From Isosphaera pallida ATCC 43644 (lineage in GTDB: Bacteria > Planctomycetota > Planctomycetia > Isosphaerales > Isosphaeraceae), in assembly GCF_000186345.1 (NCBI RefSeq), contig NC_014962.1, positions 2,632,450 to 2,696,449 on the forward strand: a DNA stretch of 64,000 nucleotides. Direction: 5' to 3'. Each line of letters starts with the position of its first letter. Position 1 is the stretch's first letter. Of this stretch, positions 1 to 64,000 are shown one piece after another. The translations under genes were made by a program, and so were the position numbers. The notes beneath the pieces are model-generated. The model saw nothing but the letters and a program-made list of their open reading frames with translations. It had not been told where the DNA came from and ran no database searches.

Positions 1-2
1 TC

Positions 3-260
3 TTCCCGACCCCCAACCGATCCCTGCGCCGGCTCCGCCCGTCGTGCCTACTCCCAACCAACCGGTCCGCCCCGCCGACACCCAACGCCGTCGCCCCCGC
101 CTGGGACGTGTTGGCCAACTCAACTACGCCCCCCTTCGTCCAACCAATCCTCAATTACAGCGTCGTCCCAACGCGCGTCGCGGCGGCTTTCGACCCCGCG
201 GCTGATCCCCGCCTCGTCTTGATCCTCCCGCCGGACGACCTTAGCCTCCGTCAACTTTGA
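3..260 (+). CDS. 3' end of an unidentified gene (partial)
   Basis: The reading frame is open from the window edge to a TGA at 258-260. Counting by eye over the first 200 bases, third positions in this frame are about 84% G+C, while first and second positions are about 63-64%. That is the pattern expected of a coding frame here, and a competing open frame ending at 205 does not show it. The visible residues are Pro/Ala/Arg-rich and end in LSLRQL. No family is recognised. A stable hairpin begins two bases after the stop, which supports this being a real gene end. The frame choice remains uncertain. Confidence 0.38.
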   Translation, partial: FPTPNRSLRRLRPSCLLPTNRSAPPTPNAVAPAWDVLANSTTPPFVQPILNYSVVPTRVAAAFDPAADPRLVLILPPDDLSLRQL

Positions 261-261
261 T

Positions 262-291
262 CACCCACCCCCTTGACTTCCGGGGTGGGTG
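262..291 (+). terminator. Hairpin after the left-edge gene
   Basis: A perfect 10-bp inverted repeat, CACCCACCCC at 262-271 and GGGGTGGGTG at 282-291, encloses a 10-base loop. It starts two bases after the TGA at 258-260. No T-run follows; the next bases are ACCCCAAAA. It is therefore a terminator-like or mRNA-end hairpin and not a classical intrinsic terminator. It also separates the left-edge gene from the tRNA 67 bases downstream. Confidence 0.5.
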
Positions 292-358
292 ACCCCAAAA
301 TCGCGCATGGGGAGATCGAACCGGTCGCAATTACAACCCACTCGACCTCCCCACCCTC

Positions 359-430
<72 letters not shown>

Positions 431-475
431 TTATCGCTAGTCCTTCGCGCCGTCCCAATCAAGCCAACGGGGCCG

Positions 476-1282
476 TCATGTCGTGGGGGAGGACGTGATT
501 GCCCGAACCGCGGCTTGGAAGAAGCGCAGGCCGTCAGGAGTGGGGAAATGGTCCCCGGCGGGGTCGCGGCGGGTCCAAAGGGGATGATGATAGGGCAGGA
601 TGAAGCGTTCGGGATGCGGCATCAGACCCAGCACCCGGCCGCTGGGGTCGATCAGGCCGGCAATCCCGCGAGGGGAGCCGTTGGGGTTGTCCGGGAAGGC
701 GACGGTGGGTTGTCCCTGGGCGTCCACGTAGCGAAACGCGACCAGTCGTTGTTGGTCGAGTCGTTGAGGTCCTTCAGGGTCGGTGGTGACGAGCTTGCCC
801 TCACCATGAGCCGAGGGGATTTCCAGAATCGCGTCTTGGAGGTGGGTTAGCCAGGGGGAGTCAGGTCGCGGGCCGACCGCCAGGCGGACCCAGCGGGTGA
901 CGTAATGTCCCACGTCGTTGTGGGTGAGGGTGGCGCTCACTCCGGTGGAGGGACCGGGCAATAAACCGGTGCGGACCAACACTTGAAAACCGTTGCAGAT
1001 GCCTAGGATCAGCCCGCCCTGCTCGACGAAGCGGGTCAAGGCGTCTCCCAACGCGTGAGTCAAGCGGGCGGCCAAAATGGTACCAGCCCCCAGGTCGTCG
1101 CCGTAGGAGAAGCCGCCGGGAATCGTCACCACTCGAAACCGATCTAGCAGGCGGGGCGATTCCAAAAGACGGTTGACGTGATGAACCTCGACCGCGGCCC
1201 CGGCCAGTTCCCAGGCCCGCGCTGTCTCCTCGTCGCAGTTGGTCCCCGGCGCGCGGAGGATTAACACAGGGGGGGAACTCAT
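476..1282 (-). CDS. purQ: Phosphoribosylformylglycinamidine synthase, glutaminase subunit PurQ
   Basis: This is the class I glutamine amidotransferase subunit of FGAM synthase. It hydrolyses glutamine and passes ammonia to PurL at step four of de novo purine synthesis. The 268-residue protein shows the PurQ start (ILRAPGTNCDEE), the oxyanion region PGGFSYGDDLGAG, the nucleophile Cys96 in GICNGFQ, and the C-terminal catalytic His/Glu motif LMPHPERF. The ATG at 1282 has GAAGGA about 11 bases upstream. purL lies on the same strand about 1.4 kb upstream with a NYN-domain gene between, so the purine genes are near each other but not directly coupled. The separate PurQ fits the non-PurQ-fused PurL seen here. 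Confidence 0.96.
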   Translation of the reverse strand: MSSPPVLILRAPGTNCDEETARAWELAGAAVEVHHVNRLLESPRLLDRFRVVTIPGGFSYGDDLGAGTILAARLTHALGDALTRFVEQGGLILGICNGFQVLVRTGLLPGPSTGVSATLTHNDVGHYVTRWVRLAVGPRPDSPWLTHLQDAILEIPSAHGEGKLVTTDPEGPQRLDQQRLVAFRYVDAQGQPTVAFPDNPNGSPRGIAGLIDPSGRVLGLMPHPERFILPYHHPLWTRRDPAGDHFPTPDGLRFFQAAVRAITSSPTT

Positions 1283-1479
1283 GGCGGTAGTCGTCCTTCA
1301 AACAAACGGGTCGAATGGTTGAAGTGAGTGGGAAACGACAATGGAATGCGGATAAGTGATAAGTGGAGTTGAGTGGAATGCCCCGCGTCGGGGATTGAAG
1401 CCGTAGCGCGGGGCGGAAGCGGCAGGGACGCGACCAGGAGGATAACCGCCCAGGAACCAGATGGGCAACGCGAGTCGAA

Positions 1480-2310
1480 TCAATAGGTTTCGTTGTAATT
1501 GGCGTTGTAGTCGGCTTCGGAGCGGTAGGCCAGCTTGAGTTTGAGCAAGTCGGTTTCGTAGATTTGCGAGACGAAGTCGGCAGCGATCTTGAGCCGGGAG
1601 GAGGCAGTCTTGCCGCCGAAGTCGTCGCGTGAGCCGCGGCGGAACTCGATGACACCAACATGCTTGGCGTGGTTCTTGACGTAATGCACCCCAGGGATGC
1701 CGTCGGTGTCGCCGGTGATCAGCAGCGCCACGTCGTAGGTATCGCGCAGCGCAATCATGTCCACCGCCATGCTAGTATCAAGTCCTTTTTCATTGATGGT
1801 GTGGTGAAGCAGGTCGATTTTCCAGTGTCCCTCCTGACGGATTTCGACGAAGTCGGTCGCGGCTTGAACGCCGTAGTAGAACCGCTTCTTGCGGTCTAGA
1901 GCTCGTTTTTTGCCTTCATACCATTCGCGGGTTTCGGCCAAGCAAAGATCCCAGGCTTCCTCGGCGCGACGTTCAAGGGGCAGGTCGGGCAGACGTCGGG
2001 AGACGTCCTCCAGATAGCTATCCCGTAGACGGGGGTTGGTCTCGAAACGTTGACGCAACCGGGAGATGGCTTTGGGATCGTTGAGGTCCCACTCATCCAT
2101 TTTGCCGACCACATACCAATAAATGCGGGCATGTTGGGCAGTGGGCCAAGCCGCGCCGTCGGCGAAGGTACGGCCCCAGAATTGGACGCTTTCCTCAAAA
2201 ACGTAGCGATAGAACGACCCGTAGTCGTCCACCCGCAAGTTGAGATGCTTGAGGACGCCGTCCAGATGCGAACCGTCCACCAAGGTGACAAAACGCATAA
2301 CCATTGGCAT
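1480..2310 (-). CDS. NYN domain protein (LabA/DUF88-like, predicted RNase)
   Basis: The 276-residue protein resembles the NYN/LabA group of PIN-like, metal-dependent RNases. The N-terminal FVTLVDGSH supplies the first acidic residue (Asp12). A middle segment reads FYYGVQAA. The KGLDTSMAVDMI and LLITGDTDGIPGV motifs supply further conserved Asp residues and the usual GD(S/T)D turn. The start at 2310 is chosen because AAAGGA sits 9 bases upstream; the frame stays open further upstream but loses coding character. It lies between purL and purQ on the same strand, with gaps of about 390 and 200 bases, so it is probably independently expressed. The family assignment is solid, but the RNA target is unknown. 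Confidence 0.85.
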   Translation of the reverse strand: MPMVMRFVTLVDGSHLDGVLKHLNLRVDDYGSFYRYVFEESVQFWGRTFADGAAWPTAQHARIYWYVVGKMDEWDLNDPKAISRLRQRFETNPRLRDSYLEDVSRRLPDLPLERRAEEAWDLCLAETREWYEGKKRALDRKKRFYYGVQAATDFVEIRQEGHWKIDLLHHTINEKGLDTSMAVDMIALRDTYDVALLITGDTDGIPGVHYVKNHAKHVGVIEFRRGSRDDFGGKTASSRLKIAADFVSQIYETDLLKLKLAYRSEADYNANYNETY

Positions 2311-2700
2311 GGGAGTTGTCCTTTGTGAAGTTGGGCGATTGGTGTGTCGAGGACACATGAGGTGGGAGGAAGATAAGGAAGCCAGGAGTGATCCAGCGCG
2401 TGGTCCGGAGGTATGCGGGTTTGGCGGAAACGAGGCGAAACGAGCGGAGCTCACGTTCAAGACCAAGGCGACCAACGAGACGAAGTGAGCCGAGCCAAGG
2501 CTGGAGCAGCGGCTCCTGCATACTTGCTGGCGGGACGACGGCGGGGCAATGAAAACGGGTGCAAGGCAAAGCAAGGCGGATCAAGGCGGTGGAGCAACGG
2601 CGAGGCCAAGAAGAGGGAACCCGTGGCGTGGCGTTGGTGAGGGTTGCCTTGAGCTTGAGCTCGAGTTTGAGAGTGTGGCGAGGTTGGCGGAATCGTCCAA
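2311..2700. other. Gap between purL and the NYN gene
   Basis: About 390 bases lie downstream of purL and upstream of the NYN gene. Overlapping open frames exist on both strands, but their translations are low-complexity (Arg/Ser/Pro-rich) and match nothing recognisable. The only functional element I can support is the Shine-Dalgarno sequence just upstream of 2310. Confidence 0.5.
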
Positions 2701-5682
2701 TCAAAGCGTGTCATCGTCGAGGTCGCGTAGGAAGGCCTGGCGCACTTGGTCCAATCCGAGCGAGACGACGGCGAGGGCAGGGTCGTGGAGTCCGGTGATG
2801 CTGAGGAGCGGTTCGTCAAGGACTTGCCCAATGCGGGCGGCGGGTAGGTCGCGGGTCAAGGTGGCCAGTTCGGGTTCGCGGTCAGGTTCGACCTCCAGCA
2901 GGAACCGCCCTGGGGTTTCGGCGAAGAGGGCGACGGCGTCGTGTTCCACCGCCTCGTCGCGTGGCAGGAGGTGGAGTTGGGCCGAGAGACCCAGGCCGCC
3001 TGCCAGAGCCATTTCGGCCAGACCGACCGCCAGCCCGCCTTCGTTGAGGTCATGACAAGAGCGGACCAGGCCGGACGCGATCGCCTGGTGAATCGCGCGG
3101 AAGATCCGCAGGTTCAGCGCCGCCTCCTCCACTTCAGGAATCACCCCGCCGGTGCGTCCGGTGGCAAGGGTCCAATGGGAGCCGGCCAGATGAGGTCCAG
3201 TTTGCCCCACGATCCACAGGGCGTTGCCGGACCGTTTGAGGTCCATCGTCACGCAGTCTTGAACATCCGGGACGATGCCCAAGGCAGAGATCAGCAGCGT
3301 AGGTGGGATCGTCAGGGTGGTCTGGCCGTGACGATATTCATTGTTGAGGCTGTCCTTGCCGGAGATGAACGGGGTTTGGTAGGCCAGGGCGAAGTCGTGG
3401 CAGGCTTGGGCGGCCAGGACCAGTGACCCCAGGGTCTCGGGCCGGTTGGTATTACCCCAGCAGAAGTTGTCCAACAGCGCGACGCGGGAGGGATCGGCCC
3501 CCACGGCGACCACGTTGCGGATTGCCTCGTCAATAGCGAGCCCGGCCATTGCGTAGGGATCGAGATCGCCAACTCGGTTGTTGATCCCGCAGCCGATCGC
3601 CAGGCCGCGGGGCTGATCGGGACGGGGCAGGATCACCGCCGCGTCGCCGGGACCATGTCCTTGGGGACCGACTAGGGGTTTGACGATGGTGCGGGCTTGC
3701 ACCTCGTGGTCATATTGCCGGACGATCCACTCCTTCGAACAGATGTCCCAGTGACTCAGAATCGTCAGCAGATCGGCATTGTAGGTGGCGATGGGCGGGG
3801 CACCCTGGCCGCTGGAGCCGCCGGGCAGCGGCGGCTTGAGGGGTTGGGGAGCGACCCGGTTGTGACGAGCGCGACGCAACACGTCAGGGCGTCCGCCGTG
3901 AAGGAACTCCATGCCGAGTTGGCCAACCACCTCCCCCTGGTAGCGGAGGGTGAGCGTCCGGTCGTCGGTGAAACGACCCAGCACTGTCGCCTCGACATCC
4001 TCCCCGGCGGCCAATTCGCGCAGCGCCTCCCAATGCTCGGGGGGAACCGCCAGGATCATCCGTTCCTGGGCTTCGGAGATCCAGATTTCGGTGGGGGTGA
4101 GTCCCTGGTATTTGAGGGGGGCAGTTTCAAGATCAACCACGGCCCCGGTCTGTTCGCCCATTTCGCCGATGGCCGAGGAGAAGCCACCGGCCCCGCAATC
4201 GGTTACGCTGCGGAACAACGCGCGGTCGCGGGCTTGGATCAACACGTCGGCAAGAGTCTTCTGAGTGATCGGGTTGCCGATCTGCACCGCGCCTCCAGAG
4301 ACCGTCTCACTCTCTTCAGTCAGTTCGAGAGAGGAGAAGGTCGCGCCGTGGATGCCGTCGCGGCCGGTGCGGCCGCCGAGGACCACGATGAGATCGCCGG
4401 GCCGGGCGGTTTTGTCCACGGCGTTGAGCGGGATCAGGCCAACGGTGCCGCAAAAGACCAAGGGGTTACCAACGTAGCGGGGATCGACCACGAGCGCGCC
4501 GTTGACCGTGGGGATGCCCATGCGGTTGCCGTAGTCGCGGACTCCGGCGACCACCCCGCGTAGAACGCGGCGGGGGTGCAGGGTGCCGGGCGGCAGCTGC
4601 TCGGCGGGGAGGTTGGGCGGGGCAACGCAGAACACGCTGGTGTTGCAGATCGGTTTGGCTCCGCGTCCAGTGCCCAGGGCGTCGCGGATGACCCCGCCGA
4701 GTCCGGTGTTGGAACCGCCGTAGGGGTCGATCGCCGAGGGATGGTTGTGAGTCTCGACCTTGAACGAAACGCCGTATTCCTTATCGAATTGGATCACCCC
4801 CGAGTTGTCGGCGAAGACGCTCACCAGCCAATCCAGGCCGTGGCGTCCGACGAGTTCGCGGGTGGAGCGGAACACCGTCTCGCGCAAAAGGTTCGTGATA
4901 AGCTGGTCTTCGAACTCAATCCGCCCTTTGAGGGTTTTGTGGGAGCAGTGTTCGCTCCAGGTCTGGGCCAGGGTCTCCAGTTCGATCTCAGTCGGTTCGC
5001 GGCCTCGATCGCGGAAGTAGGTCTGGATTGCCTTCATCTCTTCCAGCGAGAGGGCGAGTTGCCCGCGCCGGGAAACCTCGATTAAGGCGTCGTCCTCGAG
5101 GTCGCGCAATGGGACTTCGACCCGTCGCGGCTGGGCGTTGGCATTGGCAGGGCGGATTGCCGGGGAGGGCCGCGAAATAGCGGCGAGGTTTCCCTGGATC
5201 GCCATCTCGACGGCGTCGTTGACCAGAACCCGGCTGACGAGGCGTTCGCGTTGGTCGGCCGGGCCATCGATCCTGTAGCTGCGCACGCCACGCACCGAGT
5301 TGACCGGCCAGCCGAGGGTGGCGAGCAAGGCCCGGGCGTTGTCGGCTTGAGGGTCGGTCACACCGGGCTTGAGCAGAACGTGAATCCACGGCGACCCGTT
5401 CGAGGCAGACGCCGGATCGCTAGTCTGGAGCGCAGGGCTTTCGCCGGCGGGCAGCAGGTGAAGGGTTTCCACCACGGGGTCGCTCAACCAGCGGCGGGCG
5501 ACAGATGAAAACTCCTCGGTCCCCCGGCGCTCCTGGAGGTCGAACGCCGGTTCGATGAGGAAGCCTCGGGCGGTCTGGATCGACCAGGGTCCGGTCAAAC
5601 CCAGATCGGCTGCGTCGCGGCAAATCCGATGGGCGTCGTGAGGGATCGTCGCGCCGGACGGCATGATCCAAAGATGCCACAC
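2701..5682 (-). CDS. purL: Phosphoribosylformylglycinamidine synthase PurL with fused PurS-like domain
   Basis: This is the ATP-dependent FGAM synthase subunit. The 993-residue product is longer than the usual small PurL of about 740 residues because it carries an N-terminal extension. That extension includes a PurS-like segment (IHVLLKPGVTDPQADNARA to DAVEMAIQG). The synthetase part shows FKVETHNHPSAIDPYGG, SNTGLGGVIRD, FCGTVG, the Gly-rich GGRTGRDGIHGA and TDCGAGGFSSA. The GTG at 5682 is chosen because the homologous N-terminus begins with the WHLWIMPSG strand; an ATG six codons later (5664) is possible. Neither has a strong ribosome site. The glutaminase partner purQ is encoded downstream on the same strand. 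With PurS built in, no separate purS would be needed. Confidence 0.93.
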   Translation of the reverse strand: MWHLWIMPSGATIPHDAHRICRDAADLGLTGPWSIQTARGFLIEPAFDLQERRGTEEFSSVARRWLSDPVVETLHLLPAGESPALQTSDPASASNGSPWIHVLLKPGVTDPQADNARALLATLGWPVNSVRGVRSYRIDGPADQRERLVSRVLVNDAVEMAIQGNLAAISRPSPAIRPANANAQPRRVEVPLRDLEDDALIEVSRRGQLALSLEEMKAIQTYFRDRGREPTEIELETLAQTWSEHCSHKTLKGRIEFEDQLITNLLRETVFRSTRELVGRHGLDWLVSVFADNSGVIQFDKEYGVSFKVETHNHPSAIDPYGGSNTGLGGVIRDALGTGRGAKPICNTSVFCVAPPNLPAEQLPPGTLHPRRVLRGVVAGVRDYGNRMGIPTVNGALVVDPRYVGNPLVFCGTVGLIPLNAVDKTARPGDLIVVLGGRTGRDGIHGATFSSLELTEESETVSGGAVQIGNPITQKTLADVLIQARDRALFRSVTDCGAGGFSSAIGEMGEQTGAVVDLETAPLKYQGLTPTEIWISEAQERMILAVPPEHWEALRELAAGEDVEATVLGRFTDDRTLTLRYQGEVVGQLGMEFLHGGRPDVLRRARHNRVAPQPLKPPLPGGSSGQGAPPIATYNADLLTILSHWDICSKEWIVRQYDHEVQARTIVKPLVGPQGHGPGDAAVILPRPDQPRGLAIGCGINNRVGDLDPYAMAGLAIDEAIRNVVAVGADPSRVALLDNFCWGNTNRPETLGSLVLAAQACHDFALAYQTPFISGKDSLNNEYRHGQTTLTIPPTLLISALGIVPDVQDCVTMDLKRSGNALWIVGQTGPHLAGSHWTLATGRTGGVIPEVEEAALNLRIFRAIHQAIASGLVRSCHDLNEGGLAVGLAEMALAGGLGLSAQLHLLPRDEAVEHDAVALFAETPGRFLLEVEPDREPELATLTRDLPAARIGQVLDEPLLSITGLHDPALAVVSLGLDQVRQAFLRDLDDDTL

Positions 5683-6207
5683 GCGTGATGGAGGCGAGTC
5701 CAAGATGAGCGATCCTTCCCAAAACAAACGGCGGCACCATCCTGCACGCCGATGATTTCTTCTCTTCGATGACGCACGGAACGAATTGAAACGATTGACG
5801 GTGAAACCCAAGTCGCCCGGATCTGACCGGGAACCACTCAACTCAACGCGACGTGTGGGAACGCCAGCAAAACGGATCGGTCGGGTGAAACGGCGAGAGG
5901 GCGGGCGATTGAGGGATTGAATCAAGGCGACCAATACGCCAGAACGGATCGTATCAAACAAGATTAACCAACCCAGCGTGGTGCGACACGCAGGGCGACG
6001 GTGATGAACCCGGCGAGGCGGTGGGTCCACCAGACGTTAGGTGAGGGTCGGTTGCGGCCCGTCTCCGTCACGTCACCATTGTTTCCCGCGATCAAGGGTT
6101 CGGCAATCCCCACGTGAGATTGATGAAGAAATCGGGTCGATTTTCACGAACACCCACCAGGAGAGCGACCGGCCGGGTTGAGGTTGGGATACGACGGTTG
6201 GGGTTGG
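5683..6207. other. Gap upstream of purL
   Basis: About 525 bases separate the purL start from the stop of tyrA. No convincing gene, RNA or strong hairpin was found. It should contain the purL promoter on the minus strand, but I could not pick a credible -35/-10 pair. Confidence 0.4.
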
Positions 6208-7179
6208 TCAGTCTGGTTGGCCAGGGGGGTCAAAGGTCCAATCGCGGCGGCGTTGGGCGGCCTCGTTCCAGAGGTGTTCAAAGCGGGTGGCGGACGGGTG
6301 GTCGTCGAGAGCCGCGCGGAGTTGGTCCAACCGGGCGCGGAACAGGTCGAGGGCTCGATCAAGCGCGGCGCGGTTGGCCTGGAGGATGGCGCGCCATAAT
6401 CCGGCGTCAGCGGCGGCGACCCGGGTGAGGTCGCGGTAGGCTCCGGCGGCGAAGTCTTGATCGCGGGGGGTGATGCAACCGGCTAGCGCCGAGGCGATCA
6501 GGTGGGGTAGGTGGCTGGTGAGGGCCAGGACGCGGTCGTGTTCCTCGGGGTCGAGACTGACCAGGCGGCAGCCCAAGGTGGTCCAGAAGGCTGAGACCCG
6601 CTCCAGCGCGTCGGGGTCGGTGACAGGCGAGGGGGTCAGCACGCAGACCCGTCCCAGAAACAGGTCGTCCCGCGCGTGTTCGACCCCGGCCAACTCCGAA
6701 CCGGCCAGCGGGTGGGCGGCCACGAAGCGGGAGGGAGCGGAGGCATCGTTGCGACTGCGTGGACCTGCGGTCTCGCCCATCAGACGCAGATCGCGCAGGA
6801 TCGCGGCTTTGACGCTGCCAGCGTCGGTGACGGCCAGATGGTCGGGACCGTGCGCGAGAGCCTCGGCGACGTTGGCGGCGATGCGATCGACCGGGGTGCA
6901 GACCACCACCAGGTCAGAGACGGCCGCGGCGCGGGCTAGGGTCGGAACCGCCTGGTCAATTGCGCCGCGGCGGCGGGCGTTCTGAAGACATTGAGGGTCG
7001 CGGCCCACTCCTAGAATGGTGCCGCGCCAACCGGCCCGCTTGAGTCCCAAGCCGATCGAACCGCCGATGAGACCCACGCCCACGATGGTCACTACCGGGG
7101 CCGCGATGTGGGGTTGGGGGGCCGTCTGGGCGGTCGCGGTCGAGGGAGGGGGATCCGAGGGGAGTTCGATCACGTCCAA
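6208..7179 (-). CDS. tyrA: Prephenate dehydrogenase TyrA
   Basis: The protein is predicted to oxidise and decarboxylate prephenate to 4-hydroxyphenylpyruvate in tyrosine synthesis. The 323 residues begin with a Rossmann nucleotide-binding motif (TIVGVGLIGGSIGLGLKRAG, residues about 31-50). LVVVCTPVDRI and VTDAGSVKAAI follow, then the catalytic-region motif AAHPLAGSE and the helical dimerisation half with LTSHLPHL. No ACT or chorismate mutase domain is attached, so this is the minimal monofunctional form. The frame opens with TTG at 7179 and has a GTG two codons later at 7173. Neither has a clear Shine-Dalgarno, so the exact start is unsure. It is followed on the same strand by the purine gene group, with no evident pathway link. 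Confidence 0.9.
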   Translation of the reverse strand: MDVIELPSDPPPSTATAQTAPQPHIAAPVVTIVGVGLIGGSIGLGLKRAGWRGTILGVGRDPQCLQNARRRGAIDQAVPTLARAAAVSDLVVVCTPVDRIAANVAEALAHGPDHLAVTDAGSVKAAILRDLRLMGETAGPRSRNDASAPSRFVAAHPLAGSELAGVEHARDDLFLGRVCVLTPSPVTDPDALERVSAFWTTLGCRLVSLDPEEHDRVLALTSHLPHLIASALAGCITPRDQDFAAGAYRDLTRVAAADAGLWRAILQANRAALDRALDLFRARLDQLRAALDDHPSATRFEHLWNEAAQRRRDWTFDPPGQPD

Positions 7180-7227
7180 AGGTCCAAACAGGTCGGGTCG
7201 GAGGCGCGCGACGACGCAGGGACGGGT

Positions 7228-8274
7228 TCAAGGCGTGGCAGGCGGTTCGGGGGCAACGCGGAACCGCACCGCCTGGTTGACTTCCTGGACGATGGCCTGC
7301 TTGGCGTCGCTTGGTTGGCCTTCGGTTCCCTTGGGGGTAACGGTCACCACAAAGCGTTGGCGGATGGTGGAATCGGTCAAACGGCCCTGGGTTTGGTCGA
7401 ACTGGATGGTCCCCTTGAATTCCTTGACATCCAACGCGACAGAGAACGGTGAGTTGTCCTCCTGAGGCGATACGAGGATCATTTTGCCCTCCATGTCGAT
7501 GACCCGCCGACCGGCTTGGGCAGGATCGGCGGGACGCAGGGTGTAAACCCGTTCGTAACGCATTTTGCCTTGGGGAGGCATAGCAATCTCGCTCACGTCG
7601 GTCCAGGACTGGCCGGCGGCGAGTGGTCGGTCGGGCAACCGCAAGGTGGCTTGGCTGGCAAGGTTCTTGAGACCCTCCGCGTCGAACAGGCCGCCGGTCA
7701 TCCCGACCATGCCCGGAGGCGCGGCCTCGCGGATCTTCTTGAGCGCGTCAGGAGGAATCACCACGTTGTCAATCGCGCCGTCGGGCTTGACTGTCTGGAC
7801 GAATTCAACGCCCACCAGGGCGTCGTAGAGCTTGAGCAACGGGGCGACTTGAGGGTGGTCGCGCGCCTCGTCGTCGGCGGGGGTCATGGTGTCCACCCGG
7901 AATTTGCCGGCGGGACCGTCGATGTCGAGCCGAACCCTCTGGAAGGTCTCGCCAACCTTGGCCACCCGGCTGGTCGGATCGACCTCCTTGACGGTGCGGG
8001 TCAGGTCGATCAACTGGGTGATGGTGTTGTTGATCGTCTGACCAGCCGCTTGAACCTGGATCTGAGTTCGCTGCAGGAACTCGTAACGTTGCGTCTCGTT
8101 TGGGGTAAATCGAAACTGGAGACGTTCGCCGTCCTTGCCGTCCTGAGCGGGGGCGGGAGCGGACCAGCCGGCCGTCGCCATCGCCAAGCCCCACACAATC
8201 GCCCACCGCGGCGCGACCAGCCGCGACCCACCAACGCACGACGGTTGCGCGGTTTCTATCCTCGACGATGCCAT
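7228..8274 (-). CDS. Predicted secreted protein of unknown function (possibly DUF6263-like)
   Basis: A 348-residue protein with a probable signal region near its start: the hydrophobic WAIVWGLAMATAGW is followed by a small-residue stretch APAPAQ that could be the cleavage site. The mature part (LQFRFTPNETQRYEFLQRTQ, then repeated Thr/Val-rich strands) resembles the beta-rich secreted DUF6263-type proteins common in planctomycetes; this resemblance is from memory. No catalytic motif is visible. The ATG at 8274 is preferred to an upstream TTG. It sits just upstream of tyrA on the same strand (48-base gap) and may share a transcript, though functions look unrelated. It probably acts in the periplasm or cell envelope. 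Confidence 0.72.
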   Translation of the reverse strand: MASSRIETAQPSCVGGSRLVAPRWAIVWGLAMATAGWSAPAPAQDGKDGERLQFRFTPNETQRYEFLQRTQIQVQAAGQTINNTITQLIDLTRTVKEVDPTSRVAKVGETFQRVRLDIDGPAGKFRVDTMTPADDEARDHPQVAPLLKLYDALVGVEFVQTVKPDGAIDNVVIPPDALKKIREAAPPGMVGMTGGLFDAEGLKNLASQATLRLPDRPLAAGQSWTDVSEIAMPPQGKMRYERVYTLRPADPAQAGRRVIDMEGKMILVSPQEDNSPFSVALDVKEFKGTIQFDQTQGRLTDSTIRQRFVVTVTPKGTEGQPSDAKQAIVQEVNQAVRFRVAPEPPATP

Positions 8275-8812
8275 GACGCGATCCCTCAACGAGACAAAGC
8301 GGGTTCAACTTAGGTCGAGTCCGAACGATCGCGCGACCACCCGCGTGGGACTCCGGCCCCAACACCGTGTCCCGCCACCTTGCGACCACTCCAGCCCGAC
8401 CCCTTCAGCCTACCAAAACCGACCCCGACCCGACGAGACCGATTCCCACCATCCGCCACCCGGCCACCCAAGCTACCCCGCCGGCGAGGTGATCGCATTC
8501 CATATAATGTGACCTTTTGTTCCCTAGGGAAAACCCGAGTTTCCTTCCCGCGACCCAATTGACAACAGACTGGGGCGGGGTTAGCCTGACCACCGTGGAA
8601 ACGCTTCGATGCGACTCAAGCCGACGATCGTGACCAAGTCGCCGACGTTGCGGCAGGAGGGATCGAAGCGGCCTTGTCGCACGGAAAGGAGTCCTCGACA
8701 TTTGCCGGTCGCCCGATCAAACCGTCTTCGATCGTGTTGGTCCTCCTCACCCTGAAGACGGCGGCGTTTGGTTTTGGCGCGATCATCTCCACCACGACCC
8801 GAGGCTCCTCCT
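8275..8812. other. Divergent promoter region before the sigma factor gene
   Basis: About 540 bases lie between the minus-strand secreted-protein gene and the plus-strand sigma gene. It contains a TATAAT hexamer at 8503-8508, a 12-base perfect palindrome TTCCCTAGGGAA at 8520-8531 and a TTGACA at 8559-8564. No protein gene is supported here. Confidence 0.5.
8559..8587 (+). promoter_or_regulatory. Possible sigma-70 promoter for the sigma factor gene
   Basis: TTGACA at 8559-8564 is a perfect -35 hexamer. With a 17-base spacer it is followed by TAGCCT at 8582-8587, a weak -10. It points toward the sigma gene at 8813 and would leave a leader of roughly 220 bases. The palindrome at 8520-8531 lies just upstream and could be an operator. 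This is inference from consensus only. Confidence 0.3.
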
Positions 8813-9676
8813 ATGTCCAGCCGCCGCAAGAAGAACCATCATGCGTCGTCATCGTTGCTGGAGGTTTACCTCAAGCAAATCAACGAAACTCCACTGCTAA
8901 GCGCCGCGGAGGAGCGTGAGTTGGGTCGCCGGGTCTCCGAAGGGGACTACTTCGCCCGCGATCATCTCGTGAAGGCGAACTTGCGGTTGGTAGTGAGCAT
9001 CGCGCGGGGTTACAACGGCAAGGGTCTAGGGTTGGACGACCTGATCGAGGAGAGGAACCTCGGTCTAATCCGGGCGGTTGAGACATTCGATTACAGTCAG
9101 AACATTCGGTTCAGCACGTATGCCAGCTATTGGATCAAGCAGTCGATCCGGCGGGCGGTGATGAACAACGGCAAGCCGATCCGGCTGCCGGCCTACATGG
9201 TGACGCTGCTGGCCAAGTGGCGTCAAGCGACCACCAAGCTGACCGCGCGGCTGGGCCGTCCGCCCACGCCCGAGGAGGTCGGCAAGGAGCTGCGGCTCTC
9301 CCCGCGCAAGATTCCCATCGTCAGTAAGGCAATGGAGGTTTCCAAACTCCAACCGTACAGCGAAGGGGACGAGGATACCGGAGTGCCTCTGGACGACGTG
9401 CTGATCGACGGCAACAACCGGTCCCCCGACGAACTCATGGCCCACGACGACGATCAAGCCCGCATGAAGATCCTGCTCGACGAATTGGACGAACGCGAGT
9501 CGGCAGTGATCCGTCTGCGGTTTGGTTTGGACGAGTCGGTTCCCGAGGCGATGACCCTGCGTCAGATCGGCGAACGGCTGGGCCTGACCCGGGAGCGGGT
9601 CCGCCAGTTGGAACAGGCCGCCCTCACCAAGCTGGCCATCGCGTTCAAGATCGACCTCAAGGACGCCTGGCTGTAA
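8813..9676 (+). CDS. RNA polymerase sigma-70 family factor (RpoD/group 2-like)
   Basis: A 287-residue sigma factor with regions 1.2 to 4.2 but no region 1.1, so it is a group 2-like factor and not the full-length housekeeping one. Region 1.2 reads LEVYLKQINETPLLSAAEE. Region 2 contains ARDHLVKANLRLVVSIARGY and the -10 recognition helix FSTYASYWIKQSIRRAV. Region 3 covers RPPTPEEVGKEL. Region 4.2 ends with a helix-turn-helix (TLRQIGERLGLTRERVRQLE). The ATG at 8813 begins MSSRRKKNHH; an in-frame upstream extension looks non-coding. A slight departure from consensus is DLIEERN where DLIQEGN is typical. The position after a long divergent region suggests its own promoter. It could serve as a general or stress sigma factor. 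Confidence 0.92.
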   Translation: MSSRRKKNHHASSSLLEVYLKQINETPLLSAAEERELGRRVSEGDYFARDHLVKANLRLVVSIARGYNGKGLGLDDLIEERNLGLIRAVETFDYSQNIRFSTYASYWIKQSIRRAVMNNGKPIRLPAYMVTLLAKWRQATTKLTARLGRPPTPEEVGKELRLSPRKIPIVSKAMEVSKLQPYSEGDEDTGVPLDDVLIDGNNRSPDELMAHDDDQARMKILLDELDERESAVIRLRFGLDESVPEAMTLRQIGERLGLTRERVRQLEQAALTKLAIAFKIDLKDAWL

Positions 9677-9951
9677 CGACCGACCCCTGCCCCGGTTCAT
9701 CATCTCCTCAAGTCAACCAACCAGGGCAGCGCCCCTCCCTCGCCAATCGACATGGTTGCTAGCCCCGATCCTAGCAGGAAAAAACAGCAGTGCGATTGCC
9801 GCAAGGCCACCACCTCTCAATAATCCCCCGGCAACGGCGAACAACTCCATAGGCATGGCCAACTCGCGGAGTCCGGCCGAGTGGCTTCGCCTCACCCGCC
9901 TGGTCGCCCCTCGCGTCGGGGCCTGTCTTGAATCACGGGAGACCGTCAACC

Positions 9952-10755
9952 ATGTGTTCCTTCATCAAGAAAACGGTGGTCGGATCGATCCTGGGCGTCG
10001 CCGCTCTGAGTCTGATCTTCGGAACTGCCACCCCTAGTTACCTTCGCGCCTTGCTGAGCAGTGCGCGTGACAACGTTAAGGCCAGCGTGCCGATCGAATT
10101 TGAGATCAACCGTCTGCGTCAGGAGATCCTCAACCTCGACGACATGATGCGGACCCAGATTTCGGTTGTGGTCGGTGAGGAGCAGGTCGTTGGCGAGCTC
10201 AAGGAGCAGCTGGCCGCGAACCGCGACCGGCTCGACCGCGAAGCGCAAGCGATCCAGGCGCTTCGCAAGACTTTCAGCGGCTCGGACGTCAAACTGACCT
10301 CGGGCACCCCTGCGTCGTTCAGCCCGGACGAGGTGGCCCGCGAATTGGAACGGCGGTTTAGCCAGTTCGAGCGTCTGGAACGAATCGTGGCTCAGCAGGA
10401 GCAAACCCTGGCCCGCCGTCAAGACCTGATTGCCCGCAGCTATGAGCAACTCCAGAACTTCAAAGTGAAGAAGCAGGAGTTGCTCTCGCGGATCGAAAGC
10501 GTCGAAGCTCAGCTCAAGGCCAACCGGGCCGCCGCCGAGCCAGTTGCCAACCCGGTCGATTCCTCGGCCCTGACCGCGATCGAAACCTCGATCCGCGACC
10601 TGGAAAAGCGGGTCGAACGCCAAGCTCGCGAGCAGGAAGTCATCAACCAGTATGTTGCCCCCGCCACCGTGGAACCCCGCCCGGCCTTCAACGACGTTCT
10701 GAAACGGCTCGACGACCGCTTCGGCAAGGTCGAATCCAGCTCGACCGACCTGTGA
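9952..10755 (+). CDS. Membrane-anchored coiled-coil protein, function unknown
   Basis: The 267-residue protein begins at an ATG (9952) with MCSFIKKTVVGS, followed by a hydrophobic segment (SILGVAALSLIFGTA, about residues 11-27) that looks like a signal anchor. Nearly all the rest is heptad-rich and predicted coiled coil: FEINRLRQEILNLDDMMRTQ, then a long Glu/Gln/Arg-rich helix to about residue 190, and a second helix near the C-terminus (IRDLEKRVERQAREQEV). An in-frame TTG at 9928 exists but would put a polar stretch ahead of the membrane segment. Proteins with this plan occur widely in planctomycetes without a known role. An envelope structural or scaffold role is only a guess. Confidence 0.8.
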   Translation: MCSFIKKTVVGSILGVAALSLIFGTATPSYLRALLSSARDNVKASVPIEFEINRLRQEILNLDDMMRTQISVVVGEEQVVGELKEQLAANRDRLDREAQAIQALRKTFSGSDVKLTSGTPASFSPDEVARELERRFSQFERLERIVAQQEQTLARRQDLIARSYEQLQNFKVKKQELLSRIESVEAQLKANRAAAEPVANPVDSSALTAIETSIRDLEKRVERQAREQEVINQYVAPATVEPRPAFNDVLKRLDDRFGKVESSSTDL

Positions 10756-11378
10756 CGCGACCTACCCCGGCTTCGAGTAGCGTGTGAGCGTGACGCAATC
10801 CGATGTTTGGACCGGACCCGAGGCGTGGCGGATCGGATCATCCCGGAACGAGGCTGGGCCGGTGACGCAACAACCGTCGCTGGTCCAGCCTTCTGCTCCC
10901 GCCGGCCCGTCACGCCTTTACGAAAGCTCAGACCTCGCATCCCGCGATTGGAACCTTCACTTTCGTTCGTTTGGCAAGGCGGGTCGATCACGCCTCCAGG
11001 TGGTCGGTCCGCATTGTTCCGCGCGCCGCGCTGGAGACTCGAAGTCACGGCCGCAACGCGACTAACCCGCAGAACCGCGCCGGTTCCGATCAGCGGAACG
11101 CAACCGCAGCGAGAACCAACCAAACATCAACGATGCGCGATCCCGATAAGTCTCAGCCGAGCCGACCTGCCCCCACCGATCTCCCCGGCTCCATCCAGGC
11201 GCGGCTGCCTGACCTCGCGTCGGCCCCAAAACCCAATCGGGGGTGGGGACGGGTCGTTCGATTCGTTGGGGTCACGGTGGCGCGGCCGCCAACCTGGCTT
11301 GATCGCGTTGTGGCCTTTCCCGTCCCGAACGAAACGAACAGTTCCCAAGTGAACTCGCCACTTAAGGATGGTCCTCAG
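10756..11378. other. Gap before the FHA protein gene
   Basis: About 620 bases with no supported gene. The frame of the downstream FHA protein remains open through most of it, with an ATG at 11133, but the residues encoded there have no domain character, and a good ribosome site exists only at 11379. If the earlier ATG were used the protein would gain 82 residues. No RNA gene was recognised. Confidence 0.4.
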
Positions 11379-13172
11379 ATGTTGGGACGCTGGCGACTCG
11401 CACTGCGACAGGCGGAGGAGGCGGCCCGCGCGGGTCGCCTTGAGGAAGCCATCGGGTACACTTTGCCCGAGGATGTGGCCGATCACCGCCGCCTGATCCA
11501 ACTCCGCGCCCGTCTGGTGGCTGACCTGGTTGGTCGCGCCCGGCGGCGTCTGGAGGCCGAGGATTTCGACGGCGCGATGGACGACTTGGCATTGGCCGAG
11601 AAAAGCGGAGCCCCCCCCGACGATCTGGCCCCGACCCGCTTGGCCATCGCCCGCCTGTTGGTACCCGGCTTGCGTCGAACCCTGGCCTCGGGCGACCCGG
11701 TCGCGGTGGCCGAACGTCTGGCCCATCTGGAACGCCGTCGGATCACCAGCTTAGAACTTGCCCGCCTCAAAGAGATCGCCTCGGTTTGGCATCGCGCATT
11801 GGCGGCAGCTCGTCGCGCAGAGTTCGCCGAAGCCCGCGACTTGCTTGACCGCGCCTTACGCCTGGTCCGCCTGGACCGCCCGATCTTCGTCTCTTCGCCG
11901 CTCGGCCAGTCGGGATCGGGATCGCCCCCTTCGCCACCCACCCCTACCACTTCCGCCACCCCCGCGGTCTGTTCGCTCGCCACGTCCGAGGATCTGAGTT
12001 TGGAGGCCCCCTCCGTCCATGCCTCGGGCGAGGACCCGATGGAGCAGGTGTTGCTGGCCACCCGCCGCGAGTGGGACCGCCGTTGCGAGACCCTGGCGAC
12101 CCAGATCGAGACCCTGCGGGCCGCCCTGGCGGCTGAGCGTTGGATGGAAGCCGTGGTGACCGCCGAGGCAATCCTCGAACTGGCTCCGGACCACCCCACC
12201 GCTCGACAACACCGCGACCTAGCAGCGCGCATGGTGGGAGGAGCGGCAGAGGCGAGGGCGTCCTCGTCCGGCTCGCGTCCCCGCGGCTTCGAGGCGATCG
12301 GCAAGGCTCAGGTGGTTGAGGCCACCCGCGCCCGCTTGGGCCGAACCGACGTGTCTCCCCGGAGCGGACCCCACAGTTCGGACCCTACGCCCGGCTCGGG
12401 CGACACCTTCGAGATCCTCTGGCTGGACGAGACCCCCCGCCTTGTCCGCCCACGCGGACAACGTAGAGGTTATCCACACGATTGGGCGATTCCCGGCGGC
12501 GAGAGCGGTCTGCGCCCTACGATCGACCGTCACGGGCCTCATGGACGGTTGTTGCTCTGGGCCGATGGGGTCGGCGGCCATCTCGTCTGCTTGGACGATC
12601 ATGTGGTGCTGGGCCGCGCCACACCGGACGGCTTGGCCGATGTGCCTCTCATTCCCCCGACCGCAACGGAGCCAGGCGTCCACGACGATTTGGCCGAGCA
12701 GCACGCGGTCCTGACCCGCGACGACGACACCCACTGGATCAAAGCGCTTCATCCCGTTCGGCTCAACGGTCGGCTAATCGAGTCCAGTCCGCTGAAGGAT
12801 CGAGACCGCATCGTTCTAGGTCGGGGCGTGGAGTTGGAATACCGCAAACCCGACCCCCTCAGCGTTACAGCTCGGCTGCGCGTCGAGGGTCAGACCCGCC
12901 TGCCCCGATCGCTGCGGGGCGCGATCCTGATGGGCAATCACTGTCTCGTAGGAGGCGTTGGACAGGTCCACATCGAATCCGTCCCCCCCAGCCAACCCTG
13001 GACCCTGTACCGCCATGACGGGGTGTTGTGGTGCCGTTCGGACGAGGCGTTCCGAGTAGACGGCGGTCCGCCCACCCATCGCGCTCCCCTGACCACCTCC
13101 TCTACTGTGGTCGGCGATCTGTTTTCGCTCAAACTCGAGCCGCTCAAACCCCGCGCCGCCTTGACCTCATAA
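11379..13172 (+). CDS. FHA domain protein with helical N-terminal repeats
   Basis: The 597-residue protein has three parts. Residues 1-165 are Arg/Ala/Leu-rich helices resembling degenerate TPR-type repeats (RLALRQAEEAARAGRLEEA and similar). Residues 215-290 are another helical pair. A C-terminal forkhead-associated-like beta domain covers about 400-490, with LGR at 411-413 and the loop NGRLIESSPLKDRDRIVLG. The usual Ser-x-x-His motif is replaced by LAEQHAV, so phosphothreonine binding is uncertain. The start at 11379 has AAGGA 10 bases upstream. A Ser/Thr kinase gene follows about 200 bases downstream on the same strand, and FHA proteins commonly read kinase phosphorylation, so the two may work together. 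Confidence 0.75.
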   Translation: MLGRWRLALRQAEEAARAGRLEEAIGYTLPEDVADHRRLIQLRARLVADLVGRARRRLEAEDFDGAMDDLALAEKSGAPPDDLAPTRLAIARLLVPGLRRTLASGDPVAVAERLAHLERRRITSLELARLKEIASVWHRALAAARRAEFAEARDLLDRALRLVRLDRPIFVSSPLGQSGSGSPPSPPTPTTSATPAVCSLATSEDLSLEAPSVHASGEDPMEQVLLATRREWDRRCETLATQIETLRAALAAERWMEAVVTAEAILELAPDHPTARQHRDLAARMVGGAAEARASSSGSRPRGFEAIGKAQVVEATRARLGRTDVSPRSGPHSSDPTPGSGDTFEILWLDETPRLVRPRGQRRGYPHDWAIPGGESGLRPTIDRHGPHGRLLLWADGVGGHLVCLDDHVVLGRATPDGLADVPLIPPTATEPGVHDDLAEQHAVLTRDDDTHWIKALHPVRLNGRLIESSPLKDRDRIVLGRGVELEYRKPDPLSVTARLRVEGQTRLPRSLRGAILMGNHCLVGGVGQVHIESVPPSQPWTLYRHDGVLWCRSDEAFRVDGGPPTHRAPLTTSSTVVGDLFSLKLEPLKPRAALTS

Positions 13173-13377
13173 CCTCATCCTGGTTTGGCGTGGATTGACG
13201 GTTCAATCACAGCGCGTCATCATGCGGGTTTGTTGGTCCGTCCGATTCCTCGATCGGACCGATCCCGACCACCTGGATGGACTAGACTCACCTCAGAAAC
13301 ACGAACCCTCAAGATTAGGCGCGGACTTCTTCCTTCCACACCCGGCCCGGTAGTCCGACGGTGGAGCGGCCTTGACC

Positions 13378-15618
13378 ATGAACCCCAACCGTTCCAAGTC
13401 TCCCGGCTCGACACCCACCTACCCGGTGCCCGATCCGTTGGTCGTTGCCGACCACCGGACGCCGACGGTCGTTTGGAATCCGCCCTCGTCTCCCAACACG
13501 CCGGTCGGATCGAGCCGAGCCACTGCCTCTCATCCCTTTGTCCAGGATTTCGGCCTTACGATCTCCGACCGGCCCACCTCGGCCTCCGACGAGGAGGAGA
13601 GCGACCCGCCGTCCCCCCACCTGATCCCCAACCCAGCCCACGCTCATCCCGACTACCGATTCCGACCAGGCGATCGTCCCCTGGAGGATATCATCGTCCT
13701 CAAACCGATCGGTCGGGGTGGCTTCGGCGAAGTTTACCACGCTGTGTCCGAAGCCGGTCGGGAACTGGCTTTGAAATACGTTTCGCGCAATTTCGAGATC
13801 GAACGTCGCGGCGTGACCCGCTGCATGAACCTCAAGTGCCCGCATCTGGTCACAATCTTCGACGTCAAGCGCAATGCCGCCGGCCAATGGTTCGTGCTGA
13901 TGGAGTACGTGGCCGGTCCCAGCCTGGAATCGCAGCTCAATCAGCACCCCAACGGCCTGCCCCGCCAGGAGATTCTCCGTTGGATGGACGGCCTGGCGAC
14001 CGGTGTCGATTTTCTCCACCGCGCCGGGATCGTACATCGCGATCTCAAACCCGCCAACCTGTTTTGGGACGAGGGCACCGTCAAGATCGGCGACTATGGG
14101 CTGGCCAAGCAGATCCACAACACACAAACCGGAGGCCGGCGCGGGCATCGCCACTCTGAAGTGATCGGCACCTGTCACTACATGGCCCCCGAAATCGGCA
14201 AAGGGGATTACTCCCATCGGGTGGACATCTATGCGATGGGCGTGATCCTCTACGAGATGCTCACGGGGCGCGTTCCCTTCCACGGCGAAACTCAGCACGA
14301 GGTCATCCAACGCCACCTTTGCGACCTGCCCGATTTGGAACCGATTCCCGAGGAATACCGCGACGCGGTCGCCAGGGCGCTGCACAAAATCCCCAAACGC
14401 CGTCCCGAAACGGCGCGACAACTGGTCGAGGCAATCCGCATCAGCGCAACGCCATCAATTGCGCCAGCGTCCCCCCCAGAGATCGTCTTCGTGATTGAGG
14501 ACGGACGACTGATCGCTCGTCCGTCGGAACGTCCCGCTCCCGACATCGACCTCGTGATCAACGACCAGGGCCAGGTGGTTTCACCCGAGTCGTCGCTCCT
14601 GCATCAGGAACTCCCCTTGGAGGAAGTGAGCAACGTGGCGACCCCGCCATTGCGATTGCGCCAAAACCAACCCGACGCGGTCTCCGCTCCCGCCGCGTCG
14701 TCGCCGCCAGCGCCTCCTCCTGCCCGACCGTCTCAGGCGTCGCCGCGTTATGGACGATTCCAACGGACGTTGCCCTCGATGTGGCTGCCACGGTGGTGGT
14801 CCTGGGCGCGGACGCATGGCCTAGGTTTGGTGTGGCGGATTGTCCGCAGCCGATCGCGGTTTAGGGCGAATTCGAGCCGCTCCCACATCGCAGATCGCTC
14901 GGCCCCGGTCAAGTCGGGCCAAGAGAACGATTCGGGCGTCCCGTCAGTGTGGGGGTGGATCGGCTGGTTCGGTTCGCGTCGCGGCGTTTCGCTGGGATCG
15001 GGGGGACGGTTCGGGTTGGTGACGGCGGGTTGGTACGACCTCATGCCGGCGTTGATCCTGGCACCGCTTCTTTGCGGCGCTCTGGTGCCGCCGGGCTTGG
15101 TGGTGACCGGCACCTCGTTGGGCGAAGCGCCCCAACGGGTCGCCTTCCTAGCATTGGCACCGCTGACGGCGGCTTGGATTTGGCTCATCCACGCAGGGTT
15201 CGGCAATAGACAGGCTCACCATCCCCTGCGATCGCTACGTCGTCTGGTGGACCTGACGGTGGCGGGGGCGGCCTGCGGAATGCTCATGGCCGTTTTCGCC
15301 CGGTTCACGCACCTGGACCTACCCGACCTGTGGCACTTCCCCGCGCTACTGGCCGACGTGGGGCCCTGGCGGGTTGAGGGAACCGATCGTCCGAGCGTTT
15401 GGGGATTCCTCGCCTATCACGCCGCGCTGTTTCCCGCGCTGGGGCTATGGAACCCGACCGGCTCGGGACGATCTAAACGGTTGCGTTGGGGTCCAATCGT
15501 GGGAGCCGCCCTGGTTGGTCTGGCTCTGGGCCATCTGCTGCCCTACCCCGAACCTTGGGGCCTGCTTCCAGCCGTTGGGGTCGCGGTGGTCGCCCAGGTG
15601 GTTCGTCCCCGAGTTTGA
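13378..15618 (+). CDS. Membrane-bound serine/threonine protein kinase
   Basis: A 746-residue Hanks-type kinase. After a Pro/Ser-rich N-terminus, the catalytic domain (about 104-370) has the Gly loop GRGGFG (112-117), the ATP Lys133 in ALKY, HRDLKPANL with Asp222, DYG (239-241) in place of DFG, and the APE motif in CHYMAPEIG. All catalytic residues are present, so it should be active. A Pro-rich linker follows. The C-terminal 200 residues contain several hydrophobic helices (LMPALILAPLLCGALVPP, FLALAPLTAAWIWLIHAG, GAACGMLMAVFARF and a last pair near the end), so the kinase domain is N-terminal to a multi-pass membrane part. The ATG at 13378 is used; a TTG two codons earlier is also in frame. 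The upstream FHA gene and downstream ECF sigma gene suggest a signalling neighbourhood. Confidence 0.92.
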   Translation: MNPNRSKSPGSTPTYPVPDPLVVADHRTPTVVWNPPSSPNTPVGSSRATASHPFVQDFGLTISDRPTSASDEEESDPPSPHLIPNPAHAHPDYRFRPGDRPLEDIIVLKPIGRGGFGEVYHAVSEAGRELALKYVSRNFEIERRGVTRCMNLKCPHLVTIFDVKRNAAGQWFVLMEYVAGPSLESQLNQHPNGLPRQEILRWMDGLATGVDFLHRAGIVHRDLKPANLFWDEGTVKIGDYGLAKQIHNTQTGGRRGHRHSEVIGTCHYMAPEIGKGDYSHRVDIYAMGVILYEMLTGRVPFHGETQHEVIQRHLCDLPDLEPIPEEYRDAVARALHKIPKRRPETARQLVEAIRISATPSIAPASPPEIVFVIEDGRLIARPSERPAPDIDLVINDQGQVVSPESSLLHQELPLEEVSNVATPPLRLRQNQPDAVSAPAASSPPAPPPARPSQASPRYGRFQRTLPSMWLPRWWSWARTHGLGLVWRIVRSRSRFRANSSRSHIADRSAPVKSGQENDSGVPSVWGWIGWFGSRRGVSLGSGGRFGLVTAGWYDLMPALILAPLLCGALVPPGLVVTGTSLGEAPQRVAFLALAPLTAAWIWLIHAGFGNRQAHHPLRSLRRLVDLTVAGAACGMLMAVFARFTHLDLPDLWHFPALLADVGPWRVEGTDRPSVWGFLAYHAALFPALGLWNPTGSGRSKRLRWGPIVGAALVGLALGHLLPYPEPWGLLPAVGVAVVAQVVRPRV

Positions 15619-15750
15619 TTGGACCGCGGTTCACACACATAACACATCATTTGATCGAGTGACCTCTCATCCAAGATTTCCAACAGGACGACGCCTTTTC
15701 GAGGTCTCCCCCACCCGCGTTCACATCTGTGTTGGATTGGAGATGCTGCA

Positions 15751-16458
15751 ATGAGTGTCTGTCTTCACCCCTTGATTGGACTGCTGAGTTGGGCGGTGAT
15801 TGGCCCCCAAGGGTGGATGGAGACGCACGCATGGTCTCAACATCCATCCCCGCCGGGCGGGACCGAGGCGTCGGTCGTCCCACGACCAACCGACGCTCTG
15901 CCCGCTTGGTGGTTCCGCAACCAAGGCCAGGAGGCGTCCTGCGTCCTGCCCCAACCCAACGACGACGATGGCGGATTCACCGTGCTGGGCCGCCCCGCGG
16001 TGGATCGGGTCGAAGCGCGTCGTCACGCCGAGACGGCCGCCCGTGACGTGCTCACCCGTTGGCTTATCGCCAAGGGCCGCCCGCATCTGGCCGCTTGGGA
16101 CTTTCCCGAAACAATGTGGCGGGCCATCCTCATGGACGAAGTGTGTCAGGTGATTCCCAACGACCCGGCAAGCCTGGTTTACGAAGAGGCCCCCTCGCTG
16201 GTGCAAGCCGGCTTCCGTCTGGACCTTTCCTCGGGTATGCTAGCTCGTCTGGAGCAAGCTCACGCTGAGTGGCGAATGCAACGGCGTTGGATTCACACGG
16301 CGGGCGTGGCGGGATTCCTGGTGGTGGGCTTCCTCCTCCACCGACTTGCCAATCGATTCGACGACCTCACCCGCGGCTACTTCAGTTGGCCAATCCGCGC
16401 GGTTTGGCTCATCGGCACCCTTGTCTGCGGCGCGGTGATCGCCTATGGGCTTTCCTGA
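15751..16458 (+). CDS. Small membrane protein of unknown function
   Basis: A 235-residue protein with no recognised family. It begins MSVCLHPLIGLLSWAVIG, a possible signal or anchor segment. The central part is soluble and acidic. Two hydrophobic helices lie near the C-terminus (HTAGVAGFLVVGFLLHRL and PIRAVWLIGTLVCGAVIAYGL). The ATG at 15751 has GGAG about 8 bases upstream. It lies between a membrane kinase gene and an ECF sigma gene, 68 bases before the latter's start, so co-transcription with the sigma gene is likely. A role as a membrane partner of the sigma/anti-sigma pair is possible but unproven. Confidence 0.75.
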   Translation: MSVCLHPLIGLLSWAVIGPQGWMETHAWSQHPSPPGGTEASVVPRPTDALPAWWFRNQGQEASCVLPQPNDDDGGFTVLGRPAVDRVEARRHAETAARDVLTRWLIAKGRPHLAAWDFPETMWRAILMDEVCQVIPNDPASLVYEEAPSLVQAGFRLDLSSGMLARLEQAHAEWRMQRRWIHTAGVAGFLVVGFLLHRLANRFDDLTRGYFSWPIRAVWLIGTLVCGAVIAYGLS

Positions 16459-16526
16459 GCCGGCGACCTCCTCACCGAACCACGTCCAATCCGGGCCAGC
16501 GACGCAGATCCCAAGGCGATCCGATC

Positions 16527-17168
16527 ATGGCTGACCAAACCGACCTATTGCTGGTGGAACAACTTCGCGCCGGGAACGAACTGGCCTTCGAGCAGTTGGT
16601 CGATCGCTACCAAGGGCGTCTCTTGGCCTTCGCTCGTCGCAAGCTGCACAACGCCAACGCCGCCGACGACGTGGTGCAAAACACCTTTGTAGGGTTTCTC
16701 GTCAGCCTGCCCAACTACGACGAAACCCGCACGGCTCTGGAAAGCTACATTTTCTCGATCGCCGCCCACAAGATCCAAGACTACATCCGAGCCGAAGGCC
16801 GTCGCCCGGTCAAACAGTTCGGCTCTACTGACGACGGCCGCCCCATTGACGAAGTGCCCGGCGACTTCCGACCCGCCTCCAGCGTGATGCGCAGCGATGA
16901 ACGCCGCGACCGTGAGGAACGATTTCTGGCCGAGACCCTCGGCAAACTCATCCGCGACTGGGTAGCCAAACGCGAATTCACCCGGCTCAAATGCGTGGAG
17001 CTGATGCTCGTCAACGGCCGCCCCAACAAGGAGGTCGCCGCCCTTCTCGGGCTCACCGAGCAGGCGGTCGCCAGCTTCAAACACCAAGTCAAAACCAAAC
17101 TGACCGAAGAAGCCCGCAAAGCCGGCGTCGCCGCCGACCATCTGCTTGGCGAGGCCGAACCAACGTGA
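16527..17168 (+). CDS. ECF-type RNA polymerase sigma factor
   Basis: A 213-residue sigma factor holding only regions 2 and 4. Region 2 reads FEQLVDRYQGRLLAFARRKL, then NAADDVVQNTFVGFL and a region 2.4-like segment ending AAHKIQDYIRAE. Region 4 is near the end (CVELMLVNGRPNKEVAALLG, then the recognition helix EQAVASFKHQVKTKL). The ATG at 16527 gives the standard ECF start MADQTDLLLVEQLRAG. The next gene encodes a small protein with a His/Cys motif typical of partners of planctomycete ECF factors. Together they look like a sigma/anti-sigma pair, though direct inhibition is inferred. Confidence 0.9.
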   Translation: MADQTDLLLVEQLRAGNELAFEQLVDRYQGRLLAFARRKLHNANAADDVVQNTFVGFLVSLPNYDETRTALESYIFSIAAHKIQDYIRAEGRRPVKQFGSTDDGRPIDEVPGDFRPASSVMRSDERRDREERFLAETLGKLIRDWVAKREFTRLKCVELMLVNGRPNKEVAALLGLTEQAVASFKHQVKTKLTEEARKAGVAADHLLGEAEPT

Positions 17169-17310
17169 CGCAGCACGCCTCGCTTCACGCTCGTAACGAG
17201 GGCACCAGAGGCAGTGATGACACTGGGGCACCTTGACCAAACGGATGCGTTGATTGGCCTATTCGATCTTAACTCGTTTCGGTTTCGGTTCAGGATGGAG
17301 CGCCCGCCTC

Positions 17311-17760
17311 ATGGCCACCGACCCTCCCCGTGCGATTGACGAGGCGATGCTGCGCGACTTCCTGGCAGATCGGTTGCCCCAGGCGGAGATGGCCCGAGTG
17401 GAACGGGCGCTTCGGGAATCGGCTCAACTCAACGCCCTGTGTCAAAAGATTCGACTGGAACGTGAAGGGATCGACCCGCTGGCCCACAGCCTGGGGGCGA
17501 TCTGGATTCGCCACCGCCTCACCTGCCCCACCCGCAGTCAGTGGAGCTCCTACCTGCTGGGTCTGCTGGAAGACGACCTGGCCGACTACATGACGTTTCA
17601 TCTCAATGTCGTCGGCTGCGAGGTATGTCGCGCCAACTACGACGATCTGCGCGATCTGGCCGCTCGGGCCGCCGGCAGCGATCAACCCTTTCGAGCGCTG
17701 CGCGACCGGATTCTTCGCACCGGTCGCAATCTTCTGCCTTCCGAATCCGATGGGGAGTAA
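17311..17760 (+). CDS. Putative anti-sigma or sigma-associated protein with HxxxxxCxxC motif
   Basis: A 149-residue soluble protein with a central motif FHLNVVGCEVCRANYDDL, in which His and two Cys (spacing H-x5-C-x2-C) could bind zinc as in ZAS-type anti-sigma factors. No transmembrane segment is seen, so it would act in the cytoplasm. The start ATG at 17311 has GGAG 11 bases upstream; an upstream in-frame start at 17254 has none. It lies 142 bases after the ECF sigma gene in the same direction. Such pairs are common in planctomycetes. Regulation of the neighbouring sigma factor is inferred from position and motif. Confidence 0.78.
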   Translation: MATDPPRAIDEAMLRDFLADRLPQAEMARVERALRESAQLNALCQKIRLEREGIDPLAHSLGAIWIRHRLTCPTRSQWSSYLLGLLEDDLADYMTFHLNVVGCEVCRANYDDLRDLAARAAGSDQPFRALRDRILRTGRNLLPSESDGE

Positions 17761-17920
17761 GTTTGTGAACGTGAGGAACTGACCTTCCCCCGCGTCCCGT
17801 TTCGCCTCCGTTGGCCACCGCATAGCGTTCGACTCTTCCACGTCCGGACGGTCCGCATTGCATGGCCGGTTCGATTTCGCTTTGGTTTGTGGTTCCGGTT
17901 CGCCAGCCTCGTTCCTCCAC

Positions 17921-17939
17921 CCGATCCGATCCGATCCGA
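17921..17939 (+). repeat. Short CCGAT pentamer repeat
   Basis: Three tandem CCGAT units followed by a partial fourth lie 14 bases before the aroB start. A similar GATCC-rich repeat occurs upstream of smpB at 30479-30508, so these may be slippage products typical of this genome. Confidence 0.6.
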
Positions 17940-17952
17940 GACCGCCCTTCGT

Positions 17953-19071
17953 ATGAACAACCTTGTCACCGTGGACCTCGGAGACCGCTCCTACGAGATT
18001 CGTCTGACCGCCCAGACGCGGTTCGAGGAGTTTCTGGCCGCGTTCCGAACCGACCTGAGACGAACTTGGGCGGGTCGCTCCTGCCGCAAGGTGATGGTGG
18101 TCACCGACCGCATGGTCGAACCGCTGGCCCGCGTGTTTGCGGATGCTCTGGCCTCGGCCGATTTCGAGACCCGTCTGATCGCCGTTGAGCCAGGCGAGGG
18201 ATCCAAGTCACGCGAGGGACTCAACTGCCTTCACGACGCCCTGATTGACTTCCGAGCCGATCGGCACACCACTGTGCTGGCGGTGGGAGGGGGGGTGGTG
18301 GGCGACCTCGCGGGCTTCGCGGCCGCCACCTACGCCCGCGGTCTGCCCCTGTTCATGATCCCCACCTCGCTGCTGGCTCAGGTCGATAGCGCGGTGGGCG
18401 GCAAAGTGGCAATCAACCACCCCAAGGCCAAGAATATTCTAGGAGCGTTTCATCAACCCATCGGTGTTTGGATCGACCTCAGCCACTTGAGGAGTCTACC
18501 GCCCCGCCAGCTGCGTTGCGGCCTGGCCGAGGTGGTCAAGCATGGGGTGATCCTCGACCCCGACCTGTTCGAGTTCGTTGAACGCCACGTCGCCGACTTG
18601 TTGGCGCTAGACCCCCACGCCCTGACGCGGGTGGTGGCCGATTCCTGTCGTCTCAAGGCTGGTGTGGTCACCCGCGACGAACGCGAGGAGACCGGGTTGC
18701 GGGCGATCCTCAACTTCGGCCACACCGTGGGTCACGCCGTCGAGGCGGTGGCCGGCTACGGCGGCGATCTCCCGCACGGCGAGGCGGTCGCCATCGGCAT
18801 GGTGGCCGAGGCCGAACTTGCTCGACGTCTCGGCTGGGTCGGACCGGACTTGCCAGCCCGCGTGGCGGCCCTGTGCGTAGCGCTGGGGCTGCCCATCCGC
18901 GCGCCGGGACTGTCGTTAGACCTAGTAAGGACCGCCATGACCCTGGATAAAAAAAATCAGGCCGGACGGGTCCGCTTCGTGCTACCGCGTCGCCTCGGTC
19001 TGGTTGAAGTCACCGACGAGGTCAGCGACGACCTGCTGAACTCGGTGCTGGAGGAGGTGGTGCGGCCATGA
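17953..19071 (+). CDS. aroB: 3-dehydroquinate synthase AroB
   Basis: The enzyme converts DAHP to 3-dehydroquinate, the second step of the shikimate pathway, using NAD and a divalent metal. The 372 residues show VLAVGGGVVGDLAGFAAATY, the substrate loop PTSLLAQVDSAVGGKVAINH, the metal ligands in GLAEVVKHG and the His pair in ILNFGHTVGHAVEAV, then LPHGEAVAIGM and a C-terminal DKKNQAGRVRFVLP. The length is typical. The ATG at 17953 is used; the frame is open further upstream without domain content. Its stop overlaps the dprA start in ATGA, so the two genes are translationally coupled. Confidence 0.96.
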   Translation: MNNLVTVDLGDRSYEIRLTAQTRFEEFLAAFRTDLRRTWAGRSCRKVMVVTDRMVEPLARVFADALASADFETRLIAVEPGEGSKSREGLNCLHDALIDFRADRHTTVLAVGGGVVGDLAGFAAATYARGLPLFMIPTSLLAQVDSAVGGKVAINHPKAKNILGAFHQPIGVWIDLSHLRSLPPRQLRCGLAEVVKHGVILDPDLFEFVERHVADLLALDPHALTRVVADSCRLKAGVVTRDEREETGLRAILNFGHTVGHAVEAVAGYGGDLPHGEAVAIGMVAEAELARRLGWVGPDLPARVAALCVALGLPIRAPGLSLDLVRTAMTLDKKNQAGRVRFVLPRRLGLVEVTDEVSDDLLNSVLEEVVRP

Positions 19072-20429
19072 CCGGAATCGCCTCCGCCGAACCCTCGATG
19101 GATTGGGACCAGACACGTTGCGACCTGGTTCGGCTCAACATGGTGCCCGGCGTGGGGGCCGTAACCCTGGCAGCGCTGCTGGAACGGTTTGGCGACCCCT
19201 CCTCCATCCTCCGGGCTTCGGCCCACGACTTGCAGGGCATCCCCCACGTCGGTCCCAAAGTGATCGACGGGTTGCGTTCCGCCCTCCGGACCATCGACGT
19301 GGAGGAGGAACTCGACCTTTGTCGTCGGTGCGGCGTCCGGGTCGTCACGTTGTTCGACCCGGATTATCCAGTTTTGCTGCGTCAGCTTGCAGACCGCCCG
19401 ATCCTGTTGTACGTCAAGGGAACGCTCGAACCGACCGACCGCCTGGCCGTGTCGATCGTCGGCGCACGTCATGCCACTCCTTACGGCCGCCGAGCCGCCG
19501 AGAAACTCGCCGGAGCCTTGGCGCGGGTCGGTCTCACGGTGGTTTCCGGCTTAGCCCGCGGCATCGACGGGACCGCTCACCACGCCGCCCTCGAAGCCGG
19601 GGGGCGCACCCTGGCGGTCATGGCCAACGGTCTCAACTCGATCTACCCTCCCGAACATGATCGCCTGGCCGATCGCATCGTGCAGCAAGGTGCCCTTCTG
19701 AGCGAGTCGCCCATGCGGTTGGAACCCCGCGCCAACCTATTTCATCGCCGCAACCGGATTGTCAGCGGTTTGAGCTTGGGGGTGGTGGTGGTTGAAGCCA
19801 CCCCCAAAAGCGGTTCGATCGTCACCGCCAAGCATGCCCTGGAGCAAAACCGCGAGGTCTTCGCCGTGCCCGGTCCGATCGACTCGCTGTCCAGCCAAGG
19901 TTGTCACGCCCTCATCAAGGAAGGAGCCAAACTAGTTGAAAGCGTGGACGACATCCTCGACGAGCTTCGCGTCCACCTGACTCCCTTGGCCTCGACCGAT
20001 CCTAACGCGAATCCGCCAACCACGACCCCAGGCCGATCCCTCTCCAAGAATGTCAAGATCACGACCAAGACCATCGCCGCCCCAACCCAAGTCGTCTCCA
20101 ACGATGAGGCGTTCCTCTTCGACCTCAAGGCGTTGCAGGATCAAGACACCCACCCAACCCTCAACAAGAACGAGACCCAACCCGACCCCAGCTCAAATTC
20201 TCATTCTCACAACCGCGGGGCCTCGACCGAGCCGGTCCCACCCGGCTTGATTTTGTCGGAACGCGAGCGAATCGTGTGGGAAACGATCGGAACCGCGACC
20301 CTGCACATCGACGCGATCATCGCCCAATCCGGCTTGGATCCCGGCTCGGCGATGGCGACCCTGGCAACCCTGGAGCTTCGCCGCTTGATCGGCCGACAGC
20401 CCGGCCAGATGTTCGCTCGTCTCCGCTAG
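19068..20429 (+). CDS. dprA: DNA-processing protein DprA
   Basis: DprA loads RecA on incoming single-stranded DNA during natural transformation. The 453-residue protein has an N-terminal helix-hairpin-helix-like region (NMVPGVGAVTLAALLERFG). The Rossmann-like DNA-binding core contains SIVGARHATPYGRRAAEKLA, VVSGLARGIDGTAHHAALE, NLFHRRNRIVSGLS and KSGSIVTAKHALEQ. A low-complexity linker of about 90 residues follows. The C-terminal winged-helix segment is LSERERIVWETIG to the end. The linker makes it longer than the usual 300-370 residues. It starts within the aroB stop (ATGA overlap). Its presence hints at competence or a general recombination role; no other competence gene is in view. Confidence 0.95.
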   Translation: MTGIASAEPSMDWDQTRCDLVRLNMVPGVGAVTLAALLERFGDPSSILRASAHDLQGIPHVGPKVIDGLRSALRTIDVEEELDLCRRCGVRVVTLFDPDYPVLLRQLADRPILLYVKGTLEPTDRLAVSIVGARHATPYGRRAAEKLAGALARVGLTVVSGLARGIDGTAHHAALEAGGRTLAVMANGLNSIYPPEHDRLADRIVQQGALLSESPMRLEPRANLFHRRNRIVSGLSLGVVVVEATPKSGSIVTAKHALEQNREVFAVPGPIDSLSSQGCHALIKEGAKLVESVDDILDELRVHLTPLASTDPNANPPTTTPGRSLSKNVKITTKTIAAPTQVVSNDEAFLFDLKALQDQDTHPTLNKNETQPDPSSNSHSHNRGASTEPVPPGLILSERERIVWETIGTATLHIDAIIAQSGLDPGSAMATLATLELRRLIGRQPGQMFARLR

Positions 20430-20746
20430 AGAGCCAGGGAAGAGAAAACACAAAGAGGACCCCAAAACGAGTGGTGGACGGCGCGAGGAGGTCACGTCAC
20501 GTGGAGTTGACACCCCATGATGCCACACTCGAACCGTCAACCCCGCGTTTCCTGCCTGGTTGACCATCCCCTCAATCCCGCTGGAAATCTCCGGAGAAGG
20601 AGCGCGGTTTCAGACGATTCAAAAGCGGGAGACCCGCGCCGTCCCAATCCGATCGGACCTTTCCCGCCCTGGAGAGTCCCCCGATCGCCCGCTTGCGATG
20701 GCCTCGCGCGGAGGATGGACCCCAGTTCGATCGAAGGATGAGCCTC
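20430..20746. other. Gap before the pseudokinase gene
   Basis: About 317 bases with no convincing gene. The pseudokinase frame is open a little further upstream, to a TTG at 20693, but has an AAGGA ribosome site only before the ATG at 20747. Confidence 0.4.
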
Positions 20747-23700
20747 ATGACCGTCGGCGACCTGGAACGGAACCTGTTGTTTGGCGTTCTGGCGGTTCAG
20801 CACCGTTTCATCCCCCCCTACGTCCTAACCGCGGGCTTACAAGTCTGGTTCAAGCAACTGGAACTGGAAGGCCAAGCCTCCCTATCCCGGATTTTCCTGG
20901 AACACGGCGCGTTGTCCGGATCCGATTCCCAGGTGCTTGAAGGGCTCACAGTTCATCAACTGGCCCGTTCCGGTGGCGACGTGCTCCGCGCCCTGGCTTC
21001 GGTTCCAATCTTCTCCGAACTCTACGGCGACCTTCAAAAAGTTGGTTCGTCCCGCTTGCTCGATCTGGTCCAGCGCGTCCTCGCCGACTTCGAGCCCTCC
21101 ACGCCGCTTCCCCAGCCGGATTCGGCGCGCACGGCTTCATCCGCTCCCGAGCCAGCCACTCCGTCGGCGGTCGAGTCCATCCCACCATCTCCCCCTCCTC
21201 CGGTTGCGACCCCACCCGCGGCTGTGGTCGAACCCCCGCCGCAAACCGTCGCCTCGTCGTCGGCCAATCAGGCTGGGTCGTCAACCCATCAGGTTGAGGC
21301 GGAGGTACCGCAGCCCCCAATCTCCCCCACCCTCGCCCCCGCGTCCAAACCAGGGAAGGCGACCGTCGTTGCGGACTCGGTCCTGACCGCGACCGCGTCC
21401 CAATCGCCTCTTCCTCCCACGTTCGCGTCGGCCGCTTCGACCGATCGGTTTACCCTGGCCGAGGTGTTGGGTGAGGACGATCAGACGGTCTGGATTCGGG
21501 CGTTCGATTCGGAGTTGGCCCGCGAAGTGGTCATCCGCCGGCTCAAGCCCGCCGCCGCGGCCGACCCTCAAGCAGCCCAAGCGTTCCGCGAAGCCAGCCA
21601 ACTGCTGGGCACCCTCGACCACCAGGGAGTTGGCCCCCTGCTGGATGTGGGCGAGACCGAGGAGGGACTCCCTTACCAAGTGATGCGTCTGGTGCGAGGC
21701 GAGCCGCTCAAAGCCGCGATCGAACGATTCCACGCCGCCTCCCTGTTGGATTCCAACCTCAACCCCGTCGCCTCGAAGTGGAGTTCCCGCGAGTTCCTCG
21801 ACCTGCTCGTGCGGTTCCTCGATGTTTGCGACACCATAGAACACGCCCACCGTCGCGGCCTGGTCCACAGCGCGCTGAATGCCGAGGCAGTGATTCTGGG
21901 GCGTCACGGCGAAACCCTGGTTACTGGCTGGGATCGGATTCGTCGGCTCGACGACGCCGACGACGCCGAGGCGCTCATCGCGCTGGATATTCGGGCCCTT
22001 GGCGTGCTGCTTGGTCAACTGATGACTGGGCGGGCCGAGCCGGGACCCGCCGTCACACCGGCGACCACCTCGCGGTCCCGCTCCAGAGCGCGGCGTTCGG
22101 TTCCCGTTCCCGAACAACTGGAGACCATCCGCCGTCGCGCTCTGGAAGGTCCCAAGGGAGGGTATCGCCGGGTCGCCGACTTGGTGGACGACCTCAAAAG
22201 CTGGATGGCGCGCGAAAGCCGAGGCCAGTCCGCGGCCTCTTCCACCTCGCGCTTCGCCACCAAACGCGCAAGCGCCCACGCAGTCGCAGCCGCGGCCGTT
22301 CTCGTCGCGGTGGTCGGGGCCGCGTGGTGGTGGGCGGTCAACCAGAGGCCTTTCGACCGCTCTCCCGAGCTTTTGGCCCAACAGGGCGATGAACCCGAGT
22401 TGCCTGAGAACGGCGGTCCAGCTCGAAATCAGGCAACCCTGAAGCCAGGCGTTCAAACCCCGGACGAGGCCACCCTCAACCCGAACAATCCCGCGTCGGT
22501 CGCCTGGGATCGCCTGGCCCAGATTGAAACGGCCCTCCGCCAAGGACGGCTCGACGAGGCGGGCACCCAACTCGACCGCTTGGAGGCCGAACTCGAACGC
22601 CTTAACGACCCCCGCGACCCCCCAAGCAACCCCGAACGCCTCACCGCCCTCAAAGCAATCAGCGCCCGACTGCGGAGCGAGTGGGAGACCATCCGCCAGA
22701 CCAATCAAGACACCTTTGATCGCGAATGGGTCGAACGAATCGCCCCTCTGGCCGCTGCGCGTCTGGGCTTGATTCCCGAGCCACCGATCGACCCCTCCAA
22801 GTTGGAAGAGATCCTCATGGCGCTGGGGCAACCCGCCCGCACCGAGGGATTGTCGGCGGCTCGCAAGCGGGACGCCGCGGTGTTGCTCTGGTTGACGCTG
22901 GATCGAATCCATCGCGAATCCGGCAAGGTGATTCATCCCGACACCGCCGAACCGTGGTGGCAACGGATTCGGGCCTTGTCGGATGACCCGGCGCTGAGTG
23001 ACGCGGTCGCCGCGCTCAAGGCCGATCTACTTGATCGGGCGGGACGAACCGCCGACGCCGCGGCGATCCGAGCCGCGCTGGTGGGGCGACCAGTTTCCTG
23101 GGTGGTCGTGTTGCGGGATCGTCTGATGACGACTCGCCACACCTCCTCCACCGAGCAAACCGGCGAAGAGCGCTGGGATCTCGGTTGGGTTCGGCCCGGT
23201 GGGTTGACGACTCCCCGCGACGACGGCTCCCCTGACGCTCCCAGCCGTCGCCACACCCTGCTCGCCCATATCAACAACGTCGGCCCCAACGCAGAACCGC
23301 TGGTCCGTTTGGCCCAGGCGGGCTCTGACTGGCGCCACGGGGACGCCGCCCGTGCTCTGATCGAGTTGAACGCGCTACCCGAACCCTGGAAAAGCGCTGC
23401 TCCGATCCGCTGGGCGCGGAGTTTCGCTTTGGCCGCCCTGGGCAAACCGGAGGAGGCCGAACACACGCTCGGCCAGGTGATCGACTCGGGTGAGCCGGCG
23501 GTGAGACTGACCCGGGGAGCAATTCACGCCGCGCGGGGAAACCGCGACGAGGCCCGCGCGGTGTGGCGTGGTCTCTTGGAAGAGAATCCGGCCGGGCCGT
23601 GGGCCTGGCGGGCCGCGTTGAATTTGGTGAGCTTGGAGGTTGAGGAGAAGCGTTGGGACCGTGCCTTGGCGTTGCTGGAAACACCAGCGATCGCCTCCTC

Positions 23701-24535
23701 CCCCAATGCGCGAGCCGTTCTTCTCGCGTCGCGGGTTCAACTCCTGACCCGGTTGGGTCGTGTCAACGAGGCGGTTCAATCTTGGACCGACCTCGTGGCA
23801 ATCCTGGGTGAGGAAGCCACGCGGCGACGTCTTGGTCCCCCGCCGTCGCAACCGACCTTGGTCGCTCAGACGGCTCCCGCTCCCGCTGGCGGGTCGGCAT
23901 TCTCCGGGGGCAATCCCCCCTCGCCTCCATCCATTCCCCCCAATCGTTCCCCCGCGGTGCCCGCCGAGGTGAACGCGGATCCAGTCGAGATTGAGTCGAG
24001 CGACGCCACTAGCGCCGAGGCGTTCCGCCGTCGGGGGCTGGCGCGTTTGGAGGCGGCTGCGTCCGAGGCCGAGAGCGATTTCGACCGCGCTTTGGAACTC
24101 GATCCAACTGACGTTTCCGCCCGAGTGGGCCGAGCGTTTGTTCGAATCCGCAGCGGTCGTTGGCGCGAGGCATTAGAGGACGCTCGCCTCTCTATGGCCT
24201 CCGAATCGGTTGCCGGGGCCTCCACGTCGGTTGACCCCCTGGCCCAGGCGTCGCCCGACGACCTGTTCCGCCTCGCCGTGGTCCACGCACTGGCGATCCC
24301 CTTGATTCAAAACGACCCCACCCTCGAAGAACGCCTGGGGCTGGTCAGCCGTTGCCGAACCGAGGCCACCCGTTTGTTAAAAGCCTGTTTCGAGCGAGCT
24401 CGAGTGATCGGTGACCCGCGATTGCCCGAGTACGTTCGACGCGCCAACGGCGCTGATCCCGACCTTGCCGCGTTGCGACGTTTCGAGACGTTCCGCAACG
24501 CCATGCGGCCGTATGAATATCGCTTGGAACGCTAA
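20747..24535 (+). CDS. Large membrane-anchored pseudokinase with C-terminal TPR-like region
   Basis: The 1262-residue protein starts with a segment shared by many planctomycete Ser/Thr kinases (MTVGDLERNLLFGVLAVQ to about residue 110). A Pro-rich linker follows (120-230), then a kinase-fold region (235-485). The fold is recognisable but its catalytic residues are not. The Gly loop reads GEDDQTVW, the ATP Lys position is Arg264 (VVIR), the HRDxKxxN loop is HSALNAEAV (374-382), and DFG is GWD (394-396). A transmembrane helix covers about 511-531 (HAVAAAAVLVAVVGAAWWWA). The remainder is helical with TPR-like repeats, including AEAFRRRGLARLEAAASE. The start is set by AAGGA 9 bases before the ATG at 20747. 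It is probably a signalling scaffold, not an enzyme. Confidence 0.88.
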   Translation: MTVGDLERNLLFGVLAVQHRFIPPYVLTAGLQVWFKQLELEGQASLSRIFLEHGALSGSDSQVLEGLTVHQLARSGGDVLRALASVPIFSELYGDLQKVGSSRLLDLVQRVLADFEPSTPLPQPDSARTASSAPEPATPSAVESIPPSPPPPVATPPAAVVEPPPQTVASSSANQAGSSTHQVEAEVPQPPISPTLAPASKPGKATVVADSVLTATASQSPLPPTFASAASTDRFTLAEVLGEDDQTVWIRAFDSELAREVVIRRLKPAAAADPQAAQAFREASQLLGTLDHQGVGPLLDVGETEEGLPYQVMRLVRGEPLKAAIERFHAASLLDSNLNPVASKWSSREFLDLLVRFLDVCDTIEHAHRRGLVHSALNAEAVILGRHGETLVTGWDRIRRLDDADDAEALIALDIRALGVLLGQLMTGRAEPGPAVTPATTSRSRSRARRSVPVPEQLETIRRRALEGPKGGYRRVADLVDDLKSWMARESRGQSAASSTSRFATKRASAHAVAAAAVLVAVVGAAWWWAVNQRPFDRSPELLAQQGDEPELPENGGPARNQATLKPGVQTPDEATLNPNNPASVAWDRLAQIETALRQGRLDEAGTQLDRLEAELERLNDPRDPPSNPERLTALKAISARLRSEWETIRQTNQDTFDREWVERIAPLAAARLGLIPEPPIDPSKLEEILMALGQPARTEGLSAARKRDAAVLLWLTLDRIHRESGKVIHPDTAEPWWQRIRALSDDPALSDAVAALKADLLDRAGRTADAAAIRAALVGRPVSWVVVLRDRLMTTRHTSSTEQTGEERWDLGWVRPGGLTTPRDDGSPDAPSRRHTLLAHINNVGPNAEPLVRLAQAGSDWRHGDAARALIELNALPEPWKSAAPIRWARSFALAALGKPEEAEHTLGQVIDSGEPAVRLTRGAIHAARGNRDEARAVWRGLLEENPAGPWAWRAALNLVSLEVEEKRWDRALALLETPAIASSPNARAVLLASRVQLLTRLGRVNEAVQSWTDLVAILGEEATRRRLGPPPSQPTLVAQTAPAPAGGSAFSGGNPPSPPSIPPNRSPAVPAEVNADPVEIESSDATSAEAFRRRGLARLEAAASEAESDFDRALELDPTDVSARVGRAFVRIRSGRWREALEDARLSMASESVAGASTSVDPLAQASPDDLFRLAVVHALAIPLIQNDPTLEERLGLVSRCRTEATRLLKACFERARVIGDPRLPEYVRRANGADPDLAALRRFETFRNAMRPYEYRLER

Positions 24536-24602
24536 GATGGACGCGGACGCGGACGCAACACCGACCAAACCAAGCGGAACGGGTCGAGAAGGAGGACCGC
24601 CG

Positions 24603-24938
24603 ATGCCCGAACACGTCGCCGAGTCACCCACGCCCCCCGCTTGCGTTGCCGAGGCGATCCACCATTGCGTCGAAACGATCACCCGGCTAGTCGAAAAAGA
24701 GGATCTCGATCGGCGGGATTGGCTGCAATTGGGTTACAATCTGGGACGGCTCTCCGAACTCACCGGCGCGGGTCGGCAACCGTTTTGGGATGCCTGGAAG
24801 GAGCCGGTGGCCATGTTCGACCGCGACTCCCTCCATCGTCTAGCCGGAGCGTTGCGAACCCGTTGGGGCACGTGCTTCCCCCCCTCGTTCGCCCACCTCG
24901 CCCCTTATTCCGATCAAAGGGCGAACCAGTCAACATGA
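24603..24938 (+). CDS. Small soluble protein of unknown function
   Basis: A 111-residue protein beginning MPEHVAES, with GAAGGAGG 7 bases before the ATG, the best ribosome site in this region. An earlier in-frame ATG at 24537, just after the pseudokinase stop, lacks such a site. The protein is helical with acidic and aromatic residues (HHCVETITRLVEKEDLDRRD, LGYNLGRLSELTG) and has no recognised domain. Its position 67 bases after the pseudokinase stop suggests co-transcription. Confidence 0.65.
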   Translation: MPEHVAESPTPPACVAEAIHHCVETITRLVEKEDLDRRDWLQLGYNLGRLSELTGAGRQPFWDAWKEPVAMFDRDSLHRLAGALRTRWGTCFPPSFAHLAPYSDQRANQST

Positions 24939-25162
24939 GCCGGTCTCAAGAAGCCGTTCGTTTAAGTCGGTCGTCCGTGGTCCCATCGTGCTCCCGCGGC
25001 TGGCAAGCGCCTCACGGCCGATACGGTCCGTCCAACGTCCCGACGACTGGAGAGGTCGGGTCCAACGAGGACACGACACCGCGTGTCCTTCAAATCCGTC
25101 GTTCCATTCTGTTTTCAAACCCAAGCCGAAGTCGGAACCAATCCCGACGGAGTTCCCCGCCG

Positions 25163-26737
25163 ATGAACGCGATTCCAACGCCTCCGCGTGTTTCCTCAAC
25201 CCGCCACGATTGTGGACGACCACCTGCCCCGTTGGCCCTAAGGGGTCGCGGAATGGTCCGGGTTCTCGCCTGGCTGGGGGTTGCGGTCTTGGCCGCCTCG
25301 TCCGCCTGGGCGCAAAAACCGCCCGCGACCTCGACCCGCGAGACCTGGGACGCGATCTATCTCTCTAACACCAAGGTGGGACATATCCACACTCAAATCA
25401 CGCCCCTGGTTCACAACGGTCGTAACCTCACGAGGGTGCAAGTGACCACCGTGATGGACCTCAAACGCGAGAAGGATGTCTCGCGGATCGAGTTGAGGTT
25501 CGGCACCATCGAGGCCGAAGGGGGCGAGGTGCTGCGGATCGACTCGCGGATCAAGATGGGGGGGCAGGACCTTCAAGCCGGCGGCGACGTGGTCAACGGC
25601 CGGATGAACTTCACGCTCAAAACCGGTGGTCGCACCACCAGCCAGATCATCGAATGGACCCCCGAGACACGCGGTCCCTACCACCCCGAACTCGACCTCA
25701 AGACCAACCCACTCAAGCCGGGGGAAAGCCGAACCTACCGGATTTTCCTGCCCCAACTCAACCAACTGGCGCTGGCAACCCTGACCGGCATCGGCAAGGA
25801 GACGACACCGCTTTACGGAGCCAACCGCGAAGTTTACCGGGTGGACGGCAAGGTGACCGACCTGAACGGCAAGTCGATTGCTGGGATGAATACCACTTAC
25901 TACCTCAACAACGAGGGCGAGGTCGTCAAGACCGTCACCGACGTATACGGCGGCATGACCACGGTGCGTACCACCAAGGAGACAGCGCTCGCGCCTGGTG
26001 GTTCGTTCGACATTGTGCAGAACTTCATCATCAGTTCACGATTCCAGATTGCCAATCCGTATCAGACCCGTCAGGTTCAGTACAACGTCTCGATGAAGGA
26101 CGCGGCGGTGGCTTCGATCTTCGCGGTGGACAACCGCCAGAGCCTGACGCCGGGAAGCGACCCCAAGACGGGTCGTCTGGTGGTTCGGGCGATGGGGCCG
26201 GAGGATGGTCAACCCGAACCCGGCCCGGTGGCCGAGGAATATCTCGAGCCCAACCCGATTGTGGATTCCGAAGACAGTCGGGTGGTCCAACATATGAAAG
26301 CTGCTGTTGGCGACGCGACCGATCCTTGGACCAAGGCTCAGCGGATTCAGGATTGGGTCCATCGCAACATGGTCGATAAAAATTTCGAGGTGACGTTCGC
26401 CACTGCCTCAGAAACCGCCCGCGCCCTAAGCGGCGATTGCACCGAACACGCCGTGCTCGTGGCCGCGATGTGTCGCGCCGCCAAGATTCCTGCCCGCGTG
26501 GCCATCGGCTTCATCTACGTTGATCGTCTCCGCGGCTTTGGCTATCATATGTGGACCGAAGTGTATGTCAACAACCGCTGGGTTGGCATAGATGCCTCGT
26601 TCCAGCAAAACGTGGTAGACGCAGTTCACATCAAGCTCAAGGATACCAGTCTCAAAGGGGTCAGCCCCTTCGAGCAGTTCCAGACCGTGGTGGAAACCGC
26701 CTCCAAGTTGTCAATCGAGCCGGTCGAAGTGCGATGA
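25163..26737 (+). CDS. Secreted transglutaminase-like protein
   Basis: A 524-residue protein with an N-terminal signal-like hydrophobic segment (VLAWLGVAVLAASSAWAQ, about residues 34-51) and a large beta-rich region of unknown fold. A C-terminal transglutaminase-like cysteine protease core follows. The triad is Cys426 in GDCTEHAVLVAAM, His462 in GYHMWTEVYV and Asp477 in GIDASF, with the usual spacing. Members of this superfamily cut or cross-link peptides; the substrate is unknown. The start could be 25163, or 25253 where AAGGGG precedes an ATG directly ahead of the hydrophobic segment. The active site should face the periplasm if the signal is functional. Confidence 0.87.
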   Translation: MNAIPTPPRVSSTRHDCGRPPAPLALRGRGMVRVLAWLGVAVLAASSAWAQKPPATSTRETWDAIYLSNTKVGHIHTQITPLVHNGRNLTRVQVTTVMDLKREKDVSRIELRFGTIEAEGGEVLRIDSRIKMGGQDLQAGGDVVNGRMNFTLKTGGRTTSQIIEWTPETRGPYHPELDLKTNPLKPGESRTYRIFLPQLNQLALATLTGIGKETTPLYGANREVYRVDGKVTDLNGKSIAGMNTTYYLNNEGEVVKTVTDVYGGMTTVRTTKETALAPGGSFDIVQNFIISSRFQIANPYQTRQVQYNVSMKDAAVASIFAVDNRQSLTPGSDPKTGRLVVRAMGPEDGQPEPGPVAEEYLEPNPIVDSEDSRVVQHMKAAVGDATDPWTKAQRIQDWVHRNMVDKNFEVTFATASETARALSGDCTEHAVLVAAMCRAAKIPARVAIGFIYVDRLRGFGYHMWTEVYVNNRWVGIDASFQQNVVDAVHIKLKDTSLKGVSPFEQFQTVVETASKLSIEPVEVR

Positions 26738-26931
26738 GACGTGGGTTCGTGTCAGGAACGAAGTGGCGCAGAGGGCGAGCGTTGCGCGGGGTCGAGGGCG
26801 AAGGCGATTTGAGGCGTCGGCCCAGGAAGCTCGGTTTTTCGCTTTGCTCGGTCCCTCTTGCCCTTCAAACGTCTAGCCTCGTCCCTCTCACCTGACTGTT
26901 TTATCTTGGGCGGGTCCTTTATCCACTCCGG

Positions 26932-28767
26932 TCAGTAGACGCCGTGAAGAGGCCCGCCGGGCGCGGCTAAGGCATCGACTCGACGTTCGATTTCAGGGTC
27001 GTCCTCTAAAGGAGGGGCGTGATGTGGCTTGATGCGAGCGTCGATCACAAGAGGTCCGTGACATCCCCAGTGCTTGCGTTCGGTGAAGGCGTTGACGCCG
27101 TCAATGTCGGATGCCGGGTTAGAGCGAGTGAAGACCACCCAGAGCCAGTTGCGTAGAGAGCGGGCGGTGAAGTCGGCGTCGTCCACCAACACCACCAGGG
27201 GAAAGCCCTGGGGGATGCGGGCGGTTTCGCAGAACCCGCGATGTTGACGCGGGCCGCTTTCTGAAGCGAAACGCGGAGCTTGGACCACCAAGACACCTGG
27301 TAGGGCGACCTTGGGATGATCGAAGCCGTCGGGCAGTTTGAGCGGGTCGGTGGCTTGGTCCCAAGCGGTCGCCAGGTCGCGGCGCTTGGAACCGACGGCG
27401 GCGATCACCACCTTGGAACCCTGATTGAAGCCGTCGCCGGAATAGTCGAGGGTGTCGATCGTCGTGCGGGTTTGGAAATGAAGGTCGTTGGACCAATCGA
27501 CCCGCTCGAGCCAGTGGCGCAGGAAGGCGGCAATGTCGTGGACATCAAGACTGGGGTCGTCCTCGTGGGCGACGATGAAGAGGTATTTGGCCAGCGACAT
27601 TTGCCCTTGGCCGAGGATGGCGTTGGCCTGAGTGAGCAGTTCCTGAGGGCGTCGCAGGGGGGCGTAGGGGACGTAACGTTCCGAGCCGATGGCCAACAGC
27701 AGGGGGTGGACCCCGGCGGCGTCCACGGCATGGACCCCTTTGACGCCGGGCAGAACGGTAGGGACCAACGGGCCGGTCAATTCGTGGATCAGTTGGCCAA
27801 AGGTGGTGTCCTCCTGAGGGGGCCGTCCCACAGTGGTGAAGGGCCAAACGGCGTCGCGGCGATGGTGGACCGCTTCCACCTTGAGGACGGGAAAATCGTG
27901 GACCAACGCATAATAGCCCAGGTGGTCGCCGAAGGGACCCTCCGGCTTGACGGTGTGAGGATCGACGGTGCCGGAAATGACGAAATCGGCCTCGATGGGA
28001 GCAAGCAGGCCGTTGGCGGCCGGGGCCATCTTGAGCCGTGCTCCTTGCAGAGCGCCGGCGAAACTGATTTCGGGCAGGCCCTCCGGCAACGGCATGACCG
28101 CCGCCAGGATCAGGGCGGGCGGTCCGCCGACGATCACGTTGACTTTGAGCGGTTCGCCCCGCCGGATCGCGGCGGCGTGGTGGACGCCGATGCCTCGATG
28201 CAGTTGATAATGTAAACCGACCTCGGCGTTAGGTTCGTAGGAATTACCGCCGAGTTGCACCCGATACATGCCTAGATTCGACTTGGCCGGACCGGGTCGG
28301 TCAGGGTCTTCAGAGTACACCAGGGGCAGGGTGACAAAAGGGCCACCGTCGCGCGGCCAGGAGATCAACCGGGGTAACTGATCGAGTCGCGTGCGATGTT
28401 CCAAAACCGGGCCGGTGCGGGTTCGACGGGGTAGAAGCGTCCAGGCGGTCTTCGGCAACCCGAGGAACCGCCAAGGCTTGCGCGCCAGACGCGCGGGGTC
28501 CACCTTGGCGTCCACCAACAACGAGATCGCCGCCAAACGGTCGCGGAACAGGTAACGTGCGCGGTCCAACGTGCCGAACAGGTTGGCGACCATCGGAAAC
28601 GGCGTGCCTTTGACTCGTTTGAACAGGAGGGCCGGACCACCCGCCTCATAGACGCGTCGTTGGATCGCGCCGGCCTCCAACACCGGATCCACCTCGTGGT
28701 CCAATTCCAACAGTTGACCACTTCTCTTCAAGTCAGCCAAAGCGGAGGCAAGGGTTTGATGTCCCAT
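26932..28767 (-). CDS. UbiD family decarboxylase
   Basis: The 611-residue protein belongs to the UbiD family of prenylated-FMN-dependent (de)carboxylases, which act on aromatic or unsaturated acids, including quinone precursors. The N-terminus reads LASALADLKRSGQLLELDHE. Typical family motifs follow: ALLFKRVKGTPFPMVANLFG, the central GMYRVQLGGNS, HYQLHRGIGVHHAAA, KVNVIVGGPPALILAA and PFGDHLGYYA. It is longer than E. coli UbiD (about 500 residues). A role in menaquinone synthesis is common for planctomycete members but cannot be shown here; no UbiX gene is in the window. The ATG at 28767 is clear. It is convergent with the transglutaminase gene and divergent from the small gene at 29166. Confidence 0.92.
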   Translation of the reverse strand: MGHQTLASALADLKRSGQLLELDHEVDPVLEAGAIQRRVYEAGGPALLFKRVKGTPFPMVANLFGTLDRARYLFRDRLAAISLLVDAKVDPARLARKPWRFLGLPKTAWTLLPRRTRTGPVLEHRTRLDQLPRLISWPRDGGPFVTLPLVYSEDPDRPGPAKSNLGMYRVQLGGNSYEPNAEVGLHYQLHRGIGVHHAAAIRRGEPLKVNVIVGGPPALILAAVMPLPEGLPEISFAGALQGARLKMAPAANGLLAPIEADFVISGTVDPHTVKPEGPFGDHLGYYALVHDFPVLKVEAVHHRRDAVWPFTTVGRPPQEDTTFGQLIHELTGPLVPTVLPGVKGVHAVDAAGVHPLLLAIGSERYVPYAPLRRPQELLTQANAILGQGQMSLAKYLFIVAHEDDPSLDVHDIAAFLRHWLERVDWSNDLHFQTRTTIDTLDYSGDGFNQGSKVVIAAVGSKRRDLATAWDQATDPLKLPDGFDHPKVALPGVLVVQAPRFASESGPRQHRGFCETARIPQGFPLVVLVDDADFTARSLRNWLWVVFTRSNPASDIDGVNAFTERKHWGCHGPLVIDARIKPHHAPPLEDDPEIERRVDALAAPGGPLHGVY

Positions 28768-29165
28768 GGGCGATTGGTGTCACTGGAGCTAAACGACAAT
28801 GATCGGTTAGGTGCTTCGAGGCCACGTCGGGTTGGGCGGACATCGAACGAGATCGGCTGGCGGTCGGTGGTGTGGCGGGCCACAACTCGGCCCCAAGGAG
28901 CAAGAGGTTCTACCGAGGCGTGCGTTTCCCCCTGACGCTTCCTATTATCCTAGACGCCCGAGGAGAGGGCTCTGGCTCGAAGAACCCTATGTCGCGGCGA
29001 TCCGTCGTCTTGGGGTGCCACTCGACCTTAGGGTATGATGACGCACCAACCCGTCGCCTGGGGAGTGGCGGCCCCGTGTCCGCCTCCAACGCCACACGTG
29101 GCGCGGTCAACCAGATCAAACCCACGACACGGCTGGAACTTCAAAACGGGAAAGGATCGGCGAAC
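28768..29165. other. Divergent regulatory gap
   Basis: About 400 bases lie between the UbiD gene and the small plus-strand gene. A candidate plus-strand promoter is listed separately. No gene is supported: open frames here run into the downstream gene but lack a start with a ribosome site. Confidence 0.4.
29010..29039 (+). promoter_or_regulatory. Possible promoter of the small gene at 29166
   Basis: TATGAT at 29034-29039 matches five of six -10 bases. TTGGGG at 29010-29015 is a partial -35 with an 18-base spacer. It would give a leader of about 120 bases before the GTG at 29166. The evidence is consensus only. Confidence 0.33.
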
Positions 29166-29636
29166 GTGTTCAACACCTTCGAAGACATGGGAATGCAGTT
29201 CCTTTATCCGATCAACTGGCAACTTGACGCCGATACCGACGGACGACGCACCGTGGTCGAACTTCGCGCCCCCGGCGACACCTTCGTCTTCTTCCTCACC
29301 TTCGATGAAAACCGCCCAATGCCCGACCACCAGATCGAGGAGGCACTCGAAGCAGTTCAATCGAGTCACCCCCACCTTTACGTCTATCCGCGCACCCAGG
29401 TCATCGACGGCTTTCCCTCAGTCGGCTACGACGTGGAACTCTTCAGTCTCGACCTGTTGGTCAATGTGCGAATCCGAAGTTACCAGACGCCCCGGCGCAC
29501 CGTCACCATCTTCGCCCAGTGGGAGGATGACGACGACGATCTCAACGAGAAGCTGGTCAAGGCGGTACTCTCCACCCTCAACGAATGCGATGATCTTGAC
29601 GCGGACGACAATGAACCAATCCACAACTCCCCTTGA
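29166..29636 (+). CDS. Small acidic protein of unknown function
   Basis: The 156-residue protein begins at a GTG preceded by AAAGGA at 9 bases, which decides the start. The sequence is an alternating beta/alpha pattern (GMQFLYPINWQLDADTDG, TVVELRAPGDTFVFFLTFDE, DVELFSLDLLVNVRIRSY) and ends in an acidic tail (DDLDADDNEPIHNSP). It has no signal peptide or membrane segment. It recalls small proteins that predict a fold like PsbP/Mog1 lipid- or stress-linked domains, but this is only a shape impression. A hairpin terminator follows 26 bases after the stop. Confidence 0.72.
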   Translation: MFNTFEDMGMQFLYPINWQLDADTDGRRTVVELRAPGDTFVFFLTFDENRPMPDHQIEEALEAVQSSHPHLYVYPRTQVIDGFPSVGYDVELFSLDLLVNVRIRSYQTPRRTVTIFAQWEDDDDDLNEKLVKAVLSTLNECDDLDADDNEPIHNSP

Positions 29637-29661
29637 TCAGCCCCAAGCAAGCAACCCGAAC

Positions 29662-29687
29662 ACCGCATGGGACTGCCCCCATGCGGT
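29662..29687 (+). terminator. Hairpin terminator
   Basis: A perfect 10-bp stem, ACCGCATGGG (29662-29671) with CCCATGCGGT (29678-29687), encloses a 6-base loop, 26 bases after the stop at 29636. No strong T-run follows. It also lies near the 3' end of convergent smpB (stop at 29846) and could serve both directions. Confidence 0.6.
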
Positions 29688-29845
29688 TAGGAATTCAAGA
29701 CGACGCCCTCATGAGCGTCCCCTCAAACGACATGATCCCAAGCCAGACGACCCTCCCCACCTGGTACTCAAAGGGGCAGCCCACATAAATCGTGTTGTTA
29801 CATTCATAAAAAACAACAAAAGATGATGATTTCTCAGGAAGCTTT

Positions 29846-30382
29846 TTATCCTCGTCTCAAGGCGCGGTCGATGTCCCGTTTGGCATCCTGCTCTTTGAGG
29901 GCTTGTCGTTTGTCGTAGAGTTTGCGGCCGCGTGCCACCGCGATTTCGACCTTGGCGATGCCGTTTTTGAAATAGATCGACAGGGGAACGATGGTCAAGC
30001 CGCGTTCGGCGGTCTTACTGGCCAGCCGGTTGATTTCGCGGCGATGCAGCAGGAGTTTGCGGGACCGTTTGGGTTTATGATTCATCCGGTTGGCTTGAAG
30101 GTATTCGGGAATATCCGCGCCGTGGAGCCAAAGTTCCTCGCGATCGAGCATAGCGTAGGAATCCTCCAGGTTGGCCTTGCCGTTGCGGAGGCTTTTGACC
30201 TCGGTGCCGGTAAGGACCAGACCGGCCTCGATTTTTTCCAGCAGGTCGTATTCAAATCGGGCCCGCCGGTTACGTGCTACGACCTTGATCCCGGCGGCTT
30301 CATCGGCTTTGCCCTTGCCTTTGTTCTTGGAGCTGGCGGGGGAGGAAGCTGGCGCGGTCGGTTTGGGTTTGGCTTTGGACAT
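29846..30382 (-). CDS. smpB: SsrA-binding protein SmpB
   Basis: SmpB binds tmRNA and brings it to stalled ribosomes for trans-translation. The 178-residue protein starts MSKAKPK and carries a Lys/Ala/Ser-rich N-terminal tail of about 35 residues not seen in short SmpB forms. The oligonucleotide-binding barrel follows (VVARNRRARFEYDLLEKIEAG, LTGTEVKSLRNGKANLEDSY). The basic C-terminal tail is GRKLYDKRQALKEQDAKRDI. The usual length is about 160, so only the N-tail is extra. The start at 30382 is set by the domain boundary; an upstream extension encodes repeat-derived residues. No tmRNA gene was recognised in this window. Confidence 0.95.
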   Translation of the reverse strand: MSKAKPKPTAPASSPASSKNKGKGKADEAAGIKVVARNRRARFEYDLLEKIEAGLVLTGTEVKSLRNGKANLEDSYAMLDREELWLHGADIPEYLQANRMNHKPKRSRKLLLHRREINRLASKTAERGLTIVPLSIYFKNGIAKVEIAVARGRKLYDKRQALKEQDAKRDIDRALRRG

Positions 30383-30478
30383 AGCGCACCAACCCTTGCG
30401 TGTTGGGAGGGATAGACAAACGGAACGCCGGGCGAACCGAATCAAACCGAATTGGCTTGGCTCGGACGTGTGAAACGG

Positions 30479-30508
30479 AATCCGATCCAATCCGATCCAA
30501 TCCGATCT
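30479..30508 (-). repeat. Tandem 10-base repeat upstream of smpB
   Basis: Three consecutive 10-base units of AATCCGATCC type (the third ends in T), continuing into degenerate GATCTGA copies up to about 30519. It lies about 100 bases upstream of the smpB start, within the likely leader or promoter. It shares the GATCC core with the repeat before aroB, which suggests recurrent slippage and not a mobile element. Confidence 0.7.
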
Positions 30509-30598
30509 GATCTGACCCCATCCGACCGGCTTTGATCCCATTCGATTAATCCCGTTCCATCGGGTGAAGTCGATCCGTTTTCGGAGGTAGGGGTGAAC

Positions 30599-33484
30599 TC
30601 AGGGGTCTGGAGGGGATGATGACGTCTCGACATCCGCTTGGGTGGAGTTGCCGCCGTCGCTGCGGGTTGCGGTTTTGGGCTTGGCCTTCGAACCGGTTCG
30701 GGAGCGTGGGGGTTGGGGTCCCACCACCGAGGAGTCGGCGGGCTGTTGCGGCGCGACGGCGGTTGGCGGTCCCTTGGGGGGGGCGGACGCTGCGAAGTTG
30801 GTCGAAGGTTGGAGCGTTGCCGTGTCGGTCAGGTTCGTCGCCATGTCGAGGTTCCATCCCAGACGCTCCAGGGTTCGCTTGAGGTCAGCGAGGCGTTCGG
30901 GGTGAACCAGGGCGGCGGTCGGGCCGAGTCGTTGATCCAGCGCGGCGCGTGTATCGGGGTGTTGGATCAAGCCGTCGAGCCAGATGGGGTCCGGCGCGGT
31001 TAAAACGATGCGTGAGGCGGCGTTGAAAGCGGGTCTGGGTCTGGCCGGAGCGGATTTGGAAAAGCCTTTCGTCTCTCCGGTTTCGTTGGGGCTGCGTTGT
31101 TGGTGGGGGTCATCTTGGATGCTGCCGGCCTCGGCTTCGGAGTCGGCGACGCGCGGCGTCACGCCGACCCAAAGCAGACGCAAAGCGGGCGGGATGGGGT
31201 GTCCGCAACGTTCGCGGAACCAGCGGTCGAGCTTGGCGAGTTCCCAACCCCTGCGTTGTCCTTGGGCGAGACTGGCGGGCGTGACGCGATAGGTGCGTTC
31301 TCCTTCGGAGGTGACCCCCTCGAATCGAGCGAAGCCGCTTAGTTCGATCTCGGCCAGCAGGTCGGAGGTGCGGGGATCCAGCGTAATCTCAATCCCTCCT
31401 TCGTCCACTCGGGCACAGACCCCACGGGGCAGGCGGTAGTCGCGTGATCCGTTGAGACGAAAGAGCGCCAAGGGAACCCGTCGCGGATCGGGAACCAACA
31501 GGATGCGGGAAGTCAATCGGCGAGGGCGTCCGGGGTGGTCGCTGTGGGCCGGGTCGGATTCGTTGGGGGCGTTATCATCGACCGGCTCCTCGCGGCCCTC
31601 CGCTTGGCTGTTGCCACGGGCATCCAGGGGCGTTGAGGGAGCGGCTTCCTCGACAGGCCAACGCTTGAGGGCCTCTTCAAGGTCCTCGGGGGTAGCAAAC
31701 TCCAAGAGGGTGGCCGCGGTGTGGAGGGTGATTCGTTCGCGGCGAGCGGACCAGCCGCGTAAGGTTCGTTCCAAAGCCGGCGCAAGGGGCCGGGGCGAGT
31801 GCCTACGCAGACGTTCGAGGATCGCGTCCACGCTCAGACCGCCGTGAAGCCCCAACGTCAGCGAGTCCTCGGTCACCTTGAGTTCCGCTGCCCCGCCCAG
31901 CTTGGTCCAACGTCCAAACAAGGTCAGCTTGCCAATCGCGCCGGGGTTGAGTCCCTGGCGATAGGCGATCATTTCAAAGTTCGGTTGAATATTGAGAAAG
32001 TGATCATAGGGTGGTGGCGGCGGTGGCGGCGGTCCAAGCCTCAGGAGGTAGCGTCCCAAGGCGGTGAGGCGGACCAAGGTCCGGCCGGTTTGGGCTTCGC
32101 GGGCGACGGCCACCAGGCGAAGTTGGTAAGCCGGACCCAGCAACATGGCGGTCAGATCAGCGCGGATCGTCTCGAAACCACTTCCCACGGTTGAGACGCT
32201 GGTGAAGGCGAATTCGGCCGGGGGGTTGGTCCGCGTGCCGGCGGTTGGGCGGCTGGGAGGGGACGGCATAGTCGGGGGCGGTTCGGCAAAGGCCAAGCGG
32301 GCGGCTTCGGGGCACATGCGTTCCAAGGCGTTGGCCAAGTCCTCAACCGCCGTCCAGTGTTCGGGATCGGGATTGGCGGGGTCGTCGGCGTTGGGGAGGG
32401 TGGCGAGCCGGGCCAGCACGGGTAAACGCAGGTGAGGCAGCAGCAAACGCGCAGCGCGTCCAGGTTCCTGAGCGCCAAGGCGTTCATGGTGGCGTTCAAG
32501 TCTGAGCCAGGCGGCGGCGAGCATCTGGGGCAGGTGGAAGGCGTTTTCGTCCCAGAATTCGGCGGGGGCGGCCACGACGCGACCCACCTCGGGTTCCTCC
32601 ACGAGCAGGCCGACTTCAAGAGCCAGTTGAATCCAAAAGAGAACCTGATCGGGAATCGGTTCCAAAGCGTCGGCGGGAGGACCCGCGAGGGCCGGATCGT
32701 CTTCGAGACGGTCGCGGTCCCGTTTGTAGAACGCGCCGTTTTGAGCGATCCGCAACGGCTGCGTCGCCACCCGTTGCCAAAGGGCCGCGACCCGTAGCGG
32801 CAGTTCCAGGCCATCGGCCAACCGAATCGCCTCGGCGCGACGCGATGCGGAGGCAGGGGCAGGCGCAGGGAGGGGATCGTGAGGATCGAGCCGTCCCTCG
32901 GTGAAGACGCGGGGCGCGGGTCTCAATTCGATCCAGGCGGCGGGAGTGCGGGCCACGACCGCGTCCAAATCCTCCAGCAGCACCGAGCCGCGCGGTTCGG
33001 TGCCGCTGCCGGCTTCACGACGAGCGACCGCCAAGGCCAGAAGACCGCGCTGAACCAGTTCCAAAATCGTTTCGGTGGGGCGAACGATCCCGCTCGATTT
33101 GAGGGTCACGGCCAAGGCGTCGAACCGTACCACTCGGGCCTCGCGCACGGCGAGAAGCCCCAACGCGCAGCGGGCTTGGCGGCTCAGGGGAGCCACCGCG
33201 CGAGCGAAACCAGACGGGTCGCGGAGCTGCTCCTCCAGGTCACGGCAAAGCGCGGCGGGTTGGTTGGAGCGGATCGCGCTGACGTCCAAACGCTCCAGAA
33301 TGACACGCAGCAGGTTCCCCGAATAGCCGCGAAGCACCCGCCGAAAGCCCTCGTCAGCCGTCTCGACGATTCGCTCCCCCTGCCCCGGGACGTGGACCGA
33401 GGCGTCGGGGATCCCGTTGGTGTCCGTAGGCGAACGGCCGGAAACCACGGCGAAGTCGTCGGCGTCAGCGGGTGGGATGGTCAT
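30599..33484 (-). CDS. Helicase-associated protein resembling XPB/Ssl2 N-terminal domain family
   Basis: The 961-residue protein has no Walker motifs. It has long winged-helix-like stretches (GFRRVLRGYSGNLLRVILER, LSRQARCALGLLAVREARVV) and, toward the C-terminus, segments reminiscent of the helicase XPB/Ssl2 N-terminal domain seen next to XPB-type helicases (ILLVPDPRRVPLALFRLNG, FDAALIQHPD-like LDGLIQHPDTRAALDQRLG). That match is from memory of family style. It lies 169 bases downstream of the 76-residue gene and follows the XPB helicase gene on the same strand, so a helicase complex or DNA-repair partner is the leading idea. The ATG at 33484 is used; the frame extends a further 27 codons without support. 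The C-terminus is low complexity. Confidence 0.7.
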   Translation of the reverse strand: MTIPPADADDFAVVSGRSPTDTNGIPDASVHVPGQGERIVETADEGFRRVLRGYSGNLLRVILERLDVSAIRSNQPAALCRDLEEQLRDPSGFARAVAPLSRQARCALGLLAVREARVVRFDALAVTLKSSGIVRPTETILELVQRGLLALAVARREAGSGTEPRGSVLLEDLDAVVARTPAAWIELRPAPRVFTEGRLDPHDPLPAPAPASASRRAEAIRLADGLELPLRVAALWQRVATQPLRIAQNGAFYKRDRDRLEDDPALAGPPADALEPIPDQVLFWIQLALEVGLLVEEPEVGRVVAAPAEFWDENAFHLPQMLAAAWLRLERHHERLGAQEPGRAARLLLPHLRLPVLARLATLPNADDPANPDPEHWTAVEDLANALERMCPEAARLAFAEPPPTMPSPPSRPTAGTRTNPPAEFAFTSVSTVGSGFETIRADLTAMLLGPAYQLRLVAVAREAQTGRTLVRLTALGRYLLRLGPPPPPPPPYDHFLNIQPNFEMIAYRQGLNPGAIGKLTLFGRWTKLGGAAELKVTEDSLTLGLHGGLSVDAILERLRRHSPRPLAPALERTLRGWSARRERITLHTAATLLEFATPEDLEEALKRWPVEEAAPSTPLDARGNSQAEGREEPVDDNAPNESDPAHSDHPGRPRRLTSRILLVPDPRRVPLALFRLNGSRDYRLPRGVCARVDEGGIEITLDPRTSDLLAEIELSGFARFEGVTSEGERTYRVTPASLAQGQRRGWELAKLDRWFRERCGHPIPPALRLLWVGVTPRVADSEAEAGSIQDDPHQQRSPNETGETKGFSKSAPARPRPAFNAASRIVLTAPDPIWLDGLIQHPDTRAALDQRLGPTAALVHPERLADLKRTLERLGWNLDMATNLTDTATLQPSTNFAASAPPKGPPTAVAPQQPADSSVVGPQPPRSRTGSKAKPKTATRSDGGNSTQADVETSSSPPDP

Positions 33485-33653
33485 GGGCAACAGGAGCTCG
33501 CGGACTGGGGGGCGACGGCGTGAGAACACACAAGGGCGATCGGGACAGTGGCCAAACTCCAACATTCCGTTGGATTCGCTTGTGTTCAGGTCGATTCAAT
33601 GCGATCCGAACGACCCGACGCGGGTGAATCGAAATCGAATAATGCAAGCGCGC

Positions 33654-33884
33654 TCAACGCGCCACGCGGGCGGCGTGACCCAGCCGCCGCAACTCCTCCA
33701 GCACGGCGGTTTCCTCGTCGGGGTGAACCAGGAGGACACGGTCGGACAAACGACCGGCCACCAGCCGCGCCAAGGGGCGATGGGCCAGCAGTTCCTCGGT
33801 TAGGTGAGGATCGATGGTTTCCACCAGAGTGACCTGGCGGTGCAGCTTGACCGGGATGCGGCTCTTGCGGGGTTCCTCGGCCAT
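33654..33884 (-). CDS. Small conserved-looking protein between helicase genes
   Basis: A 76-residue soluble protein (MAEEPRKSRIPVKLHRQVT to GHAARVAR). It contains LTEELLAHRPLARLVAGRL and LLVHPDEETAVLEELRRLG, alternating helix and strand. No domain is recognised. It starts at an ATG 43 bases after the XPB gene's stop, in the same direction, and precedes the helicase-associated gene. Its placement and clean amino-acid composition argue that it is real and co-transcribed. Confidence 0.65.
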   Translation of the reverse strand: MAEEPRKSRIPVKLHRQVTLVETIDPHLTEELLAHRPLARLVAGRLSDRVLLVHPDEETAVLEELRRLGHAARVAR

Positions 33885-33926
33885 GAGTCAGGGGGTCCTC
33901 GAAAGGTGAAGAATGGTGAGGATCGA

Positions 33927-35633
33927 TCAGACACGCGCGAAGGTTTCGACCTCCGAGCCATCGAGGATTTCGTAGCTGTAGCCCTGTTCGGTCAGAAACA
34001 ACTGGCGGTGGTGGGCAAAGTCGAGCTCGCGGGTGTCGCGGGTCACTAGCGAGAAGAAGTGGGCCGAGTCGGTGTTCATTTTGGGGCGAAGGATGCGTCC
34101 CAATCGCTGCGCCTCTTCTTGACGGCTGCCAAAGGTGCCGGACACCTGAATCATGACGTTGGCGTCGGGCAGGTCGATGGCGAAGTTGCCCACCTTGCTC
34201 AGCACCAGCCGCTTGAGTTCGCCGTTGCGGAGACGTTGATAAAGTCGTTCCCGCTCGGCGTTGGAGGTCTGACCAGTGATGAGCGGCAGACCGAACCGTT
34301 GAGCAATCCGCCGTAGTTGCTTAAGATATTGACCGATGATAAGGACTCGATCATCCGGTTCGTTGAAGTGTTCAAGCAACTGGGCAACGATTTCCTCTTT
34401 GGCGGGGTTTTCGCTGGCGATGCGGAACTTGTCCCGTAGTTCGGCCAGGGCGTACTCCATTTTCTGATCGTCGGGCAGACTGAGGCGGATTTCGTGGCAA
34501 CGAGCCTGGGCGATCCAGCCCTTCTGCTCCAGCACGCGCCAGGGAACGTCGAACTTTTTGGGACCGATCAACGAGAACACATCCTCCTCGCGCCCATCCT
34601 CGCGGACTAGGGTGGCGGTGAGTCCCAGCCTTCGACGAGCCTGAATATCGGCGGTGATACGGAAAACGGGGGCCGGTAGAAGGTGAACCTCGTCGTAGAT
34701 AATCAAACCCCAGTCCATCGACTGGAAAAGATGAAAGTGCGGGAAATCCTCGCCGCGCTTCGGGCGGTAGGTGACGATCTGGTAAGTGGCCAGGGTGACT
34801 GGCTTGATGCTTTTTTCTTTGGCTTCGCCGGTGTAGAGACCCAGCAGCGACTCGTCCAGGTCGGTCTTGTCTAGCAACTCGCGCCGCCACTGTTCCACTG
34901 AGGTGGTGGACGTGGTCAGAATCAAGGTGTGTTTTTGAACGGCGGCCATCGCAGCTAAACCGACAATCGTTTTGCCTGCGCCACAGGGCAGCACGACGAC
35001 TCCCGAGCCGCCCCGAACATCCCCCCCGGCGTGATAGGCTTCGACCGCCATCCGCTGGTAATCGCGGACCCGGAAGGCGTGCCCCGAAACCGTCAGCGAC
35101 CGGAGGTTGATTGGCAGGTCGGCTCCTTCGACATATCCGGCCAGATCCTCGGCGGGATAGCCCGCAGCGATCAACCCCTGTTTGATGACCCCCCGGTGCG
35201 CATCGTCAATGTGGAAGGTGGTGGGACCCAGACGCTCCCCTAGAAATTCCTTGACCCCCTTGCGGCGGGCCATCTCCTCAAACAGCGCGGGATCGTCGGT
35301 GGTCAAACGCAACTCCCCGTCCACCCGCGTCAGTTTGATCCGCCCATAACGCGAGACCGTCTCCCGCAAGTCCGGCCCAAGATTCATCGGCAGCGGGAAC
35401 TTGCTGTAGGTCTCCAGCGCCTTGAGCATCTCGTCGGCCGTCATGCCGGCGGCTGCGGCATTCCAGAGCGAGAGTGGAGAGAGTCTGTAAGTGTGAATGT
35501 GTTCGGGCGACTTCTCAAGTTCCGCGAAGGTCGCCAGGGCGTCGCGTGCTTCGGCGTAGAGGGGGTTGTCCACTTCCAGGAGGACGGTTTTGTCCCCCTG
35601 AACGATCAACGGGTTGGTGGGCTGATACTGCAT
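33927..35633 (-). CDS. XPB-type DEAD/DEAH box helicase
   Basis: The 568-residue superfamily 2 helicase is of the bacterial XPB type. The N-terminal third is the XPB-like domain (NPLIVQGDKTVLLEVDNP, YRLSPLSLWNAAAAGM). The core has Walker A in LPCGAGKTIVGLAAMAA, DEVH in IIYDEVHLLPAPVFR, the LTATLVREDGREEDVFSLIG segment with the RED motif characteristic of XPB, and motif VI in GRQEEAQRLGRILRP. It is likely a DNA repair or remodelling helicase. The ATG at 35633 gives MQYQPTN; an upstream in-frame start adds 14 residues without support. It heads a three-gene run with a 76-residue protein and a 961-residue helicase-associated protein. Confidence 0.93.
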   Translation of the reverse strand: MQYQPTNPLIVQGDKTVLLEVDNPLYAEARDALATFAELEKSPEHIHTYRLSPLSLWNAAAAGMTADEMLKALETYSKFPLPMNLGPDLRETVSRYGRIKLTRVDGELRLTTDDPALFEEMARRKGVKEFLGERLGPTTFHIDDAHRGVIKQGLIAAGYPAEDLAGYVEGADLPINLRSLTVSGHAFRVRDYQRMAVEAYHAGGDVRGGSGVVVLPCGAGKTIVGLAAMAAVQKHTLILTTSTTSVEQWRRELLDKTDLDESLLGLYTGEAKEKSIKPVTLATYQIVTYRPKRGEDFPHFHLFQSMDWGLIIYDEVHLLPAPVFRITADIQARRRLGLTATLVREDGREEDVFSLIGPKKFDVPWRVLEQKGWIAQARCHEIRLSLPDDQKMEYALAELRDKFRIASENPAKEEIVAQLLEHFNEPDDRVLIIGQYLKQLRRIAQRFGLPLITGQTSNAERERLYQRLRNGELKRLVLSKVGNFAIDLPDANVMIQVSGTFGSRQEEAQRLGRILRPKMNTDSAHFFSLVTRDTRELDFAHHRQLFLTEQGYSYEILDGSEVETFARV

Positions 35634-36050
35634 ACGCGAGGAACCTTCCCTGCCGATCTCGACGCGACGAACCATCCACGGGGAGGCGGGGCGGGCAACT
35701 CGAACCTCGCTCAGCCTCGCCCCAATCGATCCCGGCGATTCCGGACTTTAAACGCGGACCGGGACGAAACCTCGCCCGCCGGGTCAAGACACCATTGTAG
35801 ATGCGGCCGGCTAGAGTCGCAACGCCGAGACCGATTCGTGAGGAGCGCTGTCCACACGCCTGGACCTAGTAACAGCCTCTTCAAGAGTTGTTCGCCAGGT
35901 TGGAAACAACCGCGTCGGTGGGTGGGTTGGCAAGGAGGGAGGCAGGCAGGACAAGGGCCTTGGGAAAACGTGGCGCTTGAGTCTCGTAAACTGAACGCCT
36001 GAACAGAAAGCGAGAACCGTGTGATTTCGTCGGGCTCAGGCAACGCGAGT
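35634..36050. other. Gap between the XPB helicase and the CRISPR effector operon
   Basis: About 417 bases. I searched it for a repeat-spacer pattern because it borders the 3' end of the cas operon and found none. No gene is supported. The base composition becomes visibly AT-richer towards 36050, matching the adjoining cas gene. Confidence 0.5.
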
Positions 36051-37004
36051 TTACGCGACCCGAGAAGGGGGCGTAAAGTTTGGAGTCTTCTCAACGAGAA
36101 TGCGTTGCGTGCGGTAGACCGCAACCACACCGTATTGGTTGAGACGCTCTTTGCTCGATCTGTTAATCTTCTCTTCTTGCAGCTCTTTGAGTCCAAGCAA
36201 GGTCTTGACCATCTCAAGGAAAATCGGTGGTTTCCAGATTGGCCAGGACCAGAATGTGTTATGTGTTCGATCACCTTGAAACCCGAGTGTCCGAAGTTTG
36301 GATTTTGCTGGAAAGGAGGTGAGGAGTTTGAAAGCCTCGATCGCAAGGCGGTTTGCACCAAGCATTCCGCCACTGTACTTACGGCTAGGGTCGCCTGAGG
36401 GCTTGTTCCACTGATAGGCGTGCCGTCGATCTTCGGTTGGATCAAGATGAAGGGACTGATTCTCTAAAGAATCTCCATAATCCCAAGGAGAGAAAATGGC
36501 TCTTTCTAAGTGACTTCTGGTTGTTTTGGTGAGAATCGAGTCAATATTCCCGAGGTGGTAGTCGCGTCTTGTAGTCTGAAATTGACTCACGGCGTCTTTC
36601 GCCACAACATCGCTGGCAATCGCTGAAAGAAAATCGACTTCGAAGCGGGATTTTCGAGACGAGTTGTCAATCACTTTTATAAAGAATAGTCTGAGAAGTC
36701 CATTATCAAGATCCTGTAATTCCGCGTAGAGATTGGCAGGGTGCTTTGCGCGATCCTTCGATAAAACCTGAGTTAAGTGGTCAAGAATAACGTCTTGTGT
36801 CACATGGAGACCATCGCCAAATCTGAGGCGTGGCACCCAAGTGTTGTGACACTCAGTCCATCCCATTTGAACATGTGATTGTATCTTGAAGCCATCGAGT
36901 GTTGCGAACAAACCTAACGCTGCCAGAAAGCCCAGCGGATTGGTACCGTCGAGACCAGGGAGCACCAAGCCCTCGTCGGGTGATGTGGATGATGTCAAGT
37001 TCAC
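36051..37004 (-). CDS. Type I-G CRISPR protein, Csb3/Cas8-like
   Basis: The 317-residue protein opens with LPGLDGTNPLGFLAALGL, the signature start of the Csb3-type subunit of type I-G (I-U) systems, placed as a Cas8-class part of the interference complex. The rest (HNTWVPRLRFGDG, SPWDYGDSLENQSL, HNTFWSWPIW) has no other known motif. It starts with GTG at 37004 overlapping the cas3 stop (GTGA), so it is the last gene of the effector operon. Compared with the other three cas genes it is markedly AT-rich and uses many AT-ending codons, which may reflect a separate transfer. Whether it is the whole large subunit or only a small one is unclear; no Csx17 gene is in the window. Confidence 0.72.
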   Translation of the reverse strand: MNLTSSTSPDEGLVLPGLDGTNPLGFLAALGLFATLDGFKIQSHVQMGWTECHNTWVPRLRFGDGLHVTQDVILDHLTQVLSKDRAKHPANLYAELQDLDNGLLRLFFIKVIDNSSRKSRFEVDFLSAIASDVVAKDAVSQFQTTRRDYHLGNIDSILTKTTRSHLERAIFSPWDYGDSLENQSLHLDPTEDRRHAYQWNKPSGDPSRKYSGGMLGANRLAIEAFKLLTSFPAKSKLRTLGFQGDRTHNTFWSWPIWKPPIFLEMVKTLLGLKELQEEKINRSSKERLNQYGVVAVYRTQRILVEKTPNFTPPSRVA

Positions 37005-40000
37005 GAGACAACCTCCATCAATTCGTTTTGGTTAGACGAGTTGGCCGAATCGAAACGGCCTTCGTCCTCATTAGCGCTGGCCTGTTGGTCGGCGAGCCTC
37101 AGCACGGCTTCCAGGTAGGCCAGGCCCCACCAGCCGTAGCGGCGAGTCAGGTTCCAAAATCGCTCGGCGATGCCAGAGTCAACGCGATGGGGTGGACAAT
37201 TGCTCCGTTGCTGATTGGTCAGGGTCACCCCTTCGACCGCGACTTCGGGGCATTCGTCGTCGATGACCACCGGAGCCAAAGGTCGCGCGTAGCCATGATG
37301 GGCGGCGATCAGGTGCAAAACGAGCTCGAGTCGATCGGCGGCCTGCTTGCTCAAGTCGCTCTGTTCGACAAGTTGCACGGAAAGCATTTCATGACGGAAT
37401 CCTTTGGGCAATCGTGCGCGTTCGCGGGCCACTCGACGCTGTCGAGCGGTTTGCGGTAGTCCATCGGACTTGGCCAGAAGCGTGCCGTTGGTCCCGACTT
37501 GAAGCCAAGCGTCAGTGCGATCGGTTCGCCGGAGCCAAGCCTGGAATCGTTCGTCGGCCTTGCCTAGATCGTGCCATTGGGCGGCAAGGCGGTAAACTTC
37601 GCCCAGATCGTCAAACGGAAGCGCTTGAACTATGCGCGACACTTCGTCACGCACATGGTCCGTGTGGTCTTTCAGCGTGATTGGCTGCTCGCGCTCAGTG
37701 CGCGAACGATCGTCGTCTCCTTCGTCCGTTTCGGGCGGAAAAAACACCTGATTTGATTTCATAATATGACGATTTGTCAACACAACGCCGCGGTTGTCTG
37801 GGTAGTCTTCTCGGAGGAGACCAAGTTTCTTGTCGGCCAGCGACCTAAATGTCTCTCGCAAGCCGATCTCGTTGAGTTTCTCCTTGTGATCGGTTGGCAT
37901 CTCATCGGCGATCCGTCCAAGCAGACTTCGAAGTTCAGGCAGAGTCAGTGGCTCTTCCTCGTCTTGAAGCCGCTCAACCAATTCGTCGAGCAAGTCTTGG
38001 ATCGGCGTGGCGCAGGCGAGATTGGAGGAGGCGCGGCACTGATTGCGAAGGATGGGATGCAGTCTCAGCACGCAACGATCACGAGCAGATCGAAAGGCGA
38101 ATTCTGCGACATCGATGGTCTCAGGCGAGGCATTCGGCACGTGTCCTAATACGTCCCAGCCTCCCGCCTGAGTGGGAAGTACCAGGGTATCGCCGGGACG
38201 AAGCTGGTCGGGGCTTTCAAGAATTTGGCTCTCCTCGGGGCCGCGCCAAAGCACGCCAATCCGGGAGGGATCGACACGATCCACCTTCTGATTCTTAGCT
38301 TTCCCGTCGTTGGCGTTGTCCGGTTCCACGACTTCGAGTAAGTCGCCTTGGTCGTTGGGGTTGGAACGATTCGCCAGCCAGCGGCGGACCCGAGAGATCG
38401 GTACGCTCATGCACTCGGCCGCGGTGGGCGGCAAGAGACCGACGATGTCGCACCAGTGGTTTTTCGTGAGATGGTCATCGTGAATCAGATCGGCGCGCCA
38501 ACAAACCTGCACGTCCGGCTCGCCCGCATCCGGCCCGTGGATGAACAACGACACATCAGGATCAGGAGTCGGTTGCGGGCTAGTCTGGCACCAAAAATCA
38601 ACGTAGGCCGGCAGCATCACCGGAGCGTTCTTCAGCGCTGAGGGAGCCAACAGAGTCTTGGGGATGCGTCCATCCTCGCCATGTTCGCGCAGCATCTTCT
38701 CGAACGCATCGATGCCGAAGTCGATGACCCGCGATTCTTCAGCACCGCTGGTTTTCCGTTTGGGCTGGTCCTGTTCGGATATGGCCGCGTTCTCTTGAAT
38801 CACCTGGGCGTGGGCCTGGAGCCAGTTCCAAGTGCGGGCGAGGGCATTTCCATAAATCGGATCGACCGGCTTGTTGTCGTCGAGCTTGATCTCCTCCTTG
38901 ATTTGTTTCTTGTCGAGAATGATTGCGGCTTTGGCCTCAACCGGCCGACCACGGCGGTTGAGCCGCCCGAAACGTTGCCGTAGGGCGTCCAGCGACGCGC
39001 ATTCGGTCACCAGCGCGTCGAAATCGTAGTCGGCTCCCACCTCGAGACATTGCGTGGCCACGATGAAACTCGTCTCCTCGGCCACGTCCGGGCGACTCGA
39101 TCCCACAAGGTTTTCTAGACATGTCGTTTGCTCATCTCGATCAATTGGACGCATTGAGCCGATAACCAGCTCAACCTTGGCACCGCGTCCACTCTTTTTT
39201 TTCTGATCTTTGCACAACTCGTCATAAACCGCCTTAGCGGTAGCGACGCGGTTGACGATGACACCGACCGCAGCGGGGTTTTCCTCCGCGAAGGCGGTCG
39301 CTTTCTTGACGATCGCCGAGACAAGATCGTTCACCGCGATCAGTTCCGCTTTTTTGGAGGCCGTCAGTCGTCGATTTAGTCCGTCGTTCGTCCGGTCCTC
39401 GGCTTCGAGGCGGATCACGTCGGCGTCGTTGACGCCTTCGGGTGGCGTCGCGGTCATGGGAACCACGATCATGGGCTTGACCCTGAGCGGCTGCTCCGCC
39501 CACTTCGTGGGGTCAAGGTAGCGTCGCGCAAAGTCGAGCGTTTGGAGGAAAGGCCGACTAATGTGGGCTTCGTCCAGCAGCACCAGACTTTCGTAAGCGA
39601 TGAGTGCTGCCTGAATCGGAGCCGCCTGGGGGGAAACGCCGTAACCTCGGAACAAGAATCGAGAGCCAAGTTGGTCGATGGTCGAACAAATGATCGTCGG
39701 CTGAGTCGCGGACCGGGCCCAGCGGTTGTCGCGGTAAATCCCGCCGCGGAGTTCCAGCACGTCCAGCGGCGGAGCGATGGAGCGTTGCGAGGTCGAGAGT
39801 TGGCGCAAGCAAGAGGCGACCCGACCGAGAACGGTTTGGGGATGCTCGGCGTTGTCAGCTTGCTCAGCCTTGATAAGTTCCTCGGCGATCCTCCGCGCCC
39901 TTTGATACGCTTCGTCCACGATGACACGGCGGTTGACACAAAAGAACATGCGGCGAGGCGCGGTTCGTTGCTCTTTGGGCCAAGACGCTTGACAGGCCAA

Positions 40001-40177
40001 CGCGAACACGGCGATGTCCAGACACGAGGTTTTGCCGCTACCTGTGGGCAGGTCGATCGCGCTGGGCCACGCTCCCTCCACCACACGTTTGGACAGGCGA
40101 CACTGCCAGTCATAAGGATCGCATCCATGCAGCGCACGGAAAAACGTCGGGAAGTCGTCGGGTGTCAGTGGATTCAT
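37001..40177 (-). CDS. cas3: CRISPR-associated helicase/nuclease Cas3 (type I-G)
   Basis: The 1058-residue protein unwinds and cuts target DNA recruited by Cascade. The helicase comes first: Walker A in IDLPTGSGKTSCLD, DEAH in LVLLDEAHISRPF, VVPMTATPP, and motif VI in LDALRQRFGRLNRRGRP. The HD nuclease domain is C-terminal (about 833-1030): DHTDHVRDE, then AAQWHDLGKADERF with the HD pair, and LIAAHHGYARPL. This reversed order (helicase then HD) is known for type I-G. Catalytic residues all appear intact. Its ATG overlaps the csb2 stop and its stop overlaps the next start by four bases, so the operon is translationally coupled. Codon use is close to the host's, unlike the downstream gene. Confidence 0.94.
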   Translation of the reverse strand: MNPLTPDDFPTFFRALHGCDPYDWQCRLSKRVVEGAWPSAIDLPTGSGKTSCLDIAVFALACQASWPKEQRTAPRRMFFCVNRRVIVDEAYQRARRIAEELIKAEQADNAEHPQTVLGRVASCLRQLSTSQRSIAPPLDVLELRGGIYRDNRWARSATQPTIICSTIDQLGSRFLFRGYGVSPQAAPIQAALIAYESLVLLDEAHISRPFLQTLDFARRYLDPTKWAEQPLRVKPMIVVPMTATPPEGVNDADVIRLEAEDRTNDGLNRRLTASKKAELIAVNDLVSAIVKKATAFAEENPAAVGVIVNRVATAKAVYDELCKDQKKKSGRGAKVELVIGSMRPIDRDEQTTCLENLVGSSRPDVAEETSFIVATQCLEVGADYDFDALVTECASLDALRQRFGRLNRRGRPVEAKAAIILDKKQIKEEIKLDDNKPVDPIYGNALARTWNWLQAHAQVIQENAAISEQDQPKRKTSGAEESRVIDFGIDAFEKMLREHGEDGRIPKTLLAPSALKNAPVMLPAYVDFWCQTSPQPTPDPDVSLFIHGPDAGEPDVQVCWRADLIHDDHLTKNHWCDIVGLLPPTAAECMSVPISRVRRWLANRSNPNDQGDLLEVVEPDNANDGKAKNQKVDRVDPSRIGVLWRGPEESQILESPDQLRPGDTLVLPTQAGGWDVLGHVPNASPETIDVAEFAFRSARDRCVLRLHPILRNQCRASSNLACATPIQDLLDELVERLQDEEEPLTLPELRSLLGRIADEMPTDHKEKLNEIGLRETFRSLADKKLGLLREDYPDNRGVVLTNRHIMKSNQVFFPPETDEGDDDRSRTEREQPITLKDHTDHVRDEVSRIVQALPFDDLGEVYRLAAQWHDLGKADERFQAWLRRTDRTDAWLQVGTNGTLLAKSDGLPQTARQRRVARERARLPKGFRHEMLSVQLVEQSDLSKQAADRLELVLHLIAAHHGYARPLAPVVIDDECPEVAVEGVTLTNQQRSNCPPHRVDSGIAERFWNLTRRYGWWGLAYLEAVLRLADQQASANEDEGRFDSANSSNQNELMEVVS

Positions 40178-41886
40178 CGTTGAAAGTCGTCCCGGAGAGG
40201 CTTGCAGAGTCCGTAACCGAAGAATCGTCCCGCGCCCAGCAAAATGGGACCAACCACGGGCTTCTCGAACCGCAGGCGGACGTGGACTTGGGGACGCGCT
40301 GCATTGCCGGTTTTGACGCGATAGGCCGGGAAGCCATCGCCGAGTGTGGCCGTAGTGTTGGGTGTTTCGGGATGACCTCGGAGGGGGCGGGATTTCGCAA
40401 TGGCTCTGGGACTGCCAACATGCCAGCTCGTTGTCCCGGTCGAAACTTCATCCGGCGCAGGCAAACCAATTCGCTCGCAGGCAGTCGTCACGATCCCAGC
40501 GATTTCTTCCCGCCACGCTTCATAGTCTTGACAAAGGTCTGATTTTGGAAAGCGGTCAAGCACCACTGGTGTGACACTCGCCCAGGTTGTCGCGCCATTG
40601 GGATGAGCCGTCCAGGTCTCAGGTTTGAGGGTTTGTCGCGGCTCGGACCAATCCCGTTTGGTGAGAACCCAGTCGCCCAACGAGCCAAGAGGCAGTTCAA
40701 TCGACCGCGGTTGACCGGATGCCGGGTCAAGCAGAAACGTCCCCAGCGTCCTGCCTCGTTCGGAGCGGGGAACCGACCGGGGAAACGCCAACGCTGCGCC
40801 AAGCAGGTGCCCATCGGCGTGAGGAGACCCAACAAACGGCAGTGGAATGAAGGCGAGATGTTGTTGGTCGTTGCGTAACGGCTCGTTGTTGGCATGGCGA
40901 CCACTTACCCAATCGGGTGTGTGGTCTTGACCGAGATGGCTTATGATCGCGTTCCTCAGAGCATGAGTCACCATCAGCGAGGAAGTGATGGAGAGTCTTG
41001 GCCCCTTTGTTTGAGTGAGAATCAGGAGTTCGCTGTCGAAGGCAGTGTGTTCCGGCAATGGCGATTCGGTGGGCTGGCGACGATACCCGGTCCACATGCC
41101 GAGCTTGGGGCGGATCGGGTCGCGCGCGTCCACCGTCTCCTGACGCGCCTTGGCGGCGGCAATCTGCTGATCAAGTTCGGTCCTGCGTTGCGTGGCTCCT
41201 CTGCCTCTGGCCACCCTCCTTTCGGCTTCCAAGTCTTCGATCTGTCTGGATAGGCGTTGCGACTCCTCACGACCGCGCCGGTTGAAAAGGCGATCTAGCA
41301 GTTCGAGGGTGCCTTCGGAGACTCGGCGGGTTTGGAGTTCGGCCAGTCCGTCGTCGGGAACCCAGGTTTGCGTGGAGGTTGAAAAATTCGTTTCGTCGGC
41401 AATCCACATTCGCACCAGTGAGGAAGAATGGCCGATCCGGGTGACTTTGTCGCACAACTGTTGAAGCGCGGGGCGATGCGATTCGACATCGGCGGGGTCG
41501 GCGTGGGACCAGCGGAGGAAGCATGGGGTGTCGCCAACCCAGACGGTGGGAAAGGTGCGTTCTTTGCGATCCCGGGTCAATCCGGGAGCCGATTGGAGAA
41601 GGGCTCTCGATGGCCCTGCGTCATCGTTGACCGGCACGTAATAATCAACGACCTTACGGGGCCAAACCTCCGCTGGCAAGCCGAGTTCCGGGTTGCCCAG
41701 TTGTTCTAGCCACCGCAACGCCCGTCCTTCGGCCTCGTCCTCGCCGGTCTCGAACCAGGCGGCCGCCAGCGCCATGAACACGCGCCCGGGATGGGGAGGC
41801 CATTCGGCGCGTTGACGACTGGTCGGGTCGGTGGCGACGCAACACCCGGTCAGGTATTCCCAGCCGATCATCAATCCGGGCATCAT
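40174..41886 (-). CDS. csb2: Type I-G CRISPR protein Csb2 (Cas5-Cas6-like)
   Basis: The 570-residue protein matches Csb2 (GSU0054 type), which combines Cas5- and Cas6-like RAMP parts and is expected to process crRNA and cap the complex. The N-terminus GWEYLTGCCVATDPTSRQRAEWPPHP carries the conserved WPPHPGR segment; ALRWLEQLGNPE follows and an acidic/basic coiled linker lies near the middle (residues about 215-265). The C-terminus contains the Gly-rich RAMP-like loop GPILLGAGRFFGYGLCKPL. Start codons are two tandem ATGs at 41884-41886 and 41881-41883; the stop of csb1 overlaps them. The assignment rests on remembered family hallmarks. Confidence 0.85.
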   Translation of the reverse strand: MMPGLMIGWEYLTGCCVATDPTSRQRAEWPPHPGRVFMALAAAWFETGEDEAEGRALRWLEQLGNPELGLPAEVWPRKVVDYYVPVNDDAGPSRALLQSAPGLTRDRKERTFPTVWVGDTPCFLRWSHADPADVESHRPALQQLCDKVTRIGHSSSLVRMWIADETNFSTSTQTWVPDDGLAELQTRRVSEGTLELLDRLFNRRGREESQRLSRQIEDLEAERRVARGRGATQRRTELDQQIAAAKARQETVDARDPIRPKLGMWTGYRRQPTESPLPEHTAFDSELLILTQTKGPRLSITSSLMVTHALRNAIISHLGQDHTPDWVSGRHANNEPLRNDQQHLAFIPLPFVGSPHADGHLLGAALAFPRSVPRSERGRTLGTFLLDPASGQPRSIELPLGSLGDWVLTKRDWSEPRQTLKPETWTAHPNGATTWASVTPVVLDRFPKSDLCQDYEAWREEIAGIVTTACERIGLPAPDEVSTGTTSWHVGSPRAIAKSRPLRGHPETPNTTATLGDGFPAYRVKTGNAARPQVHVRLRFEKPVVGPILLGAGRFFGYGLCKPLRDDFQR

Positions 41887-43181
41887 TCCTCCCCTCCGGT
41901 TTGACTAGCCGCGAGTTGCTGGCTCTTGACGACAAGTCTCACTAGGTCATCCGACGGCACGAGTCGCAGTGGTTCCTCCCTCCAAGGCAGCCCCACCTTC
42001 TTGGCAGCGGCGACCGCCTCTTTGAGCAGTTTCACCGCGTCGTCGGCCTCCATCGTCACGGCGTCTACCTTTTGGCCCGGTTTACCGAGGAGTTCCCACG
42101 TCATCGGTTCTGTGGGCCAGAGCAGACAACGGGAGCGTAGGTCCATGCCCGCCTCGGCCGCCAGGGCTGCGGCGCACAGTCCTAACGCCGCCAGCAAGGT
42201 ACGGGCCGCCAAATCGACTTCCGGGCGGGAGTGCGCTTCCCCGTTCACAGGAAACCGCAGCCGACGCAGCGCTGGGAAGGAGAGGACAACGGTTTGTTCG
42301 GCCGATGTGATGGTGACACCACCGTGGAACGGTTGACCTTTTTTATCTTTCAAATCCGGTTTGATATTGCCGTGATTGATCTCGGATGGTTTTCCATCTT
42401 TGGCAAATTTGGCTGGAGCCCCTTTTTCGTGCTTCGCCTTGGACGGGTCCAGTGTCCAGGAAAAAGGTTCGGATTCCCTGGCGCGGTAAACGGGGCCGGC
42501 TTCAAGTTGAATCGCCAAGGGGTCAATACGGCTGCTGGACCGCACACCTGTGATAACGTTGATTCCCACGATCTCGCTGACTAGCGCGCGTTCGAACTTG
42601 GCTCCGAGACCGCCCTTGGGGCCGGTCGAGTCCCACATGCCCAGCAAAAGGGCGGTGGGACACAATTCCAGCAGGGTGGTCGCGTTTTGAACGGTTACGC
42701 GACGCAGACGCTGGCCATAGCTGGATTCTTGATCCTCATTCTGTGCCCGAAAGGGTCTGTTCTCCTCAACAACGATGCTGTCGCGCAGGATGGCGTCCGC
42801 GATCCGATGGGGCGCTTGCAGCGAGGTGACTTTGCCAATCGGGTCCAAAAGCCGGAGTGTTTCCTCTTTGTCTTTGCCGGGATAAAAAGGTGTGAAATCG
42901 ACTTCGATCAGGGGAAGGGTTATCCGCCCCTCGTCGATTGCCTGCTGAAGCGCCTCCTCCAGTCGGTTGGCCTGGGATTGCACTGAGTCGAGCAGCACGC
43001 AATCCACCGGCTCGTCATGGCCTGGGAGGCGACGTTTCTCAATGGCGTAAACCGATCCTGAATAGGTGGGCGGAAAGACTTTCGTCCCTTCGCCGCCCGC
43101 CGGCTGAAGGGTGGTTCGTGAACGCGCCGCCGCGCCGCTGCGGACCAGTTCCTGAAGTTGGCCAAGGTCGAATCCGGACAT
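41883..43181 (-). CDS. csb1: Type I-G CRISPR protein Csb1 (Cas7)
   Basis: The 432-residue protein matches Csb1 (GSU0053 type), the Cas7 backbone that coats crRNA. Hallmarks are FPPTYSG near the N-terminus, VLLDSVQSQANRLEEAL, IADAILRDSI, CPTALLLGMWDSTGPKGGLGAK and the SEIVGINV turn. The ATG at 43181 has GAAGG 10-11 bases upstream; the frame runs further to a TTG at 43250 without support. It is the first gene of the four-gene cas operon, with a probable promoter about 180 bases upstream in an AT-rich region. Confidence 0.9.
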   Translation of the reverse strand: MSGFDLGQLQELVRSGAAARSRTTLQPAGGEGTKVFPPTYSGSVYAIEKRRLPGHDEPVDCVLLDSVQSQANRLEEALQQAIDEGRITLPLIEVDFTPFYPGKDKEETLRLLDPIGKVTSLQAPHRIADAILRDSIVVEENRPFRAQNEDQESSYGQRLRRVTVQNATTLLELCPTALLLGMWDSTGPKGGLGAKFERALVSEIVGINVITGVRSSSRIDPLAIQLEAGPVYRARESEPFSWTLDPSKAKHEKGAPAKFAKDGKPSEINHGNIKPDLKDKKGQPFHGGVTITSAEQTVVLSFPALRRLRFPVNGEAHSRPEVDLAARTLLAALGLCAAALAAEAGMDLRSRCLLWPTEPMTWELLGKPGQKVDAVTMEADDAVKLLKEAVAAAKKVGLPWREEPLRLVPSDDLVRLVVKSQQLAASQTGGEE

Positions 43182-43362
43182 GGTGCTTGAACCTTCGTTT
43201 TGGCTTGTCGTTCGCACGATTGGGGTGAGAGACGTGGTGTGACGGGACAATCACCGGCGTCGTAATCACGGCCGACTCGATGATCGATCTGGCCGCTTAG
43301 GATAATTCCTCCACGGTGACGGAGCAAGATTCCTCCCTCGGTCACGACGATGAATTGAAGTG

Positions 43363-43391
43363 ATCATAATCAATTATGTTTTATGATTAAA
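43363..43391 (-). promoter_or_regulatory. Candidate promoter of the cas operon
   Basis: Read on the minus strand, TATGAT (43368-43363) matches five of six -10 bases, and TTTAAT (43391-43386) is a weak -35 with a 17-base spacer. It would start RNA near 43356, about 175 bases before csb1. An ATCATAA/TTATGAT inverted repeat (43363-43369 with 43381-43387) coincides with these hexamers and could be an operator. Confidence 0.42.
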
Positions 43392-43406
43392 CATGACATG
43401 GTTTAA
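43387..43406. repeat. Inverted repeat next to the cas promoter
   Basis: TTAAAC (43387-43392) and GTTTAA (43401-43406) form a 6-bp inverted repeat around an 8-base spacer, overlapping the -35 region. It has the size of a dimeric repressor site. Function is inferred from position alone. Confidence 0.4.
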
Positions 43407-43702
43407 CCGTCGTGACATCCTTCCTTTCTAGCTAGGGATCGTGCGAGGACCTTGTTTGGGAAACGGGCAGTGGGAAGGTCGCAAGGAGGGTGGCACGCCG
43501 CCAAGAGGGATGCGCTTGGCCGCTCGCCTGTGACTCGATTCCTCGCGGTGGGTCTGGTATCATGGATGAGGTAGGTGGTTCTCGACTCTGGCGGGGCGTT
43601 GGGGAAACGGTGGAAGCCTTTTTTCAACCCCCTTTTCTCCAAGTTGTCGTGATCCAGTTTGGTTTACTTCGAGTCGGCTTGCTTGCCCAAGGAGCCAAGG
43701 TC

Positions 43703-44794
43703 ATGCGGTGGTTGCGACACGCGGGAGCGACGGCGGCCTGGGTTGGTTCGGTTCTGGTTGGGTTAGCAGCGCTCATTGGGGCGGCGCCGCGCGACGACGA
43801 GGGGGAGTCCGGCCTAGCCGTTCCTGCAGGATTTGAGTCGTTCGAACATCTCGTGGGCGGTTGGAAAGGGACCGAGGTTCCCACTGCCGACCGTCGCAAG
43901 GGAGTTCAGGTTCAGGTCAACTGGTCCTGGCTGTTCGACAAGGGGAAGGTCGTTGGGATGATCTTGACCGTTCAGGGGAGCAAGTTTCTCAAGGAGGGGA
44001 AACTGACCTACGACCCCGCGACCAAGACCTACTGGTTGGAGGCCAAGGACGCCGATGGTCGGGCGGCCCGCTTCAAGGGCGGGATCGACGCGGCGGGCAA
44101 GACGCTGAGCCTGGTGCGCGACGGCACCGACGCTAGTGGTCAGGATCAGCAGGTTGTGATCCGGGTTCTGTCTGACAACACGATTCGCCACCTGATTTAT
44201 CTCGACACCAAATCGCCTCGGGTCACCCGGTTCCGTCGCCATGCTGAACTCGGTCTGACCCGCGAGGGCGAGTCGTTTGCCGCTAACGCCGAGGCGAGTC
44301 GCCCGCGATGTATCGTGACCGGTGGCGCGGCCACGATGACCGTCAGCTACCAGGGCCGGAGCTATCCCGTCTGCTGCACCGGCTGTCAGGCCGAATTTCA
44401 AGAGAACCCCGAGAAGTATCTCAAGAAGGCCGCGGCGATGGCCCCGGCTGATTTGGTCAAAGAGCCGTCGTCGGCCTCGCGGCCGACTCGTTCTGGTTCG
44501 GGGGGCGAATTCGACGACCTGGTGAACGCCGATGCCAAGGCTAAGTCTTCTTCCACCAACGTGAGGAACAAGACCGGTGACGCGGAAAAGCCCGCTCATG
44601 TCGAGGCGGAGGATCAGTCGGAGCGTGACCGCTTGGACGCCCGCGCCCAGTCCGCCTACCGGGTCGCTCAAGCCCTGGAGCGGGCGGGCAATCGCAAGGG
44701 GGCTTGCGACGCCTATCGGAGGCTCCTTGAAGATTTCCCCGGCACCGCCGCCGCCGCTTTGGCCCGTCAACGCCTCGACACCTTGCGCGACTGA
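43703..44794 (+). CDS. Secreted protein with YHS-like metal-binding segment
   Basis: The 363-residue protein has a signal-type N-terminus (MRWLRHAGATAAWVGSVLVGLAALIGAAP). A beta-rich domain (about 35-195) of unknown family follows. A YHS-like segment comes next, in which RCIVTGGAATMTVSYQGRSY and PVCCTGCQAEFQENPEKYL carry the Cys residues and the C-terminal helix typical of YHS domains. A charged linker and a short TPR-like pair at the end (AQSAYRVAQALERAGNRKGA) complete it. The ATG at 43703 has AAGGAG upstream, which settles the start. YHS domains often bind copper or other metals; here binding is only suggested by the Cys pattern. Confidence 0.78.
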   Translation: MRWLRHAGATAAWVGSVLVGLAALIGAAPRDDEGESGLAVPAGFESFEHLVGGWKGTEVPTADRRKGVQVQVNWSWLFDKGKVVGMILTVQGSKFLKEGKLTYDPATKTYWLEAKDADGRAARFKGGIDAAGKTLSLVRDGTDASGQDQQVVIRVLSDNTIRHLIYLDTKSPRVTRFRRHAELGLTREGESFAANAEASRPRCIVTGGAATMTVSYQGRSYPVCCTGCQAEFQENPEKYLKKAAAMAPADLVKEPSSASRPTRSGSGGEFDDLVNADAKAKSSSTNVRNKTGDAEKPAHVEAEDQSERDRLDARAQSAYRVAQALERAGNRKGACDAYRRLLEDFPGTAAAALARQRLDTLRD

Positions 44795-44854
44795 ACCGAG
44801 TCGAGCGGTCAGTCGCCTCCTCCGGCCCGAGTTCCCCCGCTGCGACTCATTCGA

Positions 44855-44884
44855 TTCGACCTAGGGTCGAACCGATGCCATAAT
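44855..44884 (+). promoter_or_regulatory. Possible hpt promoter with palindrome
   Basis: A 7-bp inverted repeat TTCGACC (44855-44861) and GGTCGAA (44865-44871) is followed by CATAAT at 44879-44884, five of six -10 bases. It lies about 90 bases before hpt. The palindrome sits where a -35 would lie, so it may be an operator or a hairpin ending the upstream transcript. Confidence 0.3.
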
Positions 44885-44970
44885 GACAATGACAACGTAG
44901 GATTCATCGAGAGGGAAACCGTTCCTTCAAGGGTTCCAACCAAACGGAGTCGCGCGGGGGAGGACCAGGC

Positions 44971-45480
44971 GTGGAGATCTTGATTAGCGAGGAACAGCTC
45001 CGCGCTCGAATCATCGCACTGGGCGAGCAGATCACCGAGGATTACCGCGGGCGGCCCTTGACGATCGTGGCCGTTTTGGTTGGCAGCGTAGTCGCTCTGG
45101 CCGACTTGATCCGCCAGGTGACCATTCCCCACCGCGTCGCCCTGCTCCAAACCTCCAGCTACCGCGGCAAGACCACCCTCCCCACCGATCTGGCCGTCAA
45201 TTCCGCCTTCGATCCCGACGTCAAGGGACGCGATGTTCTTCTACTCGACGACATCCTCGACACAGGACATACTCTGAAACGGGTCATGGACGACATGGCC
45301 AATCGAGGCGCTCTGAGCGTGCGGACGATGGTCCTGCTCCGTAAACTAGGACGTCAGCAGGTGAGTCTCGAACCCGACTACGTGGGGTTCGAGATCCCCG
45401 ATCGCTTCGTCGTTGGCTACGGCCTGGACTACAACGACGATTACCGCCATCTGCCGTACGTCGCCATTCTTCCCGGATGA
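44971..45480 (+). CDS. hpt: Hypoxanthine phosphoribosyltransferase
   Basis: This purine salvage enzyme joins hypoxanthine or guanine to PRPP. The 169 residues show the family start ISEEQLRARI, AVLVGSVVALADL, the mobile-loop region TSSYRGKT, the PRPP-binding motif DVLLLDDILDTGHTL and the base-binding FVVGYGLDYNDDYR. The length is typical. It starts with GTG at 44971, preceded by GGGGGAGG at about 8 bases, so the non-ATG start is well supported. Confidence 0.95.
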   Translation: MEILISEEQLRARIIALGEQITEDYRGRPLTIVAVLVGSVVALADLIRQVTIPHRVALLQTSSYRGKTTLPTDLAVNSAFDPDVKGRDVLLLDDILDTGHTLKRVMDDMANRGALSVRTMVLLRKLGRQQVSLEPDYVGFEIPDRFVVGYGLDYNDDYRHLPYVAILPG

Positions 45481-45775
45481 TTCGCGCTCCGCATTGCCTC
45501 TTCTCCGCCCTCCATTTCGATCTCGCCGCGTTGTTTGGTCCGTCATGGTTGCCGCGACTGCAACGGTCGCCCAAACCGCTTGATCCGTCGCATCCGTTGA
45601 GTTGGCTGGTGTCGTTGTGTCATTTTACGTGAGAATGGTGGTCGCTTCGGGTACGAATCGAAAATGAGTGGGATCGTCCCGGCGGTCGTCTTCGGCTCGT
45701 AAGTGCGGAAGACCGACGAGCGACGATAACGCCGCGACGACAAAAACCAGCCCGCGGGCGAGGTCGAGGAGAGCC

Positions 45776-47554
45776 ATGACGATGAGAAGGGAGAGGGACG
45801 AGCAACGCGGTCGAAACGGATTCGGACAAGGTGATCCTTACTCCCTGGATCAGATGCGCCGGGATTTGGGCGTGGCTGGCCCGTTGGGATTGCGTTACAA
45901 GAAACTAGGTTGGGATACGACTCGCCGCAAGGTCTGGCCTCAACCGTTTGTGGTGGTCGGGTCGGGGCCGCGGGTGGATCTGTATGTGGCAGACCCGGAC
46001 GTACCGCGTCGCTCGGTGTTGCTGTTGGCGTTGGGGAGTCGGCTACTAGCCGTGGGGTTGAACGCCGAGGCTCCCGTTTTACGTTGGGTGGGGCCAACGG
46101 AGTCGTCCGACTTCGTTGCCTCGGGTGATTCGTCCTTGGTCGAAGCGACAGGTAACGGCGGGTCGTCCAGCTCTGAGCAGGCTGCGGATCCAGGTTCCTC
46201 GGCGTCGAGTGCAACGGTGGCGGTGTCGGGTCGTCCTCTCCTGGAGCGGGGGTGGCTTACCGAACGCAACGGGTTGGCTCTGGGGTCCTACCTGATTGGT
46301 CGGGACGATCCAGCGGTCGCCCACCACGACCAGCCGGATCCCTTCACCGCGGTGCTGGATCCAACCGAAACCGAGTCGGGTTTGGACGTCGATTTACCCC
46401 GGACTGTTCTGGTGATCTCGAACTCGGCTGGGGAGGTGGTGCGCAGCCCAGCGCATCGGGTCTTGACTCTGATCGGTTCCGATCACCCCTGCCACCTTCG
46501 TATTCGTGCCAAAGGGGTTTCCCGTTTCCATGCTGCCTTGGTGCTGACCCCCGCCGGGGGTTGGCTCATTGATCTATCGGGCCACGACTCGGCCCTGACG
46601 GTGGACGGCCTTAGCGTTCGGGCGGTTCGGTTCGACGAGGGTCGTGAGTTGACGCTGGGCGACCATCGCCTAGGGGTCCGCTACGGGTCCGAGTTGCGTC
46701 GGGTTGCCACCATCCCATCGGGTCTTGGGTTAGACCACGCTCGTGGTCAGGTCACGGCGACGACCGCCCGCTCCAGCAGCGACTTCGAATCCCGGCTCGC
46801 TGCCCTCTCCCGGCTGGCGATTCCAACGGTTCCCGACGTTCCTGGTCTGGCCCCCTCCTCTTCCAACGGCGACCCGTCGCACTTGGGACACGCGGACGCG
46901 CAACCCGCGCCGCAAGACCAGCCCACCACGTTGGATAAGGAAACGCCCAAGCCGACCGGTTCCGACTCGTCGCTGGAACGGTATTTTTTGCGTCGTCAAC
47001 TCGAACTCGATCAGATGAGAAGCCGATTCGCCGAGACGGTGTTGACCACGACCGACCTGTTGCGCGACCTTCGGGACGATCAGTCCCACGCGCTTCGACG
47101 CGAATATGAGGAGGTGCGGCGGCTCTCGGAGGAAATCCGTCGCCTGACCGCTCGGTTGACCGACACGGCCCCCCCGCCCAATCTGCCTCGCAGCACCACC
47201 CTGGTCACCACCGGGGAACAGGTTTGCGATGACCAAACCAATCAAGAGGGACGAGCCGACACTCCCTTGGCGTGGAACGGGATCGCCCAACCACGTTGTT
47301 CCGGCACCCTCGCGGTTCCGGCCTGGGGGCTTCGCAAAGCCACGCCGCTGCTTACGTCACCTCCCCAAAGGACGCCACCCCATCACAGCACGGCAACACT
47401 GACCTCGCCGCCCGCCGCTCCCCTCCAGGACACTCTGCCCCCGCCCGACGTTCAGCAAATCCACTTCGGCCTGTTTCAAAAGATCACCCGTTTGCAAAGC
47501 GAACGCGAAAGCCGCTTTCAGAAACTCATGGGAATGCTCGGTCTGACCAGTTAG
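45776..47554 (+). CDS. FHA domain protein heading the signalling cluster
   Basis: A 592-residue protein. Residues 1-110 form a beta-rich unknown segment. An FHA domain covers about 226-304, with GVSRFHAALV (the Ser-Arg-x-His core) and LTVDGLSVRAVRFDEGRELT. The Arg that normally precedes the first loop (IGRS) is Ser in LIGSD, so phosphopeptide affinity may be altered. Downstream are a Pro-rich linker and a coiled coil (YFLRRQLELDQMRSRFAETV to IRRLTARLTD). The C-terminus ends in another helix. The ATG at 45776 follows GAGGAG. It opens a long co-directional run that includes chemosensory proteins; a role in detecting phosphorylation in that pathway is inference. Confidence 0.8.
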   Translation: MTMRRERDEQRGRNGFGQGDPYSLDQMRRDLGVAGPLGLRYKKLGWDTTRRKVWPQPFVVVGSGPRVDLYVADPDVPRRSVLLLALGSRLLAVGLNAEAPVLRWVGPTESSDFVASGDSSLVEATGNGGSSSSEQAADPGSSASSATVAVSGRPLLERGWLTERNGLALGSYLIGRDDPAVAHHDQPDPFTAVLDPTETESGLDVDLPRTVLVISNSAGEVVRSPAHRVLTLIGSDHPCHLRIRAKGVSRFHAALVLTPAGGWLIDLSGHDSALTVDGLSVRAVRFDEGRELTLGDHRLGVRYGSELRRVATIPSGLGLDHARGQVTATTARSSSDFESRLAALSRLAIPTVPDVPGLAPSSSNGDPSHLGHADAQPAPQDQPTTLDKETPKPTGSDSSLERYFLRRQLELDQMRSRFAETVLTTTDLLRDLRDDQSHALRREYEEVRRLSEEIRRLTARLTDTAPPPNLPRSTTLVTTGEQVCDDQTNQEGRADTPLAWNGIAQPRCSGTLAVPAWGLRKATPLLTSPPQRTPPHHSTATLTSPPAAPLQDTLPPPDVQQIHFGLFQKITRLQSERESRFQKLMGMLGLTS

Positions 47555-47759
47555 CCAAGTCGTGTCGAGTCCAGTTGAGTCAAGGTTCAACAAGAAAAGA
47601 AGATAAGATCAATGAGCGTGGTCTCCGCTTGTGGGCAATTCCCAACCTAACCTTACCTTAACTCAAACGTCAACTCGGTTCAGTTCAGTGGACTCGCCCC
47701 CCCCGAACCCGTGGAGGGTTTCGGTTCCGCAGCCCCCTCAGCCAGGAGAACCTTGGGCG

Positions 47760-48035
47760 ATGATCGACCCGGATATGTCGTGGAAAGACGCGGTTGAAAC
47801 CTTGCGCAAATCGGTCAACGCGCTGATCGACGCGCAGGAGGAAGCCTACGCCATGCTCTTCCTCCAAGAAGCGCAGGCGGACCCCCCCAACGCCGCCCTG
47901 GTCACCCAAATGGGGGTGCCCACCCTCAAGAAGTCCAACCGAATGTCGCGGATCACCCTGGACCAACGCATCGAAGAGCTTCAAAACCGGCTACGCTACG
48001 CCAACAACACCGAGTCCAACGAACCCAACGGTTGA
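47760..48035 (+). CDS. Small helical protein
   Basis: A 91-residue protein (MIDPDMSWKDAVETLRKSVN to NTESNEPNG), helical and acidic, without signal or membrane segment. The motif MSRITLDQRIEELQNRLRYA suggests a terminal coiled coil. The ATG at 47760 has AGGAGA 11 bases upstream; the frame reaches 47631 but the extra part is Pro-rich and unsupported. It lies between the FHA and CheW-like genes, so a small adaptor role is conceivable. No family is recognised. Confidence 0.65.
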   Translation: MIDPDMSWKDAVETLRKSVNALIDAQEEAYAMLFLQEAQADPPNAALVTQMGVPTLKKSNRMSRITLDQRIEELQNRLRYANNTESNEPNG

Positions 48036-48141
48036 CCCGACTGGTTGCGAAAGCCGTGGTGGCCGGTTCAGTCGGCGTCTCTCTCAAGCGGCTTCTGAAT
48101 TTCCCCCCGCGTTGCATTCGATCGAGTGGGAGTGACCCGTC

Positions 48142-48720
48142 ATGCCGTTCACCCCGTCCGACTCCTCCATGACCACCCAACCGGTCCCGAGTTCAGAATC
48201 GCCATCGGTCCCGGCCACCGACGTGATCTGGTGCGTCTTCGAGTCGATGGGACACTCCTACGTCATCGACCTGGACGCAGTAGTCGAAGTGCGGATTGTC
48301 GAACGCCTCCTCCGCCTGCCCGATCCGCCCGGTTACGTGATCGGCCTGATCATGTTGCGCCGGGATCTCATCCCAGTACTTACCCCCGACTCGGAACCCG
48401 ATAGTCCCCCTCCCCAAGTGGAACCCGGCGCTTCGGTGCTCGTGCTAAGGTCGGAGGACCATTTCTGGGGCGTGGTGGTCAAAGAGGGTTCGGTTCGGGT
48501 TGTGAAAGACCAGCATATGTGGATTCCGTCAGAGGAATCGTGGCCCGACGACCCGACAGCGGCCCGCGTGCCCGGCTTCGACGGCTGGATTGTGATCAAC
48601 GGTCATCCTCATCGTCGGCTCGATCCGGCCAAAGCCCGGCTTAAGTTGCGTGCGGCGATCAAAGAGGACTACTCTCGGAGCTCCGCGGTTTCCCGCGAGA
48701 CGGTTTCCGACGAGCAGTAA
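48142..48720 (+). CDS. CheW-like adaptor protein
   Basis: A 192-residue protein whose residues about 25-165 resemble CheW: VIWCVFESMGHSYVIDLDAVVEV, RLPDPPGYVIGLIMLRRDLIPVL and VLRSEDHFWGVVV are the usual paired beta strands that bridge receptors to CheA. It has a short N-terminal Ser/Pro tail and a charged C-terminal tail. The ATG at 48142 is used, with a GGGAG-type site upstream. It is followed, after a 670-base gap, by a receptor-like gene and then the CheA-like kinase. Confidence 0.85.
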   Translation: MPFTPSDSSMTTQPVPSSESPSVPATDVIWCVFESMGHSYVIDLDAVVEVRIVERLLRLPDPPGYVIGLIMLRRDLIPVLTPDSEPDSPPPQVEPGASVLVLRSEDHFWGVVVKEGSVRVVKDQHMWIPSEESWPDDPTAARVPGFDGWIVINGHPHRRLDPAKARLKLRAAIKEDYSRSSAVSRETVSDEQ

Positions 48721-49390
48721 GTCGTGGCCGGGCAAGTCCGCGGCCGAGGGCGAGTCCGTCGGACGCGTCGGATGGTCGCTTTGGGTTTCGAGGAGTGCCG
48801 CGGGGTGGTCTGGCCTGGGAGTCGGTCCAGCTCCGACACGAAGGAAGGTCCAAGTCGGACCGACCTCCAAATATTGAATCGCCGAGTCATCGAATGATTT
48901 GGGACCGAATTTCTTTTTTCAGTCGATTTAATTTGAATTTCGCAACAATCAATAGGGAGACGATGAGTGGGTCGAGTGATTTTCTGAGTGTGGTTCGAGT
49001 TTTGAGGGAGGAGGATTGGGGTGGAGGAGTCGGCGCGGTGGTTGGATCGGGAGGTGGAGGCGGTCGCGAAGGCCGAACGCGACCTATATAAGTGATGACC
49101 GCGTTCGATTCCTCCGAGTCGATCCGGCTCGCGCGACCTGGGGTGGCCCGTTCGAGGTTGCCGGCGGGGTTGGTTGAGTTTGGTTGGCGTGAGTTGGAGG
49201 GGACGGGGTGAGGAGTTGAGCACGGGTCGCGGACCTCGGCCTCCCGACACGGGCCGCGGCATCCGGCCTGGGTTGGCTCGCCTCGAATAGCCCGTCGTTG
49301 GTGATGTGGCGGGAGGCGATCGATCACTCGTCGGATGTCGGGCGTTCCGGGTTCGACGCGCGACAACGGACGGAAGGACCAAGAACACCA
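48721..49390. other. Long gap with AT-rich core before the receptor gene
   Basis: About 670 bases. A locally AT-rich stretch at about 48870-48960 and the element TATATA at 49085-49090 are the only obvious signals. They may drive the receptor-CheA part of the cluster separately. A 43-codon Gly-rich frame at 48962 has a GGAG site but no other support. Confidence 0.45.
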
Positions 49391-50782
49391 ATGCGCCAGA
49401 GCGTGACATTCATGGGAGGAGTGGCCGGAGGGATGATCGCCCTTCTGGCCTGGGTGCTGCCGAGCCTCTTCAGCGCCTCGATGGTAGGCGGTCTGGCCGG
49501 GGTGGGTCTAGGCATCGCGTTGGGAGCGGGAATCGGTTTGGTGGCCTCGCAGGCGTCGCGCGAAGCGATGCTGGAAGCGTTGAGGAGCCTCCGCAAACCG
49601 GGCACGCCACCACCCTCCAGTGGAGTGGAGGAGTTCGACGAGTTGATCGGCGAGTTCCGCGAGGAACTGTTGAGGTGGAAGCGGGTGCGCGACGACGTGG
49701 AGCTGGCCGAACAAGTGGCCCGCGACCTCACCGGAGTCGGCACCGCCGCCCGCGCCGACGGAGCGGCGATCACGCTGTTGTTGACCGAGATTGCCACCAA
49801 CGCCAACCACCTGTTGGAGGAATTGGAACTGCTGCTGGATTCCAGCAATCGCGCCGCCACCGCCGCCGAGCAGATCGAAGAACCGCTGAGCCGAACCCTC
49901 GAGACCCTCGACGCCCTATTCAACAACACGCAATCGATCTCGAACAACACCGCGTTAGCGCGAAGGGACACCGACTTCTCCAGCCGGGAAATCCGCCGGG
50001 GCTTGGACCAGGTTCAGGCGATGAAGGAAGGGATGGAGAAAATCGAGGAATTGGTGGCCGACAACAGCGGCAAGATCAAGCGTTTGAGTATGAGTTCGAT
50101 CGAGATCAGCACCATCATCGAAGATATCGCCAAGATTTCGTCCAAGACCGAGAACCTCGCCACCAACGCCAAGCTCGCCGCCACCCGGGCGCGGGAACAC
50201 GGCCAGGAGTTTTCCAACATCGCCGACGAGTTCCGCGAGCTTTCGGAAAAGACCGCCGACGCGACCAACAACATCGGCGAACGGGTGCGGGCCATTCAGG
50301 CCGAAACCCAGGAGATCAGCCGGGCGTTCGAGGATGAACTAGGCAAAGTCGAACGCGAGGCCAACCGGGTCCGCGAGGCCAACGAGGCGCTCAACCGCAT
50401 CAACGAGATGTCGCAACGCTCAGCCAACCTGGTGGAAGGAATCAACCGGGCGGTCGCCGAACAGGTGAACGCGACGAAGGACGTCCTGGATGACATGAAA
50501 AAGGTGATCAAGATCAACGAGCAAACTACCACCGAACTGACCCACGCCCGACGCCACGTCGAAGCCCTGGCGCGGCGTTGCGAGCAGTTGCGGCGGTTGG
50601 GCCGCTCCGAGGCGCTGCGCAACCTGTCGGGCACCACCTTCGCCAAGACCAAATCCAAAGGAATCGGCGGGTTCGCCACCCCGTCCCTGAATGGCCCGGA
50701 GGTGGAGGAACCCGTCGCGGCGCCAGGCGCGACGTCGTCGCGGACGCAATCGCCGTTTTTGCAGAAGATTCCGGGAATGTGA
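49391..50782 (+). CDS. Methyl-accepting chemotaxis-like protein without sensor domain
   Basis: The 463-residue protein starts with two adjacent hydrophobic helices (VAGGMIALLAWVLPSLF and MVGGLAGVGLGIALGAGIGLV) with almost no loop between them, so there is no periplasmic ligand domain. The rest is a long antiparallel coiled coil of receptor type. Its hairpin-like region (about 246-290) reads IAKISSKTENLATNAKL, then AATRAREHGQEFSNIADEFR and ELSEKT. The register matches chemoreceptors, but the tip lacks the usual QTNLLALNAAIEAARAGE and is clearly diverged. The ATG at 49391 follows GGAAGGA at 14 bases, rather far. It precedes the CheA gene and is probably its dedicated input or scaffold. Confidence 0.85.
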   Translation: MRQSVTFMGGVAGGMIALLAWVLPSLFSASMVGGLAGVGLGIALGAGIGLVASQASREAMLEALRSLRKPGTPPPSSGVEEFDELIGEFREELLRWKRVRDDVELAEQVARDLTGVGTAARADGAAITLLLTEIATNANHLLEELELLLDSSNRAATAAEQIEEPLSRTLETLDALFNNTQSISNNTALARRDTDFSSREIRRGLDQVQAMKEGMEKIEELVADNSGKIKRLSMSSIEISTIIEDIAKISSKTENLATNAKLAATRAREHGQEFSNIADEFRELSEKTADATNNIGERVRAIQAETQEISRAFEDELGKVEREANRVREANEALNRINEMSQRSANLVEGINRAVAEQVNATKDVLDDMKKVIKINEQTTTELTHARRHVEALARRCEQLRRLGRSEALRNLSGTTFAKTKSKGIGGFATPSLNGPEVEEPVAAPGATSSRTQSPFLQKIPGM

Positions 50783-51100
50783 ACGCTGAGACCGTCGCGT
50801 CACCGTCGAGCGTGGCCAAGTTCCTTTGGGCAACGGATGATTGACGGCGTGGTGGCTTCCTCTTTCAATTGAAGAGAACGGGACCATTCGATCCACCCAG
50901 GATGCTGGATCAGACCACAGCAGGGTGTTCCTTCCCTACCCCGCCCGCGTTGTTCCATCAGGCTTGAGCTTATCTCAACGCCAAGAGCTGCCCAAATGTT
51001 CATGCCCCTCGTTTAGAACGACGCACCCAACAAAACCTCCCCGCGCCCACGATTTGCCTTGCCACCGCTTCGCTCTCTCCTCCGACCCGACGGAATGGCC
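50783..51100. other. Gap between the receptor-like and CheA genes
   Basis: About 318 bases with no supported gene or RNA. The CheA frame is open from 51059, but its first codons have no ribosome site. No clear promoter was found. Confidence 0.4.
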
Positions 51101-54100
51101 ATGACCGCACCCGACTCCGGTCCCCTGCTCGACTCGCTAACCCGCCAGGTCGAAGCCCTGGCCAAGAGCGACGCTGCGTTCCACGCCGCCGACCTGGACG
51201 GCTTGGCTGGTCTGGCGCGGTTGGCCGGGCGCGAACCAGCCGCCCGCCTGCTTGATTTCCTGGGCCAACTCGCTGACCTACGCGATGCCCTGCCCGAGAC
51301 CGATCGCGGCGACGCCGAGTCGGACCTTCGCGCTGGCTTGCGGCTGCTGAGCGGTCATCTTCTGATCGAATCGGAGCCGGGACGGGAATCGAAGCTCCCC
51401 TCCTCCCAACTCGAAGCCTTTCTGCAACAGGGTACGGAACGCTGGGGCAACTATCTGGCCTACCTAAGCGATGCCCCCCCCTCTGGATTCGAGGCCGATC
51501 CGTTCGCCCCCGCCGACCCGTTCGCCGTTGACTCGCTGGACCCGTTGGCGACCCTCTCCCCAACGGCTTTCCCCTCTGATCTTGATTCCCAACCCGACCG
51601 TCAGGACGACGCCCCGGCGGTCGATCTCAACACCTTGCTGGCGATGTTGGGTGGATCGACCAGCTCACCCCCTGCCTCGTCGGCCCCGAATCCGGCCCCG
51701 GCCTCCCTTTCTCCTTCCCCCCCCGCAGCCTCGGGATCGTCCCTACCCCCATCTTCTTCCCGATCCTCATTGTTTCCGCCGGTTTCGAGTGGCGGCCGTC
51801 TTGCGTCGCCTAGGACCACCCCGGCGTTCAACCCCAATGCGTCCGACCCGGCTCAACTTACTCGGAAGACGCCGGCTGGACCGTTGACCTCCTCCAAGTC
51901 GCCCAACGGACAACCCGCCCCCAACTCCTCCGCCGCGTCCCTGCTTCCTAAACCTACCCCTCCCAAGACAAAACCCTTCTTCTCTCCAACCGCCTCCCCC
52001 GCCTCAGCACCGTCGCCGCCTAGCGCGTCCTCCCCTACCCCCGCCGTGACCCAGCCCGTCACACCCCCACTGTACGAGAACCCCAAGGACGCGGGGTTCG
52101 AACGTCCAGCGGTGGCCGCTTCGGGTCGTGTGCCGCTGACGATTGACCCGGAACTCCGGGACGCCTTCTTGGTGGACGCCGACGAACAGTTCGAGGTGAT
52201 CACGTCGGTTCAACTCCAGCTGCGTCCAGGCTTGGAAGCCGAGGAGCCGCTCAAGGCGTTGCGACGCGCCCTGCACTCGCTCAAAGGAGGAGCAGGTCAG
52301 GTGGGCTTGAGCGAGCTTTCAGCATTCATCCACGCGCTTGAGGATCGGGTGGAGTCGATCCGCGGTCCGTTGGACGATTGGGACGTCTTGGCGATCAACC
52401 AGGGAATCGCGCATCTGGAACGCGGGGTCTCCGACCTCCGTCAAGGATTCAACCCCACCCCGGCCAGCCCTGAGCTTTGGCAGCAACTCAAGGATCCGGC
52501 TGGTTCACACGTCCGCGGCGCGGCGGCAGTCGGCGAGTCCAAGGACGCGGGGTTCGAGCGTCCAGCGGTGGTCGCTTCGGGTCGTATGCCGCTGACGATT
52601 GACCCGGAACTCCGGGACGCCTTCTTGGTGGACGCCGACGAACAGTTCGAGGTGATCACGTCGGTTCAACTCCAGCTGCGTCCAGGCTTGGAAGCCGAGG
52701 AGCCGCTCAAGGCGTTGCGACGCGCCCTGCACTCGCTCAAAGGAGGAGCAGGTCAGGTGGGCTTGAGCGAGCTTTCAGCATTCATCCACGCGCTTGAGGA
52801 TCGGGTGGAGTCGATCCGCGGTCCGTTGGACGATTGGGACGTCTTGGCGATCAACCAGGGAATCGCGCATCTGGAACGCGGGGTCTCCGACCTCCGCCAA
52901 GGATTCAACCCCACCCCGGCTAGCCCTGAGCTTTGGGACCTGTTGCACGGCCAGCCTGAGAAGGCAGCCATGACCGGCGGTCAGGCAGTCGTGACCGCCT
53001 TCTCAGGACAGGATCAACCGTGTTCAACGGCGGGCGATTCCCTGACGTTGGTGCCGCACAGGGGGATTGGGGCAATGCCGGCGTCTACGGCGATGCCGAC
53101 TCCGTTCCCCGCCCCTCCAGTGACACCTCAACCAAGTTCGGGAAGCTCGGTCGGGGCGACCAGTCCAGCGACGACGGCGGCCGATTCGGTGGTGCGGGTT
53201 TCGTCAGCGCGGATCGACGGCATGATGGACCTAGTGTCCGAATTGCTGACGCGGCGCGGCCGCCTGCCCGAATACGCCAATCAAATGAACCGCCTCGCCG
53301 AGGACGTGCGCAAAAGCCGCAACCGCCTGATGAACGACGTGGATCGCCTCCGCGACCTGATCACCCAGGCGCGGCGGGTACTAAGACCCAATCACCCCCT
53401 GATCGCTCAAGGTTCGGAACTGATCCGCCGACTGTCGGAACAGGCCGAGGACCTTGGGGTGGTCGCGGGCAACGCCCACGCCGCCGCCGAACCGCTGGCC
53501 GAGGATGGCGAGGCACTGGCCAAAATCACCGGCCACCTCTGGAGCGAGATGGAGGAGGTCCGCGTCGAACCCATCAAGCCAATGTTCCTACGTCTCCACC
53601 GCGACGTGATCGCCGCGGCCGACAAGCTCAACAGCAGCGGCGATCCGGCCAACCAACGCAAGGTCGAAGTCGTGCTGGAAGGGGAAACCACCGGGGTAGA
53701 CCGCTCCCTGATCAATCCAGCCTACGAAGCGCTGATGCACATCGTGCGCAACGCCGTCAGCCACGGAATCGAACCACCCGACGAACGAGTCAAACGCGGC
53801 AAGCCAGAAGTCGGACGGGTGACAATCTCCGCCTCCAGCGAGGCCAACGCCCTGGTCATCCGAGTGGCCGACGACGGCAAAGGGCTGGATTATGCCGCCA
53901 TCGAAGCCAAAGCCCGGGAAAAGAAACTGCTCGTCGGCCCGGAACGTCCAACCCATGAACAACTGAACAAAATTCTTTTCACCTCGGGGTTCTCGACCAA
54001 AGAGAAAGCCGACCAGGTGTCGGGCAAGGGAGTGGGGATGGACGTGGTGGCGGAGAAGATTCGCCAGCTCAAAGGTTCAGTGGAGATGGCGAGTCTGCCG

Positions 54101-55078
54101 GGCCGGGGGACCTTGATGACCATTCGTTTGCCGGTACGGTACGTACTGGAGCAAAGCCTCGTGGTCTGGATCGACGGCCAGTTGTTCGCGCTGCCGGTCT
54201 CGAACATCGAGACCACGGTGATGTTCGACCCCAAGGACCAGACCTCCGACGGCTCGCTGCCGGTGTTGTACATCCGTAACCAACGCACGCCGTTGATCTC
54301 AGCGCGTCAGGCGTTGGGGTTGTCCAGCACGCCGATGCCGCCCTCGCCCAAGGTTCTGGTGGTGCGCACCGAACAAGGGACGATGCTGGCGTTGATGGTG
54401 GACGCGATCGTAGGGGCACGGGAGCTGGTGTTTAAGCCGCTGCCCCCGCTTCTGAGCGGTCATCCGCTGGTAGCGGGAACCGGCCTGACCACCTCAGGCG
54501 ATTTGATCTTCCTGTTGAACCCCTCAGGCCTGGCGCGGTGCCGCCTGACCTCGACCAGTTGGCAGACGGCAATTATCCGCTCGGCGGCCAGCGTGCGGGA
54601 AAGCCGCTCGGTGCTGGTGGTGGACGACTCGCTGGCAGTGCGTAAGGTGGCAGCGAATCACCTGCGGACCCTGGGCTACGAGGTAGACGAGGCGGCCGAT
54701 GGGTTCGAGGCGCTCCAGAAACTGCGGGCCAAAACCTACCGCCTGGTGCTGTCCGACCTGGAAATGCCCCGAATGAATGGCTTCCAACTGCTGACCGAAG
54801 CCGGACGCCTGGGCACCCTCCAGGTGACCCCCGTGGTCGTGGCCAGCACCAAGTCGGACCCCGAGACGCAACGCAAAGTGATTCAACTGGGGGCGCGGAC
54901 CTTCGTGGCCAAACCCCTAGACGCCGACAAATGGCGACTCATCGAACCTCTCCTTCAAGGCGAATCCGGTGGCCAGTCCAATCCGCCTACCGCAGACCCT
55001 CCAACGGCGACGGTCCCAGCGCGTTCTCCTCAAGCGACGCCCCAACCGTCCGACCCCGTGTCCCTCTCCGGATCCTGA
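51101..55078 (+). CDS. CheA-type hybrid histidine kinase with duplicated Hpt domain
   Basis: A 1325-residue kinase. Residues 1-125 are helical and may be a degenerate Hpt. A Pro/Ser linker leads to two near-identical Hpt domains (329-460 and 481-612), each with LHSLKGGAGQVGL; the phospho-accepting residues are His392 and His544. After a second linker come the CheA dimerisation helices (about 698-760, RIDGMMDLVSELL), the ATPase domain with N-box HIVRNAVSHGIE, DDGKGLD and GKGVGMDVV, a CheW-like regulatory domain (about 1010-1145), and a C-terminal receiver (1169-1290) with Asp1219 in LSDLEMPRMNG. All catalytic motifs are present. The ATG at 51101 (or 51095) is used. Signal flow within one chain, from receptor through two Hpt sites to its own receiver, is plausible. 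Confidence 0.93.
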   Translation: MTAPDSGPLLDSLTRQVEALAKSDAAFHAADLDGLAGLARLAGREPAARLLDFLGQLADLRDALPETDRGDAESDLRAGLRLLSGHLLIESEPGRESKLPSSQLEAFLQQGTERWGNYLAYLSDAPPSGFEADPFAPADPFAVDSLDPLATLSPTAFPSDLDSQPDRQDDAPAVDLNTLLAMLGGSTSSPPASSAPNPAPASLSPSPPAASGSSLPPSSSRSSLFPPVSSGGRLASPRTTPAFNPNASDPAQLTRKTPAGPLTSSKSPNGQPAPNSSAASLLPKPTPPKTKPFFSPTASPASAPSPPSASSPTPAVTQPVTPPLYENPKDAGFERPAVAASGRVPLTIDPELRDAFLVDADEQFEVITSVQLQLRPGLEAEEPLKALRRALHSLKGGAGQVGLSELSAFIHALEDRVESIRGPLDDWDVLAINQGIAHLERGVSDLRQGFNPTPASPELWQQLKDPAGSHVRGAAAVGESKDAGFERPAVVASGRMPLTIDPELRDAFLVDADEQFEVITSVQLQLRPGLEAEEPLKALRRALHSLKGGAGQVGLSELSAFIHALEDRVESIRGPLDDWDVLAINQGIAHLERGVSDLRQGFNPTPASPELWDLLHGQPEKAAMTGGQAVVTAFSGQDQPCSTAGDSLTLVPHRGIGAMPASTAMPTPFPAPPVTPQPSSGSSVGATSPATTAADSVVRVSSARIDGMMDLVSELLTRRGRLPEYANQMNRLAEDVRKSRNRLMNDVDRLRDLITQARRVLRPNHPLIAQGSELIRRLSEQAEDLGVVAGNAHAAAEPLAEDGEALAKITGHLWSEMEEVRVEPIKPMFLRLHRDVIAAADKLNSSGDPANQRKVEVVLEGETTGVDRSLINPAYEALMHIVRNAVSHGIEPPDERVKRGKPEVGRVTISASSEANALVIRVADDGKGLDYAAIEAKAREKKLLVGPERPTHEQLNKILFTSGFSTKEKADQVSGKGVGMDVVAEKIRQLKGSVEMASLPGRGTLMTIRLPVRYVLEQSLVVWIDGQLFALPVSNIETTVMFDPKDQTSDGSLPVLYIRNQRTPLISARQALGLSSTPMPPSPKVLVVRTEQGTMLALMVDAIVGARELVFKPLPPLLSGHPLVAGTGLTTSGDLIFLLNPSGLARCRLTSTSWQTAIIRSAASVRESRSVLVVDDSLAVRKVAANHLRTLGYEVDEAADGFEALQKLRAKTYRLVLSDLEMPRMNGFQLLTEAGRLGTLQVTPVVVASTKSDPETQRKVIQLGARTFVAKPLDADKWRLIEPLLQGESGGQSNPPTADPPTATVPARSPQATPQPSDPVSLSGS
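52085..52936 (+). repeat. In-frame tandem duplication of a 396-base Hpt segment
   Basis: Bases 52085-52480 and 52541-52936 are copies with a 456-base offset (152 codons). By eye I count five differences in 396 positions (about 98.7% identity), and the 60 bases between the copies are unrelated. The duplication covers the entire Hpt domain with its upstream KDAGFERPAV lead. The high DNA identity indicates a recent event or ongoing gene conversion. Confidence 0.95.
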
Positions 55079-55199
55079 CCGTCCCGTATCATTGGTTCGA
55101 CCCGGCCCATCCGGCTCACGCTCACATGCTCACCGAATGGAACCCCGCGTTCCTCTCTCGAATCCCTAACCCGACCTTCCAACTGAGACGAGACCCGAC

Positions 55200-56744
55200 A
55201 TGGAACGACCCCACGTCCTGGTGATCGACGACAGCAACGCCATCCGCAAGACGGTGGAATGCCACCTTTCCCAAGCTGGTTATCGAATCAGCCAGGCTGC
55301 CGACGCCGAAAAGGGGTTGAGTCTGGCGGCGTCGGCCAAGCCGGACTTGATCCTGTTGGATCACCAACTACCCGGCACTACCGGCGACCAAGTCTGCCGC
55401 AAACTTTGGGAAAACCCCGCGACCAATGAGATCCCTGTATTGATCAGCTCCTCATTGCGTCTTCAGGTGATGCACCTCTACACGGAGTTTCCCAACGCCA
55501 TCGACTCGCTGCCCAAACCCTATACCCCCGACAACCTCAAAAGCGCAGTGGCCAACGCCCTGACGATCGGCCCCAAAATCATCCAGGCAGCTAAAACCGG
55601 CGGCTCGATCGAAGACGTCAACTCACCGCCGCCAGCGCTGCTGTCGGGCAACCTGGAGGTCTTCCCAGCGCGGGCAGTGCTGGACTTCGTGAATAACTGC
55701 AAGATCACCGGACGTCTGAGCTTCGAGGTGGAGGGCGGCCTGCAAATCCGGTTCTGCGTGGCCGGCGGCCGTATCCAGGCGGTCTACTCGCCCAACGCCC
55801 CCACTGAGGAAGTCGCCCGCTGTCTGCCCGAGGAACTCTCCGATTTGGCCCCACTACTGACCGTCACCCTCACCGAACAACGTGACCCCCAAATGGGCGG
55901 TCTGGTCAACCTGCTCCAGAAAAGCCTCTCTGACCCGAGGCGTCTGCGGGCCCTGCTGCGCGCCCAAGCGGCGATTCTGACCTACGGCACCCTGCACAGC
56001 CGGGTCGGCGAATTCGCTTTGGAACCCCTGGATACCCCGCCGCCGATGTTCCAGGCGTTCCCGTTGCAAACCAGTCTGCCCGCCCTGGCCGTCGAAGGGG
56101 TGCGGCGTTGCGCCGATCCGATCGAGGCTGACAGTTGGGCGTCACTGGTCTTCGCCCGGCAAACCCGCCCCGGAGCCAATCTCGACCGGGCCGGCCTCAA
56201 CCCGGTGGAACTCAAGATTCACACCCTATTCGACGGGGCGCACAATCTGGCGGCGGTCGCTCAAGCCGTCGGGGTCCATCTCGCCGAAGTCGCCGCGGTC
56301 GCCCAAGGTCTGGAACTCACCGGCTTGGTCGAACGCCGCGACGCGCTGGCCAACGCCCATGTCATGGTGCTGGAGGACGATACCGAGGCCGTTCGCCTGA
56401 TCCAACGGGTTCTGGGACCCGAAGGCATGGGCTTCCAACTCAAGATCGTCCGCGACCGCATCGGAGCCAGCCTGCTGTTACGCCGCACCAAGTTCGACCT
56501 GATCATCATGGCATTGGACACCCCTGAGCAAGAGGCGTTCCTCCGTCAAATCAAACAAAACCACCCGGAAACCCGGTTCATCGGCCTGGCTGGAATGCCC
56601 GACGACGAAAGCGAACTGACCCGGTTCGACCAACTCGGGCTGGATCACGTGCTTCATCGTCCCCTGTCAGAAAGCGACCTGGTTTCGACCATTCGCCACG
56701 TCCTGGGCGGTGGTCAACTCGTGGGCGCCGGGCCGGTCCGCTGA
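55200..56744 (+). CDS. Response regulator with PATAN/DUF4388 domain and a second, degenerate receiver
   Basis: A 514-residue protein. Residues 4-120 are a receiver domain with acid pair Asp10/Asp11, phospho-acceptor Asp54 in LILLDHQLP and Lys in LPKPYTP. A DUF4388/PATAN-like domain follows (about 145-270: LSGNLEVFPARAVLDFVNNC, KITGRLSFEVEGGLQIRF). A helical middle part contains LDRAGLNPVELKIHTLFDG. A second receiver fold lies near 388-500 (HVMVLEDDTEAVRLI), but its acceptor position is Ala438 (LIIMALDTP) and the conserved Lys is Arg (HRPL), so it should not be phosphorylated. PATAN regulators are known in alternative chemosensory systems. It follows the CheA gene directly and is the most likely output of the kinase. 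Confidence 0.87.
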   Translation: MERPHVLVIDDSNAIRKTVECHLSQAGYRISQAADAEKGLSLAASAKPDLILLDHQLPGTTGDQVCRKLWENPATNEIPVLISSSLRLQVMHLYTEFPNAIDSLPKPYTPDNLKSAVANALTIGPKIIQAAKTGGSIEDVNSPPPALLSGNLEVFPARAVLDFVNNCKITGRLSFEVEGGLQIRFCVAGGRIQAVYSPNAPTEEVARCLPEELSDLAPLLTVTLTEQRDPQMGGLVNLLQKSLSDPRRLRALLRAQAAILTYGTLHSRVGEFALEPLDTPPPMFQAFPLQTSLPALAVEGVRRCADPIEADSWASLVFARQTRPGANLDRAGLNPVELKIHTLFDGAHNLAAVAQAVGVHLAEVAAVAQGLELTGLVERRDALANAHVMVLEDDTEAVRLIQRVLGPEGMGFQLKIVRDRIGASLLLRRTKFDLIIMALDTPEQEAFLRQIKQNHPETRFIGLAGMPDDESELTRFDQLGLDHVLHRPLSESDLVSTIRHVLGGGQLVGAGPVR

Positions 56745-56945
56745 ACTCCCCCCGCCGACGCGGTTCAACCCGCCCCGCTTGGTTTCGATCCGCTTCGACT
56801 CGCTTCACGTCGTTGCCTCGCAGCCGCCCTGCCGCTCCCTGCGATGACCTCTTTGGCGACGGTCGCGCCGCCCGCGCCGGTCCCTTCCCGGCGGCGCGAC
56901 CATGTGATCCCACCTCATCCGACTTTCCGCGCACGAGGTTCCGCC

Positions 56946-58058
56946 ATGTCCAACCACTGGTCCGCCAACGCCGATCCCGACAACCTCGACCTCGCCTATC
57001 AGGACACCGTCGCCCTGCTGCAGACCGAGTTGGACAAACTCGAACAAGAGAACCGCCTGCTTCGCGAAGCCAACGCCGCAGCGGTCCACACCCCCCCCGT
57101 GGACACCAGCGCGCTGGAACGCCAGTACGAGGAACGCCTGGCCAGCCTCAATCAGGAGTTGCAGGTTCGGGAGGACAATATCAATTGGTTGCTCGATCAG
57201 ATGCAAATGTTGGAGCAAACCATCCTGGCTCACCGCCAGGACCGGGAGCAACTGATGCATTGGCTCACGGAAATTGAAAAGCGGGTCGAAACCCACGTGG
57301 AATCGATCTCCGCAGCTCCTTCCGAGGAACTCACCCGCGAGGTTAGCGAACTCAAACGGCGATTGGACGCGGTTCAACGGGAGTCGGACCAGAAAGTCCG
57401 CACCCTGGAAAACGAGAAGCGGCACCTTGAAGCCCAAAAGCAACAGCTCCAGGCCGAGTTGGATCGGCTCTCCGGCCAAGTGGTCGAATTGACCGAAACC
57501 CTGCAAACCGTCTCGGCTCAGGCTCAGGAGGCCATGAGCGGTCAGGCCGACGCCCCAGAGTTCGGCGAGGACGGGGTCAGCCAAGCCTCGATCATCGAAG
57601 CGCTCGAGGAGGAGAACCGGCGTTTGCGACAAACCTGCGTCGAACTGACCCGCGCCTCGGCCCAAGTCGAAGAGTTCGAAGCCCTGCAAAACCAACTGGC
57701 TGAACTGCAAACCCATTACGCCGCCGCCTACCATGAACTCGAAACGACCCGCCAACAATTGCAGGATCAAATCAAGGCGGCGGAGGAGGAGAAGGCTCAA
57801 TTAATCAAAGCGCATGAGATCGAAAAGGCCGAGCTCGAAGCCCGGATCGCCCGGGAAGTTCAACAAGCCCAACGATTGGCCGAGGAACAGCAACGACGGG
57901 CGGCAGCGAGTCGGGACACCTCGATCGACGAGCGGATCCGAGCCTTCCGGGAACACCTTCAAGAGTTGCAAAGCCGCGAAGAAGCCGACAAGAAACACTC
58001 CACCGGTGGGTTCGCCAAACGGATCTCCCAAGTTTGGGTCAAGACCCGCCCCCGTTGA
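56946..58058 (+). CDS. Long coiled-coil protein
   Basis: The 370-residue protein is nearly all predicted coiled coil, from VALLQTELDKLEQENRLLRE to the end, with short breaks near 50 and 225. No membrane segment or catalytic motif is present. The C-terminal tail is basic (GGFAKRISQVWVKTRPR). The ATG at 56946 follows GAGG at 8 bases; an earlier in-frame start at 56844 adds residues without structure. It lies between the PATAN regulator and the GTPase part of the cluster, so a structural or scaffold role linking them is possible. Confidence 0.8.
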   Translation: MSNHWSANADPDNLDLAYQDTVALLQTELDKLEQENRLLREANAAAVHTPPVDTSALERQYEERLASLNQELQVREDNINWLLDQMQMLEQTILAHRQDREQLMHWLTEIEKRVETHVESISAAPSEELTREVSELKRRLDAVQRESDQKVRTLENEKRHLEAQKQQLQAELDRLSGQVVELTETLQTVSAQAQEAMSGQADAPEFGEDGVSQASIIEALEEENRRLRQTCVELTRASAQVEEFEALQNQLAELQTHYAAAYHELETTRQQLQDQIKAAEEEKAQLIKAHEIEKAELEARIAREVQQAQRLAEEQQRRAAASRDTSIDERIRAFREHLQELQSREEADKKHSTGGFAKRISQVWVKTRPR

Positions 58059-58573
58059 GCCAAGAAGGCGGCGTTCGATCATCCAGCCCGCTCCATCTGG
58101 CGCGGGCTGGACGTGGAGATCTTTATGGTTCCCGAATCCGACTCGGTTCCTCCAGAACCCCTTGCCGCCGAGCGTGGTCTGGCCGGTTGGCCTGAGGCGG
58201 AGTAGAATAAAAGGGCCTTGGCGCTCCCTTCCTCAATCCCTCCTCCGCCCCCTCGGCCGTCGAGTCGGCTTTGACGGGAAACACGAAACGAAACATGGAG
58301 TCACGCCGGACGGTGTTGAGGGCATTTCGATGGTTGCACGTCATGCCTGAGGGCGGCCCGACACCGCGTGAAGGACGCTCAGCCCCAAGCGGAACCCAGC
58401 CCGACGGACCCTTCTCGGCACGGTCGAAAAGCAATGTCGGGAGCGGGAGCGGCTCCAAGCCGCAAGACGCGGTGAGGACGCGGGTTGGGTTGGAGCGGTG
58501 AAGGTCGCTCAGTACTAGATGAGTAATGGGTCGGAGGATGTGATCGACGGTTTCGCGGGGAGTTGCCAGTCCG
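58059..58573. other. Gap inside the signalling cluster
   Basis: About 515 bases with the hairpin at 58083-58110 but no supported gene. An open frame of 76 codons (58271-58501) has Ser/Arg-rich content and no ribosome site and was not annotated. This gap, with the hairpin, is the natural boundary between the chemosensory genes and the GTPase half. Confidence 0.4.
58083..58110 (+). terminator. Hairpin after the coiled-coil gene
   Basis: A 9-bp stem, CCAGCCCGC (58083-58091) with GCGGGCTGG (58102-58110), with a 10-base loop, begins 25 bases after the stop of the coiled-coil gene. No T-run follows. It may end or stabilise the upstream transcript and so divide the cluster into two units. Confidence 0.5.
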
Positions 58574-59347
58574 ATGAGTTCCGATCCTTTCGATCCCCGA
58601 TCCCCCTTCGCCGGCATAGGTCCGAGGTTCGACGAGGACGGCGAAGGCAACCGTCGGGTGCCGTCGCTGGTTCAACAACAATTTTTCGAGCTGAGCCTGC
58701 AAAACCTCCGCGCGAAGCTCAACGAGGCGATCAATCAGTTCGCGGACTGGGCGTCGGCGCGTGCGGAACGCGAGCGGAAACTCCAGCAGCGTATCGAGGA
58801 ACTGGAGGAGGCGCTGGCAGCCGCCTCCCAGAGTCCCTCGACCTCGGGATCGGGTGAATTAGCCATCGACGGAACTTGGGCCGACGAACGAGAAGAGTTC
58901 CTGGTCCAACTCGAACACGATAAGCGGCTGTTGGCCGAAGCCTGGGCGCGGTTGGAAGAAGAACGGATCGCGGCTGGCTTTCCTAACGCGGCGGCGGCGG
59001 TGGGGTTGGGTACCGGCCTGCCATCGCCCACCGCCGTGGCATCCTCGCCGACGGGAAGCGTGGCAATCGGTGGAGCCGGGTTGGTGGGTGGCCCCCACGC
59101 GATTGGCCACGGGCCTCGGGTCATCGAAAGTGCGACCGGTCGGCCCACGGCGATCGTTCCCCCTCCCCCCGTCGGCGTTCCCCACCCGTCCCCGCCGTTC
59201 GCCGCGCCATCGTCCCCTGTGCCCGTGCCCGTGGTTTCCCCCCCCACGTCGGTCTCTTCGTTGCGTCCCCCCAACAACTCCACCTCGCAGGAGTTGCGCC
59301 GCCAGTTGGAAGCGTTGCAACGCGACGTCAAACGCAACGCCCGCTGA
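58574..59347 (+). CDS. Coiled-coil protein with Pro-rich tail
   Basis: The 257-residue protein has a coiled-coil core (about 33-85, FFELSLQNLRAKLNEAINQF to RIEELEEALAAASQ, then EFLVQLEHDKRLLAEAWARL). A Gly/Ala/Pro-rich stretch follows (145-225), and a short basic helix closes the chain (SQELRRQLEALQRDVKRNAR). The ATG at 58574 is the only good start; a GGGGAG site lies about 13 bases upstream. No family is recognised. It precedes the FGE-like gene by 412 bases in the same direction. Confidence 0.75.
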   Translation: MSSDPFDPRSPFAGIGPRFDEDGEGNRRVPSLVQQQFFELSLQNLRAKLNEAINQFADWASARAERERKLQQRIEELEEALAAASQSPSTSGSGELAIDGTWADEREEFLVQLEHDKRLLAEAWARLEEERIAAGFPNAAAAVGLGTGLPSPTAVASSPTGSVAIGGAGLVGGPHAIGHGPRVIESATGRPTAIVPPPPVGVPHPSPPFAAPSSPVPVPVVSPPTSVSSLRPPNNSTSQELRRQLEALQRDVKRNAR

Positions 59348-59759
59348 CCCCCGGCAGATCGTCCAAAACCCAACCTCGACTCGATCCTCTTCCTCCGTCC
59401 GCGTCGTTTTGGTTCAATACGCTCCATGCTAAGCAGCCCGTTTCCGCCATTGCCAAGTTCGGGACAATTTCCCGAAGAGTGCCAAGGCGAGGAGTCGAAT
59501 GGTTGGTGATGGCTTGTCCGATTCACTCTCGAATCGCCAGTCATTCCTGCTCGAGTTGGGTCGTGTTGACCAGGGTGACGAGGGCGAGTTGACCTCATCC
59601 CGCCTTGCCGCTCGTGTTGTGAAAGGGAGGGATTGGTCGCGTGGTTGTCGGCGGCGTGGTCGTGTGTGGGTGAAGAGGGCCCCGCTTCGGCTTTCGCGTC
59701 CGCCTTCGCGCTTGTGTTCGATCCCACCTTGATCGTCGCCGTCACTCAAGGAACCACCC
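59348..59759. other. Gap before the FGE-like gene
   Basis: About 412 bases without supported genes. AAGGA just before the GTG at 59760 is the ribosome site of the next gene. No convincing promoter or RNA. Confidence 0.4.
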
Positions 59760-60749
59760 GTGTCCTCGCGCTCATCGTTGCTCACTCGGATTGTCAACCA
59801 AGTTCTGGGGGTTGGGAGGAACGGCCACGGCGCTCGGGGCCGCCCGGCGCATCCGCCGCGCAACGACGCCGAGCTGATTGATTTGCTGATCCGCCAGAAC
59901 CGCTATGCGTTGGTATTGCGACGGGATCAGGCCGACGTGATCCCCCACGACGCGACCCTCGAAGCCTGGCGGGTTTTAGAAGAGTCAATGGCCCTGATCC
60001 CCGGCGGGGTGATCCCGATCGTGGCTCAAGATGGTTCCAACCAGCTCATGGAGGTTCCCGCCTTTTACCTGGACCGCTACGCGGTGACCAACGCCCAGTA
60101 CGCCATCTTCGTGGACGAAGGGTGCTACGAGAAACTCGACCTTTGGCCCCAGGAAGTTTGGGAGGCGCTGACCACCCGCTTCCTGGACCAGTCGGGTCAA
60201 CCCGGTCCGGCCTTCTGGAACCGAGGCCGTTACCCCCCCGGTAAGGAGAATCACCCCGTGGTGGGCGTCTGCTGGTACGAGGCGTGCGCCTATGCGCAAT
60301 GGGTGGGCAAGCGATTGCCAACCGCCGCGGAGTGGCAGAAAGCCAGCGGTTTTCCCGATCAGTTGGGCCGCGGGGGTCAGGGGACGCGCTATCCCTGGGG
60401 CGATATTTTCGCCGCTGGCAAGGCCAACCTCGCCCAGGCCGGCATAGGTGAGACCGTTCCAGTCAACGAGTTCAAGGCTGGCACCACGCGCAATGGCATC
60501 TATCAGCTGTGCGGGAACGTCTGGGAATGGCTCGACGAGCCGCTGGAGATGATTCACAAGCATCCCGACGAGCAATTTCTCACGCTTCAGCCGATGAGGC
60601 GGATCGTGGGCGGAGCCTACGACACCTACTTGATTCATGAAGCGACCAACACGTTCGTGACCGGCCAACCAGAACTGGATCGCCGTCCCAACATCGGGTT
60701 TCGCTGCGCGGTGTTTCTGGATCAGATTCGTTCTCAGATCACCGATTGA
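59760..60749 (+). CDS. Formylglycine-generating enzyme-like (SUMF1 family) protein
   Basis: The 329-residue protein matches the FGE-sulfatase (SUMF1/DUF323) family, built on a C-type-lectin-like fold. Hallmarks are YLDRYAVTNAQYAIFV, HPVVGVCWYEACAYAQWVGK, RLPTAAEWQKAS, RYPWGDIF, NGIYQLCGNVWEWLDE, GGAYDTY and RPNIGFRCA. Some members convert Cys to formylglycine, while many others are non-catalytic recognition domains. A lone Cys in GFRC is present; I cannot say if the active pair is. The N-terminal 60 residues are a separate helical region. It starts with GTG at 59760, settled by AAGGA 7 bases upstream. In predicted conflict systems this fold often accompanies GTPase/GAP1 genes, as here. Confidence 0.88.
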   Translation: MSSRSSLLTRIVNQVLGVGRNGHGARGRPAHPPRNDAELIDLLIRQNRYALVLRRDQADVIPHDATLEAWRVLEESMALIPGGVIPIVAQDGSNQLMEVPAFYLDRYAVTNAQYAIFVDEGCYEKLDLWPQEVWEALTTRFLDQSGQPGPAFWNRGRYPPGKENHPVVGVCWYEACAYAQWVGKRLPTAAEWQKASGFPDQLGRGGQGTRYPWGDIFAAGKANLAQAGIGETVPVNEFKAGTTRNGIYQLCGNVWEWLDEPLEMIHKHPDEQFLTLQPMRRIVGGAYDTYLIHEATNTFVTGQPELDRRPNIGFRCAVFLDQIRSQITD

Positions 60750-60765
60750 ATTGAGTTGAGTTGAG
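60746..60765 (+). repeat. TTGAG pentamer repeat over a stop codon
   Basis: Four consecutive TTGAR pentamers (one TTGAA then three TTGAG) overlap the stop of the FGE-like gene. They are probably slippage-derived. Length variation here would not alter the protein, because the stop is in the first unit. Confidence 0.65.
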
Positions 60766-60852
60766 TGGGAAGGCTTCGCGTCCGGTTTCTGGTCGCCGCG
60801 TTGATTGGCTCGAGTCGCCCCCTCCCCCCCGCCCCGTTGGCCAGAGGGAAGC

Positions 60853-61782
60853 ATGCCGCCATCGTATTCGTATTCCTACTCCAGCGACGACTCGTACAGT
60901 CCGTCGCGTCAACCGCCGCCGCCACCCATGCACGGCTACGGTCCCCAGAACCCGTGTCCGTTGTGCGACGGAAGTTGCCCAGTCTGCATGGTGCCGGGCG
61001 ACGTGATCAACTCGATCCAGGTCCGTCAGGGAACCACCCCCAAATACACCGCGATCCTCGGTCCCTCCAACGTGGGTAAAACCGTGTTCCTGGGAACCCT
61101 GTTGGATCTTCTGTCGCGTGGTACCGGCGGCCTGCGCGGGGTGGCTCGGGGGGCGTTTTCCCTGGCGCTTCAACGCAACGTGATGCTCGAGTTGGAACGC
61201 CAGCGCTTCCCGGCCAAAACCCCCAACGAACCAGATCGTTGGAATTGGGTCCACTGCGAAGTCACCGCTGGAACCGGTCGCAAGGAGAAGCGGGCCGATA
61301 TCATTGCCCCCGACGTGGCCGGCGAAGCAGTCGCCGGCGAACTCAACGTGCCCGGCTCCAACCCGATCATCCACGGGCTGTTGCTGAAATGCGCGGGGCT
61401 CGTGGTGCTGATCGACTTGGTTTCGGTGCTGGAGGAGGGTCGCGAGGCCGAGCTGTTCGCCAACCAGCTTTTGGTCTACCTCACGCAGCTGCGCGGGGCC
61501 AAGCGGGGCAAGCTCAATTTACCCGTAGCCCTCGTATTCACCAAAAGCGATCTCAGCGACGAGCCAATGAACGACCCCAACGCCTTCGCCAAATCCAATG
61601 TGAGCAACCTCTATCAGTTCTGCACCTCGCAATTGTCGCGGTTTCGTTTTTTCGCCTCGGGGGTGGCCGGTTCGGTCGGCTTCCTAGTCGGTCCCACGGG
61701 TCAACGGGTCTGCGTGCCACTGCGGATCCAACCCCGGGGGATTGTCGAACCATTCGCCTGGATGTTCCAACATTACCGCTAA
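60853..61782 (+). CDS. Zinc-ribbon GTPase, double-GTPase-like (TRAFAC clade)
   Basis: A 309-residue predicted GTPase. Residues 35-45 carry two CxxC pairs (Cys35, 38, 42, 45; CPLCDGSCPVC), a zinc-ribbon-like knuckle. The G1 loop is GPSNVGKT (70-77), the Walker B/switch II segment is IIAPDVAGE (Asp154), and the base-specificity motif is TKSD (230-233). The N-terminal 30 residues are Tyr/Ser/Pro-rich. The pattern ILGPSNVGKTVFLGTLL is close to the double-GTPase 2 family described in GAP1-associated conflict systems; this match is from memory. The ATG at 60853 follows GAGGGAAG. It is followed 114 bases later by a GAP1-N-like gene, which strengthens the call. Confidence 0.8.
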   Translation: MPPSYSYSYSSDDSYSPSRQPPPPPMHGYGPQNPCPLCDGSCPVCMVPGDVINSIQVRQGTTPKYTAILGPSNVGKTVFLGTLLDLLSRGTGGLRGVARGAFSLALQRNVMLELERQRFPAKTPNEPDRWNWVHCEVTAGTGRKEKRADIIAPDVAGEAVAGELNVPGSNPIIHGLLLKCAGLVVLIDLVSVLEEGREAELFANQLLVYLTQLRGAKRGKLNLPVALVFTKSDLSDEPMNDPNAFAKSNVSNLYQFCTSQLSRFRFFASGVAGSVGFLVGPTGQRVCVPLRIQPRGIVEPFAWMFQHYR

Positions 61783-61896
61783 GACGGAGCGGATCGGCGT
61801 AGTCAACCGTTTGTATATTCCCAGTTTGCGATCCCTCCCTTTCCCCGGTTCGTTTTCGTTGGGAGGCGGCGACTTCAAAGGAGGTCGTTGACGGCA

Positions 61897-62592
61897 ATGA
61901 ACACAGTGCGTCCGGTTCCAATTTCGGCGCTAGTGGCCGATCAAGCGATCTTCACATCATTGCGGCGGGGCGGCATGTCCGGTTATCACCTGGTGTCGCG
62001 TTCACCGGGCTTGACCGAAGGGGAAGCCCGTGAAATCGCCACCACTGCGCCCTCGCACGATAGTCTCATTGTGGACGCCAACAACACGGTCTCGGTCAAT
62101 TTCCAATTCCTGGCCAGTCAACGCTACGCGCTGTCACGCACCTGTCAAGGCCATCCGGAGTACTCCGGACGCGGGGGTCGCCAACTCTATACCCACTTCC
62201 TGATTTTTTCTCCCGACGTGTTAAGATACGTTCACTTTCAACCGTTTCATCTTTATCGCGACGCCTTGACCCGAGGGTTGCTGCACTACCGACCTCATCC
62301 TTCGCAACAATTACCCCGGATTCAATTTTCGAGTCTGTACCCGCTGCCCACCGCCACCTTTTGGGAAGAACGGGCTCGTGCCCTGGGGTTGGGCGACCTG
62401 CATCGCCTGGCCCGCGAGATCCGCGCGGTGCGGCGTCCGCTGGTGGTCCCGTTTGGCGGCAATCGCTCTGACTTGGTCGAGTGTCTTTTGGGAATGCTCG
62501 ACGGCCCTTTGGTGGGAGCGCTGAGTTTCTCAACCAGCCTCAAACCATCCAACGTGCGGCCTTATCGCCTGTGCGTGGTGGGGGAGTCTTGA
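61897..62592 (+). CDS. GTPase-associated protein, GAP1-N-like
   Basis: A 231-residue protein resembling the N-terminal domain of GAP1 (GTPase-associated protein 1). The pattern is VADQAIFTSLRRGGMSGYHLV, then SRSPGLTEGEAREIA, and GRQLYTHFLIF. Usual GAP1 proteins are longer, with middle and C-terminal domains; this one ends after the N-terminal part and a short helix region, so it is a minimal form. The ATG at 61897 has AAAGGAGG 12 bases upstream; a TTG at 61888 is too close to that site. It is the last gene of the plus-strand cluster and pairs with the preceding GTPase. The family is inferred from remembered features. Confidence 0.7.
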   Translation: MNTVRPVPISALVADQAIFTSLRRGGMSGYHLVSRSPGLTEGEAREIATTAPSHDSLIVDANNTVSVNFQFLASQRYALSRTCQGHPEYSGRGGRQLYTHFLIFSPDVLRYVHFQPFHLYRDALTRGLLHYRPHPSQQLPRIQFSSLYPLPTATFWEERARALGLGDLHRLAREIRAVRRPLVVPFGGNRSDLVECLLGMLDGPLVGALSFSTSLKPSNVRPYRLCVVGES

Positions 62593-62645
62593 CCGCCGCC
62601 ACCCGTTGACCTCGCCTCGACCGATCACCCGAGTGCGAGTCCAGC

Positions 62646-63167
62646 TCAGCACTGAGGCTCCTGACCGGATAAAAGCGCTTCCAATCGACATTCGATTCGG
62701 CGTTTGTTCACATCGATTACTTCGAGAATACGATGAATTTGGTCCATCGGTTGGCCGCACTCAAGCGCCCAGAGGATGACGTCGAGGTTCTCATACCCCT
62801 GCTTGATCATCTCGAAGACTGGTGCGAACAGGGGTTCGTCGCGCAGTTCGCGGTTGAGCAGACCGAAATCGTTGGGATCCAGTTCGATCCAGAAGTAACG
62901 GCCTTCCAAATGTTCCAGCCAGCGCCAGCGGAGGAACGTATTCCAATGGGTTCCAATCCAATCGCGGATGGCGGTGGGACCCAGGTCGCGGTTGGCTTTC
63001 TCGCTCACGATCCATTTGTGAGTCATCGCCTCGGCGACGCTGCGTTCGTAGATGCTTCGGCGCGTCACGATCGCGGTGGCCGCCTCTGGTGGTGGATCAA
63101 CGGAGCCGGACCGCGATTCGCCGGACGCCTCGCCGACCGACTCGATCGTACTCAACGGCTTGGACAT
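62646..63167 (-). CDS. Protein of unknown function convergent with the cluster
   Basis: A 173-residue protein beginning MSKPLSTIES. The N-terminus is Ser/Glu-rich; the C-terminal 120 residues are helical with aromatics (AIRDWIGTHWNTFLRWRW, EGRYFWIELDPNDFGLLNRE, MDQIHRILEVIDVNKRR). No family is recognised. The start is uncertain: ATGs at 63179 and 63167 are both possible, with a GAGG-type site only near the former. Its stop is 53 bases from that of the GAP1-N-like gene, facing it. It has a strong hairpin upstream. Confidence 0.68.
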   Translation of the reverse strand: MSKPLSTIESVGEASGESRSGSVDPPPEAATAIVTRRSIYERSVAEAMTHKWIVSEKANRDLGPTAIRDWIGTHWNTFLRWRWLEHLEGRYFWIELDPNDFGLLNRELRDEPLFAPVFEMIKQGYENLDVILWALECGQPMDQIHRILEVIDVNKRRIECRLEALLSGQEPQC

Positions 63168-63931
63168 CGAACAACCCATCCCTCGTTCGACCTCGATGAG
63201 CGGTGGGGAGGGAACCCTGAGCCGATCATGTTTCACCAGCCGACACCCAGGCTGGCGAGACATGACGCGCCAAAGGGATCCCACCGAGACCGACCCGCGG
63301 ACCAGCGTGAGTCGCGCTGCAAGCGTTTGTCGGTGCCCGGGCGGAAAGAAAACGCCGTCGATTCTGCCCCCGCGAAGGAAGACGATCCATCAAAACCGGT
63401 GTGGGAACCCCTTCGTGTTCCCTCCTCTTGCAACGATCCAACCAGGGAGAAACACCGTAGCGGTTGGCCCCGCTCACTCCTCCACGAGACGCCCTCATGC
63501 ATCACCATAAGGACGCGACCCGCCTCAACCCATGCTGCGTGGTCAATCCGCTCCTTCATCGAAACATCAAAGGGCGAATCGCGTTCCCACAGAAACGGGA
63601 ACGGCTCGCACTGCAACATGTTCCACAAATGCGACGAAACCGCATCTGCGACACCACACCGTCCCCGTTCTCCTAATCTAACTCATCGCGGGGTAGATTC
63701 ACAAGGCCTCCCAGATCACAGAGTCCGCAGAGGAGCTTGGTCGAGGGATTCCAACCGAAAAGGCCAATCCTAAACCCCTTCTCCAACCGATCCCGAACCA
63801 GGTTTGATGGGCTGGGTTAACCGCCAAGCCACGCCCTCCGGTCTCCCCAGCCCCATTCGGAAGGTCGTCCGCCGAAAGACCAGCGAGGGGGGAACCCTTA
63901 CGATCGGTCTTTCTCGGGGCCGCCCCCGCCA
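63168..63931. other. Gap at the right edge
   Basis: About 765 bases. The hairpin at 63227-63264 is the only structured element found. A 131-codon minus-strand frame (63233-63628) was considered and set aside for lack of a ribosome site and family match. No tRNA or rRNA was seen. Confidence 0.4.
63227..63264 (-). promoter_or_regulatory. Strong imperfect hairpin upstream of the 62646-63167 gene
   Basis: Arms 63227-63241 and 63250-63264 pair over 15 positions with one G-T pair and one A-C mismatch, around an 8-base loop. It lies about 60 bases before the minus-strand start codon at 63167. It could be a leader RNA hairpin or a dimeric operator. No consensus riboswitch is recognised. Confidence 0.5.
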
Positions 63932-64000
63932 CTATGATAACCCGGCGGGTACGTCGTGATCCTGAATGTCGCGCCGCTCCAGGTCAAGGGAGACGTCGTC
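63932..64000 (-). CDS. C-terminal end of a gene running off the window (partial)
   Basis: The minus strand is open from the window edge to a TAG at 63934-63932, encoding DVSLDLERRDIQDHDVPAGL near the end. The composition (acidic/basic helix, GC-rich third positions) looks coding, but only 22 residues are visible. No function can be given. Confidence 0.35.
   Translation of the reverse strand, partial: DDVSLDLERRDIQDHDVPAGLS

Follow-up and report, generated by a model that had tools for sequence, protein, structure and literature searches.

A CheA-type hybrid histidine kinase of Isosphaera pallida carries two Hpt domains with identical DNA cores, set in repeat copies with sharp edges; Hpt copy number varies among its relatives, and sister arrays have mosaic histories. 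We consider it probable (roughly 0.6) that an in-frame duplication in the Isosphaera lineage gave rise to the second domain, that the cores have since been kept identical by recombination and that the kinase has two interchangeable phospho-acceptors. Homogenisation that recurs across arrays is a more interesting result than the I. pallida case alone, and it suggests that recombination acting on the phosphotransfer core is part of what maintains multiple Hpt domains in CheA kinases.

The gene was identified by its open frame and Pfam domains at positions 51101–55078 of the window, by which we mean the whole 64,000-nucleotide stretch analysed; the window sits on a contig of 5,472,964 bases in a genome whose two contigs total 5,529,304 bases. 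The parts of this gene and the three neighbouring genes given below with coordinates lie on the plus strand. Pfam detected an H-kinase_dim dimerisation domain (53186–53359; 25.1 bits, cut-off 23), the HATPase_c ATP-binding domain of the kinase (53726–54136), a CheW-like domain (54155–54535) and a C-terminal receiver domain (Response_reg, 54611–54931). The four core domains by which PMC10782961 defines CheA (Hpt, dimerisation, HATPase and CheW) are thus all present, each exceeding its Pfam curated cut-off, and two Pfam Hpt stretches, each with a phospho-accepting histidine, make the protein a multi-Hpt CheA. The N-terminal ~130 amino acids (51101–51520) align in 15 orthologous loci and contain a WGxYL-like motif; scanned together with the following linker, they matched no Pfam family at E 0.01, and hhalign gave no match to suggest a hidden third Hpt in these 130 amino acids (probability 1.6%).

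The two repeat copies (52083–52480 and 52539–52936) are 398 nt each, with an offset of 456, a multiple of three, and they differ by five mismatches and no indels, giving 98.7% identity across the whole repeat. The earlier note had proposed two Hpt copies at this offset with about five differences in 396 bases, a reading that our count of 5 in 398 bears out, as Pfam does its statement that a whole Hpt domain was duplicated: each copy encodes a complete Hpt domain within one open frame. The Pfam Hpt envelope of the first copy spans 52151–52426, and the stretch matching it in the second spans 52607–52882. The HSLKGG motif occurs twice, with the phospho-accepting residues His392 (codon 52274–52276) and His544 (codon 52730–52732), also as the earlier note had them; this numbering assumes the start ATG 51101 and would shift with either alternative start (ATG 51095 or TTG 51059). 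Over the 273 nt of a domain model built for this analysis, the two domains are identical in DNA, and they are identical in amino acids across the domain. Similarity ends abruptly on either side of both copies. In first-copy coordinates the mismatches lie at 52102, 52116, 52130, 52441 and 52465; three are synonymous third-position changes and two are nonsynonymous (A339V and V344M, ATG 51101 numbering).

We scanned 484 kb of the I. pallida genome, made up of the window, twenty 20-kb stretches at even spacing and a further 20-kb locus with the other CheA, for direct repeats lying within 5 kb, and only this one was both 120 nt or longer and 95% or more identical. A 30-nt piece of the core had two matches in the genome and no more, each of them in this CheA; the repeat is therefore not a product of chance. 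Repeats of other kinds were also observed: a 5-kb stretch of the I. pallida chromosome (L171, 10354–15363) contains several dispersed direct repeats of 148–220 nt that are 87–92% alike, and a short tandem repeat with periods of 10 and 20 nt lies at 30479–30545 of the window.

All five mismatches fall in the outer 48 and 40 nt of the repeat, leaving an identical core of 310 nt (52131–52440, equal to 52587–52896). Under random placement, a clean run of this length had P=0.0028; the absence of all five differences from the Pfam Hpt envelope (0/5 inside) had P=0.0026, and the three third-position differences alone gave P=0.011, although all three tests were applied after inspection and rest on few differences (five). 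A plain recent tandem duplication would have a head-to-tail join without a foreign spacer and randomly spread differences. Instead, we found the clean core and, between the copies, a 58-nt spacer (52481–52538) that is no second repeat copy and has no copy at either flank. A simple head-to-tail duplication does not suffice to account for an array whose spacer matches neither flank. The spacer as a full second copy of the linker was ruled out, since its flank matches were equalled by 129 and 43 of 300 shuffles. In a sequence comparison, the spacer's final 50 nt are similar to the 50 nt with which the repeat begins. This likeness was matched by 1 of 300 simple shuffles; among 3000 dinucleotide shuffles it was matched by 56, 47 and 71 when three gapped schemes were used and by 1674 without gaps; in a global test, 78 of 8985 windows scored as high untrimmed and 2 of 8985 after trimming that followed inspection. 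These values hint that the end of the spacer may be a decayed remnant of an older partial repeat copy. We detected no decayed homologous flank beside the I. pallida repeats, unlike in the arrays of clade B described below. Taken together, the edge-confined differences and the non-repeat spacer point to later homogenisation and not simply to a recent event.

We searched 44 other Isosphaeraceae genomes for orthologues of this CheA (clade A; E below 1e-80) and found them in 15, one of which (G029) has two, giving 16 loci. Each of the 15 loci whose sequence extends through the N-terminus has a single Hpt, and none has two copies; the sixteenth is cut by a contig end. The fifteen include the second, more distant copy in G029 (L162) and L154, in which a second Hpt-like stretch (E 0.31, 1.5 bits) was not counted as an Hpt. 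Since all testable clade-A loci have a single Hpt, the extra domain is specific to the Isosphaera lineage among the genomes compared, which include one Isosphaera genome only. The kinase cores of these relatives are only 44–48% identical to that of I. pallida (43% for L162), so the age of the gain is not tightly bounded.

We also took 60 further CheA loci, 58 from Isosphaeraceae and two from other planctomycetes. One Hpt was present in 48, two in 11 and three in one, and a pair at least 93.8% identical in DNA was found in 4 of the 12 multi-Hpt proteins; the last 20 of these loci and a later 20 were partly picked (for two Hpt domains, or for completing clade B), so these frequencies are not unbiased. 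The first 40 loci, taken in list order, included six with two Hpt domains, whose best pairs were 96.7, 89.7, 83.3, 79.7, 77.5 and 63.5% identical, that is, 1/6 above 93% and 2/6 above 89%. The earlier note had called such a duplication uncommon; that fits a repeat found once in the 484 kb scanned, but is less clear for multi-Hpt CheA, given the one pair in six above 93%. Of 81 CheA frames altogether (the 60, 19 more and the two of I. pallida), 62 had a single Hpt and 13 had two; one frame each had three and four, and four had none, one of which reads as N. In three groups of the second Isosphaeraceae CheA clade (clade B), Hpt number varies among congeners (1 or 2, 1 or 2, and 2 or 3), which supports the earlier suggestion that the array could expand and contract.

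Clade B also allowed copies to be compared within and between proteins. In genus g15, four species have two Hpt domains and one has a single copy, which is at most 84.8% like any other in the genus. Core DNA identity within the four two-Hpt proteins was 93.1, 96.3, 96.7 and 88.6%, each value exceeding all 24 between-species values (73.6–85.0%), so that in 4/4 species the copies are more alike within a protein than between species. At third positions of the core, identity was 82–91% within proteins versus 43–71% between species; because the excess holds there, protein-level selection fails to explain this homogeneity. A quick nucleotide tree joined all four pairs (support 0.957–0.967), with one Hpt from another genus beside G028. 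In trees of the cores, grouping by position was rejected for G014, G062 and G063 (AU p 1.4e-6 for H1 and 1.6e-6 for H2), and pair support was 100/100, 100/99 and 93/93, with G014 weak at 52/17. The tails just behind the cores rejected the within-protein pair in G062 (p 0.0096, uncorrected, one of four species tested); within-protein pairing was not rejected in the tails of G063 (p 0.156) and G014 (p 0.467), G028 was paired in both core and tail, and position groups in the g15 tails were merely not rejected. In G062, two parts of one repeat thus seem to have different histories, as conversion confined to the core would leave.

In genus g9, tails were 37–50% identical within proteins versus 72.5–93.1% at the same position between species; since they follow position and not protein, the duplication is older than the three species. 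The g9 cores mostly follow position as well (80.5–93.5% nucleotide identity at the same position between species versus 81.7–86.2% within proteins), and the contrast between core and tail could be due in part to the core being the more strongly constrained of the two. At core third positions, however, identity was 70–80% within proteins versus 60–63% across positions between species, an excess that speaks for exchange, because one old duplication without exchange would give equal values. In genus g10, G026 has three Hpt domains, of which Hpt1 and Hpt3 are 100% identical in DNA and Hpt2 is at 90–91%; its two-Hpt relative G009 showed no excess (86.6% within versus 84.6–89.0% between). Independent re-duplication in each species is possible for single cases, but would fit the G062 and g9 tails poorly.

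Look-alike arrays were also found beyond the Isosphaeraceae. We compared 98 CheA frames, namely the window's own, 80 relatives (the best 80 of 503, obtained with a query that itself has two Hpt domains), the 16 family loci and L163. An Hpt was present in 93 of the 98, and 27 frames had two or more Hpt domains of at least 86 amino acids. A pair at least 94% identical in DNA occurred in three of these 27: I. pallida, Candidatus Thermochlorobacter aerophilum (L027; two Hpt domains by Pfam) and a Desulfobulbaceae bacterium (L031; four by Pfam), the latter two being metagenome-assembled genomes, with the caution that this demands. The L027 CheA has 392 identical bases, six differences at the edges, abrupt ends and a 29-nt linker. 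Four relatives (L028, L032, L036 and L061) have a two-Hpt array at the place aligned with that of L027, with the tails and the following region best conserved, and their within-protein, codon-based Hpt DNA identities were 72.1, 81.4, 83.5 and 79.7%, respectively. The L027 copies were more alike within the protein than between species, and in the L032/L061 control the copies differed about equally within and across species, with no excess similarity; the between-species values of this group come from an identity function like one that, with free end gaps, gave false values of 100% in a nearest-neighbour comparison of Desulfobulbales Hpt domains, which was set aside together with its tree. Unless every lineage duplicated anew, the L027 array seems to go back to an old duplication whose copies have become identical once more. 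On that condition, its near-identical copies, set against 72.1–83.5% in relatives, show that an old duplication can look brand new.

Run tests within domains gave P below 0.01 in 7 of 23 pairs, a count that conserved active-site residues could have raised. The second I. pallida CheA (L163, 9532–14409) is about 1625 amino acids long and has four Hpt domains; in amino acids its best pair reaches only 51%, so the same genome also contains an array without homogenisation. A Gloeomargaritales CheA frame (L065) has a repeat of 135-nt period, 86–91% alike, at 5244–5927, between its N-terminal and later Hpt domains. Across these comparisons, our best reading is that CheA Hpt arrays can evolve in concert, by gene conversion or unequal exchange, which would keep the phospho-acceptors interchangeable, although such homogenisation is not universal, as G009, L032/L061 and L163 showed no excess.

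The earlier note regarded the I. pallida duplication as recent. A gain specific to the lineage fits our data; a simply recent event fits them less well. It is less likely, though by no means remote, that the duplication is genuinely recent and no conversion took place. In that case a 398-nt unit would have been copied, the linker of one copy would have disappeared or been exchanged, either at once or afterwards, and five point mutations would have accumulated. The 98.7% identity over the full repeat, the abrupt ends and the single Hpt of the 15 clade-A loci would all be expected on that account. Against it count the clustering of differences at the repeat ends (P=0.003, after inspection), the extra loss event that the 58-nt spacer would require, and L027, which looks alike within a group sharing the two-Hpt array. 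An assembly artefact is hardly credible: the genome was assembled from 454 and Illumina reads, but PMC3072084 describes a finished sequence whose error rate is below 1 in 100,000, and the libraries included a paired-end one of 11 kb; moreover, the copies differ at five sites, the spacer between them keeps the frame, and similar arrays occur in genomes of 3, 4 and 9 contigs (G028, G026 and G062, respectively).

Two further proposals concern what the second domain does. It is very unlikely that the second Hpt is a specialised branch whose histidine serves a different receiver, for example the C-terminal receiver for one and the adjoining REC-DUF4388-REC regulator for the other. This CheA does have a receiver of its own and a separate two-receiver regulator next to it, and for ChpA, with its many phosphotransfer domains, a broadened phosphorylation repertoire has been named as one hypothesis (PMC12632253), but the two Hpt domains are identical in amino acids, which makes branching less likely, as specificity could come from position or linker only. 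We also think it unlikely that Hpt arrays are live, reversible in-frame copy-number switches, in which homologous recombination among Hpt cores of identical DNA would toggle each kinase between one and three phospho-acceptors, tune signalling gain and keep the copies interchangeable.

Under the reading that we prefer, duplication followed by homogenisation, an in-frame duplication in the Isosphaera lineage would have produced the two Hpt domains, and recombination between the two direct repeat copies, by gene conversion or unequal exchange, would have kept their cores identical. We infer by analogy with the other arrays that conversion acts in the I. pallida CheA itself. Two interchangeable phospho-accepting histidines would then be offered to one ATP-binding domain and the same response regulators, and His392 and His544 would presumably both be used, each being phosphorylated by the single kinase domain. 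A doubled capacity or local concentration of phospho-acceptor would be the simplest effect. If this is true, Hpt copies are kept interchangeable, their number changes readily in evolution, and species comparisons that match Hpt domains by position can be misleading. With its two identical copies, the CheA of I. pallida, an organism of biosafety level 1, offers a small cultivable model for asking what role a second Hpt has.

The gene lies in a block shared among Isosphaeraceae (window 48142–62592, L147–L162) that encodes CheW, an MCP-like receptor, CheA, a REC-DUF4388-REC regulator and coiled-coil, FGE-sulfatase-like, DO-GTPase and GAP1-N2 proteins. Upstream of CheA, Pfam identified a CheW-like adaptor (48142–48720) and a receptor with an MCP signalling domain (49298–50782, start codon uncertain), with tblastn matches in 10 and 14 of the 16 orthologous loci, respectively; the REC-DUF4388-REC response regulator (55200–56744) was identified likewise and matched in 16/16, and the FGE-sulfatase-like, DO-GTPase and GAP1-N2 proteins matched in 13 of 16 each. 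A chemosensory system adjoining a double-GTPase module strikes us as unusual. The regulator at 55200–56744 is the likely partner and output of this CheA. We take Pfam DUF4388 to be the PATAN domain of cyanobacterial phototaxis regulators, in which case the presence of this regulator beside CheA likens the I. pallida system to cyanobacterial PATAN phototaxis systems. Unlike them, it has neither a light receptor nor a pilus gene assigned to it. The cyanobacterial REC-PATAN chemosensory outputs are reported to interact with the pilus motor PilB1 (PMC9090330, PMC7690835), and I. pallida IS1B is described as a hot-spring planctomycete that glides, is phototactic and has pili but no flagella (PMC3072084). 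By analogy, a pilus-motor output would suit such an organism, a link of this CheA to light or pili being conjectural.

Multi-Hpt CheA proteins are themselves already known. PMC10782961 counted at least two Hpt domains in 18% of 13,673 CheA sequences and a receiver in over 90% of these multi-Hpt proteins. Like the known members, including Pseudomonas ChpA and that of Synechocystis, of the ACF and Tfp classes, the I. pallida protein has more than one Hpt domain on the N-terminal side of its dimerisation, kinase and CheW domains and a C-terminal receiver; it fits the Tfp/ACF chemosensory class by domain layout alone. Why ChpA has so many phosphotransfer domains is, according to a review of the Pil-Chp system, poorly understood (PMC12632253). 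Among the matches listed in our literature searches, which left most subscription journals outside, there was no paper on conversion in Hpt arrays, and 'concerted evolution' with CheA and Hpt gave one unrelated paper. PMC10782961 treats domain duplication and copy number, and 'gene conversion' occurs 0 times in its main text; the I. pallida protein differs in that its two Hpt domains are identical in DNA over the domain. For the process itself, the nearest comparison is PMC6053082, which describes long-lasting concerted evolution of 26 prokaryotic genes, with paralogues more alike than orthologues, mainly through recurrent gene conversion; none of the terms 'CheA', 'chemotaxis' and 'histidine kinase' appears in the main text of that paper. 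The homogenised CheA arrays resemble those genes in that copies within a genome are more alike than copies between species, and they differ in that the copies there are separate genes, whereas in CheA they are a domain inside one gene.
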